Positions 1-64,000 of a DNA stretch of 64,000 nt are shown here, one piece after another. The stretch is from assembly GCA_030430495.1 (NCBI GenBank), contig JAUIKM010000004.1, positions 62,001 to 126,000 of the forward strand, in the 5' to 3' direction. Every line of letters starts with the position of its first letter. Position 1 is the first letter of the stretch. The position numbers and the translations under genes are program-made. The notes beneath the pieces were generated by a model that saw only the letters and a list, made by a program, of their open reading frames with translations, was not told where the DNA came from and did no database searches. Source of the stretch: a bacterium (GTDB lineage Bacteria > Bacteroidota > Ignavibacteria > Kapaibacteriales > UBA7675).

Positions 1-1076
1 GCCTGCTGCACCTCGCTACATGCATCGGCGCTTCCCTGCTGATGGCTTCCATTTTTCTGCTGTTCCCCGCCGTGCCGCAGTTTTTTGGGGAGCCGCGCCT
101 GTCCGACGTGGCGCTATACCTTCCTCTCTACGTCCTCGTCACCATTCCCCGCAGCTACTGCCTGAAATTTCTCATTCGCGATCTGCAAATGCGTGCGTTG
201 TTTTTTGTGAACCTGACCTGGTTCGCAACGATGACGATTGCAACGGTGATTGTCGAGCTGACGAGCGGTCTGCGCACGTTTGAAGACCTGGCGCTGGTGC
301 AGATGGTCGGTGCGCTCGTTTCTTCACTTCACCTGCTTTGGGTAACGCGTGAACAGCTTGTGTTCCGCAGCAAGGTCCAGGCCAACTTCCGGGCGGTTCT
401 GCGTTTCGGAATGAACCAGGCCGGTTCGATGGGGCTTCTCAGTGTCGGGAACATGCTGGACCGCCTGATCATGCAGAAGTTTTTCGGCACGGCGGGCGTT
501 GGTCTCTACGCGACGGCGCATACGTTTTTCCGGGCTTTCGACGCTCTGCGCGACGGGATGCTGGGCCTGGTCTACCCCGGCGCCGTGCAGCTGATCGCGC
601 GCAACGATGCGGACGTCATTCGCACCTTCCTGGGCAAGGCGATCAGTTTTTACCTGCTTGTAAATGTGGCGCTGTTCACGGCACTGCAGGTAGGGCTGGC
701 GGATTTCATTATTGTCGGGCTGTTGCCTGAACAGTACCACAGCGCGGCCGGCCTGTTCAAAGTTCTGATTATTGTAGCCCTGATTCATCCTTTCTGGGTT
801 TCGTGGACCTATGCAATGGCACGCGGCGACACGGATAAGTTGCTGCGCTTCACAATAGTTGCGACGTTTGCTCATCTAACGAGCAGTTGGCTGGTGGGAA
901 TGTCGATGATTCAGATGTTTATGCCTTTGCCGACAATCGCAATGCATCTGGTACTCAACATTCTCGGATTTGTGTACTTGCGCCGGCACGTACACTTGAC
1001 GCGTCACGACCTGACGCGCGCGGTGCCGGATTCGCTGCGTTACGTTAAAAAACTGGTTGAGCGGCTGCGGCCGTAG
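1..1076 (+). CDS. Polysaccharide/oligosaccharide flippase, Wzx/MVF-like (5' end outside window)
   Basis: The reading frame is open to the left edge (in-frame codons from base 3), so the start lies upstream and only about 358 residues are seen. The protein is a chain of hydrophobic helices with short charged loops and has the mid-protein motif family typical of lipid-linked oligosaccharide flippases (…GLLSVGNMLDRLIMQKFFG…, where a helix begins with an Asp-Arg pair and the next loop is FGTAGVGLYA). Such proteins move undecaprenyl-linked sugar units across the inner membrane. The first Met seen (position 42) is inside a helix and is not a convincing start. The next gene begins about 60 bases after the stop. 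Family assignment is by fold pattern, so another MATE/MVF-superfamily transporter is possible. Confidence 0.7.
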   Translation, partial: LLHLATCIGASLLMASIFLLFPAVPQFFGEPRLSDVALYLPLYVLVTIPRSYCLKFLIRDLQMRALFFVNLTWFATMTIATVIVELTSGLRTFEDLALVQMVGALVSSLHLLWVTREQLVFRSKVQANFRAVLRFGMNQAGSMGLLSVGNMLDRLIMQKFFGTAGVGLYATAHTFFRAFDALRDGMLGLVYPGAVQLIARNDADVIRTFLGKAISFYLLVNVALFTALQVGLADFIIVGLLPEQYHSAAGLFKVLIIVALIHPFWVSWTYAMARGDTDKLLRFTIVATFAHLTSSWLVGMSMIQMFMPLPTIAMHLVLNILGFVYLRRHVHLTRHDLTRAVPDSLRYVKKLVERLRP

Positions 1077-1134
1077 GTTTAAAAGTCACGGCGCGGAAAA
1101 AACGTCGGCGACGCACAAACGGGACTGCATAACA

Positions 1135-2001
1135 ATGGCTTTGATGTATCACTTCAGCAGTGTGTTCAATCGCATGCGACGGCGCTTCGGGGCGCTGCTG
1201 CGCATTATGGCGGTCGCGTGTATGATCATCCTGGGCGCGGCGATTGCGCATGCCGGCTTTCACGGCGCGACGTCGAGCCTGAACGAGCTGACCGAACAGA
1301 TTGTCATCAAGGTTTTCCTGCACGTCAACAGCGACGCGGCGGACCTCGAGCGCGTCAGCCGACGGATTTCGACGATGCCGGAAGTAGCGTCGATCGACGT
1401 CACGTCGGCCGAAGAAGCGCTGGACGAGTTTATCGCCAGATACGGACGTCCGTCGGAAAACCTGATGCCGGTCAACCCCTTCCCGATCACGATCACGGCG
1501 ATGATTCACGATCAATACCGCACGACGGAAGCGCTGCGGGGAATCACGCGCGAGTGCCGGGAGATCGGCGGCGTGGAGGACGCGCAATTCCGCACGGGAT
1601 TTGTGGAGGCCGTCAACGACCGCATCCGCCGCAACACGGCCATCTGGCTGGCGGCGGGCAGTGTGATATTGATCGTGTTCTGCGCCATGCTGCACTACAC
1701 GGTCAAACATCACGGCAGCGTGGACGCGACCAAGGCGCAGGTGCTGACCCTGATGGGCGCGCGACGGAGTTTTATCGCCGCGCCGGACCTTCTGTTTAAC
1801 TCCGCCGCAATCATTCTGGGCCTGGCGCTGGGCGCGGGCATTGTGCTCCTGCTACAGGGCGAGCTTATCGACTACGCGCCCTGGGTGCAAACGCTGGACC
1901 CGCAGGCGGTGCTGCCGGTCGGTGGAGCGGTGACGGCCGCAGCTCTGCTGATTGCCGCGCTGGCGGCGTGGCGACAGACCTCGTATCGCGCAGTGCAATA
2001 A
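1135..2001 (+). CDS. ftsX: Cell division ABC transporter permease FtsX
   Basis: FtsX is the membrane half of the FtsEX complex, which couples the divisome to peptidoglycan hydrolases. The 288-residue protein has the expected layout: a cytoplasmic N-terminus, TM1 at about 22-40, an extracytoplasmic domain at about 45-155 with the family pattern 'KVFLHV' then 'MPEVASIDVTSAEEALDEF', and three C-terminal TM segments (about 170-190, 220-245, 265-285). I chose the ATG at 1135. An in-frame start at 1057 would overlap the upstream flippase by 20 bases and add a polar, non-conserved leader; ATG 1147 is also possible. No FtsE ATPase lies beside it, which is less usual than an ftsEX operon, so FtsE would have to be encoded elsewhere. 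Confidence 0.82.
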   Translation: MALMYHFSSVFNRMRRRFGALLRIMAVACMIILGAAIAHAGFHGATSSLNELTEQIVIKVFLHVNSDAADLERVSRRISTMPEVASIDVTSAEEALDEFIARYGRPSENLMPVNPFPITITAMIHDQYRTTEALRGITRECREIGGVEDAQFRTGFVEAVNDRIRRNTAIWLAAGSVILIVFCAMLHYTVKHHGSVDATKAQVLTLMGARRSFIAAPDLLFNSAAIILGLALGAGIVLLLQGELIDYAPWVQTLDPQAVLPVGGAVTAAALLIAALAAWRQTSYRAVQ

Positions 2002-2175
2002 GACGGAAATTGAATGTTCATCGACATCCGGAGCCATTAGAGGCAGATGCGGGAGGGCGGCCCCTTTGAGCCTTCTCTCCGGATGACAAACAAAAAAATC
2101 ACGCCGTGCGGTTTTGTTAAGTCGGCGGCACAGGTTTCCCGGATTGTTAAACGCAATCAACAACTCCGTCAGTTA

Positions 2176-3258
2176 ATGAATAAAATCGATCGATATATCC
2201 TGCGGCACTTTCTCTCGACGCTCATTTTCAGCATCGGAGCGCTCAGCATAGTGTTTGTGGTCGTCAGTCTGTTTGAAAAAATGGACGATTTTATCGACCA
2301 CGATACGCCCGGCAATATCATTATCAAATACTACATCAACTATCTGCCGGACATTATCAAGGTACTCTTCCCCGTCGGCATGCTGCTCTCGGCCTTGTTT
2401 ACGACCGGGCGGCTTTCGAACAGCAATGAGATCACGGCCATGAAAGCGGCGGGCATGAGCCTCTACCGCTATATCACGCCGCTGATGGTCCTGGCGATGA
2501 TGTTAAGTGTCGGGCAGTTGTATTTTAACGGTTGGGTCGTGCCCAATGCCAACCGCGTCAAGACCGACATAGAACGCGAATACCTGAAAAAGGGCGATGA
2601 CGTCACGAGCTTCAGCCGACTGGATTTCCGCGACGCGCCGCTGCGCAATGTGCGCATGGGTTATTACAACGACGTCTCGCGCCGCGGCAGTTCGATGAAT
2701 ATCGAGGAGTTTTCCAGCGAGGAAAGTCCGCGTATTGTGAGCAGTTTTACGGCGCCGCGATTTACCTGGAGCGACTCTTTAAACAGCTGGTTGATGTACG
2801 AGGTGACGGAACGGCGGTTCAGCGCAGACGACCACGAATTGCTGTTCCACGATTCGCTGGAAGCGCCGGTTAACATTACGCCGCACGAAATCATCAACAT
2901 GCAGCGCAAGAGCACGGAGCTGACATTCAAGGAACTTAAACACCACATCATTCTGGCGTCGCGCGGCGGCGAGGATGTGCGCCGCGAGTGGATCGACTAC
3001 TACGGTCAGCACGCCCTGCCTTTTGCCAATTTTATCGTGGTGCTGTTCGGCATTCCCTTTTCCGGCGGCAAACGCAAAGGCGGCCTGGCGCTGGAAATTG
3101 CGGCGGCGATGTTCATCGCTTTTCTCTATCTCGTCTTCACGAAGGTCGGTCAGACGGTCGGTTACGCGGCCAACCTGGACCCGGTGCTGAGCGGCTGGCT
3201 GGCCAACGCCGTCTTTCTGGTCGCCGGAATTATTAATATCTTCCGCCTGCGATCCTGA
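2176..3258 (+). CDS. LptF/LptG-family LPS export permease (YjgP/YjgQ)
   Basis: This is a permease of the LptB2FG transporter, which extracts LPS from the inner membrane and feeds the LptC-A-D bridge. The 360-residue protein matches family length. It opens with the typical 'MNKIDRYILRHFLSTLIF' segment, a long TM1 (about 10-32), TM2-3 around 55-110 with the family signature 'SNSNEITAMKAAGMS' (83-97), a periplasmic beta-jellyroll-like region (about 125-270) and three C-terminal TM helices. The ATG at 2176 is preferred because an upstream in-frame start (2047) would add a polar leader before the conserved N-terminus. It resembles LptG slightly more than LptF, but only one of the two is present here. 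Confidence 0.85.
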   Translation: MNKIDRYILRHFLSTLIFSIGALSIVFVVVSLFEKMDDFIDHDTPGNIIIKYYINYLPDIIKVLFPVGMLLSALFTTGRLSNSNEITAMKAAGMSLYRYITPLMVLAMMLSVGQLYFNGWVVPNANRVKTDIEREYLKKGDDVTSFSRLDFRDAPLRNVRMGYYNDVSRRGSSMNIEEFSSEESPRIVSSFTAPRFTWSDSLNSWLMYEVTERRFSADDHELLFHDSLEAPVNITPHEIINMQRKSTELTFKELKHHIILASRGGEDVRREWIDYYGQHALPFANFIVVLFGIPFSGGKRKGGLALEIAAAMFIAFLYLVFTKVGQTVGYAANLDPVLSGWLANAVFLVAGIINIFRLRS

Positions 3259-3298
3259 TTCGCGGACGACCGCGTGCGACATACAGCCAACGGGGACC

Positions 3299-4099
3299 AT
3301 GGAACAGATTCAGACTTTATCGACCATTCGCGGGCGCGAGATTTTGCGCTCCATCTACCGCGACATGCGTTTTGAGCGCCAATTGAGCAGCACGGCGGTG
3401 CTGACGGCCTGCCTGCGCATCTGCATCGGCGAGCGCGATCTGATGCGATACGGCCGCGACGACATCACGATCGTACATCCGCTCGGCCTGTTTGCCGGCG
3501 TCAGCCTGTGGCTGCAGGAGATAGTCAACCGTTTTTACTTTTCCACCATATCCTCTCTTGTTTACCTCGGAGCGGCAATCCTCCTGTTAATCGTCGGGGC
3601 TTTCCGTTTCACGTCCTTTATCGGCAGCGAATTTGTGGTGGCGGGCATAGCGCTGGAGGCGGGGCTGCTGATGCTTCTGTTTGTCATTATGTTCTTCTCG
3701 CCGTCGGACGACTACCTGGATCCCGACGCCGGCGGCGCGGAAGACTCGGAGTCCGAACTGAACCAGATTGTGCGGGAAATAGGCGAGATTTCCAGCGACT
3801 ACGCGGCGTTTTCGAATCAGGTGGACGACGTCACGGCCACGCTGAGCAGCCTGGCGGCGCGCCAGGATCAACTGATCGAGGTGATGCGCGAGAGCACGCG
3901 CCAGAATGCGCTGATGGTGGCGCCGCAGCCGCAGCTGCTGGAAACGATGCAGAAAACAAATCAGGCGCTGCACGAATTCACGGAAACCGTCCAGAATCTC
4001 GTCGGCGCGGCCCAGGCTCTGCGCCGCGAAGAGGTTGAACGCTCGGTGCGCCAGGAAGTTGAACGCCTGCTGGCCGGACGCCTGAACGACAAACAATGA
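3299..4099 (+). CDS. GldL-like T9SS motor subunit (divergent)
   Basis: This 266-residue protein has an 80-residue charged N-terminal region, two adjacent TM helices (about 83-103 and 112-134), then a long cytoplasmic coiled coil (about 145-265). The TM pair resembles GldL: a basic residue closing TM1 (Arg103 in 'VGAFRFTSFIG') and a membrane-buried Glu in TM2 (Glu120 in 'AGIALEAGLLML'), comparable to the GALFK…TEAG pattern of flavobacterial GldL. GldL with GldM forms the proton-driven rotary motor that powers type IX secretion and gliding. The next gene overlaps by four bases (ATGA) and looks like GldM, which strengthens the call. The N-terminal extension is not typical of GldL. Without a profile search this stays a structural-pattern assignment. 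Confidence 0.58.
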   Translation: MEQIQTLSTIRGREILRSIYRDMRFERQLSSTAVLTACLRICIGERDLMRYGRDDITIVHPLGLFAGVSLWLQEIVNRFYFSTISSLVYLGAAILLLIVGAFRFTSFIGSEFVVAGIALEAGLLMLLFVIMFFSPSDDYLDPDAGGAEDSESELNQIVREIGEISSDYAAFSNQVDDVTATLSSLAARQDQLIEVMRESTRQNALMVAPQPQLLETMQKTNQALHEFTETVQNLVGAAQALRREEVERSVRQEVERLLAGRLNDKQ

Positions 4100-5631
4100 A
4101 AAAGCCGCCCAATCAAGCACTGCGCCGCCGCCGCGGCGTCGAAATCTACTTCGTCCTTTACCTGACGGCTTTGCTGCTCTTGATGCTGGACAAACGCGGC
4201 ACGGACACCAAGCCGGACGAGGAACTGGTCATCGGGCTGCTGCAAACCAACTTTTCGATTCAGGCTGAAAAAAACCTGCTGAACTGCACCGCCCTGCGCA
4301 CCGAAGACGGCCTGCAAATTATCTCGCTCGACTCGGTCAACACCATCTTCAGCAAGGGCAATGTCACCGACGTGCAGTACGATTTTACCATCATCGACGT
4401 GGCGCGCAACCGCAACTACGTGATCAATGAAAATCAGCAACCGGACGGCCAGGTCGGCTACGGCTACCGGCGCCTGGATGAAGGCGAGCGCGCGGTGTTC
4501 AACTGGAAGCCGGACCTCAGCAGCGGCGACCGCGCGGTCTACACGATCCGCGTCGAGGCCAGCGCCAAACCGCTCGTGCCGGCGCGTATCACCTCTCCGG
4601 AACAGCGCCGACAACTCGAAAAAATTATCGAGGAAGGCGATCAGCGCGTCGACGCCGACACGCGTTTTCAGCTGGCGGTGACCTTTGTGGGCGACGCAAA
4701 CATCGCAGCCAATCTTGAGAATGACAACCCGGTGGACACGGTCACGCGGGTTATTTACCAGCAGGGCGATCAGCCGGTTACGGTCATCAACGCGCCGGCG
4801 GGCAACATTACCTTCAGCCCGGCCAACGCGGCTGTTTACGCGGTGGCGAATGCACGCTGGCACAACCGCATCGTCGTCGGCGGCATCGACCTGAAAAACG
4901 ACCTGGCGGAATCGCCGGAAATCAGCGTTGACGGCGAAGGCGAGGCGGCAATAGCTTCCATCGACGATGGCGCAATCCGCGTGGACGGCACGGCGCCGAC
5001 CAAAGGCCAGATGCGTGTGACGCTACGGCTGCGTCGTCGCAGCGACGACCAGACGGCAGGCGTATCATTCGACGTGCGCACGCGCCCCCTCCCCGCCGCA
5101 CTGACGCCCGCGCGCATGTATCCCGGCCTGAGCTACAACTTTGACCCGCGTTTTCCGGCGCTTGTCGGACAGGACGTCAAAGCGGTCCTGCGCGACGCCG
5201 CCGGGCGCGAGCGCCACGTAAGCGTCCAGGGCGAGGCATTTTCGTTTACGCCGCAGCGCAGCGACATAGGTGCGGATTTTGAGTTGATCCGCAGCGTCAA
5301 CGGCAAGACGATCGCTACGAGTTCACTGATTCCCGTGCGCGACTTCCCGTTGCCGGAAATCGCCGAGGTAAACAAGCAGTCCGGCAAGGCGATCGTGCGC
5401 ACGCGCGCTTATGGCGGACCGCAGAGCAGCAATCGCATTTCGATTAAAATCGACGGCAACGCCCAGGTGGTCAGCGAGCGCCACGGCGAGTGGGAGTACC
5501 TGCCGGAGGGCAACATGCACATCCAGGTGTTTGAAGTTGAGCCGCGCGACAGAAACAAGGCCTTTGAGTTCAGCGTGAAGGCAGTGGACAGGAATGGGCG
5601 TGAGAGTGAGAAGCGGGATGTTGGGGGGTGA
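4096..5631 (+). CDS. GldM-like T9SS motor subunit (divergent)
   Basis: This 511-residue protein has a short Arg-rich cytoplasmic N-terminus, one TM helix (about 15-31, 'VEIYFVLYLTALLLLML') and a long periplasmic part built of beta-rich, Ig-like segments. That is the architecture and length of GldM (about 515 residues), whose single helix sits inside the GldL ring while its D1-D4 domains span the periplasm. Its start overlaps the GldL-like gene by four bases, so the two are probably translationally coupled in a fixed ratio. A late repeat-like region around 310-450 ('PRFPALVGQDVKAVLRD') would be D3/D4. Primary sequence similarity to textbook GldM is weak by eye, so another anchored Ig-like protein cannot be excluded. 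gldK and gldN are not in the window. Confidence 0.52.
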   Translation: MKKPPNQALRRRRGVEIYFVLYLTALLLLMLDKRGTDTKPDEELVIGLLQTNFSIQAEKNLLNCTALRTEDGLQIISLDSVNTIFSKGNVTDVQYDFTIIDVARNRNYVINENQQPDGQVGYGYRRLDEGERAVFNWKPDLSSGDRAVYTIRVEASAKPLVPARITSPEQRRQLEKIIEEGDQRVDADTRFQLAVTFVGDANIAANLENDNPVDTVTRVIYQQGDQPVTVINAPAGNITFSPANAAVYAVANARWHNRIVVGGIDLKNDLAESPEISVDGEGEAAIASIDDGAIRVDGTAPTKGQMRVTLRLRRRSDDQTAGVSFDVRTRPLPAALTPARMYPGLSYNFDPRFPALVGQDVKAVLRDAAGRERHVSVQGEAFSFTPQRSDIGADFELIRSVNGKTIATSSLIPVRDFPLPEIAEVNKQSGKAIVRTRAYGGPQSSNRISIKIDGNAQVVSERHGEWEYLPEGNMHIQVFEVEPRDRNKAFEFSVKAVDRNGRESEKRDVGG

Positions 5632-5741
5632 GGCTGTGGTGAAATTTTCGGGGTTATCGATCGTTCAACCCGTTTTAAGGCATAAAAAAACAAGCTGCGC
5701 AATCATGGCGGAACTTCGCCGTTCCCATTTAGAATCCTATT

Positions 5742-6923
5742 ATGGCCGAGTTTAAGGAATCAAAGACGTCAGCAGGATCGAAGCGTCGCGACGCCAACAA
5801 GGGTGCTGCGCAAAAAACGCGATCGCGTAAAAAAACCTATGCATTGATCGACTTGTTCTGCGGCGCGGGCGGCATGACACTTGGCTTTTCCAACGCTTTC
5901 AAACAGCCCTTCAAATCTGTGTGGGCGAATGATTTTTCCCCCGCCTGCGCCCTCACCTACAATGCCAACTTTGGGAATCACTGTCTGGCGGGCGACATTG
6001 TCGACATTCTGGAAGACAGTTCTGTTAAGATCCCTCAAGCGGATGTCGTAATCGGCGGACCGCCTTGCCAGGGCTTCAGCCTGCTCAACAAAAACAGAAC
6101 AAACGATCCACGCAAACAGTTGTGGCGTCCTTATCTGGAGATTGTCAAACGCTCAAATGCCTCCGTATTTGTGATGGAGAATGTTCCCCAATTGTTAAAC
6201 AGTGTGGAACACGGCCAGATTGCGGAACTGGCTGAGTCCATGGGGTTCAGCATGAGGTGGGGAAAACTGCTCGCGGCTGATTACGGCGTACCTCAAACGC
6301 GACAACGAGCATTCATCATTGGATTTAAGGGCGATATCAGTTCGCTGGTGTTTCCGCCGCTGAAAACACATTTCAACCCGCGGACGGATCAAACTCTTCC
6401 GGAGACCACACATGTTAAAAAGCCCAGTCCGTGGCGAACGGTCAGAGACGCCATTGGAGATCTCCCACAGCCGGAGGGCACCGAGCTTCGCGATGAACCT
6501 GGACCATTAAACATCCACTTCGGACGCAATCCCACAGAAAAAAGCATTAAACGCTACAAGGCCATACCTGAAGAAGGCATGAATCGTTTCGACTTGCTGG
6601 AACGCGCTCCCGACATAACTCCCGATTGCTGGAAACGGAAAAAATCGGGAGGAACCGACCTGTTTGGACGCATGTGGTGGGATCGGCCTTCATTTACCAT
6701 CCGAACGGAATTTTTCAAGCCGGAGAAAGGTCGCTACCTACACCCCGAGCAACACCGGCCAATAACTCATCGAGAAGCTGCGCGCCTGCAAAGTTTTCCG
6801 GATGACTTTGAATTCAAAGGGTCTAAAACCGAGATTGCACGCCAGATCGGCAATGCCGTCCCCCCCTTGCTCGCGGCCAGATTGGCTGAAACGGTAGTTG
6901 CCCTTCTTAAACAGAATTCCTGA
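5742..6923 (+). CDS. DNA (cytosine-5-)-methyltransferase
   Basis: A type II modification enzyme that methylates cytosine C5 from S-adenosylmethionine. The 393-residue protein has a basic N-terminal tail (1-32), motif I 'LIDLFCGAGGMTLGF', motif IV with the catalytic Cys109 ('GGPPCQGFS'), motif VI 'ENVP', motif VIII 'QTRQRAF', a variable target-recognition region (about 210-320) and motifs IX-X ('REAARLQSFPDDF', 'QIGNAVPP'). It begins a three-gene block with Vsr and an HNH nuclease, so it is the M subunit of a restriction-modification system. Codon use in this block is less GC-rich than its surroundings (many AAA, TTT and ATT codons), which fits horizontal acquisition. Confidence 0.95.
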   Translation: MAEFKESKTSAGSKRRDANKGAAQKTRSRKKTYALIDLFCGAGGMTLGFSNAFKQPFKSVWANDFSPACALTYNANFGNHCLAGDIVDILEDSSVKIPQADVVIGGPPCQGFSLLNKNRTNDPRKQLWRPYLEIVKRSNASVFVMENVPQLLNSVEHGQIAELAESMGFSMRWGKLLAADYGVPQTRQRAFIIGFKGDISSLVFPPLKTHFNPRTDQTLPETTHVKKPSPWRTVRDAIGDLPQPEGTELRDEPGPLNIHFGRNPTEKSIKRYKAIPEEGMNRFDLLERAPDITPDCWKRKKSGGTDLFGRMWWDRPSFTIRTEFFKPEKGRYLHPEQHRPITHREAARLQSFPDDFEFKGSKTEIARQIGNAVPPLLAARLAETVVALLKQNS

Positions 6924-6939
6924 ACTACCTGAGATTCAC

Positions 6940-7350
6940 ATGGACGTTTTCAACAAAGCCAAACGTCGCCAGATCATGTCGAACGTCAGGAATCGGAACA
7001 CGACACCGGAAAAGCAAGTGCGGTCCTGCCTGCACAAAATGGGATACAGATTCCGCCTGCACCGCAAGGACCTCCCCGGCACTCCGGACATCGTCCTGCC
7101 GAAGTACAGAACCGCGGTTTTTGTGCATGGATGTTTTTGGCACGGGCACCCCGGATGCAAACGCGCCAAAAGACCCTCGACACAAATCGAATTCTGGAAC
7201 CGGAAACTTAACAAAAACATTGAACGCGACCTGAAAGCCCGTCGCAACCTGAAATTATTGGGCTGGAAGGTATTTATCGTTTGGGAGTGTGAAACGAGAA
7301 ACGCCGATTTCCTGCGCACAAAACTCAGTAGTATGTTGCCGCTTGTTTGA
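6940..7350 (+). CDS. vsr: Very short patch repair endonuclease Vsr
   Basis: Vsr nicks DNA next to T:G mismatches left when 5-methylcytosine deaminates, so C-to-T mutations at methylated sites are repaired. The 136-residue protein carries the family landmarks: 'MSNVRNRNTTPEK' near the N-terminus (substrate clamp), 'GTPDIVLPKYRTAVFVHGCFWHGH' with the catalytic Asp and the His/Cys zinc ligands, and the C-terminal 'GWKVFIVWECE'. ATG 6940 starts the conserved N-terminus; a frame-consistent earlier start would lie inside the methyltransferase gene. Placement directly behind a C5 methyltransferase is the classic dcm-vsr arrangement and shows that the upstream enzyme makes 5mC. Confidence 0.95.
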   Translation: MDVFNKAKRRQIMSNVRNRNTTPEKQVRSCLHKMGYRFRLHRKDLPGTPDIVLPKYRTAVFVHGCFWHGHPGCKRAKRPSTQIEFWNRKLNKNIERDLKARRNLKLLGWKVFIVWECETRNADFLRTKLSSMLPLV

Positions 7351-7384
7351 ACGACCTTCCACAACCAGATCATACAACACACAT

Positions 7385-8323
7385 ATGTTGAATCAAGATC
7401 AGTATTCCGAACCTCTGCGCGAACTACAAAATCTGCAGCGCTTTTTGCAGGACTATCAATACAAATTGCAGAACGAAGACCTGAGAAGTAAAGTCCTGAG
7501 TTTGCTTCCGGCTATTGGCATGCTGCGGAAACTGGGACAATCTCTGGTTCCGGAGCACGATTCCATGAGTGCAAGAGATCGGATTCTAAAGTATTTCAGA
7601 CTCTATCCCATGACAGTAATTTCAGGGGACGAGATTTTCCTCGTTTCCGGCATTCAGGAATACGCCCGTAGAATTCGTGAATTGCGGCGAGATTTTGGAT
7701 GGCACATTATGAGCGGCGTAACAACGCTGGAGTACGGCTCCGTTGAATATGGGTCGGCTATTGAGAACATTGTCGGCACAATGTCTCCTTCGGACTACAT
7801 TCTCACCACCGACATACAAAACAAAGAAAGCGCCTACTTAAACAACGTAGCTCTGGATCTCAGGAAACGCCAATCGGGCGGCAAGCAGAAAATTCTCGAC
7901 TTCCTCTTGAGTAATGTCGGCAAGGCGGTATCAGGCGAAACCCTTCGTTACATTGCCAATGACAGCAAAGAATGGGCGCGCCGCGTGCGCGAACTGCGGA
8001 CCGAAGACGGCTGGGACATCAGAACAAAACACAACGGAAGCCCCGATCTTCCGGTGGGCATGTATGTTTTAGTCTCCGATGTCCAATCTGATGTTGTTAA
8101 ACGCGATGTCCCCAAAGTATTGCGAAACAAGGTAGTCAGACGCGACAATCAAACCTGCACTACCTGCGGCTGGAACAAAAGAAACAGCGCCAGGGGCGAC
8201 TTCAGATTTCTGGAGGTTCACCACGAAGTCCCGCTCCACCAGGGCGGATCAAATGACATCGACAATCTGACGACTTTGTGCAACCGCTGCCACGACCGCA
8301 TACACAAGCACGACTATACCTGA
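7385..8323 (+). CDS. HNH endonuclease with duplicated N-terminal module, probable restriction enzyme
   Basis: This 312-residue protein ends in a zinc-bound HNH nuclease domain (about 248-310): Cys258/Cys261 and Cys299/Cys302 are the metal knuckles, His279-His280 ('LEVHHEVPLHQGG') the catalytic region and 'NLTTLCNRCHDRIH' the closing motif. Before it lie two copies of one winged-helix-like module: residues 65-110 (RILKYF…VSGIQEYARRIRELRRDFGW) and 168-212 (KILDFL…ANDSKEWARRVRELRTEDGW). These probably bind DNA. Directly downstream of the methyltransferase and vsr, it is the likely restriction partner. Start ATG 7385 follows the vsr stop by about 35 bases; an in-frame start inside vsr (7289) is less likely. 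The recognition sequence cannot be read from the protein. Confidence 0.85.
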   Translation: MLNQDQYSEPLRELQNLQRFLQDYQYKLQNEDLRSKVLSLLPAIGMLRKLGQSLVPEHDSMSARDRILKYFRLYPMTVISGDEIFLVSGIQEYARRIRELRRDFGWHIMSGVTTLEYGSVEYGSAIENIVGTMSPSDYILTTDIQNKESAYLNNVALDLRKRQSGGKQKILDFLLSNVGKAVSGETLRYIANDSKEWARRVRELRTEDGWDIRTKHNGSPDLPVGMYVLVSDVQSDVVKRDVPKVLRNKVVRRDNQTCTTCGWNKRNSARGDFRFLEVHHEVPLHQGGSNDIDNLTTLCNRCHDRIHKHDYT

Positions 8324-8330
8324 CGCCGGC

Positions 8331-9161
8331 TCAATCAATCAAACCCTGCATCGCTTCCATCATATCCGGCTCGATGAAATCGCGCATCTGCATCGTCGCC
8401 AGGTTTAACTCCTTCATCACGATCGGCTCCGCGTCGGCGTCCAGCTCGCCGTTGTGGTTCTTGTCCACGCGCAGACGCAGCACGACCGTCTCCGTGTTTT
8501 CCAGATATTTAAACGAATGCACTCCCATATGCTCAAAATCGAAGTTGTACAGCCTGTGTTCCACGATACTGTACACCGAAAAACCCGCCAGGTCCGCGCG
8601 GTTTAACTTTCCGTCCTTGTTGGAATCGTTGCGCGAGGCCTCGATTAACAAAAAGTTTCCCGTCGGACTGTCAACATATGCAACTTCATCGATGGCTGTG
8701 CGCTGATTAAACAACTGGTACTTTTGTCCACCGCGTTGTTCGTAGAGCACCAGATTGTTGTACCCGCCGGATGAATAACCTTGCGACCTGCCGGAGTACT
8801 CGCCGCTATCGTACACGTCCGCGTATTCCTGTAATCCGACGTTCTCCGGCCGCTCCAGATTCGTAAGCGCAACGGGTATCATGTACAGCGCCCTGGCCGA
8901 ATCCAGCAGCTTTGGCCCCGACAGGGAAATGGCCTGATCGCGCACAATCTGCTTTTTCAATCCGTCGGAAATAGTGTCAGATTCTATCGTTATACCCGTC
9001 GCCGCGCGGTCACCCCGGCTCAGCGAATGCGATATCCAACTGACTAACATATACAGACCGCAGATCGCCAGCACCGCAAATCCCACCAACAGCAGCGTCC
9101 CGTTGATCGCGCGCAGGCGCTCGTTGTAGTTTGCAAGTTTGTTCACTTTGTGCTCCTTCAT
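8331..9161 (-). CDS. Membrane-anchored protein with two EF-hand/dockerin-like calcium loops
   Basis: Unrecognised family, 276 residues. A short polar N-terminus is followed by one TM helix (about 20-42, 'LLLVGFAVLAICGLYMLV'), so the rest is probably outside the cytoplasm. The C-terminal half carries two loops with dockerin/EF-hand spacing: 'DSNKDGKLNRADL' and 'DKNHNGELDADAEP', each with Asp/Asn at positions 1, 3 and 5 and a Gly at 6. A purine-rich SD-like stretch (GGGGAG) lies about 9 bases upstream of the ATG. It converges with the HNH gene (7 bases between stops) and shares no operon with it. Calcium binding is inferred from the loops only. Confidence 0.7.
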   Translation of the reverse strand: MKEHKVNKLANYNERLRAINGTLLLVGFAVLAICGLYMLVSWISHSLSRGDRAATGITIESDTISDGLKKQIVRDQAISLSGPKLLDSARALYMIPVALTNLERPENVGLQEYADVYDSGEYSGRSQGYSSGGYNNLVLYEQRGGQKYQLFNQRTAIDEVAYVDSPTGNFLLIEASRNDSNKDGKLNRADLAGFSVYSIVEHRLYNFDFEHMGVHSFKYLENTETVVLRLRVDKNHNGELDADAEPIVMKELNLATMQMRDFIEPDMMEAMQGLID

Positions 9162-9164
9162 GTG

Positions 9165-9308
9165 TTAATCTCCCCGGGCCCCAATTTCCCGTGCATACAG
9201 ATGCCGCACGAACTCGGGAAAATACTGTTGACCATAGTACTGATCAAAGTGAAACTTTATTGAATGACTCTCCACCTTGCAACAAAGCTGCTGGTCGGCC
9301 CTGCACAT
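9165..9308 (-). CDS. Possible small Cys-containing protein (47 aa)
   Basis: A short minus-strand reading frame ends three bases before the start of the calcium-loop protein. It reads like protein sequence (a Cys-rich start 'MCRADQQLCC' and an aromatic-rich end 'FDQYYGQQYFPEFVRHLY'). The same frame continues upstream to a Met at 9458, but that part overlaps the plus-strand paralogue fragment. No family recognised. It could simply be spurious, although the tight spacing to the next gene favours translation. Confidence 0.25.
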   Translation of the reverse strand: MCRADQQLCCKVESHSIKFHFDQYYGQQYFPEFVRHLYAREIGARGD

Positions 9309-9344
9309 CAGGCAGGCTTGTCCAAACAAACCGGATTTTTCTGA

Positions 9345-9608
9345 ATGTTGAAACTCCCCGACACAACACTGTGCCTCTTGCTGCTTCTTGTTGCCGTTAA
9401 AACCCATGTTACCGCGCGCGATGAATTGGACGACATTTACTACCCCGACACACGACAAGCGCTGTACAACGCCGCAACGATGGCAAAGTTGCGCGCCAGG
9501 TTCGACGAGTTTAATCCAAGCTTCAATCCCGATTCAGCAGGCGCAGGCTACGCTGCCGCCCCTGACCGCTTTGAGCCCTTGCCTGCGCTGCGGTCTCAGG
9601 CTCCCTGA
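9345..9608 (+). pseudogene. Truncated N-terminal fragment of the secreted paralogue family found downstream
   Basis: The first about 70 residues contain a signal peptide (LCLLLLLVAV) and a segment resembling the N-terminus of the complete paralogue at 11448 ('YNAATMAKLRARFDEFNP' against 'YDESTMARLEYIVDSLNL'). From base 9564 the frame runs into a dispersed repeat and stops. The rest of the gene is missing: the next paralogue starts afresh at 9746 with its own signal peptide. I read this as a third family member whose body was lost when or after the repeat arrived. It might still be expressed as a short secreted peptide. Confidence 0.5.
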
Positions 9609-9630
9609 TTGTCTTGCTCGTCGCGCAGTT
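9564..9630 (+). repeat. Dispersed repeat copy 1 (67 bp)
   Basis: Core begins GACCGCTTTGAGCCCTTGCC and continues to GGTCTCAGGCTCC, then a conserved tail GATT..CTTGCTCGTC.CGCAGTT. Almost the same 67 bases recur at 12958. The ends GACCGC and GCGGTC are complementary, so a transcript could fold. This copy truncates a paralogue fragment. Confidence 0.85.
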
Positions 9631-9745
9631 TTCAGTCTCAAACCCAACAGTCTGTCGCCGGCCTGAAACCAAAAAGCCCGAAGTCTTGTCACAAACACAT
9701 GAGCACAAAGTCGCAGAGTCAGTTAACAAGTCGGGAGATTCAAAC

Positions 9746-11248
9746 ATGCGTTCAGCCATCCTGTTTACTGTTGCCTTGCTGGCGATGTATTGTCCGCTCC
9801 CGGCCTGGTTCGGCCTGGGCGATGCGCCGCGGCACATTTATTCCGCGGACATCCTCGAAGCGCTGCGCCCGCTCGCCACAGACCATCGTGCGAGTTATGA
9901 TCCCGCAGCAGTCCGGCCCGGGTATTTCTCCAAACCGCAGGCCGTCGGCAACTACGTCCTGTTTGAAGGCGACCGCGCCGACACGGCGCTGAAACTCATC
10001 GAGCAGGGCGCTGGTTTCCTCGACCTGCTGCGCCAAATCGAGCCAAAAGAAACCACAAAACACTTGTTGCTGACATTTGACACCTACCGGGATGTGCGCT
10101 GCAATATTAAACAAGAAGTCTTCGGCTGGAATGGTGTGTGCGGCCTGCGCCACTCGGTCGACATCGACGTCGGTCTTGATATTGTTAATACCTGCCGCCG
10201 CGGTGACTGGCTGTTCGAATACATCGACGCGCCCGCGTATAAATACAAAGGTTTGCAGGCTTTTTTTCTGGTGACGGACTTCCAACAAACTCAAATCCCC
10301 TCCGACTACGCGCGCAGTATCGACTATCTGGACCACATGACCAACCCGGCCGAGGCGGCCCTGTACGAGGACGCCAAATGCTGCAGGCACGACACCTGTT
10401 ACACAGACATCGGCATTTTCCAGAACTTCATGCAGTGGCTCGTGCCGATTGCTTGCGGCGACAGCCTGCCGAACGAACATGTGTACTCCGACGTGCTCAA
10501 CAGACCCGATGACAGTTGTTTTGCCCGAATCGATCGCCAGATGGCCAACACCAAATTGTTTCACAGAATGCTGGACCTGTCCATTGAGGCCGCTATTGAA
10601 AATCAGTGTTATTTTGAATTGCTCGAACAGCTCGTGGCCCGCTACAGATCAAAAGACCTGGCCCTGAAACTTAAACGCAGTCACTTTCCGGTTGCCTGTT
10701 GCGGCATGAGCTCCAGACCCTACCTGCATCGCCGGGACATTGCCGTTCTGGCCGCGCAAACCGCTGAATGGAATGTCTTCCTGCGCACGCATATCGATGT
10801 GGTGTTTGACGACTACCGCAAAAATCCGGATGGCACATTCACATTTCTTGGCGATCGCACAATGGTTCCGGTCCTGCAGGATTTTGGCCTCGACGTCGAA
10901 TCTCTGTTGCTCGGCAGTGTGTTAAGAGTCGACAACCGGCACAGAAACGCGTACAAGACCTTCGCGTACAGCATCGGCAATGTGATTGCCCGCATGCCCG
11001 AACGCGATGAAATACTTAACGACATTCGCAGCATGATCGGCAACCGGCAGCTTGATGACTTCAACCGCCTGCGCTTGTTTGATGTCTACTGGACGTGTTT
11101 GATTGAATCCAATTCCAGCGAGATTCCGGAATCGATGGTTGCAACGCTCCGGTCCGTCGTCGACCTGCTTCCGCCTTACCTGGCACAGACTATTGACCTG
11201 GAGGAGGAACTGCCTACACACCGCATAGCCGGACAACAAAAAAAGTAA
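9746..11248 (+). CDS. Secreted protein of an unrecognised paralogous family, copy A
   Basis: 500 residues with a signal peptide (MRSAILFTVALLAMYCPLPAW). The family is not recognised. It is clearly paralogous to the gene at 11448: shared blocks include 'FDTYRDV' / 'YDTYRGE', 'GLQAFFLVTDF' / 'SLRAFFVVSDF', 'IPSDYARSIDYLD' / 'VPRDYAAMIQYVD', 'ALKLKRSHFP' / 'ALELKRSRKV', and 'RRDIAVLAAQTAEWNVFLRTH' shortened in both to (R/Q)IA-LxAxTAxWxVFLRxH. Helix-rich C-terminal half with alpha-solenoid-like periodicity. ATG 9746 is chosen because it starts the signal peptide; an earlier in-frame start at 9614 lies in the repeat. Several Cys pairs suggest disulfides outside the cytoplasm. Confidence 0.75.
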   Translation: MRSAILFTVALLAMYCPLPAWFGLGDAPRHIYSADILEALRPLATDHRASYDPAAVRPGYFSKPQAVGNYVLFEGDRADTALKLIEQGAGFLDLLRQIEPKETTKHLLLTFDTYRDVRCNIKQEVFGWNGVCGLRHSVDIDVGLDIVNTCRRGDWLFEYIDAPAYKYKGLQAFFLVTDFQQTQIPSDYARSIDYLDHMTNPAEAALYEDAKCCRHDTCYTDIGIFQNFMQWLVPIACGDSLPNEHVYSDVLNRPDDSCFARIDRQMANTKLFHRMLDLSIEAAIENQCYFELLEQLVARYRSKDLALKLKRSHFPVACCGMSSRPYLHRRDIAVLAAQTAEWNVFLRTHIDVVFDDYRKNPDGTFTFLGDRTMVPVLQDFGLDVESLLLGSVLRVDNRHRNAYKTFAYSIGNVIARMPERDEILNDIRSMIGNRQLDDFNRLRLFDVYWTCLIESNSSEIPESMVATLRSVVDLLPPYLAQTIDLEEELPTHRIAGQQKK

Positions 11249-11447
11249 ATCAACACAGCTCAGGCATACAAGCAATCTCGTCATGTGGATGAAACTTTCG
11301 ATGTCCATTCTTCAACCTTCGCGTTTGACAGATGTGACTGAATTGGCAGGAATGGACTTACTCGCGGTAGCGGACGCTCTACGCGGCATCCGGCCTGCAG
11401 AATCCGTTCGGCGCATCTCGCGCACATTGCACATCAGGAGACACACA

Positions 11448-12908
11448 ATGAAACGTCTGACTTTATTTACGGCATGCTGCCTGCTTCTTATAGCTTCGCA
11501 CGCTGCCGCTCAGGAGTTTGAAGAGTTTGAGAACGGCCTGATGTACGACGAGTCCACCATGGCGCGCCTGGAATACATCGTCGACTCACTCAATCTCATG
11601 TTTAAACAGTGCGATCCAAACTCGTCGTATCGCTCCCTGCCCCAGGCTGAATGCCACTACATCAGGATTGAAGGCAGAGACGCGCGTCGCGCCCGCTCAG
11701 ATATTGAGAACGGGATTCAGTTTGAAGAACTGCTTGACAAATATCACAACACTTCGGTGCAGTTAAATCTGCCGATTGTTGTAAATCACTACGATACCTA
11801 CCGCGGGGAAAGTTCGCGCAAATTCAGCTCGATGCCTTTTGAGTCGCCATATTTTCATGAAATTGTTGAAGAGGGCCGACGCTACAGCTTTGACTTCAAC
11901 AGCAGCAACAGATGGATCTTTGATTACCATGCTCCCAATCAATACATTACTGAAAGCCTGCGGGCCTTTTTTGTTGTCTCCGACTTCACAATCTCACCTG
12001 TCCCGCGCGACTACGCCGCCATGATCCAGTACGTCGACTGCATGGTGGACACGAACACGACGACATATCTGGAAGACCCGGCCAATGGCTACAGCGTCGA
12101 AGCCGAAGTTGAAATTGAACGACTGCGCGAATTCACCGACCGCCTGTTAACCAGGACCGCGACCACACGCAATTCGCGGGACGCGCTTTCAACCTGGGAT
12201 ATGGGGCCCAAACGGATGGAACGAATCCGCGCGATAGTGACTTCCGAGCCGGACTTTAAACAAGAAATCATCGACGTGGTGGAGACAGCTCTTAAACACG
12301 GCCGCAGCAGCGAGCTGTTGGAGCTGCTGGCGGAAGAATTTCACTCGGCTGAAGCGGCACTCGAACTTAAACGCAGTCGCAAAGTCTGGGGACAGTGCAG
12401 CATGGACGAGAGCCCGCGCATTCATGCGCGGCAAATTGCCCTGCTTTCAGCAGAGACCGCCAGATGGGACGTCTTTCTGCGCGCTCATCTCAACATCATG
12501 AATGACCGCTTTGCGCGTATGTCGGACGGCTCTTATGCCTGGGGACGACGTGAGACCTACATCCGCGAACTTGAGGAGTTAAACATCAATGTGCCGCAGC
12601 TGATTCTCGGAATGGTGTTGCGCATTGACAACCCCGGCAACAACCACTACTTCGGCGATATTCAGCGACTTGGTCGTGCGCTCGCCGAAACTAAATATCG
12701 CGAAGAATTTGAAACTCACATGAGCAGAATGATCTGCGATCCTGAACTGGACACGTTTAATCGTATGTTGATTTTCTACCTGTACAAAACCTACGCCGAC
12801 CACCTGAATGACGAGGACATCCAAAAGGCCGCCAGGCAACGCCTGAAAACCACGATGGCCGGCTTGCCCGCCACCCTGTTAAAAGGAATCAATGACGATT
12901 TTGACTAA
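11448..12908 (+). CDS. Secreted protein of an unrecognised paralogous family, copy B
   Basis: 486 residues; signal peptide 'MKRLTLFTACCLLLIASHAA' with cleavage likely near AAA-Q. A good SD (AGGAG) sits 7 bases before ATG 11448, which decides the start against an in-frame ATG at 11283. Paralogue of the upstream gene over its full length, with about 30-40% identity in the shared blocks by eye. The gap between the two genes is 199 bases and both run in the same direction, so a common transcript is possible. No catalytic motif is evident. The C-terminal half is all-helical. Function unknown; probably periplasmic or surface. Confidence 0.78.
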   Translation: MKRLTLFTACCLLLIASHAAAQEFEEFENGLMYDESTMARLEYIVDSLNLMFKQCDPNSSYRSLPQAECHYIRIEGRDARRARSDIENGIQFEELLDKYHNTSVQLNLPIVVNHYDTYRGESSRKFSSMPFESPYFHEIVEEGRRYSFDFNSSNRWIFDYHAPNQYITESLRAFFVVSDFTISPVPRDYAAMIQYVDCMVDTNTTTYLEDPANGYSVEAEVEIERLREFTDRLLTRTATTRNSRDALSTWDMGPKRMERIRAIVTSEPDFKQEIIDVVETALKHGRSSELLELLAEEFHSAEAALELKRSRKVWGQCSMDESPRIHARQIALLSAETARWDVFLRAHLNIMNDRFARMSDGSYAWGRRETYIRELEELNINVPQLILGMVLRIDNPGNNHYFGDIQRLGRALAETKYREEFETHMSRMICDPELDTFNRMLIFYLYKTYADHLNDEDIQKAARQRLKTTMAGLPATLLKGINDDFD

Positions 12909-12957
12909 AACTCCCCGAATTCACCCGGACCGCCCCGGATCGCCCCGGATCGCCCCA

Positions 12958-13024
12958 GACCGCTTTGAGCCCTTGCCTGCGCGGCGGTCTCAGGCTCCTT
13001 GATTTTCCTGCTCGTCCCGCAGTT
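12958..13024 (+). repeat. Dispersed repeat copy 2 (67 bp)
   Basis: Nearly identical to copy 1 (same core, same CTTGATT…CTGCTCGTCCCGCAGTT tail). It is preceded by a short tandem run of CGCCCCGGAT units (12931-12957). It lies about 50 bases after the stop of copy B of the secreted family, the same kind of position copy 1 has relative to the fragment. Confidence 0.85.
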
Positions 13025-13152
13025 AAAAGTCACAGAACGACGAAATCATTGAGGCGCAAGTCGTTGGCCGGAAACCCTCGCGTGACTATCTTGCCGGAAG
13101 TTTCGCCGCACAAGCGCGCGGAGCCCCGGCCATTTAAACACAGAGTCTCAAG

Positions 13153-14562
13153 TTGAAAGCCGCAGTCTTCAGTCACGAACATCCGATCGGCTCAGTTGAG
13201 CTGCACGTCGACGAGTCCGCAAACAACACGCTCGCCGGCGAGATGCAATGCGCGCCGCACTACGATCAAATCGCCCACATTCTGCACGATATCAACTCCG
13301 GCCTGCCGCGCGGCAACAACATGTCCATGGAAGAACTGCGCATCAACGTGCGGCTCGCAAACGGCTGCTTCCTCTTCCCCGCCCAAGGTTTCTCCATCCG
13401 CGAATTGCCAAACGACGGAACACAACACGCAGAACGCACAGCCGAACTGCGCGCCGTCGGCGTCATGCCGCATGTCATCGAGAACTTTTTTGTTCGCAGG
13501 CCGGCGCGTGAATGGCCCTTGCAGCACTGGCAAGCGCCGGACATCGCGCTCAAGCTGAAAATGGAAGACGAACTGCTGTACGAGATCGGGCAGGACGTCA
13601 ACGAACATTCCAACGGCGATTCGACGCCGAACAATCACCCGCTCTCGGATTGGAGTCTCTGCGCTCAACTGCACTTTAACCACTGGAAAGACTGTGTGTT
13701 TACAGCGCGCCACCGCCAAAGCGGACGTGAAGCTTTTGTCCTGGTTCAGGTCCCCTGGAGCAACCGGCGCGAACGAGGTTCGTGGCCGATGTTTCAGTTT
13801 TTCAACTCCTGGAATAGTTTCAGACGCCGCTGCCTGCGCTACGGCGAAGACATTGAGCAGTACTTAAACACGCCGGCGCAGCAAGAACTCTACCGCCGAT
13901 TTCACAAAGAAATGGCGGCGATCGACGCCGTCGTTTATTCCGGTACGACCTGCATCGGCACGGCGCGCCTGTGCGATTACGACCGCAGCATGGGCGTCAT
14001 CGGCGGGATATTTTTTCCCAATGCGGCTTATGCGTCCGTACAAAAGTTAATCTGGAAATTCTACGAATTTAACGACAGCAATGGCCTGAAATATCTGCAT
14101 GCGGCACATCTGAACGTGCAGATAAACAACAACATATTCTTGAGTCCTGCCGGCGGAATTGAAATTTGCGACATAAAAGAACTTCAGGACAGCCCTGAAG
14201 CCCCCGAGGTGATAGTGGCCGGCCTTCACTGGCAGATCATTGAGAATTTTCTGGATCGCGCTGTACCGCTACCGTGGCTCAAACCGCCGTGGCGACCGAT
14301 TTCCATCGAAGAAAAACTCGACTTTGAACAGAAACTGGATCAACTGCTGCTCAGCATGCAGTCCGGAGGCGATCACAATCAGGACAAGCCCTTGCCGGTG
14401 CGGAACTGGCGCTTCGACTACGGCACGCTGGCCGTCAACAGCTTAAACAAAAAAGTCTTGTTTGATTTGCAGCGATCAAATCACGGGCAGTTTGTGATTG
14501 TCGATTTTAACAATCCGTCCGAAGCCTTCGAATACTTTGAGAATCGGGACGAACTCCCGTAG
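13153..14562 (+). CDS. Hypothetical protein (about 469 aa)
   Basis: No family recognised. The frame is open from a TTG at 13153; no strong SD is visible, so the real start may be an ATG further in (for example near 13240). The protein is rich in Trp and aromatic residues, has no signal peptide and no TM helix, and so is probably cytoplasmic. Noticeable blocks: 'WPLQHWQAPDIALKLKMED', 'AFVLVQVPWSNRRERGSW', 'YLHAAHLNVQINNNIFLS' and 'RNWRFDYGTLAVNSLNKK'. The middle (about 255-350) has the alternating pattern of an alpha/beta sensor domain. It is followed by a convergent DinB-like gene. Codon usage matches its neighbours, so it is a real gene. Confidence 0.6.
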   Translation: MKAAVFSHEHPIGSVELHVDESANNTLAGEMQCAPHYDQIAHILHDINSGLPRGNNMSMEELRINVRLANGCFLFPAQGFSIRELPNDGTQHAERTAELRAVGVMPHVIENFFVRRPAREWPLQHWQAPDIALKLKMEDELLYEIGQDVNEHSNGDSTPNNHPLSDWSLCAQLHFNHWKDCVFTARHRQSGREAFVLVQVPWSNRRERGSWPMFQFFNSWNSFRRRCLRYGEDIEQYLNTPAQQELYRRFHKEMAAIDAVVYSGTTCIGTARLCDYDRSMGVIGGIFFPNAAYASVQKLIWKFYEFNDSNGLKYLHAAHLNVQINNNIFLSPAGGIEICDIKELQDSPEAPEVIVAGLHWQIIENFLDRAVPLPWLKPPWRPISIEEKLDFEQKLDQLLLSMQSGGDHNQDKPLPVRNWRFDYGTLAVNSLNKKVLFDLQRSNHGQFVIVDFNNPSEAFEYFENRDELP

Positions 14563-14624
14563 AATCAACTACAAGTAAATAATCCCGTCCTGTCAAGTCC
14601 GAATTCATCGACCGATTCAGACAT

Positions 14625-15113
14625 TTAACTTTTCGTCGCCGCGGCGAGCAAACCCAACTGCCCGACGTGATACTGCTGGTGCATGATCCAGTTTAACAAC
14701 ACGCCCTCTTTGGTCTTGAAATAGTCTTCCTCAATCGGGCCTTTTAACATGGCGTGCGGCTGGTCGAGCTCCGCGTCGGTTAACTCCCGGTAGATCGCGG
14801 CATTTTTGTCGCACACCGCCTGCCACTGCTGTTTAAGCAGCGCCAGGTCCGGATAGGCCTCCAGTGACTCCGCCGGAGCGCTCTGGCGAAACTGCTTCTG
14901 GTAGTCCGGGAAAAGTATTGGGCCGCGACCGAGATAGAGCGAGAAGTCGTCGTCGCTTGCAATCAGGTGCCCGAGAATCCAGACGCCGTGGTTGCCGCCG
15001 GGACGGACGCGCTGCCGCAGTTGTTCGTCGTCCAGCCGGCCGAGGTAGTGGTTAACCCAGAACAGCATTGTGTTGTACATAGTCTGATAGGCTTCTACCT
15101 TGTTTCGGCTCAT
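14625..15113 (-). CDS. DinB/YfiT-like metalloprotein
   Basis: 162-residue four-helix-bundle protein of the DinB-like superfamily. Metal-binding histidines are visible at the expected places: 'WILGHLIASDD' (helix 2) and 'WIMHQQYHVGQLG' (helix 4). Members are often thiol-dependent S-transferases; with bshA in this window, a bacillithiol-dependent transferase is possible, but this is inference. It overlaps the upstream acetyltransferase frame by four bases (ATGA type), so the pair was built as one operon. Confidence 0.8.
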   Translation of the reverse strand: MSRNKVEAYQTMYNTMLFWVNHYLGRLDDEQLRQRVRPGGNHGVWILGHLIASDDDFSLYLGRGPILFPDYQKQFRQSAPAESLEAYPDLALLKQQWQAVCDKNAAIYRELTDAELDQPHAMLKGPIEEDYFKTKEGVLLNWIMHQQYHVGQLGLLAAATKS

Positions 15114-15607
15114 GATTGCACCTCAGTCTGTTTAACATCTATTTGCATCAGCGGCAGAACACGCCCCGGAATGCTGCCGGATGGACGCTCGCCGATGCGG
15201 CGCGCGCCCGCTTTCCGGTAAAATGACTCGGCGTAGGGATCGCTCACAATCTGAATTGTCACGCCGCCGAGCGCGCGCACCTGCTCAACTGCATGTTGCA
15301 TCAGGGTCCGCCCGACGCCGACGCCGATAGAGCGCGGCTCCACAAACAGCGCGTCAAGTTCAAAGTTCTTGTTTCCCAGCGGTTCAAGTGCGTAGAATCC
15401 GAGAATCATGCCGTCCAGTTCGGCGGCATAAAACGTCATTGCTCCGTCAATCTGCTACGGCGTGTGCGAGAGCTCGGCGCGGCAGGCCTCGACAAATTCC
15501 GGCGAATAGCCCCAATGCGCCTTGGAACGCATCGCCAGTTCGCTGATGATCGCCGCTTCGGATGCATCGACCGGACGGATGATTATTTTCCTCAGAACTT
15601 TGCGCAT
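15110..15607 (-). pseudogene. GNAT N-acetyltransferase interrupted by one in-frame TAG
   Basis: Reading from ATG at 15607 gives a GNAT N-terminus ('IIIRPVDASEAAIISELAMR', then 'HWGYSPEFVEACRAEL'), then TAG at 15457-15455, then in the same frame the rest of the domain: 'GAMTFYAAELDGMILGFYAL', the acetyl-CoA P-loop region 'PRSIGVGVGRTLMQHAV' and 'FYRKAGARRIGER'. The typical family text at this point is TPEQI; here it is TP-stop-QI, so a single codon (probably CAG or GAG) became TAG. A shorter product could start at ATG 15439, but it would lack beta1-alpha2. Sequencing error, a recent null mutation or readthrough are alternatives. Confidence 0.75.
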
Positions 15608-15797
15608 GACTTAAACGCCTGCGAATGTGTTAAACATCGAGCACAACAACTGCCGGACGGACTGCCGACACAAAAAGCGCCCGTTTCAAACAAAAATACT
15701 GAGAACCGGACGACTGAGCGCTTCACACCCGAAGATTAACAAAAAAGTCAGGAAGGCGCGGCCCGCAATGCAATGTAGGGATCGCAAGCCGCTCAGG

Positions 15798-15826
15798 CAA
15801 AACTTGTTGCTTAGGCAACAAGTTTG
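15798..15826 (-). terminator. Hairpin terminator of mltG
   Basis: An 11-bp perfect stem (AAACTTGTTGC / GCAACAAGTTT) with a 4-base loop lies about 40 bases past the mltG stop. On the minus strand the stem is followed by TTTTGCC, a short U tract. Confidence 0.6.
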
Positions 15827-15866
15827 CACTTAACAAAACGGACCTGTTAAACCGGCGGGAATGCGT

Positions 15867-16895
15867 TTAACGTCCGCGATTGCGTCGGTAGCGCCGCACG
15901 GCCCTGTCGTGTTCGAGTTTGGTGCGCGAAAAGTCGTGTTTACCGCTGCCGTCGCCCAGCGCCACAAAATAGTAATAGGAATGTTTTTCGGGGTTGAGAG
16001 CCGCATCGAGTGCGGCGCGCCCGGGAGAGTTAATCGGCCCCGGCGGGAGTCCGGCGTATTTGTAGGTGTTGTAGGGGCTGTCGTACTCCAGATCGTCGTA
16101 GAGCAGGCGGCGGCGCACGTCGCCAAGCGCAAACTGCACGGTCGGATCGGCCTGCAGCAGCATGCCCGCTTTCAGGCGATTGTGATAAACGCCGCTCACG
16201 CGCGGTTTTTCGGCATCGGTGGGCGTCTCCGCCTCAATAATCGACGCCAGCGTGGTAACCTGCCGCAGCGACATGTTAAGTTTTTTGGCCTGCGCAATGC
16301 GTTCCGCGGTCCAGAATTCGGCGTGGTGCCCGACGAGTTTATCCAGCACGTTGCGCGCCGAAGCGGACTGATAAAAATTATAGGTATCCGGCATGAGAAA
16401 CCCTTCGAGGTCCGCGGCAGAAGCAAGACCAATCCCCTCTAAAACAGCCATCTTGTTTGCCATCGAATCGGAAGCGGCAAGTCCCACAAATTGTACCGAG
16501 TCGACGAGTCCGGCGCGCGCCAGAATCGACGCCGTGCGCGCAATCGTCAGTCCCTCGGGAATCGTCACGTTCACCGTCGCCGCCTGGCCGCTGCGTCGGA
16601 AGAGCGAACGCAGCGCCTCGAACTGCGTCATATCGCGCCGCACGACAAACCGCCCGCGGTTGAGCTGGTTGCCGCTGATGCGCGCGTAGAGGTTGAGAGT
16701 GATGTGCGCCGCCGCCGGCCATGTGAGCAGATCTTTGGAAGCAAAAACATCCACGGCGCCGCTGGGCGTGGCGCCCGCTGGAATTTCGATCTCAACGCGA
16801 TCCGTGCCCAACTGCAGGGGCTGCAACATCGGCCAGGCCAGGGCCGCGACGGCCACAACAGACAGGCAAAGCAGAATCCAGAAAAGTCTCTTCAT
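15867..16895 (-). CDS. mltG: Endolytic murein transglycosylase MltG (YceG-like)
   Basis: MltG cuts nascent peptidoglycan strands inside the chain and is thought to end glycan polymerisation. The 342-residue protein has a short cytoplasmic N-terminus and one TM helix (about 3-25), a LysM-like domain (about 60-115, 'RFVVRRDMTQFEALRSLFR', then 'TIPEGLTI'), and the catalytic domain with the family signatures 'ASIIEAET' (catalytic Glu), 'VSGVYHNRL', 'LQADPTVQFAL', 'YDSPYNTYKYAGLPPGPI' and 'FVALGDGSGKHDFSRT'. ATG at 16895 is used; a further 9 in-frame Arg/Pro-rich codons upstream are not conserved. A hairpin terminator follows. Confidence 0.93.
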   Translation of the reverse strand: MKRLFWILLCLSVVAVAALAWPMLQPLQLGTDRVEIEIPAGATPSGAVDVFASKDLLTWPAAAHITLNLYARISGNQLNRGRFVVRRDMTQFEALRSLFRRSGQAATVNVTIPEGLTIARTASILARAGLVDSVQFVGLAASDSMANKMAVLEGIGLASAADLEGFLMPDTYNFYQSASARNVLDKLVGHHAEFWTAERIAQAKKLNMSLRQVTTLASIIEAETPTDAEKPRVSGVYHNRLKAGMLLQADPTVQFALGDVRRRLLYDDLEYDSPYNTYKYAGLPPGPINSPGRAALDAALNPEKHSYYYFVALGDGSGKHDFSRTKLEHDRAVRRYRRNRGR

Positions 16896-17109
16896 TGCTG
16901 CGGGGCGCCGCGGCGGGCGCAAAAGAAGTTGAAGCGATCGGCATGGGACGATCGGCAGGTGATACGGGAATTCGCGTGGCGGCTATGCGCACTGTCCCCG
17001 TTTGAATGCGCAGCCCGGAGACCACGTCTGTCGGGCGCAAAAATTGCGATTTCAGAAATGATTTGCACAAATATGAATAAATTTTAATACGAATTACACC
17101 TCGAATCCG

Positions 17110-17117
17110 TATCTTTG
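17110..17117 (+). promoter_or_regulatory. Bacteroidota-type -7 element (TATCTTTG) upstream of citrate synthase
   Basis: TATCTTTG fits the TAnnTTTG -7 consensus and lies 75 bases before the ATG in an AT-rich stretch (17060-17120). No clear TTG/TTTG lies 19-21 bases upstream, so the -33 box is weak or absent. Confidence 0.5.
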
Positions 17118-17191
17118 CAAGTCTATACACAACCTGCAAAAAACCAGTTGTCGCATACGAAAACTCCCGAAATGAGGAAGGTTTGGCCGTT

Positions 17192-18475
17192 ATGAATTTG
17201 TTACGGGGTAAACTCGAGGAACAGCTTGGCGCAATGCGCGCGGAACGCAAGGATCTTGCAAAAGAGTCCGGCGAAGTAAAACTCGGCGATGTCAACGCCG
17301 GTCACGTGTTGGGCGGCATGCGCGGTCTGACGGGCTTACTGTGCGATACGTCGACAGTAACGCCGACCGAAGGTCTTGCCATTCGCAACACTCCGATTCT
17401 GGACCTGACAACTGGTAGTCCTGAAGAAACTTTTTACCTGCTGATTACGGGCGAACGGCCCGATGAAGCTGCGTTGTCCGAGCTGCAAGGTGCATTCCGG
17501 GCGCACTCCTCGGTACCGCATTACGTATGGAACGTGCTGGAAGCCATGCCGTCGGATTCCCACCCGATGGTGATGCTGAGCACGGCACTGATGACAATGG
17601 AGCGCGAATCCAAATTCCGCGCCGCCTACGACGCCGGCACGTCCAAAGACGAGCTGTGGGTTGCGATGCTTGAGGACGTTCTCCTGCTCCTCTCGCGCAT
17701 CAGCACGATTGCCGCCGGCATCTACCGCATGAAGTTCAACAAAGGCGAGCGCATCGCGCCGCGCACGGACCTGGACTGGTCCGCCAACTTTGCCTACATG
17801 CTGGGCCACTCCGACGGCAACGACCAGTTCGCCGACCTGATCCGCATGTATCTGGTGCTGCACAGCGACCACGGCGGCGGCAACGTCAGCGCTTTTGCGG
17901 CGCACACGGTCGGCTCCGCGCTGAGCGACGTGTTTTACGCTCTGAGCGCCGGCCTGAACGGTCTGGCGGGCCCGCTGCACGGTCTGGCCAACCAGGAATG
18001 CCTCAAGTTTGTTCTGTCCGTGCACGAGCGCTTCAACGGCGTGCCGTCGGACAAACAGCTGACGGAATTTATCTGGGAGCGCCTGAACAACCGCCAGGTG
18101 ATTCCGGGCTTTGGACACGCCGTCCTGCGCGTGACCGACCCGCGTTTCACGGCCTTCCACAACTTTGGCCTGCAGCACTGCGCCGGAGACGAGATCTTCC
18201 AGGTGGTCGACAAGATGTTCAACATCGTGCCGAAGGTTTTGCAGGAGCACGGCAAAGCAACGAACCCGTGGCCGAACGTGGATGCCGCCAGCGGCTCGCT
18301 GCTGTATCACTACGGTCTGAAGGAATTCGAATTCTACACGGTGATGTTCGGCGTGTCGCGCGCGCTGGGCATCTGTTCGCAGATCGTGCTCAACCGCGCC
18401 TTGCTGTCTCCGATCGTGCGCCCGAAGGCGATTACGACTGCGAAACTCAAAGAAATGATCGGCGCAAACGCGTAA
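17192..18475 (+). CDS. gltA: Citrate synthase, mitochondrial type
   Basis: Condenses oxaloacetate and acetyl-CoA to citrate, the entry step of the TCA cycle. The 427-residue protein follows the eukaryotic/mitochondrial-type lineage rather than the usual bacterial type: 'LHSDHGGGNVSAFAAHTVGSALSD', 'LAGPLHGLANQE' (His of the active site), 'GFGHAVLRVTDPR' (second catalytic His) and a catalytic Asp in the late region ('NVDAASGSLLYHYG'). ATG 17192 is selected because the SD GAGGAAGG ends 10 bases before it; a TTG at 17183 is too close to that SD. A hairpin terminator follows the stop. It is monocistronic by context. Confidence 0.93.
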   Translation: MNLLRGKLEEQLGAMRAERKDLAKESGEVKLGDVNAGHVLGGMRGLTGLLCDTSTVTPTEGLAIRNTPILDLTTGSPEETFYLLITGERPDEAALSELQGAFRAHSSVPHYVWNVLEAMPSDSHPMVMLSTALMTMERESKFRAAYDAGTSKDELWVAMLEDVLLLLSRISTIAAGIYRMKFNKGERIAPRTDLDWSANFAYMLGHSDGNDQFADLIRMYLVLHSDHGGGNVSAFAAHTVGSALSDVFYALSAGLNGLAGPLHGLANQECLKFVLSVHERFNGVPSDKQLTEFIWERLNNRQVIPGFGHAVLRVTDPRFTAFHNFGLQHCAGDEIFQVVDKMFNIVPKVLQEHGKATNPWPNVDAASGSLLYHYGLKEFEFYTVMFGVSRALGICSQIVLNRALLSPIVRPKAITTAKLKEMIGANA

Positions 18476-18507
18476 GTGGCAGGCGTTCCCGCGCATACTG
18501 AAAAACA

Positions 18508-18538
18508 AAAAGCTCCATACAATCAAGTATGGAGCTTT
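18508..18538. terminator. Bidirectional hairpin terminator between citrate synthase and tRNA-Val
   Basis: A 12-13 bp stem (AAAGCTCCATAC / GTATGGAGCTTT) with a 6-base loop. A-rich on the left flank and T-rich on the right, so it can end both the citrate synthase transcript and the oppositely transcribed tRNA. Confidence 0.85.
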
Positions 18539-18544
18539 CTTTGT

Positions 18545-18621
18545 TGGTGGACCCTACTGGAATCGAACCAGCGACCTCCACGATGTCAACGTGGCGCTCT
18601 AACCAGCTGAGCTAAAGGTCC
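18545..18621 (-). tRNA. tRNA-Val (anticodon GAC), CCA encoded
   Basis: Minus strand: 7-bp acceptor stem (GGACCTT with AGGGTCC, one G-U pair), D arm AGCTCAGCTGGTTAGAGC, anticodon stem CCACG/CGTGG with loop TTGACAT (anticodon GAC), T arm with GGTTCGATTCC, discriminator A and an encoded CCA. The 77-nt length is normal. Confidence 0.97.
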
Positions 18622-18639
18622 GTCTCAAAAACAAGGCTG

Positions 18640-18670
18640 CAAATATAGCGTAGCAATTCGGACGGTGCAA
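18640..18670 (-). promoter_or_regulatory. Bacteroidota-type promoter of the tRNA-Val gene
   Basis: Minus strand: TTG (18670-18668), a 20-nt spacer, then TATATTTG (18647-18640). This is a full match to the -33/-7 consensus of the Bacteroidota primary sigma factor. The tRNA 5' end is 18 bases downstream of the -7 box. Confidence 0.78.
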
Positions 18671-18681
18671 CTCTTTTTTGC

Positions 18682-18713
18682 TTGCACGTCCAACGCATTG
18701 ATGTCTACATTCA
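18682..18713 (+). promoter_or_regulatory. Candidate promoter of the pyrophosphatase gene
   Basis: TTG (18682-18684), a 21-nt spacer and TACATTCA (18706-18713), a partial match to TAnnTTTG. It lies 25 bases before the hppA ATG, so it would give a very short leader. Confidence 0.35.
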
Positions 18714-18737
18714 CATTCACTTGCTGAGCGTACGGAT

Positions 18738-20879
<2,142 letters not shown>

Positions 20880-20935
20880 TGACGATGAGCGCTGAGCCTG
20901 GCTTCGCGCTTTGACACTTTGGGTTTGAAACTGGA

Positions 20936-20964
20936 CCGCGCTCCGTCGGGAGCGCGGTTTTTTT
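20936..20964 (+). terminator. Intrinsic terminator after hppA
   Basis: Stem CCGCGCTCC / GGGAGCGCGG, 3-base loop, then a run of seven T. It lies 57 bases past the hppA stop. Confidence 0.9.
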
Positions 20965-21116
20965 GTTTGAAGCGGGCGACTGCCGGTTCTTCAACGCCTC
21001 AGGCAAGGCCGGACGCCCCGAAATTTGTATATTCCGCCCGCAGAGAATTACGAACGTGGCCGCACAGGCGGATATTCACTTTGAATGTCTCCGTCCTGCG
21101 GCCGGGACAAGGCACA

Positions 21117-21869
21117 ATGGTCGATCATTATTTTACCGAACAGCAGCAGCATACCGAACAGTACCTGCTGCCTTACTTCGAGAAACACATCCCCGATTTC
21201 CGCAATAAGACCGTGCTGGAAATCGGCTGTGCGGAAGCCGGTTTGTTAAACGTGCTGCAGGGACTCGGCATGCACGTCCGCGGCGTGGAATTGCTGGCCG
21301 AACGCGCGGCCGTCGCCAGTCAGGTTAACCCCGAGCTGGTGGTGCACGTGGCGGACGCCACCGACCCGCGCCTGGCGGAAATCGTCGGCGAGACCTTCGA
21401 TGTAATCATCATGCGGGAGACGCTGGAGCACATTCCGGATCGCATTCCCCTGTTTAACAACATCGAAAAACTGCTTAAACCGGGCGGATATTTCTACGTG
21501 ACTTTTCCGCCGTACTTCTCGCCTTTTGCCGGGCACCAGCAGGGCGGCACGAGCTTCCTGCGCCGCGTTCCCTGGTTGCACTTTCTGCCCGGTTTCATCC
21601 TGCGCCCCCTCGGCAAACTGTTTAAAGAGCAGGACTTTATGATCGACTTTGTGCTGGTGAACCAGCGCGACGGCATCAGCATCTCCAGATTTGAACAGCT
21701 CTGCCGGCGCTACCGCCTGGAGCCGATCGTCAAGGAATTGTTTTTTACGCGCCCGGTGTACAAGGTGCGTTTTAACATGAAAACGCGGCGCTTCCCGAAC
21801 ATTCCGATCATTCGCGAATTTCTGGCCCTGGGCTGTGAATGCCTGCTCCGCAAAAACGACAAAATGTAA
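21117..21869 (+). CDS. SAM-dependent methyltransferase (class I)
   Basis: 250 residues. Motif I 'VLEIGCAEAGLLNVL' (about 33-47), an acidic end of beta2 ('GVELLAE'), motif II region 'FDVIIMRETLEHIPD' and the post-motif 'LKPGGYFYVTFPPYFSPF' are typical of the Methyltransf_11/UbiE-like superfamily found in sugar or lipid biosynthesis. The C-terminal part has several aromatic, membrane-peripheral-looking stretches. The gene following by 53 bases is a glycosyltransferase, so the pair probably decorates a surface glycan. ATG 21117 starts the conserved N-terminus; a longer frame upstream reaches the hppA terminator and is rejected. Exact substrate unknown. Confidence 0.82.
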   Translation: MVDHYFTEQQQHTEQYLLPYFEKHIPDFRNKTVLEIGCAEAGLLNVLQGLGMHVRGVELLAERAAVASQVNPELVVHVADATDPRLAEIVGETFDVIIMRETLEHIPDRIPLFNNIEKLLKPGGYFYVTFPPYFSPFAGHQQGGTSFLRRVPWLHFLPGFILRPLGKLFKEQDFMIDFVLVNQRDGISISRFEQLCRRYRLEPIVKELFFTRPVYKVRFNMKTRRFPNIPIIREFLALGCECLLRKNDKM

Positions 21870-21922
21870 AGCCTCCATGCCTGTGCATTGCGCTTTAACA
21901 TTTTAACCGCAGACCCGACAAC

Positions 21923-22879
21923 ATGCTTATCAGTGTAGTTATTGCCACGATCAATCGCCGCGAGGAATTGCGCGACACGATTCTGGCATATCAATCCCAG
22001 ACCCACCCGGATGTTGAAATTGTAATAATCGACAACGGCTCGACCGACGGCACCCGGGAGATGATGCAGGCCGACTTTCCGCAGGTCGAATACCTGTGGC
22101 TGCCTTACAACATGGGCACGCATGCTATTAACATCGGCTTTGAACGCGCGCGCGGCGAGGTCCTCTGGCTCTCCAACAACGACTCCTACCCCGAAGGCAA
22201 CGATGCTTTTGCCCGACTTGCGGACTTTTTGACGGAACATCAACACGTCGACATCGTCGGCAGCGAAGACATTGAAGTGCGCGACGGCAACAAGATTTAT
22301 CACTGGCATCCAATTGATGTTAACATCGAGGACATGCCGCCCGACGGCTTTAAAACCAATCTGTTTCACGGCACGGGAGCAGCGGTACGGCGCCGCGTCT
22401 ACGAGGACATCGGCGGATTCTGGGACGTCTTTTTGTTTGAAGAAATGGACTACTGCGCGCGCGCCATTGCACGCGGTTATTCGATTCGCTACCTCCCGAC
22501 GATCCGCACGCTGCACTTTGCAAGTGTTAACCAACGCGTTAACTACGAACGCTGGATCATGTCCGCCTTAAACATGTCGCGTTTCACCTGGCGCTACTTC
22601 CCCTTCTGGCAGGCCGTCTACCGCATGAGCCTCTACTTCCCCTACTTTTTCATGCAGGGTTTGTTTTATCCGGCGCGCCCGATTCAGATGCTGGACGTCA
22701 TGTTCGGCATGGTGCACCAGTCCATCCGCGCATACCGACGCGAACGCAGCCCTTTAACCCGCGACCAACTTCAACAGGTAACCCTGGGTTTAAGTCCGCT
22801 CAAAATGATGTGGCGCTACATCAGCAAAGTACTGCAACGCCGGCTGAATCGGCGCAGAAAGAACCGCAAGGGCGATTGA
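21923..22879 (+). CDS. Glycosyltransferase family 2
   Basis: Inverting GT-A glycosyltransferase, 318 residues. 'LISVVIATINRREELRDTI' is the start of the GT2 fold, 'VEIVIIDNGSTDGTREM' the nucleotide-binding loop, 'YNMGTHAINIGFERARGEVL' and 'LSNNDSY' replace the DXD-containing region (here N-N-D-S), and 'FLFEEMDYCARAIARGY' carries the ED motif near the catalytic base. It resembles rhamnosyl/galactosyl transferases of surface polysaccharide clusters. The C-terminus is amphipathic and strongly basic, suggesting membrane association. Likely co-transcribed with the methyltransferase before it. Confidence 0.88.
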   Translation: MLISVVIATINRREELRDTILAYQSQTHPDVEIVIIDNGSTDGTREMMQADFPQVEYLWLPYNMGTHAINIGFERARGEVLWLSNNDSYPEGNDAFARLADFLTEHQHVDIVGSEDIEVRDGNKIYHWHPIDVNIEDMPPDGFKTNLFHGTGAAVRRRVYEDIGGFWDVFLFEEMDYCARAIARGYSIRYLPTIRTLHFASVNQRVNYERWIMSALNMSRFTWRYFPFWQAVYRMSLYFPYFFMQGLFYPARPIQMLDVMFGMVHQSIRAYRRERSPLTRDQLQQVTLGLSPLKMMWRYISKVLQRRLNRRRKNRKGD

Positions 22880-23171
22880 CCTGTTCCGATTTTGCGGCCT
22901 GTTGCATCCCGATTGCAGCGCCCGATGCGGGCTCGCTTTATGACGCTCTTGTTCGTCAACGGGTTGTCGACTTCGGGTCTCCGCGTCTGTTTAACAGACT
23001 TCCGGCGAACAACGGGACAACCCGTCGCAAAAAAGTTTGCAGACTCTGTGACGCGCCGCTCAAAACGCAGTGACAAACAGGAGTAAAAAGCGAGCCGATG
23101 CGCGGCAGCGGCGCTGCAATCAGATGTCCGCAGCCGCACAGTCCAGTGCCCCAACCAGAAGTACAACAGGC

Positions 23172-24848
23172 CTAAATTTTGGCGATATAAGTCTGCAAAT
23201 TGACGTCGGAAGGCAGTTGCAATTTCTTGCGCAGGCGGTAGCGGTGGCTTTCGACATTGCGGACGCTGACGCAGAGAATCCTGGCGATCTCCTTGCTCGA
23301 AAGGTTGACTTTTAACAGGGCGCACACCTTCAACTCCGTCGGCGTCAGGTTGGGAAACTGCTCCGAGAGAATGCGCATAAAGTCCTGGTGCACCTGCTGA
23401 AACTGCTGCTCAAAAGAGGCCCAGTCGTCCTCCACGTGCACGTTTTCGTCGATGTCGAGAATTAAACTGTTAAGTGCGCGGCGCGTCGGCAGGTCAGCCG
23501 TTTTAGCGGCGCTTTTAATGCGTTTGCGCAGACTTTCCAGATACTCGTTTTTCTGGACCAGATACATTGTCTGGGTGGTTAACTCCTTGCTCTTGAGTTC
23601 CATCTTCAGTTCGAGCTGCTCGTTTTTGAGCCGGTAGATTTCGCGGTCCTTGTGGGCCTGATCGATCTCGGCGCGCAGGCGCATCTCCGCCAGTTTTTCC
23701 TGGCTCTCGCGCGAGCGCACTTCGTCCTTGACGGAAGCATAACGCCGCTGGTGAAAAAAGGCTTTTTCGAAATCGGCCATAGCCACATATGTTAAAGCGA
23801 TGGCTTCGTGGGCCTCAAATTCGTTCTGGCGATCGCCGCCGGCCTCCGCCAGTTCGAGCGCCTGTTTAAGCGCCTCCAGCGATTGCTCGTTCTCCGAGCG
23901 GTCGCGCCGCAGCCTGCCGATGCGCAGCAGCAGAATGGAATGCGTTTTGGCGTCGCGCGCTTTTTCACTCAGTTCGCGGCCGCGCAGCAGGAAATCCAGC
24001 GCTTTGTCGTTCTCGCCGGTTTCGCGGTAGAGATCGCCAATATGACCGAGGGTTAACGCTTTGCCGATGATGTCGTCGACGTCTTCGTAGAGTTTAAGCG
24101 CTTCCCGCTGGCATTCGAGCGCGGCGGGCACATCGCCGAGTTCCTGGTGAATCAAACCGATATTGCCGAGGTTAACAGCCTGACCGTAGACGTCGTCGTT
24201 GTTGCGCCGAATTTCCAGGCTGCGCTGAAAACAGTCCAGGGCATTGCCGCTGTCTTCCATCAGCATGTAAACGCTGCCAAGATTATTCAGGGCGTAACCG
24301 ACGCGTTGAATGCGATTGTTTTTCTCGCCGATTTCCAGGCTGCGGCGGTAGTATTCCAGCGCCTGCGAGTAGTCGCTGAGTTCCTGATACATGACGCCGA
24401 TATTGTTGAGGATGGCGCCGAGGCCGTCCTCGAGGGCGTGTTCCTCCAGGATGTTGCGGCTGCGCTCATATGCGTCCAGGGCGTTTTTGTAGTCGCCTTT
24501 TTTGCGATACACGGTGCCGATATTCTGCATCACCGTCGCCAAATCGGCCGGGATGTCAAGTCCGCGCAGCAGCTCAAAGGCGCTGTTTAACATGTCGATG
24601 GCGCCGTCGTAGTCCAGCAGAATAATGCGGCAGATGCCGATGCTGCGCAGGAAAATCGCCTCGGCGTGTTTGTCGCGTTCGCGGCGGGCCAGATCAAGGC
24701 CTTCCGCGGCAATCTCAAGCGTGTAGTGCGGATCGTGGCGCGCGGTCTGCTGCACCAGGCGCTGCAGAATGCGGATGCGCTCGGGGCGGTTGCGCTCGAA
24801 GCCCAGCTCTTCCTTCAGGTATTCTATGCTGTTTGTTCTGTCGCTCAT
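23172..24848 (-). CDS. TPR-repeat transcriptional regulator with C-terminal LuxR-type HTH
   Basis: 558 residues. An array of about seven to nine TPR units fills 20-370 (for example 'ALDAYERSRNILEE', 'ALEYYRRSLEIGEK', 'ALDCFQRSLEIRRN'), followed by a coiled coil (about 385-450) and a LuxR/GerE-type HTH at about 495-545 ('LTPTELKVCALLKVNLSSKE' then 'IARILCVSVRNVESHRYRLR'). No receiver domain, TM helix or signal peptide is present, so it is a cytoplasmic one-component regulator that senses through protein or peptide binding to the TPRs. The gene at 45148 has the same layout. FCB bacteria have many such TPR-HTH proteins. Target genes unknown. Confidence 0.85.
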   Translation of the reverse strand: MSDRTNSIEYLKEELGFERNRPERIRILQRLVQQTARHDPHYTLEIAAEGLDLARRERDKHAEAIFLRSIGICRIILLDYDGAIDMLNSAFELLRGLDIPADLATVMQNIGTVYRKKGDYKNALDAYERSRNILEEHALEDGLGAILNNIGVMYQELSDYSQALEYYRRSLEIGEKNNRIQRVGYALNNLGSVYMLMEDSGNALDCFQRSLEIRRNNDDVYGQAVNLGNIGLIHQELGDVPAALECQREALKLYEDVDDIIGKALTLGHIGDLYRETGENDKALDFLLRGRELSEKARDAKTHSILLLRIGRLRRDRSENEQSLEALKQALELAEAGGDRQNEFEAHEAIALTYVAMADFEKAFFHQRRYASVKDEVRSRESQEKLAEMRLRAEIDQAHKDREIYRLKNEQLELKMELKSKELTTQTMYLVQKNEYLESLRKRIKSAAKTADLPTRRALNSLILDIDENVHVEDDWASFEQQFQQVHQDFMRILSEQFPNLTPTELKVCALLKVNLSSKEIARILCVSVRNVESHRYRLRKKLQLPSDVNLQTYIAKI

Positions 24849-24854
24849 GCGCCG

Positions 24855-26069
24855 TCAGTTCCAGCCGAGTTCCGTCTGCACTTTGTTAAACTCCGCTTCG
24901 CTGAGCAGTTCCAGCAGTGCGTCGTAGTCGCCGGCTTCGTTAAACACCTGCGCCGCCGCGCGCACCAGCATGTGATTGTCGTGCACCATAAACGGCACCT
25001 CAAATTTGCGCGTGCGGTAACAGTGCGCCCGCAGTTGCCTGGCCGAGTCGCTGTCCATGCGCCGCGCACCGTAGAGCGGAAAGGCCAGCATGCCGGCCGT
25101 CATGTCGTGCGGCGCCGGCGTATCCACGCCCGTCGCGGCACTGAAACGCGGCCGTATTTCCGCCACCAGATCGGACTGATAACGGCGCATCCCGTCTATG
25201 CCCAGCCGCCGCATGAATTCCAGGGAGGCTTCCAGGCACAGAAAAGCCGTGCAGTCGCGCGTGCCGACGTAGTCAAACTCGGCGGGCATGCCTTTGCCGA
25301 CCGTCAGCGAGACGACGTTGGGATGCGTGTGGGCGGCGCGGCGCTCCGCGGCGTAGAGCAGCGCGCAGCTTTTGGGCGTAAACATCCACTTGTGGCAGTT
25401 GCCCACATACCAGTCGGCGTCAAGCGCGTCCAGATCCAGCGGCAGCATGCCGGGCGCATGTGCACCATCGACGATCACCGCCACGCCGCGCTCGCGCGCA
25501 TTCGCCACGATTGCGTGCACGGGAAAAACCAGCCCGGTCGGCGAGGCAACGTGGTCGACCACCAGCAGCGCACAGCGCTCGCCCAGTTCGGCCGCAATGC
25601 GATCGCGCACTTCGTCCGCGCCGCTCAGCGGAAAGGGAATGTGAATTTCGCGATAACCCGTCCCGAATTCGCGCGCGGCCAGCCGCATCATATTGCGCAC
25701 GGCCGGATAGACCTGATCGGTTGTGATAATTTCCCGTTCGGCGGAGAGTTTGCCGGCGTCGCGCCGTTCGCGCAGATGCGACCAGATGGCGGCCTGCACG
25801 CCGTTGGTGGCGTTTTCCACAAAGACGAGGCGGTCCGCATCGGCGCCGACGAATTCGGCCAGCAGGGACGCCTGACGCCGGACCTCAAGCGGCAGCACAT
25901 CGAGGAAAAAGTGCATCGGGTTGCGCTCCATGCGGTCGCGCCAGACGCTCTGCGCCGCCAGGATTTCGTGCGGCGTGGCGCCGAAGGAAGCCGGATTGAG
26001 AAAGTCGATATCCGTATCGAGCGGCCACCAATGCCGGATGGCGTGACCAAAGCGAGGCGTTTTGTCCAT
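24855..26069 (-). CDS. PLP-dependent aminotransferase class V (isopenicillin-N epimerase-like)
   Basis: 404 residues, fold type I. Features: 'FLNPASFGATPHEILAAQ' (substrate Asn/Ser region), 'FVENATNGVQAAIWSHL' (cofactor phosphate binding), 'VDHVASPTGLVFPV' and 'VIVDGAHAPGMLPLDL' (Asp pairing with the pyridine N), and the Schiff-base Lys in 'GNCHKWMFTPK'. It is closest in motif style to isopenicillin-N epimerase-like and cysteine-lyase-like class V enzymes rather than to true cysteine desulfurases, as no mobile catalytic Cys loop is obvious. It lies six bases upstream of the TPR regulator on the same strand, so the two are probably co-transcribed. ATG at 26069; a longer frame to 26273 is Arg/Pro-rich and not conserved. 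Confidence 0.82.
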   Translation of the reverse strand: MDKTPRFGHAIRHWWPLDTDIDFLNPASFGATPHEILAAQSVWRDRMERNPMHFFLDVLPLEVRRQASLLAEFVGADADRLVFVENATNGVQAAIWSHLRERRDAGKLSAEREIITTDQVYPAVRNMMRLAAREFGTGYREIHIPFPLSGADEVRDRIAAELGERCALLVVDHVASPTGLVFPVHAIVANARERGVAVIVDGAHAPGMLPLDLDALDADWYVGNCHKWMFTPKSCALLYAAERRAAHTHPNVVSLTVGKGMPAEFDYVGTRDCTAFLCLEASLEFMRRLGIDGMRRYQSDLVAEIRPRFSAATGVDTPAPHDMTAGMLAFPLYGARRMDSDSARQLRAHCYRTRKFEVPFMVHDNHMLVRAAAQVFNEAGDYDALLELLSEAEFNKVQTELGWN

Positions 26070-26266
26070 TGTACCTGACCTGTGACCGTGGAAAACCGGG
26101 ATCAAACTTACGCTTTCGGCGGCAAATTTATTCAATTGCGCCGAACCGCGCTTTTTTTCTGTGTGCGGCGGAGGCGCGCAGGGCATGCCGGGCGCAGCGG
26201 CAGGGCCGTCGCCGCGGCGGGTGCGATTGAATTTCCGGCGATACCGGCTCTGTTTTTTGGGGCGCA

Positions 26267-26297
26267 TTTGCATACTGCATCAAGTTTGCTACATTGT
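26267..26297 (+). promoter_or_regulatory. Candidate promoter of the sensor kinase cluster
   Basis: TTTG (26267-26270), a 19-nt spacer and TACATTGT (26290-26297) approximate the Bacteroidota -33/-7 pattern. It lies 107 bases before the kinase ATG, in the 335-base divergent gap between the aminotransferase and the kinase. I see no other structure in that gap. Confidence 0.5.
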
Positions 26298-26404
26298 CGT
26301 GCATGATTGAAATCGAGCAGCGAATGCAGTGATCTGCTTCAAAGCCGGAGCAAGAGTTAAAGTATACAGTCGTATTGTGTTACCAACGCGGAAGCGGCGA
26401 ACAC

Positions 26405-29400
26405 ATGACAAACGTGCAGACCGCTGATTCTCACATTCGAATGTTCCTCCGGGCGGAATTCCAGGAAGAGACCTTCCGCGAATACTGCGGCGATCTTTGT
26501 GCCGACATCTCATTCACCGAGCAAGCCGACTCCCTGCTGGACCAGGTGTCGCGCTGCGTCATGTGCCTGATCATTCTGGACCTGCGCGCGCCGAGCGCCG
26601 AATCGCTGGAGCTGTGTGGACGTCTGCGCGAGGTCTCGGGCTCCGACGAGTTAAACATTCTGGCGCTGGTAAACAACGTGGCGGAGGCCGACGTCGAGCA
26701 GCTGTTCGAGGCGGGATTCGACGACTGCATCGACATGACGAACCCGAAGCTGCTGCGCCTGCGCATCCGGCACCACCTGCGCTCCACGCACGCGGTGATG
26801 CGACATCTCTCCGCGCGCGAAGACCTCTGCCGCATCAACTCCGAACTGGAAAACATCGTCAGCGACCGCACGACGGAGCTGCGCGCTTTTAACGACAATC
26901 TGCAGAAGGAAGTGGTGGAGCGCCGTCAGGCGCAGGAAGACCTGGCGGTCAAGGAAGCGCAATTGCGGCAGATCATCGACCTGGTGCCGCACTTTATCTT
27001 TGCCAAGGACAGTCAGGGCCGCTTTGTCATCGTCAACAAAGCCGTGGCGGACAGGTACAATCTGACGGTTGAAGAGATGATCAACCGGCGCATTCACGAT
27101 TTCCACAAAACCGGCGAAGAACTGAGGACTTACCTCGACGACGACAAACGCGCCATGGAGAGCGGCAAGCCGCACGTGACGCCGGACGTGCGTTTCACCA
27201 CGCCGGACGGCCAGACGCGCTACATGCAAACGACCAAGATTCCGCTGCATCTGGCCGGGCACGACGAGTCGGTGGTGCTGGGCATTTCTATCGACATCAC
27301 GGAAAACAAGCGCATACTGGCGGATCTGCGCGAGCGCGACGAGCGTCTGCAGATGCTGGCGAACCAGATGCCCGCCATAATCTGGACGACGGACCCCGAG
27401 CTGAACCTGACGTCGTTTTCGGGAGCCGGTCTGCAGATCTTCGGTTTCAAGCCGCGCGCCAAAACGCGCGTGCCGCTCAGGTGGTTTTTTGGATACAACC
27501 GCCACAAGACCAACAAACCCGAACTGCCGATGCGCATGCTGCACAAAGTCGTCAGGACAAATGCGACCGCCAACTTTGAAATCGAGTGGGAAAACCGCCA
27601 TCTGGACGTACACCTGGCCCCGCTGCTGGACAAAGACGGCACGACGCTCGGCACGATCGGCATGGCGCTGGACATCACGACCAAGTTCAAGGCCGAGCAG
27701 GAGCTGCGCGAGCGCGATATGCTGCTGGACAATGTGCGCCGCCTGACCAACCTGGCGATGATCTCGATCGACCTGCCCTCACAGAATCTCTTTGCCTCGG
27801 CGGAATTCTATCAGATTATCGGCCTGCCGCCCGGCAGTGAACTCGGCAGCATCCGGGAATATCTGGACCGCGTCCACGACGAGGACCGGCCGGACCTGGC
27901 GCAGGTCATCGACGACCCCAGCTCGGCTTTCGGACGCCGCCCGCTCTATCATCGCGTGATCCGTCCTTCCGGCGAGGTGCGCCACCTGAATGCCCAGTTC
28001 GACGCGATCCGCGACTCAAATGGCCGGACAATCAGGGTGCTGGGTCTGTTCACCGACATCACCAAACGCAAACTGGTCGAAACACAGCTGCAACGCAGCG
28101 AGGCGCGTTTCTCCGAAATTGTCAACTCCGTCGGCGAGGCGATCATCGCCTTTACCACGCGGCGGCGCATCGTCATCTTCAATCACGCGGCGGAAATCAC
28201 GTTCGCATATTCGGAGCAGGACATTGTCGGCGAGTCGTTCAACACACTGCTGCCAACGGATGAAGTGGACAAACTACAGACGCGGCTGGACCAGATTGAC
28301 GACATGGACGCGACCGACGGCAAGCGCCGCGCCATCAACTGCCTGCGCAGCGACGGCGCGCAATTCACGGCCGAGATCAGCTTTTCGCACCTGGAAGTCA
28401 ACGGCGAGTTTCTGTACGTCGCCGTTCTGCGGGACGTCACCGAGCGCGTGCGCGCCGAGCAGGAGCTGCACAACGCCAACGTACAGCTGGCGGCGATCAA
28501 CGAGGAACTGCGCCAGTTTATCGACGCCGCCAATGCGCCGATCTTCGGCATCGACCGCGCCGGCCTCGTCAACGAGTGGAATCGCCGCGCCGAACAGCTG
28601 ACCGGTTATACGCGCAACGAGCTGATGGGGCGCGACCCGATCGAAGTTCTGATTGCTCCGGAAGCGCAGAAAGCGGTGAGCGACATCCTGCGCGCGGCGC
28701 TGGACGGCCTCGATACGGAAGACTACGAGATGCCGGTGATCACAAACAAACTCGACCGCGTGATTCTGCTGATCAACGCGACCGCACGACGCAATGCCGA
28801 CGGCGAGATTATCGGCGTGATCGGCGTCGGCCAGGACATTACCGAACGCATGCGCGCCGCACGCGAGCTGGCCGTCGAGCGCATGAAACTGGCCGAAACT
28901 GTGGAGCGCCGCACGCGTGAGCTGCGCCTGGCCAACAAACAGCTGGCGCGCGCCAATCAGATGAAAGACGACTTCCTGGCCGGCATGAGCCACGAGCTGC
29001 GCACGCCGCTCAATACCATTCTCGGCATGTCCGAGTCGCTGACGGACGGCGTCTACGGCGAGATCAACAAACGCCAGTCGGCCGCGGTTAAACACATCGA
29101 AGAGAGCGGCACGCACCTGCTGGCGCTGATCAACGACATTCTGGACCTCTCCAAAATCGGCGCCAACAAACTGGAGCTGGAGATCGACCGGGTGTCCGTG
29201 CCGGCCGTGTGTGAAACCAGCGTCATGTTTATCAGCAAGTTTGCCGACCGCAAGAATATTACGGTCAACATCGAGTTTACCAACGAGTGCAAGCAGATTC
29301 AGGCCGACGAACTGCGGCTGAAGCAGATCCTGGTCAATCTCCTGAACAATGCGGTGAAGTTCACGGAGGAAGGCGGCGACATCGGTCTGCGCGTGCGCGA

Positions 29401-30127
29401 TTCGCGCGACGGCGAGTCGATCAGGTTTGAAGTGTGGGACTCCGGCATAGGCATCGAGCCGCGCCATATCGAGCAGCTTTTCCAGCCCTTTGTGCAGGTG
29501 GACAACAAATTGACGCGGCGTTTTCCCGGCACCGGCCTCGGCCTCTCGCTCGTGTACCGCCTGACCAAGATGCACCGCGGCATGGTGCACGTGGACAGCA
29601 CGCCGGGCAAGGGCAGCTGTTTTACGGTGGTGCTGCCGACGCAGCAGCCGACGCGCAAAATCCGCACGCCGGACGCCGAGAACTTCCCTTTTCACATCGG
29701 ACCCGGAGCCGAACAAGAGAAATTGCCAGGGCGGCCGCCGCCGGTTTCCCCGGAATCCGAAACGCAGCCGCTGGTGTTGCTGGCCGAAGACAACCCCTAT
29801 ACAATCAAGACCATTACCGAATATCTGCAGGCCAAAAATTTCCGGGTAATAAATGCGTCGGACGGGTTCACGGCGGTGGAACTCGCCAGGGGCCACCTGC
29901 CGGACATCATCCTGATGGACATCCAGCTGCCGCGCATGAACGGCCTGGAAGCCATTCGCAAATTGCGCCAGGACGAGGCGACCAAAAACCTGCCGCTGAT
30001 CGCGTTAACCGCATTTGCCATGCGCGGAGACCGCGAACGCTGCCTGGAAGCCGGTGCGGATCAATACCTCAGCAAACCGGTGCGCCTGCAGAATCTTCAC
30101 AGGCTGATTGTATCTTCTCTTGACTGA
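26405..30127 (+). CDS. Hybrid sensor histidine kinase: receiver-like domain, five PAS, HisKA, HATPase, receiver
   Basis: 1240 residues with no TM helix, so a cytoplasmic sensor. Order: degenerate receiver (1-125, Asp kept in 'IILDLRAP' but acidic pair and Lys missing); coiled coil; five PAS/PAC units (about 175-840; PAC ends such as 'GISIDITENKR', 'GMALDITTKFK', 'GLFTDITKRK', 'AVLRDVTER', 'GVGQDITER'); HisKA with phospho-acceptor His863 ('GMSHELRTPLN'); HATPase with 'NLLNNAVKFTEEG' (N box), 'DSGIGIEP' (G1) and 'GTGLGLS' (G2); C-terminal receiver with Asp1172 ('IILMDIQLP') and Lys in 'YLSKPV'. First gene of a three-gene phosphorelay set. ATG 26405 chosen over an in-frame start at 26375. Confidence 0.93.
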   Translation: MTNVQTADSHIRMFLRAEFQEETFREYCGDLCADISFTEQADSLLDQVSRCVMCLIILDLRAPSAESLELCGRLREVSGSDELNILALVNNVAEADVEQLFEAGFDDCIDMTNPKLLRLRIRHHLRSTHAVMRHLSAREDLCRINSELENIVSDRTTELRAFNDNLQKEVVERRQAQEDLAVKEAQLRQIIDLVPHFIFAKDSQGRFVIVNKAVADRYNLTVEEMINRRIHDFHKTGEELRTYLDDDKRAMESGKPHVTPDVRFTTPDGQTRYMQTTKIPLHLAGHDESVVLGISIDITENKRILADLRERDERLQMLANQMPAIIWTTDPELNLTSFSGAGLQIFGFKPRAKTRVPLRWFFGYNRHKTNKPELPMRMLHKVVRTNATANFEIEWENRHLDVHLAPLLDKDGTTLGTIGMALDITTKFKAEQELRERDMLLDNVRRLTNLAMISIDLPSQNLFASAEFYQIIGLPPGSELGSIREYLDRVHDEDRPDLAQVIDDPSSAFGRRPLYHRVIRPSGEVRHLNAQFDAIRDSNGRTIRVLGLFTDITKRKLVETQLQRSEARFSEIVNSVGEAIIAFTTRRRIVIFNHAAEITFAYSEQDIVGESFNTLLPTDEVDKLQTRLDQIDDMDATDGKRRAINCLRSDGAQFTAEISFSHLEVNGEFLYVAVLRDVTERVRAEQELHNANVQLAAINEELRQFIDAANAPIFGIDRAGLVNEWNRRAEQLTGYTRNELMGRDPIEVLIAPEAQKAVSDILRAALDGLDTEDYEMPVITNKLDRVILLINATARRNADGEIIGVIGVGQDITERMRAARELAVERMKLAETVERRTRELRLANKQLARANQMKDDFLAGMSHELRTPLNTILGMSESLTDGVYGEINKRQSAAVKHIEESGTHLLALINDILDLSKIGANKLELEIDRVSVPAVCETSVMFISKFADRKNITVNIEFTNECKQIQADELRLKQILVNLLNNAVKFTEEGGDIGLRVRDSRDGESIRFEVWDSGIGIEPRHIEQLFQPFVQVDNKLTRRFPGTGLGLSLVYRLTKMHRGMVHVDSTPGKGSCFTVVLPTQQPTRKIRTPDAENFPFHIGPGAEQEKLPGRPPPVSPESETQPLVLLAEDNPYTIKTITEYLQAKNFRVINASDGFTAVELARGHLPDIILMDIQLPRMNGLEAIRKLRQDEATKNLPLIALTAFAMRGDRERCLEAGADQYLSKPVRLQNLHRLIVSSLD

Positions 30128-30149
30128 ACGGAAAACGAGCGGACAGACT

Positions 30150-31280
30150 ATGAATACAGCAGACATGAACCCCGCAGGAGACGGCCTTCCCTCCACGTCG
30201 CCCGGCCGCATTCTGATCGTCGATGACGACGCGCTGGCGCACGAGACCATCCGCGGGCAGCTGTCGCTGGAGGGATACGACGTGCTGCGCGCCGACGACG
30301 GCCGCGAGGCGGTCAAGATGTTGGAGGCGGACCAGCCGGACCTGATTATCTCCGACGTCATGATGCCCAACCTGAACGGTTTTGAGTTGTGCACGCACAT
30401 CAAAACAACGCCGAGCCTGCTGCATCTGCCCGTCGTGCTCGTGACCGCACTGTACAGCAAGGAAGACCTGCTCCGCGGTTTTGACGCGGGCGCCGACGAC
30501 TTTATCAGCAAACCCGTGCGCGGCACCGAGCTGCGCGCGCGCGTCCGTTCGCTCATCCGTATCAAACGGCAATACGACGAGTTGCAGTCGATGATTTCGC
30601 TGCGCGAAGAGCTCAGCAACATGATCGTGCACGACCTCAAGACGCCGCTGACATCGATCATCTTCACGCTGGATCATCTGAAGCGCACGGAAGAACTCAG
30701 CGCGGACGGCGACGAGTTCACGACGCGCATGATCTACGAGGCGCAGCGCCTGGACGGCATGATCGACGACCTGCTGATGACGGCCAAGAGCCGCTCAGGC
30801 AAGTTGCAGGCGGAATTTGCGGAATGCCGTCCGGCCGAAATCCTGCAAAAATCGCTCGAAGCGCATCAACTGCCGGCGGACAGTCAGGAAAACAGCATCG
30901 AAGCCGATATCGCCATACCCGATAATTTCACCCTGCTGGCCGACGCCAACCTGCTGCGGCGCACATTCGACAATTTGCTGCGCAACGCAGTCAAACACAC
31001 GCTGCGCGACGGCGTTATCCGCGTCAGCGCCAAAACGCTCGGTGAGAACGAGTACAAACACAGACTCGAAATCGAAATACGCGACAACGGACTTGGCATT
31101 CCCGCCGAGTTCCGCAACGGCGACATCAAACCGCGCGACATCGTGGCGGCCAACAGGCGCGGCGTGGCGCAGATCGAGCTTGGTCTGGCCTTCTGCAAAC
31201 TTGCCGTGGAGGCGCATCGCGGCACGTTCAACATCAGCGAAAATCCGGACGGCGGATCAATCTTCCGGGTCAGAATCTGA
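30150..31280 (+). CDS. Response regulator-histidine kinase fusion
   Basis: 376 residues. Receiver (about 20-135: acidic pair in 'ILIVDDDALAHE', Asp69 in 'LIISDVMMPN', Lys in 'FISKPV'), a short linker helix, HisKA with His161 ('MIVHDLKTPLTS'), and HATPase ('NLLRNAVKHTL', 'DNGLGIP', 'IELGLAFCKLAVEAH'). The G2 box is ELGLAF rather than GTGLGL, which is common in this kinase subfamily. The order receiver-kinase means it is switched on by an upstream kinase and passes phosphate onward, so it fits as the middle step between the hybrid kinase and the double-receiver protein. It starts 23 bases after the previous stop. Confidence 0.92.
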   Translation: MNTADMNPAGDGLPSTSPGRILIVDDDALAHETIRGQLSLEGYDVLRADDGREAVKMLEADQPDLIISDVMMPNLNGFELCTHIKTTPSLLHLPVVLVTALYSKEDLLRGFDAGADDFISKPVRGTELRARVRSLIRIKRQYDELQSMISLREELSNMIVHDLKTPLTSIIFTLDHLKRTEELSADGDEFTTRMIYEAQRLDGMIDDLLMTAKSRSGKLQAEFAECRPAEILQKSLEAHQLPADSQENSIEADIAIPDNFTLLADANLLRRTFDNLLRNAVKHTLRDGVIRVSAKTLGENEYKHRLEIEIRDNGLGIPAEFRNGDIKPRDIVAANRRGVAQIELGLAFCKLAVEAHRGTFNISENPDGGSIFRVRI

Positions 31281-31376
31281 GCCAATTCGCCGTAACAATT
31301 TCGGGGAGCAACACACAATCAACGCGTTTGCACGCGCGCATTCTCCAAGAAACGGCACTTGCCCAGGCGACCTGTC

Positions 31377-32654
31377 ATGCAAAGCAGCAACAAGAGACTC
31401 GTTCTGGTGGTGGATGACGATGCGGTATTCCGTTCGTACGCATCGCGCATCCTGCGACGAAAATTCAACTTTGAGACGCTCGAAGCCGGCAACGGATCCG
31501 AGGGGCTCGAAATCATTCAGGAGCACCGCCCCGACCTCGTGATCCTGGACCAGCGCATGCCGATTCTCGACGGCTTTGAAACGCTGCGCGCCATTCGGTC
31601 GGACTCACAATTCGCCAACCTGCCGGTAATTATCGCCACCTCTTCCAACGACATGGACGCCTTTAAAAAAATGGCCGTCTATGAGCCGACCGACTACATT
31701 CTCAAACCGATCGACATGGAGAACTTCATCAGTCGCATGTCGCGCGTCGTAGCCAAAATCCGCAAGCGGCAGCAGGCCGAACAGGCGGAACCGCAGCGGA
31801 ACGGCAGCGATAAAACCGGCGTCCTGGTGATTGAAAAGGATGAAAACTTCCGCAAGTTTGTCGATCAACTGTTAAGCGATCGTTTTGCGGTACACAGCAC
31901 GCACAGCGGCCCGGCGGGACTGTCGTATTACCTGGAACACCGGCCGCGCATCGTAATCATCGGCCAGGGAATTGTTTTATTAAACGAATTGCTGCTGGCG
32001 CGCAAAATAAAAACCGGCAATTTCCACCTGGCGCGTGTTTTATATCTCTGCGAGCAGGGCAGCCAACCCATCGATCTGGACAAACACTTTGACGCGGTGT
32101 TAATCAAGACCTTTAAACCCGACGAATTTCTGGAGCACTTTAACGACATCGCGCTGCAGGACGACATTCCGGCCGAGGCCTGGCTGGCAATCCTGGCGGG
32201 CGCGCAGTCCGTGCTGGAGCAGCGCATGGTGCCGATTGTCGGCTTCCCCGTCCGTTTTTCCGACGCCGGCGCTCTTGCCCTGGCGGACGACACGGAGGAA
32301 GACATCATCAAGGCGCGCATCCTGTTTGAGCAGACGGGCACAACGCGCATGGTGCAGCTGATGTTGTGCGGCATCAACGTGGACATACTCAACCTGCGCA
32401 AGCTTGTCTCCGGCGCTTTCCCCTCGCGCAACGATCTGGACGAGGCTACAGTTTTGCGTCATATGCTGTCCGTCATCGAAAAGATATTCCAGAGCCACAT
32501 CGCCGATCAGGATATTTTGTTAAACAAAGCCACGGGCGACGCGGACCTGTCGTCCATGGAGCAGTTATTCCGCTTTGACAAGGCGATGATCTGCAACGAA
32601 TCGGTTGTGCTTCAGTTAACGGTCCGCGTACTTGAGGCGGACGCGAAGTCATAG
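31377..32654 (+). CDS. Double-receiver response regulator with CheX/CheC-like C-terminal domain
   Basis: 425 residues. Receiver 1 (about 8-128) is complete: 'LVLVVDDDAVFRSYA', Asp58 in 'LVILDQRMPILDG', Lys in 'YILKPIDME'. Receiver 2 (about 145-255) is degenerate: the region equivalent to the Asp strand reads 'IVIIGQGIVLLN', with Gly in place of Asp. The C-terminal domain (about 265-400, 'ILAGAQSVLEQRMVPIVGF') has the alternating alpha/beta pattern of CheX/CheC/FliN-type phosphatases, but the family ExxN motif is not clear, so this part is tentative. Third gene of the phosphorelay set, 96 bases after the previous stop. No DNA-binding domain, so output is probably protein-protein or phosphatase. 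Confidence 0.8.
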   Translation: MQSSNKRLVLVVDDDAVFRSYASRILRRKFNFETLEAGNGSEGLEIIQEHRPDLVILDQRMPILDGFETLRAIRSDSQFANLPVIIATSSNDMDAFKKMAVYEPTDYILKPIDMENFISRMSRVVAKIRKRQQAEQAEPQRNGSDKTGVLVIEKDENFRKFVDQLLSDRFAVHSTHSGPAGLSYYLEHRPRIVIIGQGIVLLNELLLARKIKTGNFHLARVLYLCEQGSQPIDLDKHFDAVLIKTFKPDEFLEHFNDIALQDDIPAEAWLAILAGAQSVLEQRMVPIVGFPVRFSDAGALALADDTEEDIIKARILFEQTGTTRMVQLMLCGINVDILNLRKLVSGAFPSRNDLDEATVLRHMLSVIEKIFQSHIADQDILLNKATGDADLSSMEQLFRFDKAMICNESVVLQLTVRVLEADAKS

Positions 32655-33253
32655 TACTGCGCGGCGGCCATGCCACTCGTCATTTGGGGCATTCAAACCG
32701 TCGCTTCGCCTCCTCACCTGCGGACTCGGCGGCTTGCTTTTTTCTCTTTTGTTAACCAGGGGGTTTGACGCCGAGCGCACTTTGGCCTGCGGCAAACCTT
32801 CCCGTTGTTGAACGGGCACTCTGTTTAACAGACTCAAGGGCTTTGGACTCCGAGCCCGAATCAAGATCACAAAGCCGGACACTTTGCGACACAACATGTT
32901 AAACAACTCTGCCGACGGCACGCGGACGCGGCCACTCCCGACCGCAGCTGAAGGACTCGCACACTTCAGACACAACAACAACCAGGAAAATCAGGGAGCC
33001 TGAGGCGAGCGCAGCGAAGGCTCAAAGCGGTCTGGGGTGCGGCCCGGAAAACGGCCCGAAAAATGGACCAGGAATACGCAGTCCTTCCTCTCGGACTTCC
33101 CCGGTGCGGCGCGGCCAAAGCTCCGGACGGTTGACACAGGCAACATCTGCATTCAAGGCCGGCCATACAAACGAAAAAACGCAACCGGGCGATATTCGCC
33201 CCTGAACGCTGCGAACTTCGTGGTTAAACGCAATCCCTTGCTGTAAAAACAAG
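32655..33253. other. Gene-free interval with repeat remnants
   Basis: About 600 bases without a credible gene. It holds dispersed repeat copy 3 (32981-33032, minus) and two GTTAAAC-type heptamers (32824, 32897). The palindrome TCTGTTTAACAGA at 32821 also occurs near 22985. The remaining reading frames are Arg/Pro-rich and lack starts with an SD. Confidence 0.6.
32981..33032 (-). repeat. Dispersed repeat copy 3
   Basis: On the minus strand it reads GACCGCTTTGAGCC…CTCAGGCTCCCTGATTTTCCTGGT, matching copies 1 and 2 apart from the central variable stretch. Confidence 0.8.
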
Positions 33254-33286
33254 AATGACCGGCCGCGATCGACCGGTCATTTTTTT
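33254..33286 (+). terminator. Hairpin terminator
   Basis: Stem AATGACCGG / CCGGTCATT with a run of seven T after it. It lies between the gene-free interval and the convergent CDSGH-type gene, so it could close a plus-strand transcript from the kinase cluster or an unannotated RNA. Confidence 0.75.
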
Positions 33287-33315
33287 ACTTCCAACCTGTG
33301 CGTACACAAGGGACG

Positions 33316-33552
33316 CTACAAACGGCCGTGACTACCGTCGCAGAACGGAGCGCCGCCGCTCTGCTTGCAGCCGCACCAGGCGACCTTGCGCGTGGTTTCG
33401 ACCGTCTCGATGATCGGCGAGAACTCGCTGCCCTTGTGTGAACCGTCGCAATACGGCTGGTTGGCGGACCGGCCGCAGGCGCACCAGGCGTATTTGCCCG
33501 GCGTCACCTCCATGACATAAGGAGATTTCTGCGCTATCTGTGCTTTGGCCAT
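33316..33552 (-). CDS. Dual CDGSH iron-sulfur domain protein
   Basis: 78-residue protein made of two CDGSH [2Fe-2S] motifs: 'CACGRSANQPYCDGSH' and 'CGCKQSGGAPFCDGSH', each supplying three Cys and one His. This is the tandem arrangement of mitochondrial Miner2/CISD3 and bacterial relatives, thought to act in electron or cluster transfer. No TM anchor, so it is soluble. ATG at 33552 ('MAKAQIAQ') is preferred to an upstream in-frame Met. It lies in the minus-strand group with DUF427, the DUF4505 fusion and Dtd. Confidence 0.92.
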   Translation of the reverse strand: MAKAQIAQKSPYVMEVTPGKYAWCACGRSANQPYCDGSHKGSEFSPIIETVETTRKVAWCGCKQSGGAPFCDGSHGRL

Positions 33553-33637
33553 ACGGACCTCTCTGTTTAATGTGATGAAACTCAATCGGGACGTGCGGCG
33601 AGGGTTAAACACAGGTGTTAAACATCGCCGGACGCAT

Positions 33638-33922
33638 TTACGCCTCGACCTTGACGCCGCGCCAGAAAGCGATATAACCTTTGATGTTGGCCGCTTCGGG
33701 TTTCGGATCGGGATAATACCAGGCCGCGTCGCGATTGGTTTCTCCGTTTACCTTGAGCGAATAGTAGCTGGCGATGCCCTTCCACGGGCAGGTGGAATGC
33801 AGCTCGCTGTTTTCAAAGTACTCGCGTTTAATTGAATCGGGCGGAAAGTAGAGGTTGCCCTCCACCGTTTCGGTCTTGTCGCTTTCGGCAATTACCGCGT
33901 CGTTCCAGATTGCTTTGGCCAT
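33638..33922 (-). CDS. DUF427 family protein
   Basis: 94 residues with the DUF427 hallmarks: 'AIWNDAVIAESDKTETVEGN' near the N-terminus, 'YFPPDSIKREYFENSE', 'STCPWKGIASYYSL' (Cys-Pro-Trp-Lys core) and 'DAAWYYPDPKPEAANIKGYI' before the end. The fold is a small beta barrel; biochemical role is not established. No signal peptide, so cytoplasmic. It sits between the CDGSH protein and the DUF4505 fusion on the same strand. Confidence 0.92.
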   Translation of the reverse strand: MAKAIWNDAVIAESDKTETVEGNLYFPPDSIKREYFENSELHSTCPWKGIASYYSLKVNGETNRDAAWYYPDPKPEAANIKGYIAFWRGVKVEA

Positions 33923-33981
33923 GTGAGAGACTCCGGTTTTCGGGTATCAAAAAAGTGTGGATTTGTTTAAGTCTCAAGTTT

Positions 33982-34881
33982 TCAGTCTGCGGCGGAGTGC
34001 GGACGCGGACTGATAAACAGTCCCTCGGCTTCCGCCAGCACGGCGCCGCCGTCCATCGTTTCATCGCCCTCGCGGATCTCGCCGTGCACAAAGTGTTTGC
34101 GGCCGTCGCGGCGCAGAAATCGACCGAGCAGCATCAGGCGACGATCGAGTCTGACCGGCCGGCGAAAGCGCACCGTCAGTCCGGCCGTGGGCGCACCGCG
34201 CATGTCGTTCGCGGAGAGCGCCTTGCCCATGACCTCGTCCAGCAGCAGCGATACAAAACCGCCGTGCATCCAGCCCTCCTTGCCCTGCATGCGCACGTCG
34301 GCTTTCATCCACGAACGCACTTCACCGCTTGCGGCGTCCCAATAGAACGTCAACGCCGGTCCGCCGGGATGCGCCATGCCGCAGCCGTAACAGGCGTTCT
34401 GCATGCGCGGCTGCAACAAACGACCGCGGTCGTCGGGTTCCAGCGCCTGAATGACGTGTTCGCGGCCGTCGGCGCGCAGACAATAAAAAGGACCCCATTT
34501 TTCGATGTCGGCCGAGAGCGACATGGCAAGGCTGCGCGCCACGCGACCGTACTTTCCCAGCGGCGCGGGATGATATAAAACGCCATCTTTGGAAAAGCGC
34601 ATCGTCCAGGGCTCAAAAGGGACGCCCAGGTCCGGTGCATATTCCAACTGCCCGTTCGGGTTCAGCTGCTGAAACACCAGCGGGCTGTCTTCGGCGCGCA
34701 GGTAATTCATCTCGCGTCCGCAGGCCGAGAGCCAGGGATAGTCGGGATGCGCCGCACCGTCGTTGCGCCGCAAGTTGCGATAAAACAGGCGCAAGGCGCC
34801 GGGGTCCGTAAGCACCGTACCGTCGTGCAGCAACTCGCCGGCGGCATTCAACGCGTAGAAATATTCGCGGCTTGTGCTCAT
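33982..34881 (-). CDS. DUF4505 (C8orf82-like) domain fused to a hotdog thioesterase domain
   Basis: 299 residues in two parts. Residues about 1-150 match DUF4505: 'REYFYALNAAGELLHDG', 'LRLFYRNLRRND', 'YPWLSACGREMNYLRAEDSP', 'PFEPWTMRFSKDGVLYHPAP'. Residues about 165-290 form a hotdog thioesterase-like domain: 'NACYGCGMAHPGGPALTF', 'GWMHGGFVSLLLDEVMGKAL' (catalytic helix with HGG…LDE), 'TAGLTVRFRRPV'. Both families also occur as single proteins, so this is a fusion joining a metabolite hydrolase to a mitochondrial-type domain of unknown role. Its start overlaps the dtd stop by four bases (ATGA). Confidence 0.8.
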   Translation of the reverse strand: MSTSREYFYALNAAGELLHDGTVLTDPGALRLFYRNLRRNDGAAHPDYPWLSACGREMNYLRAEDSPLVFQQLNPNGQLEYAPDLGVPFEPWTMRFSKDGVLYHPAPLGKYGRVARSLAMSLSADIEKWGPFYCLRADGREHVIQALEPDDRGRLLQPRMQNACYGCGMAHPGGPALTFYWDAASGEVRSWMKADVRMQGKEGWMHGGFVSLLLDEVMGKALSANDMRGAPTAGLTVRFRRPVRLDRRLMLLGRFLRRDGRKHFVHGEIREGDETMDGGAVLAEAEGLFISPRPHSAAD

Positions 34882-35336
34882 GTGGTCGTCTCGACCTCCC
34901 GTTCGATCATGAGTGAAACGGGGCCGTCGTTGCAGAGCTCGACCTGCATGGAAGCGCCGAAGACTCCGCACTCGACCGGCAGGTCCATGGCGCGCAGGCG
35001 GTCGCGCACGTATTCGTAGAGTTCGTTGGCCCGTTCGGGCTGCGCCGCCGCTGAAAAACTCGGCCGGTTGCCGCTGCGCGCCGTCTCCGCATAAAGTGTA
35101 AACTGCGAGACAAGCAGAATGCCGCCTCCGACGTCGGTCAGCGAGCGATTGAATTTGCCGGCCTCATCGGCAAAAATGCGCAGTTTGGCGAGTTTGCCGC
35201 AGATCCAGTCGGCCTCGGCGTTTGTGTCGCCCCGGCGGACGCCCAGCAGGACGAGCATGCCGTGATCGATTTTACCGCAGATTTTGCCGTCGACGCGGAC
35301 GCTTGCGTGGCTGACCCGTTGAACAAAAACACGCAT
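34878..35336 (-). CDS. dtd: D-aminoacyl-tRNA deacylase
   Basis: Hydrolyses D-aminoacyl (and Gly-) tRNAs that were charged by mistake. 152 residues, the normal length. Signature motifs: 'MRVFVQRVSHASVRVDG', the active-site 'LLVSQFTLYA' (SQFTL), and the cross-subunit 'LCNDGPVSLMIE' (N-x-GPV). It overlaps the DUF4505 fusion by four bases, so the two are translationally coupled. Confidence 0.96.
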   Translation of the reverse strand: MRVFVQRVSHASVRVDGKICGKIDHGMLVLLGVRRGDTNAEADWICGKLAKLRIFADEAGKFNRSLTDVGGGILLVSQFTLYAETARSGNRPSFSAAAQPERANELYEYVRDRLRAMDLPVECGVFGASMQVELCNDGPVSLMIEREVETTT

Positions 35337-35581
35337 AGACCGACACTACCGTAAATTCTGTGACGTCCGCGCGCACGCGGCGGCGAACTCTCTGCCGACG
35401 CGATCTGCGCGCAGACCGGGGAAAATCGGCGCAAATTACGCAATTTTCAATTTGACTTTGCGTTTACGCAAGGGATCGTGCCGCAACTCGTGCTTTCCGG
35501 CACTCCAAATGACTCTTCGCCCACGGGCGCATCGGACAAAACACGCACACAATTTTATTCACGCTGAAAGGAAACTGGATT

Positions 35582-36499
35582 ATGATGCCATTGTTCATCA
35601 TTGGTCTTCTATTAATGATCATCGCCATTGTTGGAGGCAAAACCAACGAATCGATCTACCGCGTTCGTGGCCTCATGATTCTGGGCGGCATCGTATTGAT
35701 GACAATCACGATCGCCTACGCTTCGGTCGTGCAAATCAACCCGGGTGAAGTCGGCGTCAAAGTCTGGTTCGGCGAAGTGCAAAACGACGTGCTGCCGCCG
35801 GGACTCAACGTGATTGTGCCTTTTATGGAGGTTGAGCCGATCAGCACCAAAACGCGCAACTACACCATGTCCGGCATGGAGGATAACCAGCAGGGCCGCG
35901 TCATCACCGGCGACCCTGTCAAGGTACTGAGTAAAGACGGTCTGGAAGTCACAATCGACGTCACGGTGCTCTACCGCGTCCTGTCGTCGGAAGCGCCGGT
36001 GATCCTGCAGGAGATCGGCTTTGACTTCGAGGACAAGATCGTCCGCGCCGAGGCACGGACGCGCATCCGCGAATTCGCTGTGCAGTACGACGCGGTGGAG
36101 CTGTACTCCGGCAAACGCGACGAATTCCAGCAACGCGTCGACGAGTCAATTCGCTCGGTGTTCAACGCGCGCGGGCTTCTGCTCGAATCGCTGCTGATCC
36201 GCAACATCTCGCTGCCGGAGTCGGTGCGCAAATCCATCGAGCGGAAAATCAACGCAATACAGGAAGCCGAGCGGATGGAATTTGTTCTCGACAAGGGACG
36301 CCAGGAAGCGGAGCTGAAGCGCGTTGAGGCGCGCGGTATCGCCGACGCACAGAGCATCCTGAACGAGGGACTGACGCCGAAGGTGCTGCAGTACGAAATG
36401 ATCAAGATGCAGAAAGACCTGGCGGAATCGCAGAACACCAAGATCATTATGCTTGGCGGCGACGGCAAGAGTGTGCCGTTCATTCTCGGCAATCAGTAA
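35582..36499 (+). CDS. SPFH/prohibitin-family membrane scaffold protein
   Basis: 305 residues. Two N-terminal TM helices (about 2-19 and 29-48), then an SPFH/band-7 domain ('VQINPGEVGVKVWFGEVQND', 'PPGLNVIVPFMEVEPISTKT', 'DGLEVTIDVTVLYRVL', 'FAVQYDAVELYSG') and a long C-terminal helix (about 210-270, 'INAIQEAERMEFVLDKGRQE'). This is the prohibitin type that forms large rings in the membrane and modulates proteases or membrane microdomains. A strong terminator follows 33 bases after the stop, so it is monocistronic. Confidence 0.92.
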   Translation: MMPLFIIGLLLMIIAIVGGKTNESIYRVRGLMILGGIVLMTITIAYASVVQINPGEVGVKVWFGEVQNDVLPPGLNVIVPFMEVEPISTKTRNYTMSGMEDNQQGRVITGDPVKVLSKDGLEVTIDVTVLYRVLSSEAPVILQEIGFDFEDKIVRAEARTRIREFAVQYDAVELYSGKRDEFQQRVDESIRSVFNARGLLLESLLIRNISLPESVRKSIERKINAIQEAERMEFVLDKGRQEAELKRVEARGIADAQSILNEGLTPKVLQYEMIKMQKDLAESQNTKIIMLGGDGKSVPFILGNQ

Positions 36500-36531
36500 T
36501 GAGGTAAACGCCGCGAGGCGACCAGAATACA

Positions 36532-36566
36532 AAAGCCGCGAGCGCATTGCGTTCGCGGCTTTTTTT
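36532..36566 (+). terminator. Intrinsic terminator of the SPFH gene
   Basis: Stem AAAGCCGCGAGCG / CGTTCGCGGCTTT with a 4-5 base loop and a run of T. Confidence 0.92.
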
Positions 36567-36624
36567 ATTCACGACGCCTGAGGATTCCGGCTCCCCCCGG
36601 CGCGCTCATGTGTTTTTGATCAAC

Positions 36625-37032
36625 TCAGCCGCATTTATAGCGGATGGTGACTTCAACACACAGGCGAATCTGGCTGGCGCAGAAATAGTCGTAACTGACC
36701 AGAACACAGTCGCCTTCGTCGCAGCCGTTGGCTTCACAGCAGCGTTTGAACTCGTCGCAGAACTGTGTGAGCACGCGGTTGACGGCTGCGCGCACTTCGG
36801 CGTCGGTGACGTTGGGGCAGTCCGGAACCTCAAAACAAGCCAGTACGGTGGTCTGGCTGGAAACCGGGCAGACAAAGTTGTCACAGTCCCAGTATGTGCC
36901 GTTGGAGACCATGCTCCAGCTCTCGGCAACTTCTTTTGCGGCCTGGGCGTCGGTCCGGGTTTCGGCGGCGTAAGCCACAGTGATCGAAACCGATGCAAAT
37001 GCGAGAATAAGAAGGCTGTACAGCGTCTTCAT
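36625..37032 (-). CDS. Secreted Cys-rich protein, family member A
   Basis: 135 residues with signal peptide 'MKTLYSLLILAFASVSITVA' and 12 Cys in the mature part: pattern 'CDNFVCPVS', 'CFEVPDC', 'FCDEFKRCCEANGCDEGDC', 'FCAS', 'LCV', and C-terminal 'YKCG'. It belongs to a three-member tandem family (next members at 37209 and 37686) with conserved core CxxFxCP…C(D/A)xFxxCCxxNGCxEGxC. Function unknown; disulfide-stabilised, secreted. An AGGAAG SD precedes the ATG. Confidence 0.8.
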   Translation of the reverse strand: MKTLYSLLILAFASVSITVAYAAETRTDAQAAKEVAESWSMVSNGTYWDCDNFVCPVSSQTTVLACFEVPDCPNVTDAEVRAAVNRVLTQFCDEFKRCCEANGCDEGDCVLVSYDYFCASQIRLCVEVTIRYKCG

Positions 37033-37208
37033 ATCGGACTTCCTGTGTGAATTGTGGATAAAAACGCGAGGGGCTGTTCAGGCAAGAATCCGGCAAGAGA
37101 AATCAGGGGAACAACACTTGAACAGATGCAACGGAAACTGTGCCGGCCGGGATGGAAATCCACACGCCGGCACAGTCCGCATTATTTGTTAACTCCGCTG
37201 TTGCAGAA

Positions 37209-37589
37209 TCAGCCGCATTTGTATTCTACTTTGACATAGATGACAAGACGGTTTTCGGTCAGGCAGTCCCAGCGATAGGAAACCAGACGGCAGCTGCCTT
37301 CATCACAACCGTTGGCGACGCAGCACTCTTTGAATTTGGCGCAGAAGCGATCTGCTATGTCATTTGCGGCCGCTTTAATGCGCTCTTCCGAAACGGATTT
37401 GCAATCTTCGACGCCGTAGACCTGGCGCAGAACCGTCGTACCGGAGATCGGACACTCAAAATCGGCGCAGGCAATATCCCATGCGTAGGGCACTTCGGCG
37501 ATCATGTCAGCCTGCGGCGCAGTTGCGCTGGAAGTAGAAAACGACAGAAGTCCACAACAAAGAATGGCGATAGAAAGAAAAGTCTTCAT
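37209..37589 (-). CDS. Secreted Cys-rich protein, family member B
   Basis: 126 residues, signal peptide with 'ILCCGLLSFSTSSATA', 10 Cys in the mature part. Aligns with members A and C along the core ('CADFECPIS', 'FCAKFKECCVANGCDEGSC', 'YKCG'). Two Cys that A and C share are both replaced here: the one in 'VLACF'/'YTQCY' reads 'LRQVY', and the one in 'RLCV'/'RLCI' reads 'RLVI'. Loss of exactly this pair suggests they form one disulfide in the siblings. Start ATG 37589 has an AGGA SD. Confidence 0.8.
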   Translation of the reverse strand: MKTFLSIAILCCGLLSFSTSSATAPQADMIAEVPYAWDIACADFECPISGTTVLRQVYGVEDCKSVSEERIKAAANDIADRFCAKFKECCVANGCDEGSCRLVSYRWDCLTENRLVIYVKVEYKCG

Positions 37590-37685
37590 GGAAAAAATCC
37601 TATGATGTTAAAGTGAATGAAACAATCTAAAAAGCCGCAACGCCGGAGGCATGTCTGTGCCCCCGAGCTACGATCTGTCTATTCA

Positions 37686-38096
37686 TCAGGAACATTTGAA
37701 TTCGACAGTGACGCGGATGCACAGGCGCGTGTCGCTGACGCAGTCGGCGGCGTAGCTGACCAGAACGCAGTCACCCTCATGGCAACCGTTCAGGCGACAA
37801 CACTCCATGAATTTGGCGCACACGCGGTCGGCCAGCTGACGCGCAAGTTGTTTAATGCGGTCTTCGCCAATCGACTTGCAGTCGTCTGTCAGGTAACACT
37901 GCGTATATGTCGCCACGCCGGAAATCGGGCAGTCGAAGTTGCCGCAGTCGATTGCAGGCGTGTAGTCGCCGTCGGGAATAACGTCGCCCTGAACCACGGC
38001 AACCGTGGCAGCGGGAGCGTTGTTGTCGGCGGCCTGAACAAAACCAAAAGAAATTGCCGCAACGGCAACAACGAGGAGGGAAAGAATGGTTTTCAT
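37686..38096 (-). CDS. Secreted Cys-rich protein, family member C
   Basis: 136 residues with signal peptide 'MKTILSLLVVAVAAISFGFV' and 12 Cys in the same order as member A ('CGNFDCPIS', 'TQCYLTDDC', 'VCAKFMECCRLNGCHEGDC', 'RLCI', 'FKCS'). First gene of the minus-strand trio. AGGAC SD about 6 bases before the ATG. Function unknown; no enzyme motif. Confidence 0.82.
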   Translation of the reverse strand: MKTILSLLVVAVAAISFGFVQAADNNAPAATVAVVQGDVIPDGDYTPAIDCGNFDCPISGVATYTQCYLTDDCKSIGEDRIKQLARQLADRVCAKFMECCRLNGCHEGDCVLVSYAADCVSDTRLCIRVTVEFKCS

Positions 38097-38150
38097 ACGG
38101 ATAGTCCTTACAGGAAAGGGATACTGAAAATTTGGTACTTAAACAAAAGA

Positions 38151-38182
38151 CGGCGGGCACTGCGCTTAAACACTACCCGCCG
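38151..38182 (-). terminator. Hairpin between the Cys-rich peptide and the Cys-rich trio
   Basis: CGGCGGG / CCCGCCG stem with T-rich flanks on both sides (TCTTTTGTTT on the minus strand). It separates the 51-residue peptide gene from gene C. Confidence 0.6.
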
Positions 38183-38187
38183 ATTTT

Positions 38188-38343
38188 TCATTTGCCACAC
38201 AACTCCCCGCTCGGACCGCAACAGACGCGGCCGTTTGTACAGCGGCAGGCGCAACGGCTGAAATTCGGGGCACAGTCATTAACCGTCGCGCAGACCATGC
38301 TGTCTGCGGTGAGAGCGGGATTAAACATGGGCGAATTTTTCAT
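38188..38343 (-). CDS. Small Cys-rich peptide (51 aa, 8 Cys), not secreted by a recognisable signal
   Basis: A short minus-strand frame from ATG 38343 to TGA at 38188-38190 encodes a 51-residue peptide. Residues 1-17 form a Cys-free leader ('MKNSPMFNPALTADSMV'). Residues 18-51 hold all eight Cys with spacing C-x5-C-x6-C-x-C-x-C-x5-CC-x6-C, ending 'CGPSGELCGK'. A GGGGA SD-like run lies about 11 bases upstream. No hydrophobic signal, so it is not like the trio downstream. Possibilities: a disulfide-rich or metal-binding miniprotein, or a leader-core precursor of a modified peptide (no modification enzyme is adjacent). Even Cys count, codon use and a terminator hairpin support a real gene. Confidence 0.5.
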   Translation of the reverse strand: MKNSPMFNPALTADSMVCATVNDCAPNFSRCACRCTNGRVCCGPSGELCGK

Positions 38344-39364
38344 TGGGCGTAGTTCCCCGGCAGGCGACGATGCTTCGCGCCCGGCGGGTGTGAGTCATTG
38401 TATTAAACGGGACATCCGGTTTGTGGACGGGCAAGGCGCGCCCGGCCGCATTCGTTAAACGGCATGGTGTGCCGTTGATGAGCGGTTAACGAACAGCGGC
38501 AAACAAACGTTCACCCCGAAGGATTTGAGCCGCGGGCCTCATTGAGAGCACGGACAGTCCACGGCACCTGCACGGCAGAGCCTCACGTGTGTTAACACCT
38601 TGTTAAACACGCGTAAATTCACCCGCCTTGTTTGTCGGAAATTGCACGGCTCCAGGCCCCGTTGCGGCGCAGTACCGCAACACGGTCATGAGAACTCATC
38701 TTGTGTTGTAGCCGGATTGTATCGATCGGGAATCCGACGTATTTGTGGCTTGATGCACGCGCAGACGGTCAAACCAATCGATACTGATACACGTTATATC
38801 GCCGACTGTGTCGGTTTGAGACTACGGCCCGTCTCTACAGCAGCGAAAAAAGGGAATAAACGAATAAGTGAATGGATGTTATGTTTATCCGGGCAGTGGT
38901 TTAAACACGTCCCAATGTTACAAAAGCAAGAACGAAGATGCAAGTACTTTTTACTTTTAATGCAAATTAAACTGTGGATGTATTACCGCGCCCCGAAGCC
39001 CACTTAACAGCCGACGCCGTCCACAAACCGGCCGGAACCGCCGTCACACCGGCGCATCGATCATTTGAAGTTGCAACGCATTTGAACGCAGCTCTTTTGA
39101 CATTCCGCCCTCCCGAAACATTCCGACGGCCGCCTCGGCGCTCTTCACCGCCGCTTACTCCTTCCCACGGCGTCAGGACGGCGGACACATGCGGCGCACG
39201 ATTGTTCCGTTCGCGCGCCGGAGTGACGTTCCCTGCGCCCGATTTCCGACTGACGCGCGAAAGTGGTATTTTCCCGCCGGGCAACACCCGCCGCGACCGA
39301 CCTGTTTCTCCTCTTTCGTCCGGCCGGGTGACATTATTACAGTCACGCTCCGAATCGATCGCAC
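38344..39364. other. Gene-poor interval before the second restriction locus
   Basis: About 1 kb without a convincing gene. It includes a small hairpin (AACGGCA/TGCCGTT, 38458-38476), a short AT-rich stretch (38840-38990) and the heptamer at about 38600. Frames here are Arg-rich shadows. The AT-rich stretch may hold the promoter of the following gene, but no clean TAnnTTTG with a matching -33 is visible. Confidence 0.5.
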
Positions 39365-42300
39365 ATGTCTTTAGAACTGAACCTGCTTCCTCCCGCTACG
39401 GCCCTCGAAACGGCGCATCGCAAACTGAACCTGCAGCGCAGCGAGGTGCAGCGCTTTCAGGGTTGTCTCGGCGCGTTTGTGAGCGGCATCGACGACGCCG
39501 AGACGGAGGAACACGCCAAAAATCGCCTGCGAACCTTTCTGAACGACGCATTCTACAAGGAGCGTCACGACATCAATACCAAGGGACGCACCGATCTGGT
39601 GATCCACAACGGCCCGACGTCCGACACGCGCGCCAGAGTGCTGATCGAAACCAAAAGTCCCGGCAACAGCAATGAAATGATCAGCGCGGCCAACCCCAAT
39701 CGCAAGGCCCTGCACGAACTCCTCCTCTACTACCTGCGCGAAGTCCACGACGAAAACAACATCGTCCTTGCCCGCCTTATCGTCAGCAACGCACATGAAT
39801 GGTTCATTTTTGACGCGGCCGAATTTGATGCGCTGTGCCGCGACGACAAAAAAGTCCTGAGCGAATTCAAGACCTGGAACGACGGCAAAAGCAGCCGCAG
39901 CCGAACCGACGACTTCTATCGCAATATCGCCGCGCCCTTTTTTGAACGCTGCGAGGCCGAGCTGGACGCCGTGTATTTCAAGATCGACGACTACGTCCGT
40001 CTTGATCCGGACCGCCGCGGCGATGCGCGCACACTGGCCGCGCTCTACAAAATACTGTCGCCGGTCTACCTGCTTAAACAAACGGTCGCAAATGACAGCA
40101 ACACGCTCAACAGCGACTTTTACCGCGAATTGCTCCACATCCTGGGGCTGAACGAAGTCGAGGAAAAAAGCGGCGGTAAACGGCGCGTGATTCAGCGGGT
40201 GGAAGAAGGCGAAGAACGACAAACCGGCGCCGTCATCGAAAACACCATCCTGCAACTGCGGGCCAAGTTGCCCGAACTCGGCGACGAACGCTACGCCGAG
40301 TTCGGCGACGACAAAGAAGAACAGTGTTTTAACATTGCGCTGGAGCTGGCGCTCACCTGGATCAATCGCATCCTCTTCCTCAAACTGCTCGAATCGCAGT
40401 TGCTGCGTTTTCACGGCGGAGACCGCAAATACCACTTTGTCAATACACAAACGCTGGGGGAATACGACGACGTCCAGGAATTGTTCAGCCAGGTGTTAAA
40501 CTGCCCGCGCGCCGATCGCGATGAAGACCTGCGCGCCAGATACGACCACATTCCCTACCTGAACAGTTCGCTCTTCCACGTGAGCAAACTCGAATCCGAC
40601 ACGATCACTATCGGCAGTCTGAACGACAAACGCGAGATTAAACTCTACGGACGCACGGTGCTGCGCGACGGCAAGGACAAAAGGCGCAGCGGTACAATGC
40701 GCACGCTGGCATATCTGCTGGAATTCCTTGACGCCTACGACTTTGCCACAGAAAACGAAGGCGAAGTACTGAAACGCCCCAAATCGCTGATCAGCGCGAC
40801 AGTGCTCGGCCTGATCTTTGAAAAAATCAACGGCTACCGCGAAGGCGCCGTCTACACGCCCGGTTTTATCACCATGTTTATGGCGCGCGAGTCCCTGCGC
40901 CTCTGCGTGCTGCACCGCTTCAACGAGACCTACGACTGGCATTGCAAAGACCTGGAGCAATTGCGCGATCACATGCTGCGGCAGGACATTGACGCGGCCG
41001 ACGCCAACAAACTGGTGGACGACATCAAAATCTGCGATCCGGCCGTCGGTTCGGGGCACTTTCTCGTGAGTGTGTTAAACGAACTTATCGCCGTCAAATC
41101 CGAACTGCGAATCCTCTGTGACGAGGAAGGACGCCCGCTGCCCATTCAATGCACAGTCATCAACGACGAACTGGCCGTCGACTGGCGCGACACTCAGGAC
41201 AACTTTGTGTACGGCGTCAACAGCAAAGGCGGAAAACGCGGCGTGGACAACGACGTGCAGCGCGTGCAGACCGCTCTGTTTAACAACAAACGCCGCGCAA
41301 TTGAAAACTCGCTCTTCGGCGTGGACATCAACTCCAACTCGGCCAATATCTGCCGCCTGCGCCTGTGGATCGAACTGCTTAAACACGCTTATTACATTCC
41401 CGCCGACAACTACGGCGACCTGGAAGTGCTGCCCAACATCGACATCAATATCAAAGTCGGCAATTCGATCATCAGTCGTTTTGATCTCGATGAACCGCTG
41501 GCCACGATGGCCAGCGCCAGCATTAAACAGATCGAGCTTTACCTGACCTACGTCGAGACCTACAAATCCAGCCGCGACTGGATAGCCAAACACAAGTTGT
41601 TGGAGCAGATTGAAGGCATTAAACAGGCCTTCAGCAATTTCCTGTCGCAGAACGACCCGGACCTGGCGCGCTACCGGAAAGCGGCGGCGCAACTGTACGA
41701 TCTGGAACTGGCCGAAGACGGCTTGTTCAACAGCGACAAAAAAGACGCTAAAAAGGACGAGAAACGCGAAGCCAAAATCGCCAAATTGCGTCTACAGGTT
41801 GCAGAACTCAAAGAAAAAGTCGAGGAAAAACGCAGCGGCAAACTCCTGCACAAATCCTTTGAGTGGCGTTATGAATTCCCCGAACTGCTCGACGCGACCT
41901 ACACGTTCAAGGGTTTTGACCTGATCCTGGCCAACCCGCCCTACATCCGCCAGGAGGAAATCCGCGAAATCAAGCCGCTGTTAAAAGAGCGCTACGAGAG
42001 CTACAGCGGTACGGCCGACATCTTTGTCTACTTTTTTGAGCGCGCGGTCGACCTGCTCAGGACCGGCGGCGTTATGGCTTTTATCACGGCCAACAAATAC
42101 ATGCGCGCCGGCTACGGCGAAAAGATCCGCGAATTCCTGAGCGAACAAGTGCAGATCGATCGCCTGATCGACTTCGGCGACGCGCAGGTTTTTGAAGAGG
42201 CGACGGCTTATCCCAGCATCCTGATCGCCGAGAAAATCCCGCCGGACGCGGATCACGACATCCTGGCGCACAACTGGTCGGCCACAAGCGATCTTAAACA

Positions 42301-43177
42301 GGCCCACAAAATTCTGCGCGACGAACATTTCAACCTGCCGCAGTCGAGCCTGCGCGGCGACGGCTGGCGGCTGGAATCGCGCGAATCCCTGGCCCTGCTC
42401 GACAAACTGCGGAGCAAGGGCAGGCCGCTGGGGGAACTGGTTCAGGGCAAAATGTACCGTGGAATTTTAACGGGTTTCAACGAGGCTTTTGTGATCGACG
42501 CGGCGACGCGGCAGGCCCTGATTGATGAAGATGCATCGGCGGCGGAGATCATCAAACCCTGGCTGCGCGGCCGCGATGTTAAACGCTGGCGCGTGGAGTA
42601 CTCCGGCCTCTACATTATCTTTACGCGTCGCGGCATAGACATCGACGCATATCCCTCCGTCAAACGCCATCTGGAACAATACAAACAGCGTCTGACGCCG
42701 GGCATCAAGGGCGGTCGCAAACCGGGCAGTTACAAATGGTATGAATTGCAGGATGCAATTGACTACTGGCAGGAGTTTGAGAAGCCGAAGATTATTTACC
42801 CGGACATCGCACACAAGTGCGAGTTTTCCATCAGCACTGATTCAGAATATTGTGATTGTACAATATTTCTGATACCCGATCACTCCTATTATCTTGCCGC
42901 TTTGTTAAATTCGAATCTGATTCAGTACTTGATCCCAAAAATAACGCCGACTATTCGAGGCGGATATATGAGGTTCAAAACAATTTACCTCTGTCAATTG
43001 CCTGTGGTTTCCTCTGATCCGGCGATGCAAATTCGAATTGAACTGCTGGCAAAAGAGATTGAGAAATCTCCGGGAGAATCCACGGAATTGGAAACCCAAC
43101 TTAACGCCGAGGTCTACAAACTCTACGACCTGACGCCGGCGGAAATCAAATTGATTGAATCCGAAATTTCAGCCTGA
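39365..43177 (+). CDS. Type IIG (Eco57I-like) restriction-modification fusion enzyme
   Basis: 1270 residues. Order: nuclease-like N-terminal domain (about 20-190) with a PD-(D/E)xK pattern, 'GRTDLVIHNG' followed by 'RVLIETKSPG' (Asp … Glu-x-Lys); a helical linker; adenine methyltransferase core with SAM motif 'ICDPAVGSGHFLVSVLNE' and catalytic 'LANPPYIRQEE' (NPPY); and a target-recognition domain (about 1040-1250, 'PTIRGGYMRFKTIYL') similar to TaqI-type specificity domains. One polypeptide both cuts and methylates. Together with the next gene it is the second restriction system of the window. ATG 39365 opens the conserved N-terminus. Recognition sequence not readable. Confidence 0.87.
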   Translation: MSLELNLLPPATALETAHRKLNLQRSEVQRFQGCLGAFVSGIDDAETEEHAKNRLRTFLNDAFYKERHDINTKGRTDLVIHNGPTSDTRARVLIETKSPGNSNEMISAANPNRKALHELLLYYLREVHDENNIVLARLIVSNAHEWFIFDAAEFDALCRDDKKVLSEFKTWNDGKSSRSRTDDFYRNIAAPFFERCEAELDAVYFKIDDYVRLDPDRRGDARTLAALYKILSPVYLLKQTVANDSNTLNSDFYRELLHILGLNEVEEKSGGKRRVIQRVEEGEERQTGAVIENTILQLRAKLPELGDERYAEFGDDKEEQCFNIALELALTWINRILFLKLLESQLLRFHGGDRKYHFVNTQTLGEYDDVQELFSQVLNCPRADRDEDLRARYDHIPYLNSSLFHVSKLESDTITIGSLNDKREIKLYGRTVLRDGKDKRRSGTMRTLAYLLEFLDAYDFATENEGEVLKRPKSLISATVLGLIFEKINGYREGAVYTPGFITMFMARESLRLCVLHRFNETYDWHCKDLEQLRDHMLRQDIDAADANKLVDDIKICDPAVGSGHFLVSVLNELIAVKSELRILCDEEGRPLPIQCTVINDELAVDWRDTQDNFVYGVNSKGGKRGVDNDVQRVQTALFNNKRRAIENSLFGVDINSNSANICRLRLWIELLKHAYYIPADNYGDLEVLPNIDINIKVGNSIISRFDLDEPLATMASASIKQIELYLTYVETYKSSRDWIAKHKLLEQIEGIKQAFSNFLSQNDPDLARYRKAAAQLYDLELAEDGLFNSDKKDAKKDEKREAKIAKLRLQVAELKEKVEEKRSGKLLHKSFEWRYEFPELLDATYTFKGFDLILANPPYIRQEEIREIKPLLKERYESYSGTADIFVYFFERAVDLLRTGGVMAFITANKYMRAGYGEKIREFLSEQVQIDRLIDFGDAQVFEEATAYPSILIAEKIPPDADHDILAHNWSATSDLKQAHKILRDEHFNLPQSSLRGDGWRLESRESLALLDKLRSKGRPLGELVQGKMYRGILTGFNEAFVIDAATRQALIDEDASAAEIIKPWLRGRDVKRWRVEYSGLYIIFTRRGIDIDAYPSVKRHLEQYKQRLTPGIKGGRKPGSYKWYELQDAIDYWQEFEKPKIIYPDIAHKCEFSISTDSEYCDCTIFLIPDHSYYLAALLNSNLIQYLIPKITPTIRGGYMRFKTIYLCQLPVVSSDPAMQIRIELLAKEIEKSPGESTELETQLNAEVYKLYDLTPAEIKLIESEISA

Positions 43178-43203
43178 CACGTTTACTCCGCGGGAGCACG
43201 AGA

Positions 43204-44325
43204 ATGAGCATTAAACATACCCTCGAACAGATCCGGCAAAAGTTCACAAGCCCGGATTTCGGCGTCAAGGAAATGGAAATTCGCCAGGGCGCGGTCCTGC
43301 CCCTGTTGGCGGAGATGGGCTGGAACGTTTTTGACACAACGGGCAGCGTCAAACCCGAGTACACCGTCGAAATGGAAGGCCAGAACAAACGCTCGGTCGA
43401 CTTTGCGCTCTACGGCGAGTTTATCAAAATGCCTTTTGCGCTGATCGAAACAAAAAAGCGCGGCGACGTGCTGAAGGCCGAAGATCAGCTTTTTGAATAT
43501 CTCTACCGCGAAGGCGCGCCGCTGGCGATCATCACCGACGGACGCAAGTGGCACCTCTACTGGACAACCGGCCCCGTTAAGTACAAAGAGCGCCTGTTTT
43601 ATTCCTGCGACATCTGCGACGACAATCTCGATGAGATTGCGGCCATGCTGCCGACTTTCCTGGGCTTTAAACAGGTGCGCAGCGGCAAGGCCGAGGAAGC
43701 CATTCGAAGGGAATACGACAAAAAATCATCCGACTCGCGCATTGCCGAAGTACTGGGCGAACTCTGGCCGGCCACGATTAAACAACACCTGCCGCAGCTC
43801 ATCACAACGTTTAACGAACTGACGCGCAGCGAACTCAATGCCGTGGCGAGCGAAACGCTGTTGAAGGAACACTTCAACAATCTCTACGGCCTGGACCTCA
43901 GCTCGGCGGATCTCGACGTCGGCAACGCGCTCCCAAAAACGCAGCTTAAACAGAAAAGCGGCGCGGCGAAACAAGCTGAGGCATCCACGGCGCAAATTTC
44001 GCCTGCAAGCGGCTTCACATTGATGGGGCACCACTTCCCCGCCAACAGCGCGATTGACGCGTTAAAACAGGTCTATGAACAGCTGGAAGCGCGGGACTCG
44101 AACTGGCCCGAGCGAATGGCAGCTCTGCAGAAAAGCAAGCGACGTCCGGCCATCAGCCCAACACCAGATGTTTACATGAGCACCCAGCGCAAGAATTACC
44201 GCAAGCTATCCTTCGGCTGGTGGATGGACACAAACTTCTCGGTCAGCAGCATCAAGAAGTTGGTAAAAACAGCCTGCTCCGTCGCCGGCCTGAAGTTCGG
44301 CACGGACCTGCAACTGCATTTCTGA
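43204..44325 (+). CDS. HsdR-N-like PD-(D/E)xK nuclease protein
   Basis: 373 residues, 26 bases after the type IIG enzyme. The N-terminal half resembles the type I restriction R-subunit N-domain: 'RQGAVLPLLAEMGWNVFDTT', then 'SVDFALYGEFIKMPFALIETKKRG' (Asp … Glu-x-Lys nuclease core; quoted in shortened form), 'PLAIITDGRKWHLYW'. The C-terminal half (about 260-373, 'SIDALKQVYEQLEARDSNWP' and 'FGWWMDTNFSVSSIKKLV') is unrecognised and may bind DNA or the partner enzyme. No helicase motifs follow, so it is not a full HsdR. It probably supplements the type IIG enzyme or acts as a second nuclease. Confidence 0.75.
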   Translation: MSIKHTLEQIRQKFTSPDFGVKEMEIRQGAVLPLLAEMGWNVFDTTGSVKPEYTVEMEGQNKRSVDFALYGEFIKMPFALIETKKRGDVLKAEDQLFEYLYREGAPLAIITDGRKWHLYWTTGPVKYKERLFYSCDICDDNLDEIAAMLPTFLGFKQVRSGKAEEAIRREYDKKSSDSRIAEVLGELWPATIKQHLPQLITTFNELTRSELNAVASETLLKEHFNNLYGLDLSSADLDVGNALPKTQLKQKSGAAKQAEASTAQISPASGFTLMGHHFPANSAIDALKQVYEQLEARDSNWPERMAALQKSKRRPAISPTPDVYMSTQRKNYRKLSFGWWMDTNFSVSSIKKLVKTACSVAGLKFGTDLQLHF

Positions 44326-44344
44326 GGGAACAAAAACGGACTCG

Positions 44345-44400
44345 GACCGCTTTGAGTTCTCACCTGCGGTTCGCCCTCAGGCTCTTATGACTTTTTTGTT
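44345..44400 (+). repeat. Dispersed repeat copy 4 (diverged)
   Basis: GACCGCTTTGAG…CTCAGGCTCTTATGAC: same ends, changed middle (TTCTCACCTGCGGTTCGC). Confidence 0.7.
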
Positions 44401-44502
44401 AATCGCCGAGCGACGGGTTTAACACTTTCAACCGGTTTTCAACTGATCGGTTTGTGGACTTTAAACAGACTTGAGACTCAGGGGTTTGCGGCTCGGTGGT
44501 TA

Positions 44503-44556
44503 ACAAGATCATCATGGAGCCTGAGACCGCCGCGCAAGCAAGGGCTCAAAGCGGTC
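44503..44556 (-). repeat. Dispersed repeat copy 5
   Basis: On the minus strand GACCGCTTTGAGCCCTTGCT…GGTCTCAGGCTCCATGAT; core almost as in copies 1 and 2. Opposite orientation to copy 4. Confidence 0.8.
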
Positions 44557-45080
44557 AGGGAAATTCACCGCACAGAAAAAACAATCCGCCGTCCGCCAAC
44601 CTTTTGCGCGCCCCGCGGTACTTAACGGCATACAAGGCACAAACGCCGTGGCAGCGCCGCGGAATTTACACAAAGCGCATGCAAACGGACGCAGCGCACG
44701 CGCCCCTTGAACAGTCGAGTGCACAGGCACGCTTAACAAACGGACGACGCGCGGGCAGGACGCGAACAGCGCGCCAATCAGGCCCCGCAAGGGACAACTG
44801 ACAGAGGAAGCGTCAGGAACGACGCTCCCGTCTCGTACCTGAAACCCCGAACGCCCCCAAACCGATCGGGGTTTTCAGGGTTTAAAGCCTTCGCCGTCGC
44901 CTGGAATCCAGCGCGGCTCACGTCGTTGAATTTTCGTCAGCGCTTTGCGCCCTGATGGTCCAAAGCTCCTGCGTAGTGTTGCGTATTTTTGCCCTTCAAC
45001 TTCAATTCCTCCGCTCCCGGCACAACAACCTTCATGCCGCCCCACCCCGAGCCTGGCGGCTCTCTTTGCCACGGAGTCCG

Positions 45081-45088
45081 TATATTTG
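45081..45088 (+). promoter_or_regulatory. TATATTTG -7 element before the TPR-HTH regulator
   Basis: Perfect TAnnTTTG box, 60 bases before ATG 45148. No TTTG at 19-21 bases upstream, so it is incomplete. Confidence 0.45.
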
Positions 45089-45147
45089 CCTTCCCCGGCC
45101 TCCCGGGCGCGAAATCTACAGTCGTTCAGTTCGCACTTCTCCCGTCA

Positions 45148-47394
45148 ATGGCGCACAACGAGACCTCCATCGCCGATCAGATTCAGCAGCTGGAACAGGC
45201 CGTAAAACACGAGCCCGGCGCAGTCCTGCAGCGCTGCCGCGAACTGCTGCCGTCAATTGCGGAATCAGGTGAGGACGCCACCGCGGCCGACGCCGAAGCG
45301 CTGTTTCGGCTCTATAACATTGCCGCGACGGCGGCCCGCGCACTCGGCCAACTGGATGCCGCACTGGGACTGGCGCGCCAGGCGCTCGCCGGCGCACGCG
45401 CAAGCCTCTCAATGCCGCAACAACTCCGGGCCATGCTGAACGTCCGGCTGCTGCTGCACCGACCGGATCAGCGGGAGGAAAAACAGGCGCTGCTGGCCGA
45501 AATCAGCGCGCTGGACGCCGCCGACCTGTCGCCGGAACTGCGCTTCGACATCTGGAGCGCCGCGGCGCAAACCGCATGCGAGCTGGAAAACAACGACGAA
45601 TTGATCGACCTCATGCAACGCGGCCAGGTATGGCGCAATGCCGACCTGTCGCCGCTGCGGCGCGCCGAATTCCTTTGGCTGGATTCGACCGCACGCCTGG
45701 CCAAAGGCGACCCGACCGCCGCGCTGGAATCCAATGAGGCGTCCGTCGACATCTACCGCACCGCCGGCGAACCTTATCACATCGCGCGACAGCTCCTCTT
45801 TCAATCCATCCTGCACATCATGCTCGGCCGCCTGACGCAGGCGGAGCATGCCGCGTCCGAGGCGCGCAGCATCCTGGAAAAAATCGGCAACCCCGAGCGC
45901 AGCGTCGCGGCCGTCAACCTGCTGGGCATCTGCGCGCGCCGTCGCGGCGATCTGGAGGCGGCCCTGCGCTACTTTGAGTCCGGGCTGCCGACGCTGCGCG
46001 AGCTGGAACACGACTTTGAATCGGCCAATTTCCTCAACAATATCGCCGACGTGCACAATGCCGCGGGCAACTACGGCCTGGCGCTGCGCAACGCCTTTGA
46101 AGCGCTCGAACTGCTGCGCAGCAGCGGCACGGGCAGCTTGCGGCAGGAAGTCAGCCTGCACCAGATCAGCCAGGCCTACATGAACCTGGGCGACCACGAG
46201 CGCGCACTCAGCTACACGCTGGAAATGCTGGAAATGCCCGACGTGCGCCGCTATCCGGAAATGCATATCCAGACGCTGCTGCTTGTGGGCCGCCTCTACA
46301 CCCGCATCGGCGACCCGCGCCGCGCCGAAGAATTCCACACGGAAGGATTGCAACTCAGCCGCAGCCTGGACAATCCGAGCCTGCGACGCGAATTGCTGGT
46401 CAACCTTGCCAAACTCAAAATCACCACGGGCGAGATCGACGCGGCCGAAAAACTCCTGCTCCAGGCGCGGGATATGCCGGGCGACGACTTCGACGCACTG
46501 CAGGACGCCGAAATACTACGCGGCCTTGGCGATGTCTGCCTGCGCCGAGCCCAAGCCGACAAAGGCAGGCTTTTGTTTGTCGGCGCGCTGGAAATCCTCG
46601 AGAAAGCGGGCGCTGCCGAAGACGTGATGACCACGCGACGCGCGCTCGGTGAACTCATTCTGCAGCGGAATGCGGCCGAAGGCCTGCAACATTTGCTCGA
46701 GACGCTGCACATGGCCGAAACGCAGAAATCCGAAACTCTGCTGCCCGAGATACACCACGCCGTGGCCGAAGCCCTCCGCGCCAACGGCGACGCCGCAGCC
46801 GCGCTGAAGCACTACGACGCCTACATGGCCGGCATGCAGACGCGCCAGGACCGCATGAGCGAACAACGACTGGCCAACCTGCGCGTGTTGCACGAAGTTG
46901 ACGACGCCCGCCGCAGCGCCGAGATGCTGCGACTGGAAAATCGCCACCTGCAGGAAGACCTGGCCGAGCGCGAGCGCGAACTGACGAGCAAAGCTCTGTT
47001 CCTCTCCAATCGCAACGATCTGCTGGCGCGCCTGAACACAAGCCTGCGCCGCCTGCAACACGCACCGCCGCACGAATTCAAACGAAGCCTGAACGAAGTC
47101 GTCCGCACACTGGAGTCCGCACGCCAGGAAGACGACGACTGGCTGCAGTTCGACGAACGCCTGAACGCGGTGCACCAGAACTTCCTCGAAAAAATGTCCG
47201 CCTCGTATCCGCAGCTCTCGCCCACCGAACTGCGCGTCTGCTCGCTCATCCGCCTCAACTGCGCCACGAAGGACATCGCGCGGATCATGAACGTGTCCAG
47301 CCGCAGCGCCGAGATGTACCGCTACAGAATCCGCCGCAAAATGGCGCTGGCCTCGGGCGACAACCTGCAGAGCATCCTGGCCGGCATCGGCTGA
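45148..47394 (+). CDS. Large TPR-repeat regulator with coiled coil and C-terminal LuxR-type HTH
   Basis: 748 residues. TPR array over about 40-600, a coiled coil (about 590-660, 'RSAEMLRLENRHLQEDLAER'), then HTH at about 690-735: 'LSPTELRVCSLIRLNCATKD', 'IARIMNVSSRSAEMYRYRIR'. Same architecture and C-terminal sequence pattern as the regulator at 23172 ('LTPTELKVCALLKVN'), so the two are paralogues. No TM helix or receiver. ATG 45148 is chosen because the -7 element lies upstream of it; a longer frame to 44989 would start upstream of that promoter box. Likely output: control of stress or surface genes, inferred only from family. Confidence 0.82.
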   Translation: MAHNETSIADQIQQLEQAVKHEPGAVLQRCRELLPSIAESGEDATAADAEALFRLYNIAATAARALGQLDAALGLARQALAGARASLSMPQQLRAMLNVRLLLHRPDQREEKQALLAEISALDAADLSPELRFDIWSAAAQTACELENNDELIDLMQRGQVWRNADLSPLRRAEFLWLDSTARLAKGDPTAALESNEASVDIYRTAGEPYHIARQLLFQSILHIMLGRLTQAEHAASEARSILEKIGNPERSVAAVNLLGICARRRGDLEAALRYFESGLPTLRELEHDFESANFLNNIADVHNAAGNYGLALRNAFEALELLRSSGTGSLRQEVSLHQISQAYMNLGDHERALSYTLEMLEMPDVRRYPEMHIQTLLLVGRLYTRIGDPRRAEEFHTEGLQLSRSLDNPSLRRELLVNLAKLKITTGEIDAAEKLLLQARDMPGDDFDALQDAEILRGLGDVCLRRAQADKGRLLFVGALEILEKAGAAEDVMTTRRALGELILQRNAAEGLQHLLETLHMAETQKSETLLPEIHHAVAEALRANGDAAAALKHYDAYMAGMQTRQDRMSEQRLANLRVLHEVDDARRSAEMLRLENRHLQEDLAERERELTSKALFLSNRNDLLARLNTSLRRLQHAPPHEFKRSLNEVVRTLESARQEDDDWLQFDERLNAVHQNFLEKMSASYPQLSPTELRVCSLIRLNCATKDIARIMNVSSRSAEMYRYRIRRKMALASGDNLQSILAGIG

Positions 47395-47855
47395 AAAGAC
47401 CGGATTTCCGGCCCTCAGACGGCTGTGAGTTTTTGTAGGGGTTGCGCACACAAGAGTTGCAAATCCCGCCATCCTGTTTGTTTTCAAACAGTTAGCGCCA
47501 CCCACTTTCTCGCCTGTTCGCAGCTCGTGCACGGGCGCGGCCATTATCACCCGCCGGACCTGACTCGCCTCCTTATTTTCGAAACCGAGTCGTATGCGGC
47601 CGCGCCGAAGGTAAATACTCCTCAAGTTTTCGGCATCCAGCCGCAGGCCCTTTTTCCGGTCGCAGGGCGGCACGCCCCGCCGGTGAGATCCCGACACAAG
47701 GCCATGCGCCGACGTTCAGCAGAAAAAGCCGCCGGGAGAACGCCCGCGCGGAGGGAATCTGTCTTGTCCTGAACGGAAGCAATCAGCGCCTGTGTCCTGG
47801 CGGAAAAAGGCGCATCTACCATTGTTAAAGCGGAATACTTCCGGGGAACGGACAC
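47395..47855. other. Intergenic region before the first surface giant
   Basis: 460 bases with no convincing gene. GC-rich first part; the last about 70 bases hold 'CATCTACCATTGTTAAAG', which resembles 'AATCTACCTTGTTTCC' upstream of the second giant (about 59182), so a shared promoter or leader element is possible. Confidence 0.45.
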
Positions 47856-50800
47856 ATGAAAACCAGGCACAATCATTCGCTGCCCCATTTGCTCAGGCAG
47901 TTCAAAAAATACACGCGCAAGCTGCGGCGGCTGCAATTGAGCGGTCGCGCCGACGGCGGCACGGCCCGCAAAAAAATCTGGTTAAACAAACGACTACAGT
48001 CACTCCGCGCGGCGCTGAACACGCTGCGCCGGACGCGGGCGGGCGCGCTGACGGCCGCGAGTCTGGCGGCGCTACTGGCCGGCGGTGCGACAGCCCTGGC
48101 GCAGCCGAAAATCACCGACCTGAATCCGGCGACCAACGCCAGCGTGGTTAATCGCACCGCCAACGTTTCGATCACCTTCAGCGAACTGATGAATACAGCC
48201 GCGGTTGATGCCGACAACATCCTGATTTTTGGCTCTCAAAGCGGCTACCTCAGCACGCGCGGAACCTTCAGCGGCAATCCGCAGCGCGTGTTTAACCCCG
48301 CCGCGCATTTCAAGCCGAACGAACGCGTGTACGTCACCGTCACCAACGCGACATCCCAGGCCGCCCCGCCGAACCAGGTCGAAGAAAAACTGAGCTATGA
48401 GTTTCGCGTGCGTGCGGTCCGCGGATCAGGCAACTTTGCGCAGCACGGCGGTTTTGTCAACAGCGTGTACACCGACGTCGCCGTGGGCGATCTCAACAAC
48501 GACGGCGACCTGGACGTCATCAGGGCCGGCGACGTCGACCGCGCACAGGGCATACAGTTAAACAACGGCGATGGAAGCTTTTCAAACTCGACCTTCGGCG
48601 CCGGCGATTCCGAGTGCGTCGTCATGGCCGACCTCGACAACGACGGCGACCTGGACGTGGTTGTCGGCAACCAGAGCAACGAAACCAACGACATCTGGCT
48701 TAACAACGGCGACGCGACATTTACGGCCTCGACGTTTGGTGGTTTACACAGAACACGCGGCATTACGGCGGCCGATCTGGACGGCGACGGCGATCTGGAC
48801 ATCGCCTGCGCCAACTACGGCCAGAACGCGGAACTATGGCTCAACAACGGCGATGGAACCTTTCACTCTTCCGCCGTCGGCCCCAGCAAAACCCGCCAGT
48901 TTGTCGACCACGGCGATCTGGACCACGACGGCGACATCGACCTGGTGTTTGCGATCAACACCGACCCGGACGAAATCTGGTTAAACAACGGCGACGGCAG
49001 TTTCAGCGTTTCAACCTTTGGATCGGGCAATTCGCGCTGTCTGGCCGTCGGCGATCTCGACAACGACGGCGATCTGGACGTGCTGGTCTGCAACGCCTTC
49101 AACAACCCCGTGGAGGTTTTCCTCAACAACGGCGACGCCACGTTTGCCGGCTCGAGTTTCGGCAGCCTGCGCGGCCTGGACATCAAAGTCGGCGATCTGG
49201 ACGGCGACGGCGATCTGGACGCAATTTGCTCGACGGACAGCAATACGCAGGTTCTGTTGTTCAACAACGGCGATGCCACCTTCACAATCTCGACCTTCAC
49301 GCTCAGCCGCATCTGGAGCAATCAGATTGCCGACATGGACAACGACGGCGATCTCGACATCGTGACGGCGCAGGGCTCGGCCAATTCGCGCATCATGTAC
49401 AACTCGGATTATCCGAATGTCATTCCGATCGATCCAATCGCCAATGCAAACGACGTGGCGCCTGACGCAGACATACAGATTGGTTTTTCCACCGGGATGG
49501 ACAGCGACTTCCTGAAAGTTAACCCGCTGGAAGACGCCAACATTTTTGTCTTTGCCGACCAGACCGGACAAATCAGCGCAAACGCCTCCTTCAGTCACAT
49601 CGATAACAGCACCAGCGCCGTACTGGATCCGGTCGCCAACTTCCGCGCCGGTGAACTGGTGCAGGTCAGCGTTACTGAGAGCATCGCGTCCATCCGCAAT
49701 CTGAACGCCACGCGTGCGCATGTCTACCAGTTCCGCGCCGCAAGCGCCCTGTCTTCGGGCAGATTTTCATCGAGCGACACCGACTTCAGCACCAACTGCC
49801 GCAGTGTTGAATTCGGCGAGTTAAACGGCGACGGCAATCTGGACGCCTTCGTCGCGCTTTCGTTCGGCGGCGAGGTGATATTGTTCGGCAACGGCGACGG
49901 AACGTTTGTTTCTTCTTCCTCCAGCGGCGGCTTTCATTCTTCAGACGTCGCTTTGGGCGATCTGGATAGCGACGGCGATCTGGATGCCCTCGTTTCACTT
50001 ACCAGCCGCGAAAACGAAATCTGGTTAAACAACGGAGACGGAACATTCAAGACGACTGCCTTCGACAGCGAAGGCACAATAACCGGCGTCGCATTGGGCG
50101 ATCTGGACGGCGACGGCGACCTCGACGCTTTCTTCTCGGGTTCCAGCAGCAGCCTCAACCACTTGTGGTTAAACAACGGCGACGCGACATTCACGTCCTC
50201 GTTGCTCGGCAACACCGTCAACTCGCGGGACGTCTTCATCGGCGATATGGACAACGACGGCGATCTGGACGTCGTTTGCGCCAACTACGGCACTGAAGAA
50301 ATCTTCCTGAACAACGGCGACGCAACGTTTACAAAATCGTCCTTCGGCTCCGGGAAGTCGCTTGACGTTGACGGCGGCGACTTAAACGGCGACGGCATCC
50401 TCGATCTGGTGTTTGCGCGGGACGACGGTGCGGCCTACATGTGGCTGGGCAACGGCGACGGAACCTTCAGCAGCTCCACGGTCGGCACTTCGATGACGAA
50501 CGGCACGAGAATCGGCGATCTGGACGGCGACGGCGACCTGGACGTCATCATGTTCCGCCTTGGCGCGGAGCAAGTTCTGTTTAACAACGGCGACGCGACA
50601 TTCCTGTCCACCAACTTCGGCGGCGGTTTTTCATCGCACGGCGCACTCGGCGACCTCGACAACGACGGCGACCTGGATGTGTACGTAACCAACCTCTCCG
50701 ACGATCCCGACAATATCTGGCTCAATCTGCCGGAACCGCCCACTATTTCACAAATATCGTCCAGCGCCACCACGGCCTCGCTCGCACCGTTTAACGTGCA

Positions 50801-53800
50801 TATCACCGGAACCTGGTTCGAGGCCCCGACGGCAAGCCTTAGTTACTTAAGCTCTTCCGGAGCGACCCCTGGCAGCAAAACCATTCCTTTGTTAACCTCG
50901 TCGGCCACGTCTTTGACGGTGAGTTTTCCGGCCGGTGCAACTTCAACCGCCGGGACTTTGACGCTGAGCGTGACGACGCCGGGCGGGTCAACTTCGGCCT
51001 CCTTCACGGTGAACAACGACACACCGACGATCTCCGCTCAGGACGCATCGTTTCCGGAGGACGGCGCAACGACGATCAGTTTAACTCTGTTCGACGTCTC
51101 CCCCGGCATTCCCGGACTCGTTGTACTGCCGCCCGCGGCCGACGGCACGACGCTCGCCTCGATCTCCCAGGTCGGCGGCACTTCTGCAAACACGCTGTTT
51201 AACATTGTCGGCGTGCCCAATGCCCACGGCAGCGTGCCCCTGACCTTCACGGTGGACGACGGCACGACGCAGGCCTCGACAACCGTAACCGTTACCGTCC
51301 TGTCCGTGCCGGACGCGCCGACGCTGGCGCCGCTCGCCAAAATCACCCTGTGGCAGAACGGAGTAACCGGCGGCAGTTTAACAATCGACGACGTCGACAC
51401 GCCTTTCTCCGCGCTGAACGTCACGGCCACGAGCGCCAACCAGAGCATCATCGCCGACGGCGACATTGTGATCGGCGGCACGGCGGCCGACACGCCCTTC
51501 AGCTTGACAACCGAGTGCGAAACGAGCGGCACGACCCAGGTATTTGTGACCGTGTCCGACGGCATATCTTCAAGCACGCAGGTTGTTGAAATCTGCGTCA
51601 ATCCAATCGCCGAAGCGCCGATCAGCGGCCCCACGACCGCCTGCGTCGGCAGCCTGAGCAACTACGCCGCCCTGCCGGCGACCACCGGCGCGAGCCTGCT
51701 GTGGACGGCCGAAGGCGGCAACATCATCTCCGGTCAGGGAACAAGTGAGATCGAAGTGCAATGGCAGAACAGCACGGGCCAGAGTTTAACACTGCTGCGT
51801 TCGTATCCCAACGCTTGCACGACGGCCACGGCAATCAATCTGCAGGTTTCCAACATCGACGCGCAGACGGACTACAGGGCGCTTGTTTCCGCCACGAGTG
51901 TGACGATCGCCGTGTTAAACAACGACATCGGCGCGGGCCTGGCGATCACGGCACTGGAAAAGCCGGCCAACGGCACGGCCACGCACAGCGGCGGCGTGGT
52001 GACGTACACCCCGGATAGCGGCTTTGCGGGCACGGATGTATTCAGTTACACCATCACCAATGAGGACGGCTGCACGGCTACCGGTGCAGTGCTGATAGCG
52101 GTGCCCGAGGATGCGGCGCGCATCAACCTGGAACACATCGACGACTACGTCAATCGCGACGGCGACATCCGCGGCCTCAACGGCGCGATTGTTTCTCGCG
52201 TCAGTCACGACGGTAAATTTGTCTACGCCGCCGGCTACAGCGATCATTCGATCGCCATTTTCAGCCGCAACAACACAAATGGCAGCCTTGATTATGTGGA
52301 CCGCGTCCGCAACCTGCACGACGGCGTCAGCGGTCTTAAATACGTACACGATATTCAGCTCAGCCCCGACGGACGCTGGCTCTTTGCCGTCGGTTACGGC
52401 GATAACTGTCTGGTCGTTTTCAGCCGCAATCAATCAACGGGCGAGTTAACATTTCTCGACAAACGCAAACACGGCCAGACCGATTCCGGCGGCAAAATCA
52501 CGGCGCTCAAACGACCGCGAGCGCTGGCAATCAGTGCCGACGCCGCCAATGTCTATGTCGCATCGCAGGGCAACAGCTCAATTGGAGTTTTCAGTTTTGA
52601 CAATGTCACAGGCGCTCTGCTGTGGATTGAACGGATAAAAGACGGCAGCGGCGGTGTGGACGGTTTGCGCGATGTGCTTGACCTGGCGGTTACACCCGAC
52701 GGCAAACACGTCTACGGCGCGGATTATGGCGAAGATGAAGTTGCAATCTTCAGTCGCGATCTCAACGACGGCAGCCTGACGTTTGAAGGCCGCGTGCGCG
52801 ACGGCGGCGGCGGCGTGGACGGACTTGACGGTGTGGCTTCACTTGCAGTTTCACCCGAAGGCGCTCAACTTTACGCCGCCGGCATCAACGACGACGCCGT
52901 TGCGGTGTTCAACCGCGACCAAACGACCGGCCTGCTGACATTTGTTGAGCAGCAGCGCAACGGAGTTAACGGCGTCGACGGACTTAACGGCGCGCGCGAT
53001 GTCGAATCCGCAGGCGGCGGACGTCAGGTCTGGGCCGCCGGTCAGTTCGATCAGTCGGCAGCTTTGTTCACGCGCCGTGACGACGGCACGCTGGAATTCG
53101 TCGAAAAACTGAGCGGACTCGGCAATATTCAGGCGCTGGGTCTGAGCGGCGACAGCCGCCACGCCTACGGCGCCACGCCCAACTCCGACGCCGTCCACGC
53201 GCTGTTCCGCAACCGCCAACCCGTAGCGCTGGACGACGCCGGCGCGTCGGTGAACGTCAACACGCCGCTGGTCATCGACGTGTTAAACAACGACAGCGAC
53301 GCCGACGATCACATGCTGACGGTCGACAGTAAAACAGACGGCGCGTTGGGCACGGTGCTTATCAGCGGCGGCGGTACAACGGTGACGTACACGGCCGGAG
53401 CAACGGATGGAGCGGATCAATTCACGTACACGATTGTCGACGGCCACGGCGGCAGTTCAACGGCGACGGTTTCGCTGGCGGTGGTCAACACCAAACGCTC
53501 AGTCGACGAGCTGCAAGCCGGCGCAGAGTCTTCGAGCCTGGCGCTGCGCGTCGGCCCCAATCCCCTGCGCGATCAACTGAGAGTCGAGTTTGAATTGAAG
53601 AAGCAGGCGGTGGTGGAGCTGGCGCTGATCGACATGCGCGGCGCCGAGCTGGCGCGGCTGGAGGCGGGGCCTCGCGCGGCCGGCGCCCAGACCATCGAAT
53701 GGGACCTCACAAGTCTGAAGCTTCCCACGGGCGCCTGCACGCTGGTGCTGCGCGCCGGCGGCGCGCAGCCGCGCGAGGCCCACGCCGCGATTCGCATTGT

Positions 53801-53807
53801 GAAGTAA
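47856..53807 (+). CDS. Giant FG-GAP/VCBS, Ig-like and beta-propeller surface protein with T9SS sorting domain
   Basis: 1983 residues. A basic 60-residue N-terminus precedes the signal helix (about 62-81) and cleavage near ALA-Q (82/83). Then: SbsA-type Ig domain (about 85-185); first FG-GAP set (about 190-525, units 'GDLDNDGDLDV' and 'WLNNGDGTF'); second Ig domain; second FG-GAP set (about 635-955); TIG/cadherin-like domains with two tandem modules; a PKD-like Cys-containing part; a YVTN/lactonase-type beta propeller (about 1420-1790, 'DGKFVYAAGYSDHSIAIFSR'); a VCBS-like module; and a C-terminal sorting domain ('VGPNPLRDQLRVEFEL', 'GAELARLEAG'). Repeated Asp loops bind calcium in this fold. 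Probably exported by T9SS to the surface, possibly an adhesin. Terminator follows. Confidence 0.9.
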   Translation: MKTRHNHSLPHLLRQFKKYTRKLRRLQLSGRADGGTARKKIWLNKRLQSLRAALNTLRRTRAGALTAASLAALLAGGATALAQPKITDLNPATNASVVNRTANVSITFSELMNTAAVDADNILIFGSQSGYLSTRGTFSGNPQRVFNPAAHFKPNERVYVTVTNATSQAAPPNQVEEKLSYEFRVRAVRGSGNFAQHGGFVNSVYTDVAVGDLNNDGDLDVIRAGDVDRAQGIQLNNGDGSFSNSTFGAGDSECVVMADLDNDGDLDVVVGNQSNETNDIWLNNGDATFTASTFGGLHRTRGITAADLDGDGDLDIACANYGQNAELWLNNGDGTFHSSAVGPSKTRQFVDHGDLDHDGDIDLVFAINTDPDEIWLNNGDGSFSVSTFGSGNSRCLAVGDLDNDGDLDVLVCNAFNNPVEVFLNNGDATFAGSSFGSLRGLDIKVGDLDGDGDLDAICSTDSNTQVLLFNNGDATFTISTFTLSRIWSNQIADMDNDGDLDIVTAQGSANSRIMYNSDYPNVIPIDPIANANDVAPDADIQIGFSTGMDSDFLKVNPLEDANIFVFADQTGQISANASFSHIDNSTSAVLDPVANFRAGELVQVSVTESIASIRNLNATRAHVYQFRAASALSSGRFSSSDTDFSTNCRSVEFGELNGDGNLDAFVALSFGGEVILFGNGDGTFVSSSSSGGFHSSDVALGDLDSDGDLDALVSLTSRENEIWLNNGDGTFKTTAFDSEGTITGVALGDLDGDGDLDAFFSGSSSSLNHLWLNNGDATFTSSLLGNTVNSRDVFIGDMDNDGDLDVVCANYGTEEIFLNNGDATFTKSSFGSGKSLDVDGGDLNGDGILDLVFARDDGAAYMWLGNGDGTFSSSTVGTSMTNGTRIGDLDGDGDLDVIMFRLGAEQVLFNNGDATFLSTNFGGGFSSHGALGDLDNDGDLDVYVTNLSDDPDNIWLNLPEPPTISQISSSATTASLAPFNVHITGTWFEAPTASLSYLSSSGATPGSKTIPLLTSSATSLTVSFPAGATSTAGTLTLSVTTPGGSTSASFTVNNDTPTISAQDASFPEDGATTISLTLFDVSPGIPGLVVLPPAADGTTLASISQVGGTSANTLFNIVGVPNAHGSVPLTFTVDDGTTQASTTVTVTVLSVPDAPTLAPLAKITLWQNGVTGGSLTIDDVDTPFSALNVTATSANQSIIADGDIVIGGTAADTPFSLTTECETSGTTQVFVTVSDGISSSTQVVEICVNPIAEAPISGPTTACVGSLSNYAALPATTGASLLWTAEGGNIISGQGTSEIEVQWQNSTGQSLTLLRSYPNACTTATAINLQVSNIDAQTDYRALVSATSVTIAVLNNDIGAGLAITALEKPANGTATHSGGVVTYTPDSGFAGTDVFSYTITNEDGCTATGAVLIAVPEDAARINLEHIDDYVNRDGDIRGLNGAIVSRVSHDGKFVYAAGYSDHSIAIFSRNNTNGSLDYVDRVRNLHDGVSGLKYVHDIQLSPDGRWLFAVGYGDNCLVVFSRNQSTGELTFLDKRKHGQTDSGGKITALKRPRALAISADAANVYVASQGNSSIGVFSFDNVTGALLWIERIKDGSGGVDGLRDVLDLAVTPDGKHVYGADYGEDEVAIFSRDLNDGSLTFEGRVRDGGGGVDGLDGVASLAVSPEGAQLYAAGINDDAVAVFNRDQTTGLLTFVEQQRNGVNGVDGLNGARDVESAGGGRQVWAAGQFDQSAALFTRRDDGTLEFVEKLSGLGNIQALGLSGDSRHAYGATPNSDAVHALFRNRQPVALDDAGASVNVNTPLVIDVLNNDSDADDHMLTVDSKTDGALGTVLISGGGTTVTYTAGATDGADQFTYTIVDGHGGSSTATVSLAVVNTKRSVDELQAGAESSSLALRVGPNPLRDQLRVEFELKKQAVVELALIDMRGAELARLEAGPRAAGAQTIEWDLTSLKLPTGACTLVLRAGGAQPREAHAAIRIVK

Positions 53808-53813
53808 CAAGAC

Positions 53814-53850
53814 AAAGAGCCGTGAGCCCTGGCGGGCTCACGGCTCTTTG
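53814..53850. terminator. Bidirectional hairpin terminator after the giant
   Basis: 15-bp stem AAAGAGCCGTGAGCC / GGGCTCACGGCTCTTT between two convergent genes. Confidence 0.88.
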
Positions 53851-53909
53851 GTAGTTTTGCGTAAAAGTAGTTTTCCACATCGCCAAACCCGCGGCTTCTC
53901 ATTTCGCGC

Positions 53910-55115
53910 CTACCGGAAAGCCCGCTCCAGATAGCGCTCCGCCAGCTCGTGCGAGTTCTGATACTCCTCCAGATCCAGCACGCGCTCGTACTGTTTGCGC
54001 GCCTCGTCGCGACGCCCCAGACGGTCGTAGATCTGGCCGACTTTTAACACGGCCAGAACCTGGAAACCCGAGTCCTCGTCCTTTTCCTCGTCGATGCGCT
54101 CGCTGAAATACTGCGACTTGCTCAGATATTTGAGCGCCATTTCATTGTCGCCGCGAATAAACAGGCTGTTGCCGATGTAATACATCGATTCGCGCGCCAG
54201 AATCGCGTCGTAGCCCAGCTCCTTGGCGATGCAACGCCGCAGGATTTCGCGCCACTGTTCTTCGGCTTCGTCCTGACGCCCCAGACGCTGGTTGCTGCGC
54301 GCCACGTATTTGTGGAAAAGCGAGTTGCGCGGGTAGCGCTCGTACAACTCCCGCGCCGAAGCCAGCGACTTGTTGTAGTCGCGCTCAAAGCGGTAAAAAA
54401 TGTGCATCAGCGTCACTTTGGCTTCGATCTTTGCATAGCGCGCTCTGTCCGCCGCCAGCTCCAGTTCCATCATGCCGCCGCGTTTGTCGCCCGGAGGCAG
54501 AAACCACATCAGCGGTTTGACGGCCGGGTAGCGCTCCGGAATCGCCGCGGCAAAGTAGTGGTACACGCCGATTCCCAGCATCACATCGCTATTCCCCGGC
54601 GCCAGCTTCCACGCCTCCTGCACGATCCCCAGCGCTTCGTTGCCGTCCGAAGCCGCCCGCACCCACTGTTTGCGCTCCACGAAATAACGCCCGCGGTAGC
54701 CCAGGATGCCGCCCTTGAAAAACAGCCCCACGATGTCGCCCGAGTTTTCATCCAGCAGGTCGTCGCACAGATCTATGACCGTATCAACTTTGGCCAGAAA
54801 ACGTTCATCCAGCGCAAACGACCGTTTGTTCGTGGAAATGCGCCACCAGTCGACCATCGCGTCCATAAAGTAGCCGACGGGATGACTCGGGTAGAGCTGT
54901 TTTACACGTGCAAAATGCGTTTCGGCGCTGTCAAACTGCAGGTTGTAGATGTGGTCGATCCCGCTCAGCACCAGCGAATCGGCTTCGGCGGTCATCAGCG
55001 CCCATTGCGCCTGCGCCCGGTGATTTTGCAGTCCGGGAACACTCGCCAGCAAGGTCAGCAGCGCGGCTGCGATGAGGAGCGCGCGTTTTCCGGATTTTTT
55101 TGTGAATCTGTTCAT
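53910..55115 (-). CDS. Secreted TPR-repeat protein
   Basis: 401 residues. Signal peptide (about 10-37) then helical repeats: 'SGIDHIYNLQFDSAETHFAR', 'SLASARELYERYPRNSLFHK', 'RLGRQDEAEEQWREI', 'LGRRDEARKQYERVLDLEEY'. Such periplasmic TPR proteins usually act as assembly platforms. It converges with the giant gene and is followed by a bidirectional terminator. Substrate or partner unknown; closeness to the T9SS cargo gene suggests but does not show a link. No lipobox Cys was seen. Confidence 0.82.
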   Translation of the reverse strand: MNRFTKKSGKRALLIAAALLTLLASVPGLQNHRAQAQWALMTAEADSLVLSGIDHIYNLQFDSAETHFARVKQLYPSHPVGYFMDAMVDWWRISTNKRSFALDERFLAKVDTVIDLCDDLLDENSGDIVGLFFKGGILGYRGRYFVERKQWVRAASDGNEALGIVQEAWKLAPGNSDVMLGIGVYHYFAAAIPERYPAVKPLMWFLPPGDKRGGMMELELAADRARYAKIEAKVTLMHIFYRFERDYNKSLASARELYERYPRNSLFHKYVARSNQRLGRQDEAEEQWREILRRCIAKELGYDAILARESMYYIGNSLFIRGDNEMALKYLSKSQYFSERIDEEKDEDSGFQVLAVLKVGQIYDRLGRRDEARKQYERVLDLEEYQNSHELAERYLERAFR

Positions 55116-55395
55116 ATCGGTTTTCCGGGCATTATCCAGCCGGGAACGGGCCGTATTACCCTGTTATCTCATTTGCTGCGCACCGGACGGGACGCCGTTT
55201 GCAATACATCTGGAACGCGACGAAGTTTCACGAGCGTCACTCCGCCCGGGACCGTCGTTTGCGCCGCTGAACCTTCATCCAAGTCGACGCAGGTTTGCCA
55301 AAATTGCACAATTTCGGGGTTTGAGGCGGCAGTTTGCCGTCCGTTCCACTTCCGGCCTCCTGCTTTTTTTTCATGTTTGTCACGCAGTTTGAAGC

Positions 55396-56439
55396 TCAGC
55401 GTCCGTGCACAGCCGCAAGCCTTGACTCCCGCAAGCGCCGCCTGAAATCTCGCGCCGCGAGAACCGGATCGCGCAGGTGTTCCAGGCGCGGGACAAACAA
55501 GAAAATCAGGCCAAGGAGAAAAGCCGTCATCAGCAGGCCGCCCTCGGGTCCGACGCCGGGACCGCCGAGCAACCACTCGTAGCTCGAACAGGCATAGACA
55601 AACTGCGGGGGAAGAGTTTGAGTTTCCCGCATGACAAACAAGAGTTTCCCGAGCGGCAAACTCAGGCTGAAAGCGTGCGCCAGATTCCAGCCAAGGTGAA
55701 ACGCAATCGGAACCCATAACGAGCCGCTGCGTTCCACGGCCAAAGCCGTAAAAAATCCGAACAACACCAGGTTCGCTGTAGCGATAATACCCGGCGTGAA
55801 GTGCGTGAAGTGCACGACCGTAAACGCAGCAGTTGTAACAGTTATGGCAGTCGACCAACCGAAGCGTCGCGCCAGTACGAGCAGCGGAATTCCGCGAAAA
55901 AGCAGTTCCTCGCCCATTGCGTGACAAGCCACAAACAGCACCTGCAAAGGACTGGCCGAGGAGGTGCTTACACCCGGCACAATCGACACGGCGAAGTCAA
56001 GACCGGGAATCAGATCCGCAAAACTGACAACCATGGACAGGATTGATTTCCACACTCCACTGATCCAGCTCGCTCCCTCGTGGCCCGGCAGCATCGAGTG
56101 CAACGAGCGCTCAACCAGAATCAGAAGCAGGCAGAAGAGAAAAAGCGCCAGTAAGGTAAACGCGATCAATCGCAGATTGCGCCAACTCAAACGCAGGCCG
56201 AGCAGGCCGCCCAACCCCAAACCGAACCAGCGATCGAGCAGCAGGCCGGCGACAATGAGTCCCATGAAAAAGTGCGTTTCCCAGATAAAAACGGGGAAAA
56301 TCAACGCAAAAGGCAGGCTCAAAATCAGACTGGACAGCAGCAATACCGCCGGCCGCCCCAGCCAGTGCACGCGCAGCAGAAAGTGCAAACGCCCCAATGT
56401 CGCTTCGGCCGTCGTTGCGCCGGCAAAGAGCTCAGGCAC
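55396..56439 (-). CDS. CPBP-family intramembrane metalloprotease (CAAX protease-like)
   Basis: 347 residues with about eight TM helices. Motif 1 'GEELLFRGIPLLV' (Glu177-Glu178, Arg182), motif 2 'VVHFTHFTPG' (His210), motif 3 'AFHLGWNLAHAF'. These are the glutamate and His metal ligands of the CPBP/Abi superfamily. Members process prenylated or bacteriocin-related peptides, or protect against them. The start at 56439 overlaps the stop of the HicB-like gene by 8 bases. A different frame on the same strand (55169-55927) is a shadow. Confidence 0.88.
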   Translation of the reverse strand: MPELFAGATTAEATLGRLHFLLRVHWLGRPAVLLLSSLILSLPFALIFPVFIWETHFFMGLIVAGLLLDRWFGLGLGGLLGLRLSWRNLRLIAFTLLALFLFCLLLILVERSLHSMLPGHEGASWISGVWKSILSMVVSFADLIPGLDFAVSIVPGVSTSSASPLQVLFVACHAMGEELLFRGIPLLVLARRFGWSTAITVTTAAFTVVHFTHFTPGIIATANLVLFGFFTALAVERSGSLWVPIAFHLGWNLAHAFSLSLPLGKLLFVMRETQTLPPQFVYACSSYEWLLGGPGVGPEGGLLMTAFLLGLIFLFVPRLEHLRDPVLAARDFRRRLRESRLAAVHGR

Positions 56440-56617
56440 TCGGCAGAGACTGGATGTGTTGCAGGATGTGTTCCTTCATTTTCTCCTCGACTTCCTCGTG
56501 CGCGCTGCCCTTGATCATGTACATGAGTTGCGGGCAGTAGGCCGAGTAGCCGGTCGCGTCCTGGCGACGAATCAGGATGTCGTAGTCCTGCGGATCGGTG
56601 CTGTCGAAGGTAGCCAT
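56432..56617 (-). CDS. HicB-like small protein
   Basis: 61 residues: 'DYDILIRRQDATGYSAYCPQ' and 'AHEEVEEKMKEHILQHIQ' follow the HicB pattern (beta hairpin, YxAxxPxL, then a helix). It is short: no DNA-binding C-terminal domain and no HicA toxin is next to it, so it is a single-domain HicB-fold protein of unknown partner. Overlaps the protease start by 8 bases. Confidence 0.6.
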   Translation of the reverse strand: MATFDSTDPQDYDILIRRQDATGYSAYCPQLMYMIKGSAHEEVEEKMKEHILQHIQSLPSA

Positions 56618-56691
56618 CGCGTAGAGTTCTCCCGGAGTAAAGCGGCTGAGATCAGCCGACGTAACAGATTGAAAATAAATAACTTACACGC

Positions 56692-57312
56692 TCAGTCATC
56701 AACCGAGACCTCGGCGCGTGCATGCGTCGCCGCAAGTACCTGATCTGCAAAGTCTTGCGCCTGTGACTGCGGCAGCTGCGCTATGAAGTGCGCCGCCGTA
56801 TCGTATTCTTCTTCACAGCTTACGACCGTTCCATCCATCATGCGTTTGAGCAGCGAAATGTCCTCGTAATTGCAGTCGATTCGCACGGCGCGCGTGAGGT
56901 GTACAACCCGGCGTTCGACCTCCGCCAGACACTGTTCGGCGGCGTCGCCGTAGGCGCGCTGCAATCCGCCGACGCCGAGTTTGGTGCCGCCGAAGTAACG
57001 CGTCACGACGACAACGGCGTCGAGGACATCGTGTTTTTCGAGCGCGGTGAGGATGGGTTTGCCGGCGCTGCCGGAGGGTTCGCCGTCGTCGGCGGCGCGT
57101 TTTTCCACTCCGAGCGGGCCAAAACGCCAGGCAAAACAATTGTGGGTTGCGTCGTAGAATTCCTTGCGCATCGATTCGATAAACTGCGAGGCCGCTTCTT
57201 TCGTTGTAGCCGGAGCAACAGTCGCGATGAAACGCGATCCTTTTACTTTGATTTCGATGCGGTGTTCATCCCGCACGGTATCATAAGAATCTACAGTCTG
57301 TGACGATGGCAT
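56692..57312 (-). CDS. IMPACT/YigZ family protein
   Basis: 206 residues. N-terminal UPF0029/Impact domain: 'EIKVKGSRFIATVAPATTKE', 'ATHNCFAWRFGP', 'DDGEPSGSAGKPILTALEKH', 'VVVVTRYFGGTKLGVGGLQR' and 'AYGDAAEQCL'. C-terminal DUF1949-like domain (about 140-200, 'VRIDCNYEDISLLKRMMDG'). Homologues bind ribosomes or nucleotides; role unclear. The start is ATG 57312 just upstream of bshA; a longer open frame on this strand to 57969 runs through bshA and is rejected. Confidence 0.9.
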   Translation of the reverse strand: MPSSQTVDSYDTVRDEHRIEIKVKGSRFIATVAPATTKEAASQFIESMRKEFYDATHNCFAWRFGPLGVEKRAADDGEPSGSAGKPILTALEKHDVLDAVVVVTRYFGGTKLGVGGLQRAYGDAAEQCLAEVERRVVHLTRAVRIDCNYEDISLLKRMMDGTVVSCEEEYDTAAHFIAQLPQSQAQDFADQVLAATHARAEVSVDD

Positions 57313-57360
57313 AGCCGTCTTCCCCGCTCTCGGATTTAAATCGAAACAACACGACGAACC

Positions 57361-58503
57361 ATGAAGATCGGAATTACCTGTTACCCAACCTACGGCGGCA
57401 GCGGCGTGGTTGCCACGGAGCTCGGCAAGGCGCTGGCCGGGCGCGGCCACGAAGTGCACTTCATTACCTATGCGATGCCGATGCGCCTGAACGATTACCA
57501 CGACAACATTTACTACCACGAAGTTGAGCTGCCGACCTATCCGGTGTTTGAGCATCAGCTCTACACATTGGCGCTGACCGGCAAACTGGTGGACGTGATA
57601 CGCTTTGAGAAGCTGGACGTCATCCACATGCACTACGCGATTCCGCACGCCATCAGCGGCTACATGGCCAAACAGATTATTCGCGACAAGTTCGAGACGC
57701 GGCTGGTCACGACGCTGCACGGCACGGACATCACGCTGATCGGCCTGGAACCCAACTTCCTGCCGCTGGTGAAATTCAGCATCGAGCAGTCGGACGGCGT
57801 GACGGCGGTCTCGCGCTTCCTGCGCGAAAAAACGCTGTCGCACTTTTCGATCAGCAACAAAGATATCGAGGTCATTCCAAACTTTATCGACACGGACGTG
57901 TATCGTCCGCGCGAGACGTCGGAGCTGCGGCGTTCGGTAGCGCCGAACGGCGAGAAAGTTTTGCTGCACGTTTCAAACTTCCGCGAGGTAAAGCGGGTGC
58001 CGGACACGATTGCCATCATGCAACACGTGCTGAATCAGATGCCGGCCAAGCTGCTGCTGGTGGGCGACGGCCCGGAGCGCGCGGCGGTGGAGCGCCAGTG
58101 CCGCGAGCTGGGCATCTGCGACCACGTGCGTTTTCTGGGCAAACAGAACGACCTGCCGACGATCTACGCCGCGGCGGACCTGATGCTGCTGCCGAGCCAG
58201 AGCGAGAGTTTTGGTCTGGCGGCGCTGGAGGCGATGGCCTGCGGCGTACCTGTGGTGGCGACGAGTTCGGGCGGCATTCCGGAGGTGGTCGTACAGGGCG
58301 AGACCGGATTCATCGCGGAAATCGGCGACACGGAGCGCATGGGCCGCTACGCGGTGGACATGCTGTCGAATCCCAGACGCCACGCCATCTACCGCGAAAA
58401 TGCGCGCAACCGCGCTGTTGAGCAGTACGAATCGGACCTGATCGTGCCGCAGTACGAGGCGCTGTACGAGCGGGTGCTGAACAGCGAGCGCGTGGGCGTC
58501 TAG
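57361..58503 (+). CDS. bshA: N-acetyl-alpha-D-glucosaminyl L-malate synthase (bacillithiol synthesis)
   Basis: GT4 glycosyltransferase that joins UDP-GlcNAc and L-malate, the first step to bacillithiol. 380 residues. Start '[20 protein letters not shown]' with the GGSG loop, '[14 protein letters not shown]', '[13 protein letters not shown]', '[12 protein letters not shown]' and the GT4 C-domain '[20 protein letters not shown]' with the E-x7-E nucleotide motif. Length and these motifs match BshA rather than general GT4 enzymes. Divergent from the IMPACT gene with a 48-base gap, so a shared promoter region is likely. Genes bshB and bshC are not in the window. Confidence 0.9.
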
Positions 58504-59222
58504 AAGACAGTGAGCCGAGAGCCCTGATGGCTTTCAGCTCACACGTTGTTTTACGTAGTGCCTGGCGCTCCCCACCCGACTGTCGTGCTTCTCACTCGCC
58601 GATCGGCTTCGGAGTCAGAGGTTTCTCACCCGCCGACGAACAAAAAAATCTGAAAAAAAACCTGTGCGAGCGGGAGTGAGCAAATTCAAGGCATCGTTGT
58701 GCCGGGACGCCCGGCAGGCATGGCGCCAGGCTGCCAAATTCAGCGTAAAAACGTCCGCGGCGCTGGTGGAAACAAGACATTTTTTACTGAACCGCACTGG
58801 GAGCCGTGCAAAAAGTCCCCATTCGAAACAACCACAACCTGTTTGTTTTTAATGTATTACAGGGACTGAGACCCCGCGCGCGCCGGTTGGTCGGCTCTGC
58901 GGACCGGGTTTAAGTGCATTTGAGTTTTAAGAATTGACCGCGCCATAATTATCTTGACAGTCAGTCGTAAACGGCGGCAGGCGTATTTCCAGTCTGACGG
59001 GCCTCCTACCCACACAGCCTGTCAGCCGGAAAGCAGAGCGTGCCGCAGTAAATCCGTCGAAATCGCACATTATCCGAGGCCCGCAAAACGGGCAGGGTGA
59101 GGAAGTGGAGATCGTACGGAAAACCAGCGGAAGCCGGATCGGCCGGGAGTCGGGCGGCGCCGCGAAACACATTCAGGCAAATCTACCTTGTTTCCGTCAT
59201 TTTTCAGGATTGGCAATACACT
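58504..59222. other. Intergenic region before the second surface giant
   Basis: About 720 bases. A bulged hairpin (58510-58542) may end the bshA transcript. The rest contains no frame with good codon use; near 59182 is 'AATCTACCTTGTTTCC', similar to a site before the first giant gene. Confidence 0.5.
58510..58542 (+). terminator. Weak bulged hairpin after bshA
   Basis: GTGAGC / GCTCAC outer stem with AGCC / GGCT inner stem; followed by ACGTTGTTTTACG. Confidence 0.4.
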
Positions 59223-62200
59223 ATGAAACGAAAGCGTACACTTTCGCTCTTCGATGCAATCGGGCAATTCAAAAAAACACAGCGCAAGCTGAACGCACTT
59301 ATTCAGTCGGGACGCGAAGGGCTTGACGTCCGCCGCCGCACGGCCCTGCTGCGCAAACGGCTGGAACGCCTGCGCACGCGCCTGGCCCCCTTCCGCTTTG
59401 CGTTTAACCGGCCGCGGGCGGCCATGACCTTTGCAGCCATGCTCGCCGCAACGACTTCCACGGCGCTGGCACAACCGAAAATTATCAACCTGGATCCGGC
59501 GACCCATGCCAGCCAGGTGGTGCAAAACAGCAATATCACGATTGAGTTCAGCGAGGCGATGAATGCGGCCTCGATCGACGCCGACAACATTCTGATCTTC
59601 GGTTCGCAGACGCCTTACCGCAGCAACGACGGCGCGTTCAGCGGCAACCCGGTGCGATTATTCAATCCTGACGACGACTTTTTCCCGAACGAACTGATTT
59701 CGGTGACGGTGACCAACGCGCAAAGCAGCGGACTGACCCCGATAGAGCAGCCGCTGGTGTATCAGTTCCGCGCCAAAGTTGGTTCGGGCACCGGCAGGTA
59801 CACCAACACGACCCTGGGCACCGGCAACTTCTACGCCTCGGCCATCGGTGACCTGGACAACGACGGCGACCTGGATTTCATCCTTGGCGCGGAGTCGGCA
59901 AACAGCCAGCGAATCTTCACCAACAACGGCAACGGAACATTCAGCAGCAGGAACTTCGGCGGCGGCAATACGGAAGCTATCCTGATGGCGGATCTGGACA
60001 ATGACGGCGATCTGGATGTTGTTGTCTGCAACGACGACGGCGGCGCGGAGCACGTCTGGCACAACAACGGCGATGGAACGTTCAGCACCTTCAGCGAGGG
60101 CGGCGGCAACTCGCGCGGAATTACGGCGGCCGACCTGGACGGCGACGGCGATCTGGACGTTGTGCTGGCCACCTACGGCGGTTTCAACAACCTGTGGTTA
60201 AACAACGGCGACGGAACCTTTGTCACCTCCGATTTTGGGTCGAGCAATACATTCCAGGGCGTCGACCACGGGGACCTGGACAACGACGGCGACATGGATT
60301 TAATTTTTGCGGTCAACAACGATCCGCACGAAGTCTGGTTAAACAACGGCGACGCAACATTTTCGATCTCAACGCTGGGAACGGGCAGTTCCTCCGAAGT
60401 CGCCATCGGCGATCTGGACGGCGACGGCAATCTGGATGCAATCGTCGTCAATAACTTTAATCAGGCGGCGGACATTCTGCTGGGCAACGGCGACGGGACG
60501 TTCGCCTCCTCCACTCTGGGCGGCATGGACGGGCAGGATGTGGAATTCGGCGACATGGACGGCGACGGCGATCTGGACGTGGTCTTCGCAGCCAACGACA
60601 ACGCCCAGGTCTTTTTTACCAATAACGGCGATGGAACCTTTACCAGCTCATCTCTCAGTCTGGGCCAGATGCGTACGGTGTCTTTGGGCGACATGGACGG
60701 CGACGGCGACCTGGACATCGTGATGGGCACGAACAACGGCAATTCGCGTGTATTGTTTAATGCCAATCCGCCGGAGGCGTTTGCCGAAGTTCCGCCGCAA
60801 AATGCCGGCGGCGTGGACCGCAACTCCAATATTCAGATCGGCTTTACCGAAGCCATGAATACCGGCAGTTTAACCGTCGATCCCTTCGCGACCGCCACGA
60901 TTCGCGCATACGGAGCGGAAACCGGACAGATCAGCACTACCGCAGGCGTAAGCTTCAGCAACGGCAACCGCCGCGTCACGTTAAACCCGACGGCCGACTT
61001 CAGAGCGGGCGAACTGATCAGCGTCAGCGTTACGACGAACATGTTGTCTTCGGCCGGCGTGAACGCGACACAGGCCTACGTCTATCAATTCCGCGCCACG
61101 AGCGGCGTGGCAACCGCAAGATTTGCAACGAGCAACACAAGTTTCGGCGCTTCGACCTATAGCGCCGACATGGGCGACTTAAACGGCGACGGCAATCTGG
61201 ACATTCTGACGGCGAACTTCATAGGCCCGCAACGCATTCAGTTCGGCAACGGCGACGGGACTTTCACCGACGTCACAGCCGGACCGGCAGTCCAAACCGG
61301 CGGCGCTGCGCTGGGCGATCTGGACGGCGACGGAGACCTCGACGCGATCATTGCGCATGTTAACTCAGGCCGCGGCATCTGGTTAAACAACGGCGACGGA
61401 ACGTTTGCCATGTCGACGTTCGACAACGTGGGCCTGGTTTCGACCCTGGCGCTGGGCGATCTGGACGGCGACGGAGACCTCGACGCGGTTTTTGCCGGCT
61501 CCGGCACGTCGAACGAACGCCTGTGGTTAAACAACGGCGACGCGACTTTTACTTCCTCGACCTTCGGCAACTCACAGAATTCGCAGGACATTTTCGTCGG
61601 CGACCTCGACAACGACGGCGACCTCGACGTGGTGGTTGGAAATTACGGCGTGGAAAACATCCACCTTAACAACGGCGACGCGACTTTTTCCAGCAGCAAT
61701 TTCGGTGGCGGCAACACGCTGGGTATAGACGGCGGCGACTTTAACGGCGACGGCATTCTCGACCTGGTTTTTGCACGCAACGGCGCCGCTTCGTACATCT
61801 GGCTGGGCAACGGCGACGGAACGTTCGCGAGCTCGAACCTCGGCGCTTCCGGTTCGCGCGGCGCGGCAGTCGGGGATCTGGACGGCGACGGCGACGAGGA
61901 CATCGTCATGTTCCGCAACGGCGCGGACGAAGTGTTTCTCAACAACGGCGATGCGACCTTCGTTTCTTCCGCCAACGGATTCGGCGCTTCACTCTCCGGC
62001 GCAATCGGCGACCTTGACAACGACGGCGACCTTGACGTCTACGCGGGCAACTACTTAAACAACGTCGACCAGATTTTCCTCAACCTGCCGCTGCCGCCGA
62101 CTATCAGTCAGGTAACGCCCAACACAAGCTCGGCCACTCTGGCGCCGTTTAACGTGACGGTAACGGGAACCTGGTTTGAGGCGACCAGCGCAAGTTTAAC

Positions 62201-64000
62201 TTACCTAAGCTCTTCCGGAGCAACCCTTGGCAGCAAATCCATTCCTTTGTTTTCCTCGTCGGCCACGTCTTTTGTCGCGCAGATTCCGGCGGGTCAGGCA
62301 TCGACCGTGGGGACTTTGACATTGAGTGTGACGACGGCGGGCGGGTCAACCTCGGCCTCCTTCACGGTGACCAACGACACGCCGGTGATTGCCGGCAACG
62401 ATGTCTCGTTCCCGGAAGACAGTTCAACAACGATCAGTTTAACATTGTCCGACGTCACACCCGGCATTTCGGGACTCACGATCACTCCGCCTTTAGCCGA
62501 TGGCAGTACGATCGCGTCGATCACGCAGGTGGGCGGTACGGCGGCCACGACACAGTTTAACATCGTCGGCGTTACAAATGCCTTCGGCAGCATTCCGCTG
62601 ACCTTTACCGTCGACGACGGTTTGGCGCAGTCGACGACGACCATTACGGTCACGATTATTCCCGAGCCGGACGCGCCGACACTACAGCCGATCGGCAAGA
62701 TCACGCTGTGGCAGAACGGCGTTACAAACGGCAGTTTAATCATCGACGACGTCGACACGCCGCTGAGCGCCCTGACGGTGACGGCCACTTCGGCCAATCA
62801 GGGTTTGATTGCCGACGGCAACATCGTTGTCGGCAGCACCTCGGCCAGCACGCCGATCAGCCTGACGACGGAATGCGATACCAGCGGCACGACGCAGATT
62901 TTCATTACGGTGTCCGACGGCGGCGGCTCGACGACCCAGGTGGTGGACGTCTGTGTCAACGCGATCAGCGAATCGCCGATCAACGGCTCGACGACCGCCT
63001 GTACCAACAGCGTGACGGAATACAACGCCCTGCCGGCCACCACGGGCGCCAGCCTGCTGTGGACCGCCGTCGGCGGCACGATTCTCTCCGGCCAGGGCGG
63101 CAACGAAGTTGAAGTCCTGTGGCAGAACAGCCCCGGCCAGAGTCTGACGCTGCTGCGCACGTATCCCAACGGATGCACCAGTGCGAGCCTGATTAACCTG
63201 GAGCTGTCCATCATCGAGGCGCAGGCGGACTACGCCGCACCGGCTTCGGCCACGAGCGTCACGCTCGCGGTGTTAAACAACGACGTCGGCGCGGGCCTGA
63301 GCATCACGGCTGTGTCGGATCCGGCCAACGGTTCGGCCAGTCATGCCGGCGGCATCGTCACGTACACGCCGGACAGCGGTTTCTCCGGCACGGATGTGTT
63401 TAACTACACGATCAGCAACGACGAAGGCTGCACGGCGACAGGCGCCGTTCTGGTGGCGGTGCCGGAAGACGCCGCGCGCATCAACCTGGAATTCATCGAC
63501 GACTACGTCGATCGCGACGGAGCCATTCGAGGCCTCAACGGCGCGATTGCCGCGCGCGCCAGCCGGGACGGCAAGTTTGTGTATGTGGCGGGTTACAGCG
63601 ATCATTCGATCGCCCTGTTCAGCCGCGACACAACGACCGGCGCGCTGACCTATCTCAGCCGCGTGCGCAACCTGCGGAACGGCGTCAGCGGGCTCAAATA
63701 TGTGCACGACATTCAGCTCAGCCCCGACGGACGTTGGCTGTTTGCCGTCGGTTACGGCGACAACTGTCTGGTGGTGTTCAGCCGCAATGAAACGACCGGC
63801 GAGCTGACCTTCCTGGACAAACGCAAACACGGCCAGACGGACTCCGGCGGCAAGATTACAGCGCTTAAACGCCCGCGAGCGCTGGCTATCAGCCCCGATG
63901 CCTCCAGCGTCTACGTGTCTTCGCACGACAATCACGCCATCGGCGTTTTCAGCTTCGACAATCTGTCCGGCAGCCTGCAATGGGTTGAGCGCCAGAAAGA
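59223..64000 (+). CDS. Second giant FG-GAP/Ig/beta-propeller surface protein (3' end outside window)
   Basis: Open from ATG 59223 to the window edge, so at least 1592 residues with the C-terminus missing. It parallels the first giant domain by domain: basic leader and cleavage near ALA-Q at about residue 83, SbsA-type Ig domain, two FG-GAP sets ('GDLDNDGDLDV', 'WLNNGDGTF'), TIG/cadherin-like modules, PKD-like part with the same Cys, and the start of the beta propeller ('DGKFVYVAGYSDHSIALFSR'). Reading-frame check: units at 60060 (HNNGDGTF) and 63990 (RQK) are in frame with 59223. The C-terminal sorting domain should lie outside the window. Tandem paralogue produced by duplication. Confidence 0.9.
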   Translation, partial: MKRKRTLSLFDAIGQFKKTQRKLNALIQSGREGLDVRRRTALLRKRLERLRTRLAPFRFAFNRPRAAMTFAAMLAATTSTALAQPKIINLDPATHASQVVQNSNITIEFSEAMNAASIDADNILIFGSQTPYRSNDGAFSGNPVRLFNPDDDFFPNELISVTVTNAQSSGLTPIEQPLVYQFRAKVGSGTGRYTNTTLGTGNFYASAIGDLDNDGDLDFILGAESANSQRIFTNNGNGTFSSRNFGGGNTEAILMADLDNDGDLDVVVCNDDGGAEHVWHNNGDGTFSTFSEGGGNSRGITAADLDGDGDLDVVLATYGGFNNLWLNNGDGTFVTSDFGSSNTFQGVDHGDLDNDGDMDLIFAVNNDPHEVWLNNGDATFSISTLGTGSSSEVAIGDLDGDGNLDAIVVNNFNQAADILLGNGDGTFASSTLGGMDGQDVEFGDMDGDGDLDVVFAANDNAQVFFTNNGDGTFTSSSLSLGQMRTVSLGDMDGDGDLDIVMGTNNGNSRVLFNANPPEAFAEVPPQNAGGVDRNSNIQIGFTEAMNTGSLTVDPFATATIRAYGAETGQISTTAGVSFSNGNRRVTLNPTADFRAGELISVSVTTNMLSSAGVNATQAYVYQFRATSGVATARFATSNTSFGASTYSADMGDLNGDGNLDILTANFIGPQRIQFGNGDGTFTDVTAGPAVQTGGAALGDLDGDGDLDAIIAHVNSGRGIWLNNGDGTFAMSTFDNVGLVSTLALGDLDGDGDLDAVFAGSGTSNERLWLNNGDATFTSSTFGNSQNSQDIFVGDLDNDGDLDVVVGNYGVENIHLNNGDATFSSSNFGGGNTLGIDGGDFNGDGILDLVFARNGAASYIWLGNGDGTFASSNLGASGSRGAAVGDLDGDGDEDIVMFRNGADEVFLNNGDATFVSSANGFGASLSGAIGDLDNDGDLDVYAGNYLNNVDQIFLNLPLPPTISQVTPNTSSATLAPFNVTVTGTWFEATSASLTYLSSSGATLGSKSIPLFSSSATSFVAQIPAGQASTVGTLTLSVTTAGGSTSASFTVTNDTPVIAGNDVSFPEDSSTTISLTLSDVTPGISGLTITPPLADGSTIASITQVGGTAATTQFNIVGVTNAFGSIPLTFTVDDGLAQSTTTITVTIIPEPDAPTLQPIGKITLWQNGVTNGSLIIDDVDTPLSALTVTATSANQGLIADGNIVVGSTSASTPISLTTECDTSGTTQIFITVSDGGGSTTQVVDVCVNAISESPINGSTTACTNSVTEYNALPATTGASLLWTAVGGTILSGQGGNEVEVLWQNSPGQSLTLLRTYPNGCTSASLINLELSIIEAQADYAAPASATSVTLAVLNNDVGAGLSITAVSDPANGSASHAGGIVTYTPDSGFSGTDVFNYTISNDEGCTATGAVLVAVPEDAARINLEFIDDYVDRDGAIRGLNGAIAARASRDGKFVYVAGYSDHSIALFSRDTTTGALTYLSRVRNLRNGVSGLKYVHDIQLSPDGRWLFAVGYGDNCLVVFSRNETTGELTFLDKRKHGQTDSGGKITALKRPRALAISPDASSVYVSSHDNHAIGVFSFDNLSGSLQWVERQK

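Follow-up and report, generated by a model that had tools for sequence, protein, structure and literature searches.

A divergent GldLM-like gene pair as a candidate motor for the T9SS of Kapabacteria

Two overlapping genes of a Kapabacteria draft genome, here called L and M, encode proteins that are likely to form a divergent GldLM-type motor, one that would energize the T9SS without a recognizable PorKN ring. The T9SS as described consists of a PorLM motor, a PorKN ring and the Sov translocon. Kapabacteria keep this secretion system without recognized motor genes, and L-M is the best candidate to power it. The pair lies in a window of 64,000 nucleotides, the whole stretch of DNA that was analyzed, from a genome assembly of 5.6 Mb that is 95.6% complete. 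In the literature searched, with most subscription papers outside its scope, neither Kapabacteria nor Ignavibacteria are described as having a GldLM-like motor. The pair and its neighbors on the 5' side are arranged as follows:

1057-2001, + strand: ftsX-like gene, neighbor 5' of L-M (PF18075, E 3e-9)
2047-3258, + strand: lptG, neighbor 5' of L (TIGR04408, E 1e-60)
3299-4099, + strand: L, GldL-like inner-membrane protein, 266 aa (open reading frame, homologues, profile comparison)
4096-5631, + strand: M, GldM-like single-TM periplasmic shaft protein, 511 aa (open reading frame, homologues, profile comparison)
4096-4099, + strand: ATGA stop/start overlap of L and M, 4 nt

These open reading frames, together with the profile matches of the neighbors, bear out the overlapping pair beside ftsX and lptG that the original prediction had described. 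Homologues were found for L in all 61 sampled genomes of the order and for M in 60 of the 61, mostly adjacent to each other and with identities of 24-65%, and this conservation establishes both as real genes and excludes chance open reading frames. A second collection, made up of named genomes, has L in 79 loci and M directly 3' of it in 66. In some genera (loci L078, L080 and L082-L085), M is located away from L, and some further loci stop near the gene.

The AlphaFold2 model of L, built from a 52-sequence alignment with a mean pLDDT of 88, contains helices at residues 64-104 and 110-132, followed by coiled-coil helices at 151-207 and 211-265. Mapped onto the DNA, its parts are:

3299-3487, + strand: conserved N-terminal cytoplasmic extension, residues 1-63, not in GldL (homologues, AlphaFold2, profile comparison)
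3536-3610, + strand: TM helix 1, about residues 80-104 within helix 64-104, with the GAA motif at 91-93 and Arg103 (AlphaFold2, alignment)
3626-3694, + strand: TM helix 2, residues 110-132 (AlphaFold2)
3656-3658, + strand: codon of the invariant Glu120, which falls on GldL Glu49 (profile alignment)
3749-4093, + strand: cytoplasmic coiled-coil helices, residues 151-265 (AlphaFold2)

Model and alignment thereby recover the GldL layout first read from the sequence, namely two TM helices, Glu120, Arg103 and a coiled coil. Specifically, Glu120 is invariant in 52/52 L sequences, while position 103 is Arg in 45, Lys in 4 and Asn in 3. The N-terminal extension, originally put at 80 residues, is likewise real and conserved, with about 74 residues preceding the GldL-matching stretch; as the L homologues nearly all start at one shared Met, it is a feature of the family.

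In Bacteroidia, GldL-GldM, or PorL-PorM (TIGR03513, TIGR03517), is the motor of both the T9SS and gliding (PMC5790014, PMC8986121). L has no match to the GldL model TIGR03513 up to E 10 (curated cut-off 68.3 bits), and searches of Pfam and NCBIfam return only sub-threshold coiled-coil noise. Profile-profile comparison by hhalign, with reference profiles from alignments of 20 canonical GldL and GldM proteins of Bacteroidia genomes, nonetheless relates L to GldL at a probability of 93.9% (E 1.6e-7). The hairpin alone still reaches 90.9% with a score of 35.4, where none of 100 column-shuffled controls exceeds 18.5 and the reversed control gives 9.1, and whole L scores 57 against GldL and at most 20.1 against seven unrelated families (PorU, GldN, GldK, UvrC, LptG, a cargo protein and an outer-membrane protein). 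From the GAA motif to the Glu, the alignment of L and GldL is ungapped and places Glu120 on Glu49, which is present in 20/20 GldL proteins and is essential to T9SS secretion in Flavobacterium johnsoniae (PMC8986121). The GldL call thus stands on a profile match that exceeds its shuffle and unrelated-family controls and on the same catalytic Glu at the same spacing, and these sequence comparisons make L a well-supported homologue of GldL by descent. A HMMER search of PDB sequences with L also listed GldL (7sax, E 6e-4); this match covers the coiled coil only, stands among designed coiled coils and was discarded. Structure searches with VIA-align gave unspecific helical matches with Z under 8.

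M is modeled by AlphaFold2 (55 sequences, pLDDT 86) with a TM helix at residues 15-31, preceded by the basic stretch MKKPPNQALRRRRG, and an otherwise almost all-beta periplasmic part, in agreement with the GldM layout originally proposed for it. Its domain limits, a reading of the predicted secondary structure in which a linker at 204-233 is of low confidence, are:

4138-4188, + strand: TM helix, residues 15-31, after the basic N-terminus (AlphaFold2)
4219-4689, + strand: D1, residues 42-198, predicted Ig-like beta sandwich (AlphaFold2, structure comparison)
4810-5085, + strand: D2, residues 239-330, matches GldM D2 (AlphaFold2, profile comparison)
5134-5337, + strand: D3, residues 347-414, matches GldM D3 (AlphaFold2, profile comparison)
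5356-5628, + strand: D4, residues 421-511, without a profile match to GldM D4 (AlphaFold2, profile comparison)

The corresponding limits in GldM are 32-232 for the helical D1, 233-320 for D2, 321-405 for D3 and 406-513 for D4 (PMC5790014). Domain number, order and size agree between GldM and the predicted structure of M, whereas the fold of D1 differs. M matches no family in Pfam and NCBIfam up to E 10, TIGR03517 (cut-off 180 bits) included, and HMMER against PDB sequences gave nothing meaningful. In hhalign comparisons, whole M aligns with whole GldM at 64.5% (M 248-425 on GldM 238-413), and D2-D3 alone reach 80.2% against full GldM and land on 241-408; taken singly, D2 picks GldM D2 and D3 picks GldM D3. 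The same profile comparison gives no match beyond chance to GldM for D1, for the TM helix or for D4, the domain by which GldM contacts PorN. A YxVLxxALL resemblance between the TM helices of M and GldM did not rise above shuffles and was not counted as evidence.

M is therefore a probable partial homologue of GldM. The D2-D3 score of 46.7, against at most 24.8 in 60 shuffles, makes for a match that is good and not conclusive, because unrelated families reach up to 31.0 against M and GldM itself reaches 34.6 against an Ig-rich cargo family. This raises the question whether L is a true GldL relative while M is an unrelated anchored Ig-chain that has replaced GldM, with the D2-D3 likeness due to Ig-fold convergence, which we regard as unlikely. 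The height of the Ig-like controls and the domains that lack a GldM match would suit such a replacement, as would D1, a predicted beta sandwich with one helix of which residues 52-197 align to Ig V domains of antibodies (Z 10.5, rmsd 2.8, 111 residues). Against it, the D2-D3 match is collinear, proceeds domain for domain and lies above every control, and gene order, size and TM anchor are as in GldM. Foldseek and VIA-align lists for M, crowded by antibodies and other Ig chains over residues 52-330, are uninformative on GldM. A further family of the class has an M protein (L226:6863-8374) with a strong match to the M profile (E 3e-62) and, in a small search, a weak one to the GldM profile (E 2e-4), which is suggestive of a bridge. 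The GldM call is supported for D2-D3 by profile match; D1 has a different predicted fold, and D4 and the TM helix are without an independent match. Since the pair lies outside the curated definition of either family, the names GldL-like and GldM-like are advised; no profile of an unrelated family reached its cut-off for either protein.

With GldLM, L-M shares the gene order, L followed by M, the two TM helices, GAA motif and identically spaced TMH2 Glu, the cytoplasmic coiled coil that is predicted after TMH2, and, in M, the basic N-terminus, the single TM helix and four predicted periplasmic domains with a D2-D3 profile match. It differs in falling below all model thresholds, in the conserved extension of about 74 residues, in a D1 that is predicted to be Ig-like where that of GldM is helical, in its unmatched D4 and in its position outside a gldKLMN operon, in a genome without GldN and without GldK over cut-off.

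The gene content of the order defines the gap that such a pair could fill. Model searches found SprA/Sov and PorV in 21/21 genomes each, and a PorU-family sortase was found by model in the genome of the pair and by similarity in four others. GldL (TIGR03513) exceeds its cut-off in 0/21 genomes, as does GldM (TIGR03517; one stray match, E 0.003), and GldN (TIGR03523) is found in 0/21. GldK exceeds its cut-off in 0/17 Kapabacteria versus 3/3 Bacteroidia, and two 100%-complete Kapabacteria have no GldK match at all. All four models work on Bacteroidia proteins as positive controls, and the canonical gld genes are present in Bacteroidia. GldK-like matches in Kapabacteria were rejected; they are far under cut-off, and most of them fall in the shared sulfatase-modifying-enzyme domain. 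A search for gldK, gldN, sov and porU, as originally suggested, thus reveals a translocon that persists without a motor or ring that the models recognize. The further concern that a canonical gldKLMN cluster elsewhere might make the pair redundant can be set aside for gldL, gldM and gldN, none of which was found in the genome itself or in 20 relatives, and likewise for gldK over cut-off, as far as the models and a 95.6%-complete genome allow.

L-M might alternatively be a GldLM-related ion motor for another envelope process, such as LPS transport, division or outer-membrane maintenance, with the T9SS powered otherwise, which we consider distinctly unlikely. The genes 5' of L, an lptG homologue in 27 grouped loci and an ftsX-like homologue in 9, would be in line with such a role and mark a neighborhood that is not T9SS-specific; in the window the pair adjoins lptG and ftsX, as first described, and not T9SS genes, and there is no gldK/gldN operon. 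The occurrence of several L paralogues per genome and the lack of a recognized PorKN ring for L-M to push point the same way. However, the neighbor set varies across the order and has T9SS-linked members too (a PorU-family gene and CTD cargo), the homology is to the T9SS motor, and genomes with a full translocon yielded no further GldLM candidate. Finally, a TolQR/ExbBD/MotAB-type stator unrelated to GldLM is highly improbable, for although it would have the same general plan of a multi-TM ring protein and a single-TM periplasmic protein, neither PF01618 (MotA_ExbB) nor PF02472 (ExbD) matches L or M even at E 10, and in L, as in GldL, the conserved Glu sits in the second of two predicted TM helices.

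The T9SS-linked neighbors include, in about 13 loci, a large secreted-protein gene that is 5' of L-M and on the opposite strand; one member of this family was recognized with a T9SS sorting domain, and others have similar tails. A T9SS C-terminal domain had also been claimed within the window itself, which was not borne out: TIGR04183 does not match the 1983-aa protein at 47856-53807, whose end has only a weak FlgD_ig match that may be a divergent sorting domain. This protein, the complete one of two, and that at 59097-64000 (the latter by eye) are large FG-GAP/lactonase/Ig-repeat surface-type proteins in one part of the window. Positions 5742-8323, directly 3' of M, probably form a restriction-modification module made up of a cytosine-5 DNA methyltransferase and two genes named by eye, one resembling a Vsr mismatch endonuclease and one for an HNH-type endonuclease. 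A 1270-aa protein at 39365-43177 partially matches PglX adenine methyltransferases of BREX.

Some of the L paralogues have no M neighbor, and L-type hairpins are therefore not specific to L-M. A second L-type protein of 433-463 aa, with the same hairpin and Glu, is encoded directly 5' of a PorU-family gene in five genomes (loci L061, L065, L070, L231 and L233), and its homologue lies directly 3' of M in genome G008 (L068). In L061, for instance, the 433-aa paralogue (9065-10366) is followed by a 2009-aa PorU-family (PorU2) gene (10651-16680). A third paralogue, of 325-378 aa and with the conserved Glu, occurs at L062:9877-11013, L067:8671-9645 and L234:6948-7976; the gene 3' of it is of variable length, and its start resembles a P-loop ATPase (by eye).

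Related pairs occur beyond the order. In three families of the class (f12, f13 and f17), a shorter L, which hhalign relates to L at 99.1%, precedes an M-like gene that has the N-terminal motif of M, and such pairs are often part of operons of uncharacterized secreted proteins; SprA is present in these genomes, and TIGR03513 is not over cut-off. Outside the order, the strict M family occurs in f16 and, weakly, in f40. Short L-M pairs of the class (loci L215-L224 and L228-L229) are like L-M in their hairpin, in a YFVLYL-type start of the M TM helix and in the same Glu wherever the segment was extracted, but their L often has only 170-220 aa and their M often only about 200. In four loci (L223:100-6986, L218, L219 and L224), a short L and an M-like gene of about 200 aa come before three or four secreted proteins that are conserved but lack annotation, and the secreted protein of about 370 aa after such pairs might be the rest of a split M. 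Tandem double L-M pairs occur in f40 (L228:6901-11974 and L229:6903-12057). Another diverged GldLM pair occurs in the same phylum at L225:5263-7136, where a very divergent GldL scores 31.6 bits with TIGR03513 and a GldM of 380 aa scores 38 bits with TIGR03517, each far below the cut-off.

The hairpin homology to GldL would make L the proton-conducting ring and M its axle and shaft. L would most likely form a multimeric ring of hairpins, a pentamer by analogy, that encloses the TM helices of two M copies in the inner membrane. M would be turned against L by protons that pass Glu120 of L, and the chain of beta domains in M would relay this motion to the outer membrane, where it would energize the SprA/PorV/PorU translocon. 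As no GldK/GldN ring is recognized by the models, M would act on the translocon either directly or through an unrecognized partner or ring. We infer the 5:2 stoichiometry, proton use, rotation and T9SS coupling of the pair, the last from presence/absence patterns and gene neighborhood. MotAB, ExbBD, TolQR and AglRQS are 5:2 motors (review PMC9389320); L-M presumably resembles them in an ion-driven membrane ring around a dimeric axle, but it has no detectable sequence relation to them and carries its conserved acid on the ring subunit, whereas theirs is on the axle. The idea of a variant motor in the original prediction stands, while the sorting domain that it placed in the window was not confirmed.

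Furthermore, it can be proposed, as a tentative and somewhat doubtful generalization, that Kapabacteria and other lineages of the class run a T9SS without a PorKN ring, in which a separate GldLM-like motor has an Ig-type shaft that works directly upon the translocon, or else upon some unknown track, with extra GldL-type hairpin proteins, encoded beside the sortase gene, as helpers. Taken together, L-M would fill the motor gap of an order that has the translocon but no motor or ring recognized by models, and it would reveal what such a motor cannot do without, namely the hairpin Glu and D2-D3, and what can change, namely the helical neck, D4 and the ring. As such, the pair would offer a natural experiment on how force is transferred to the translocon.
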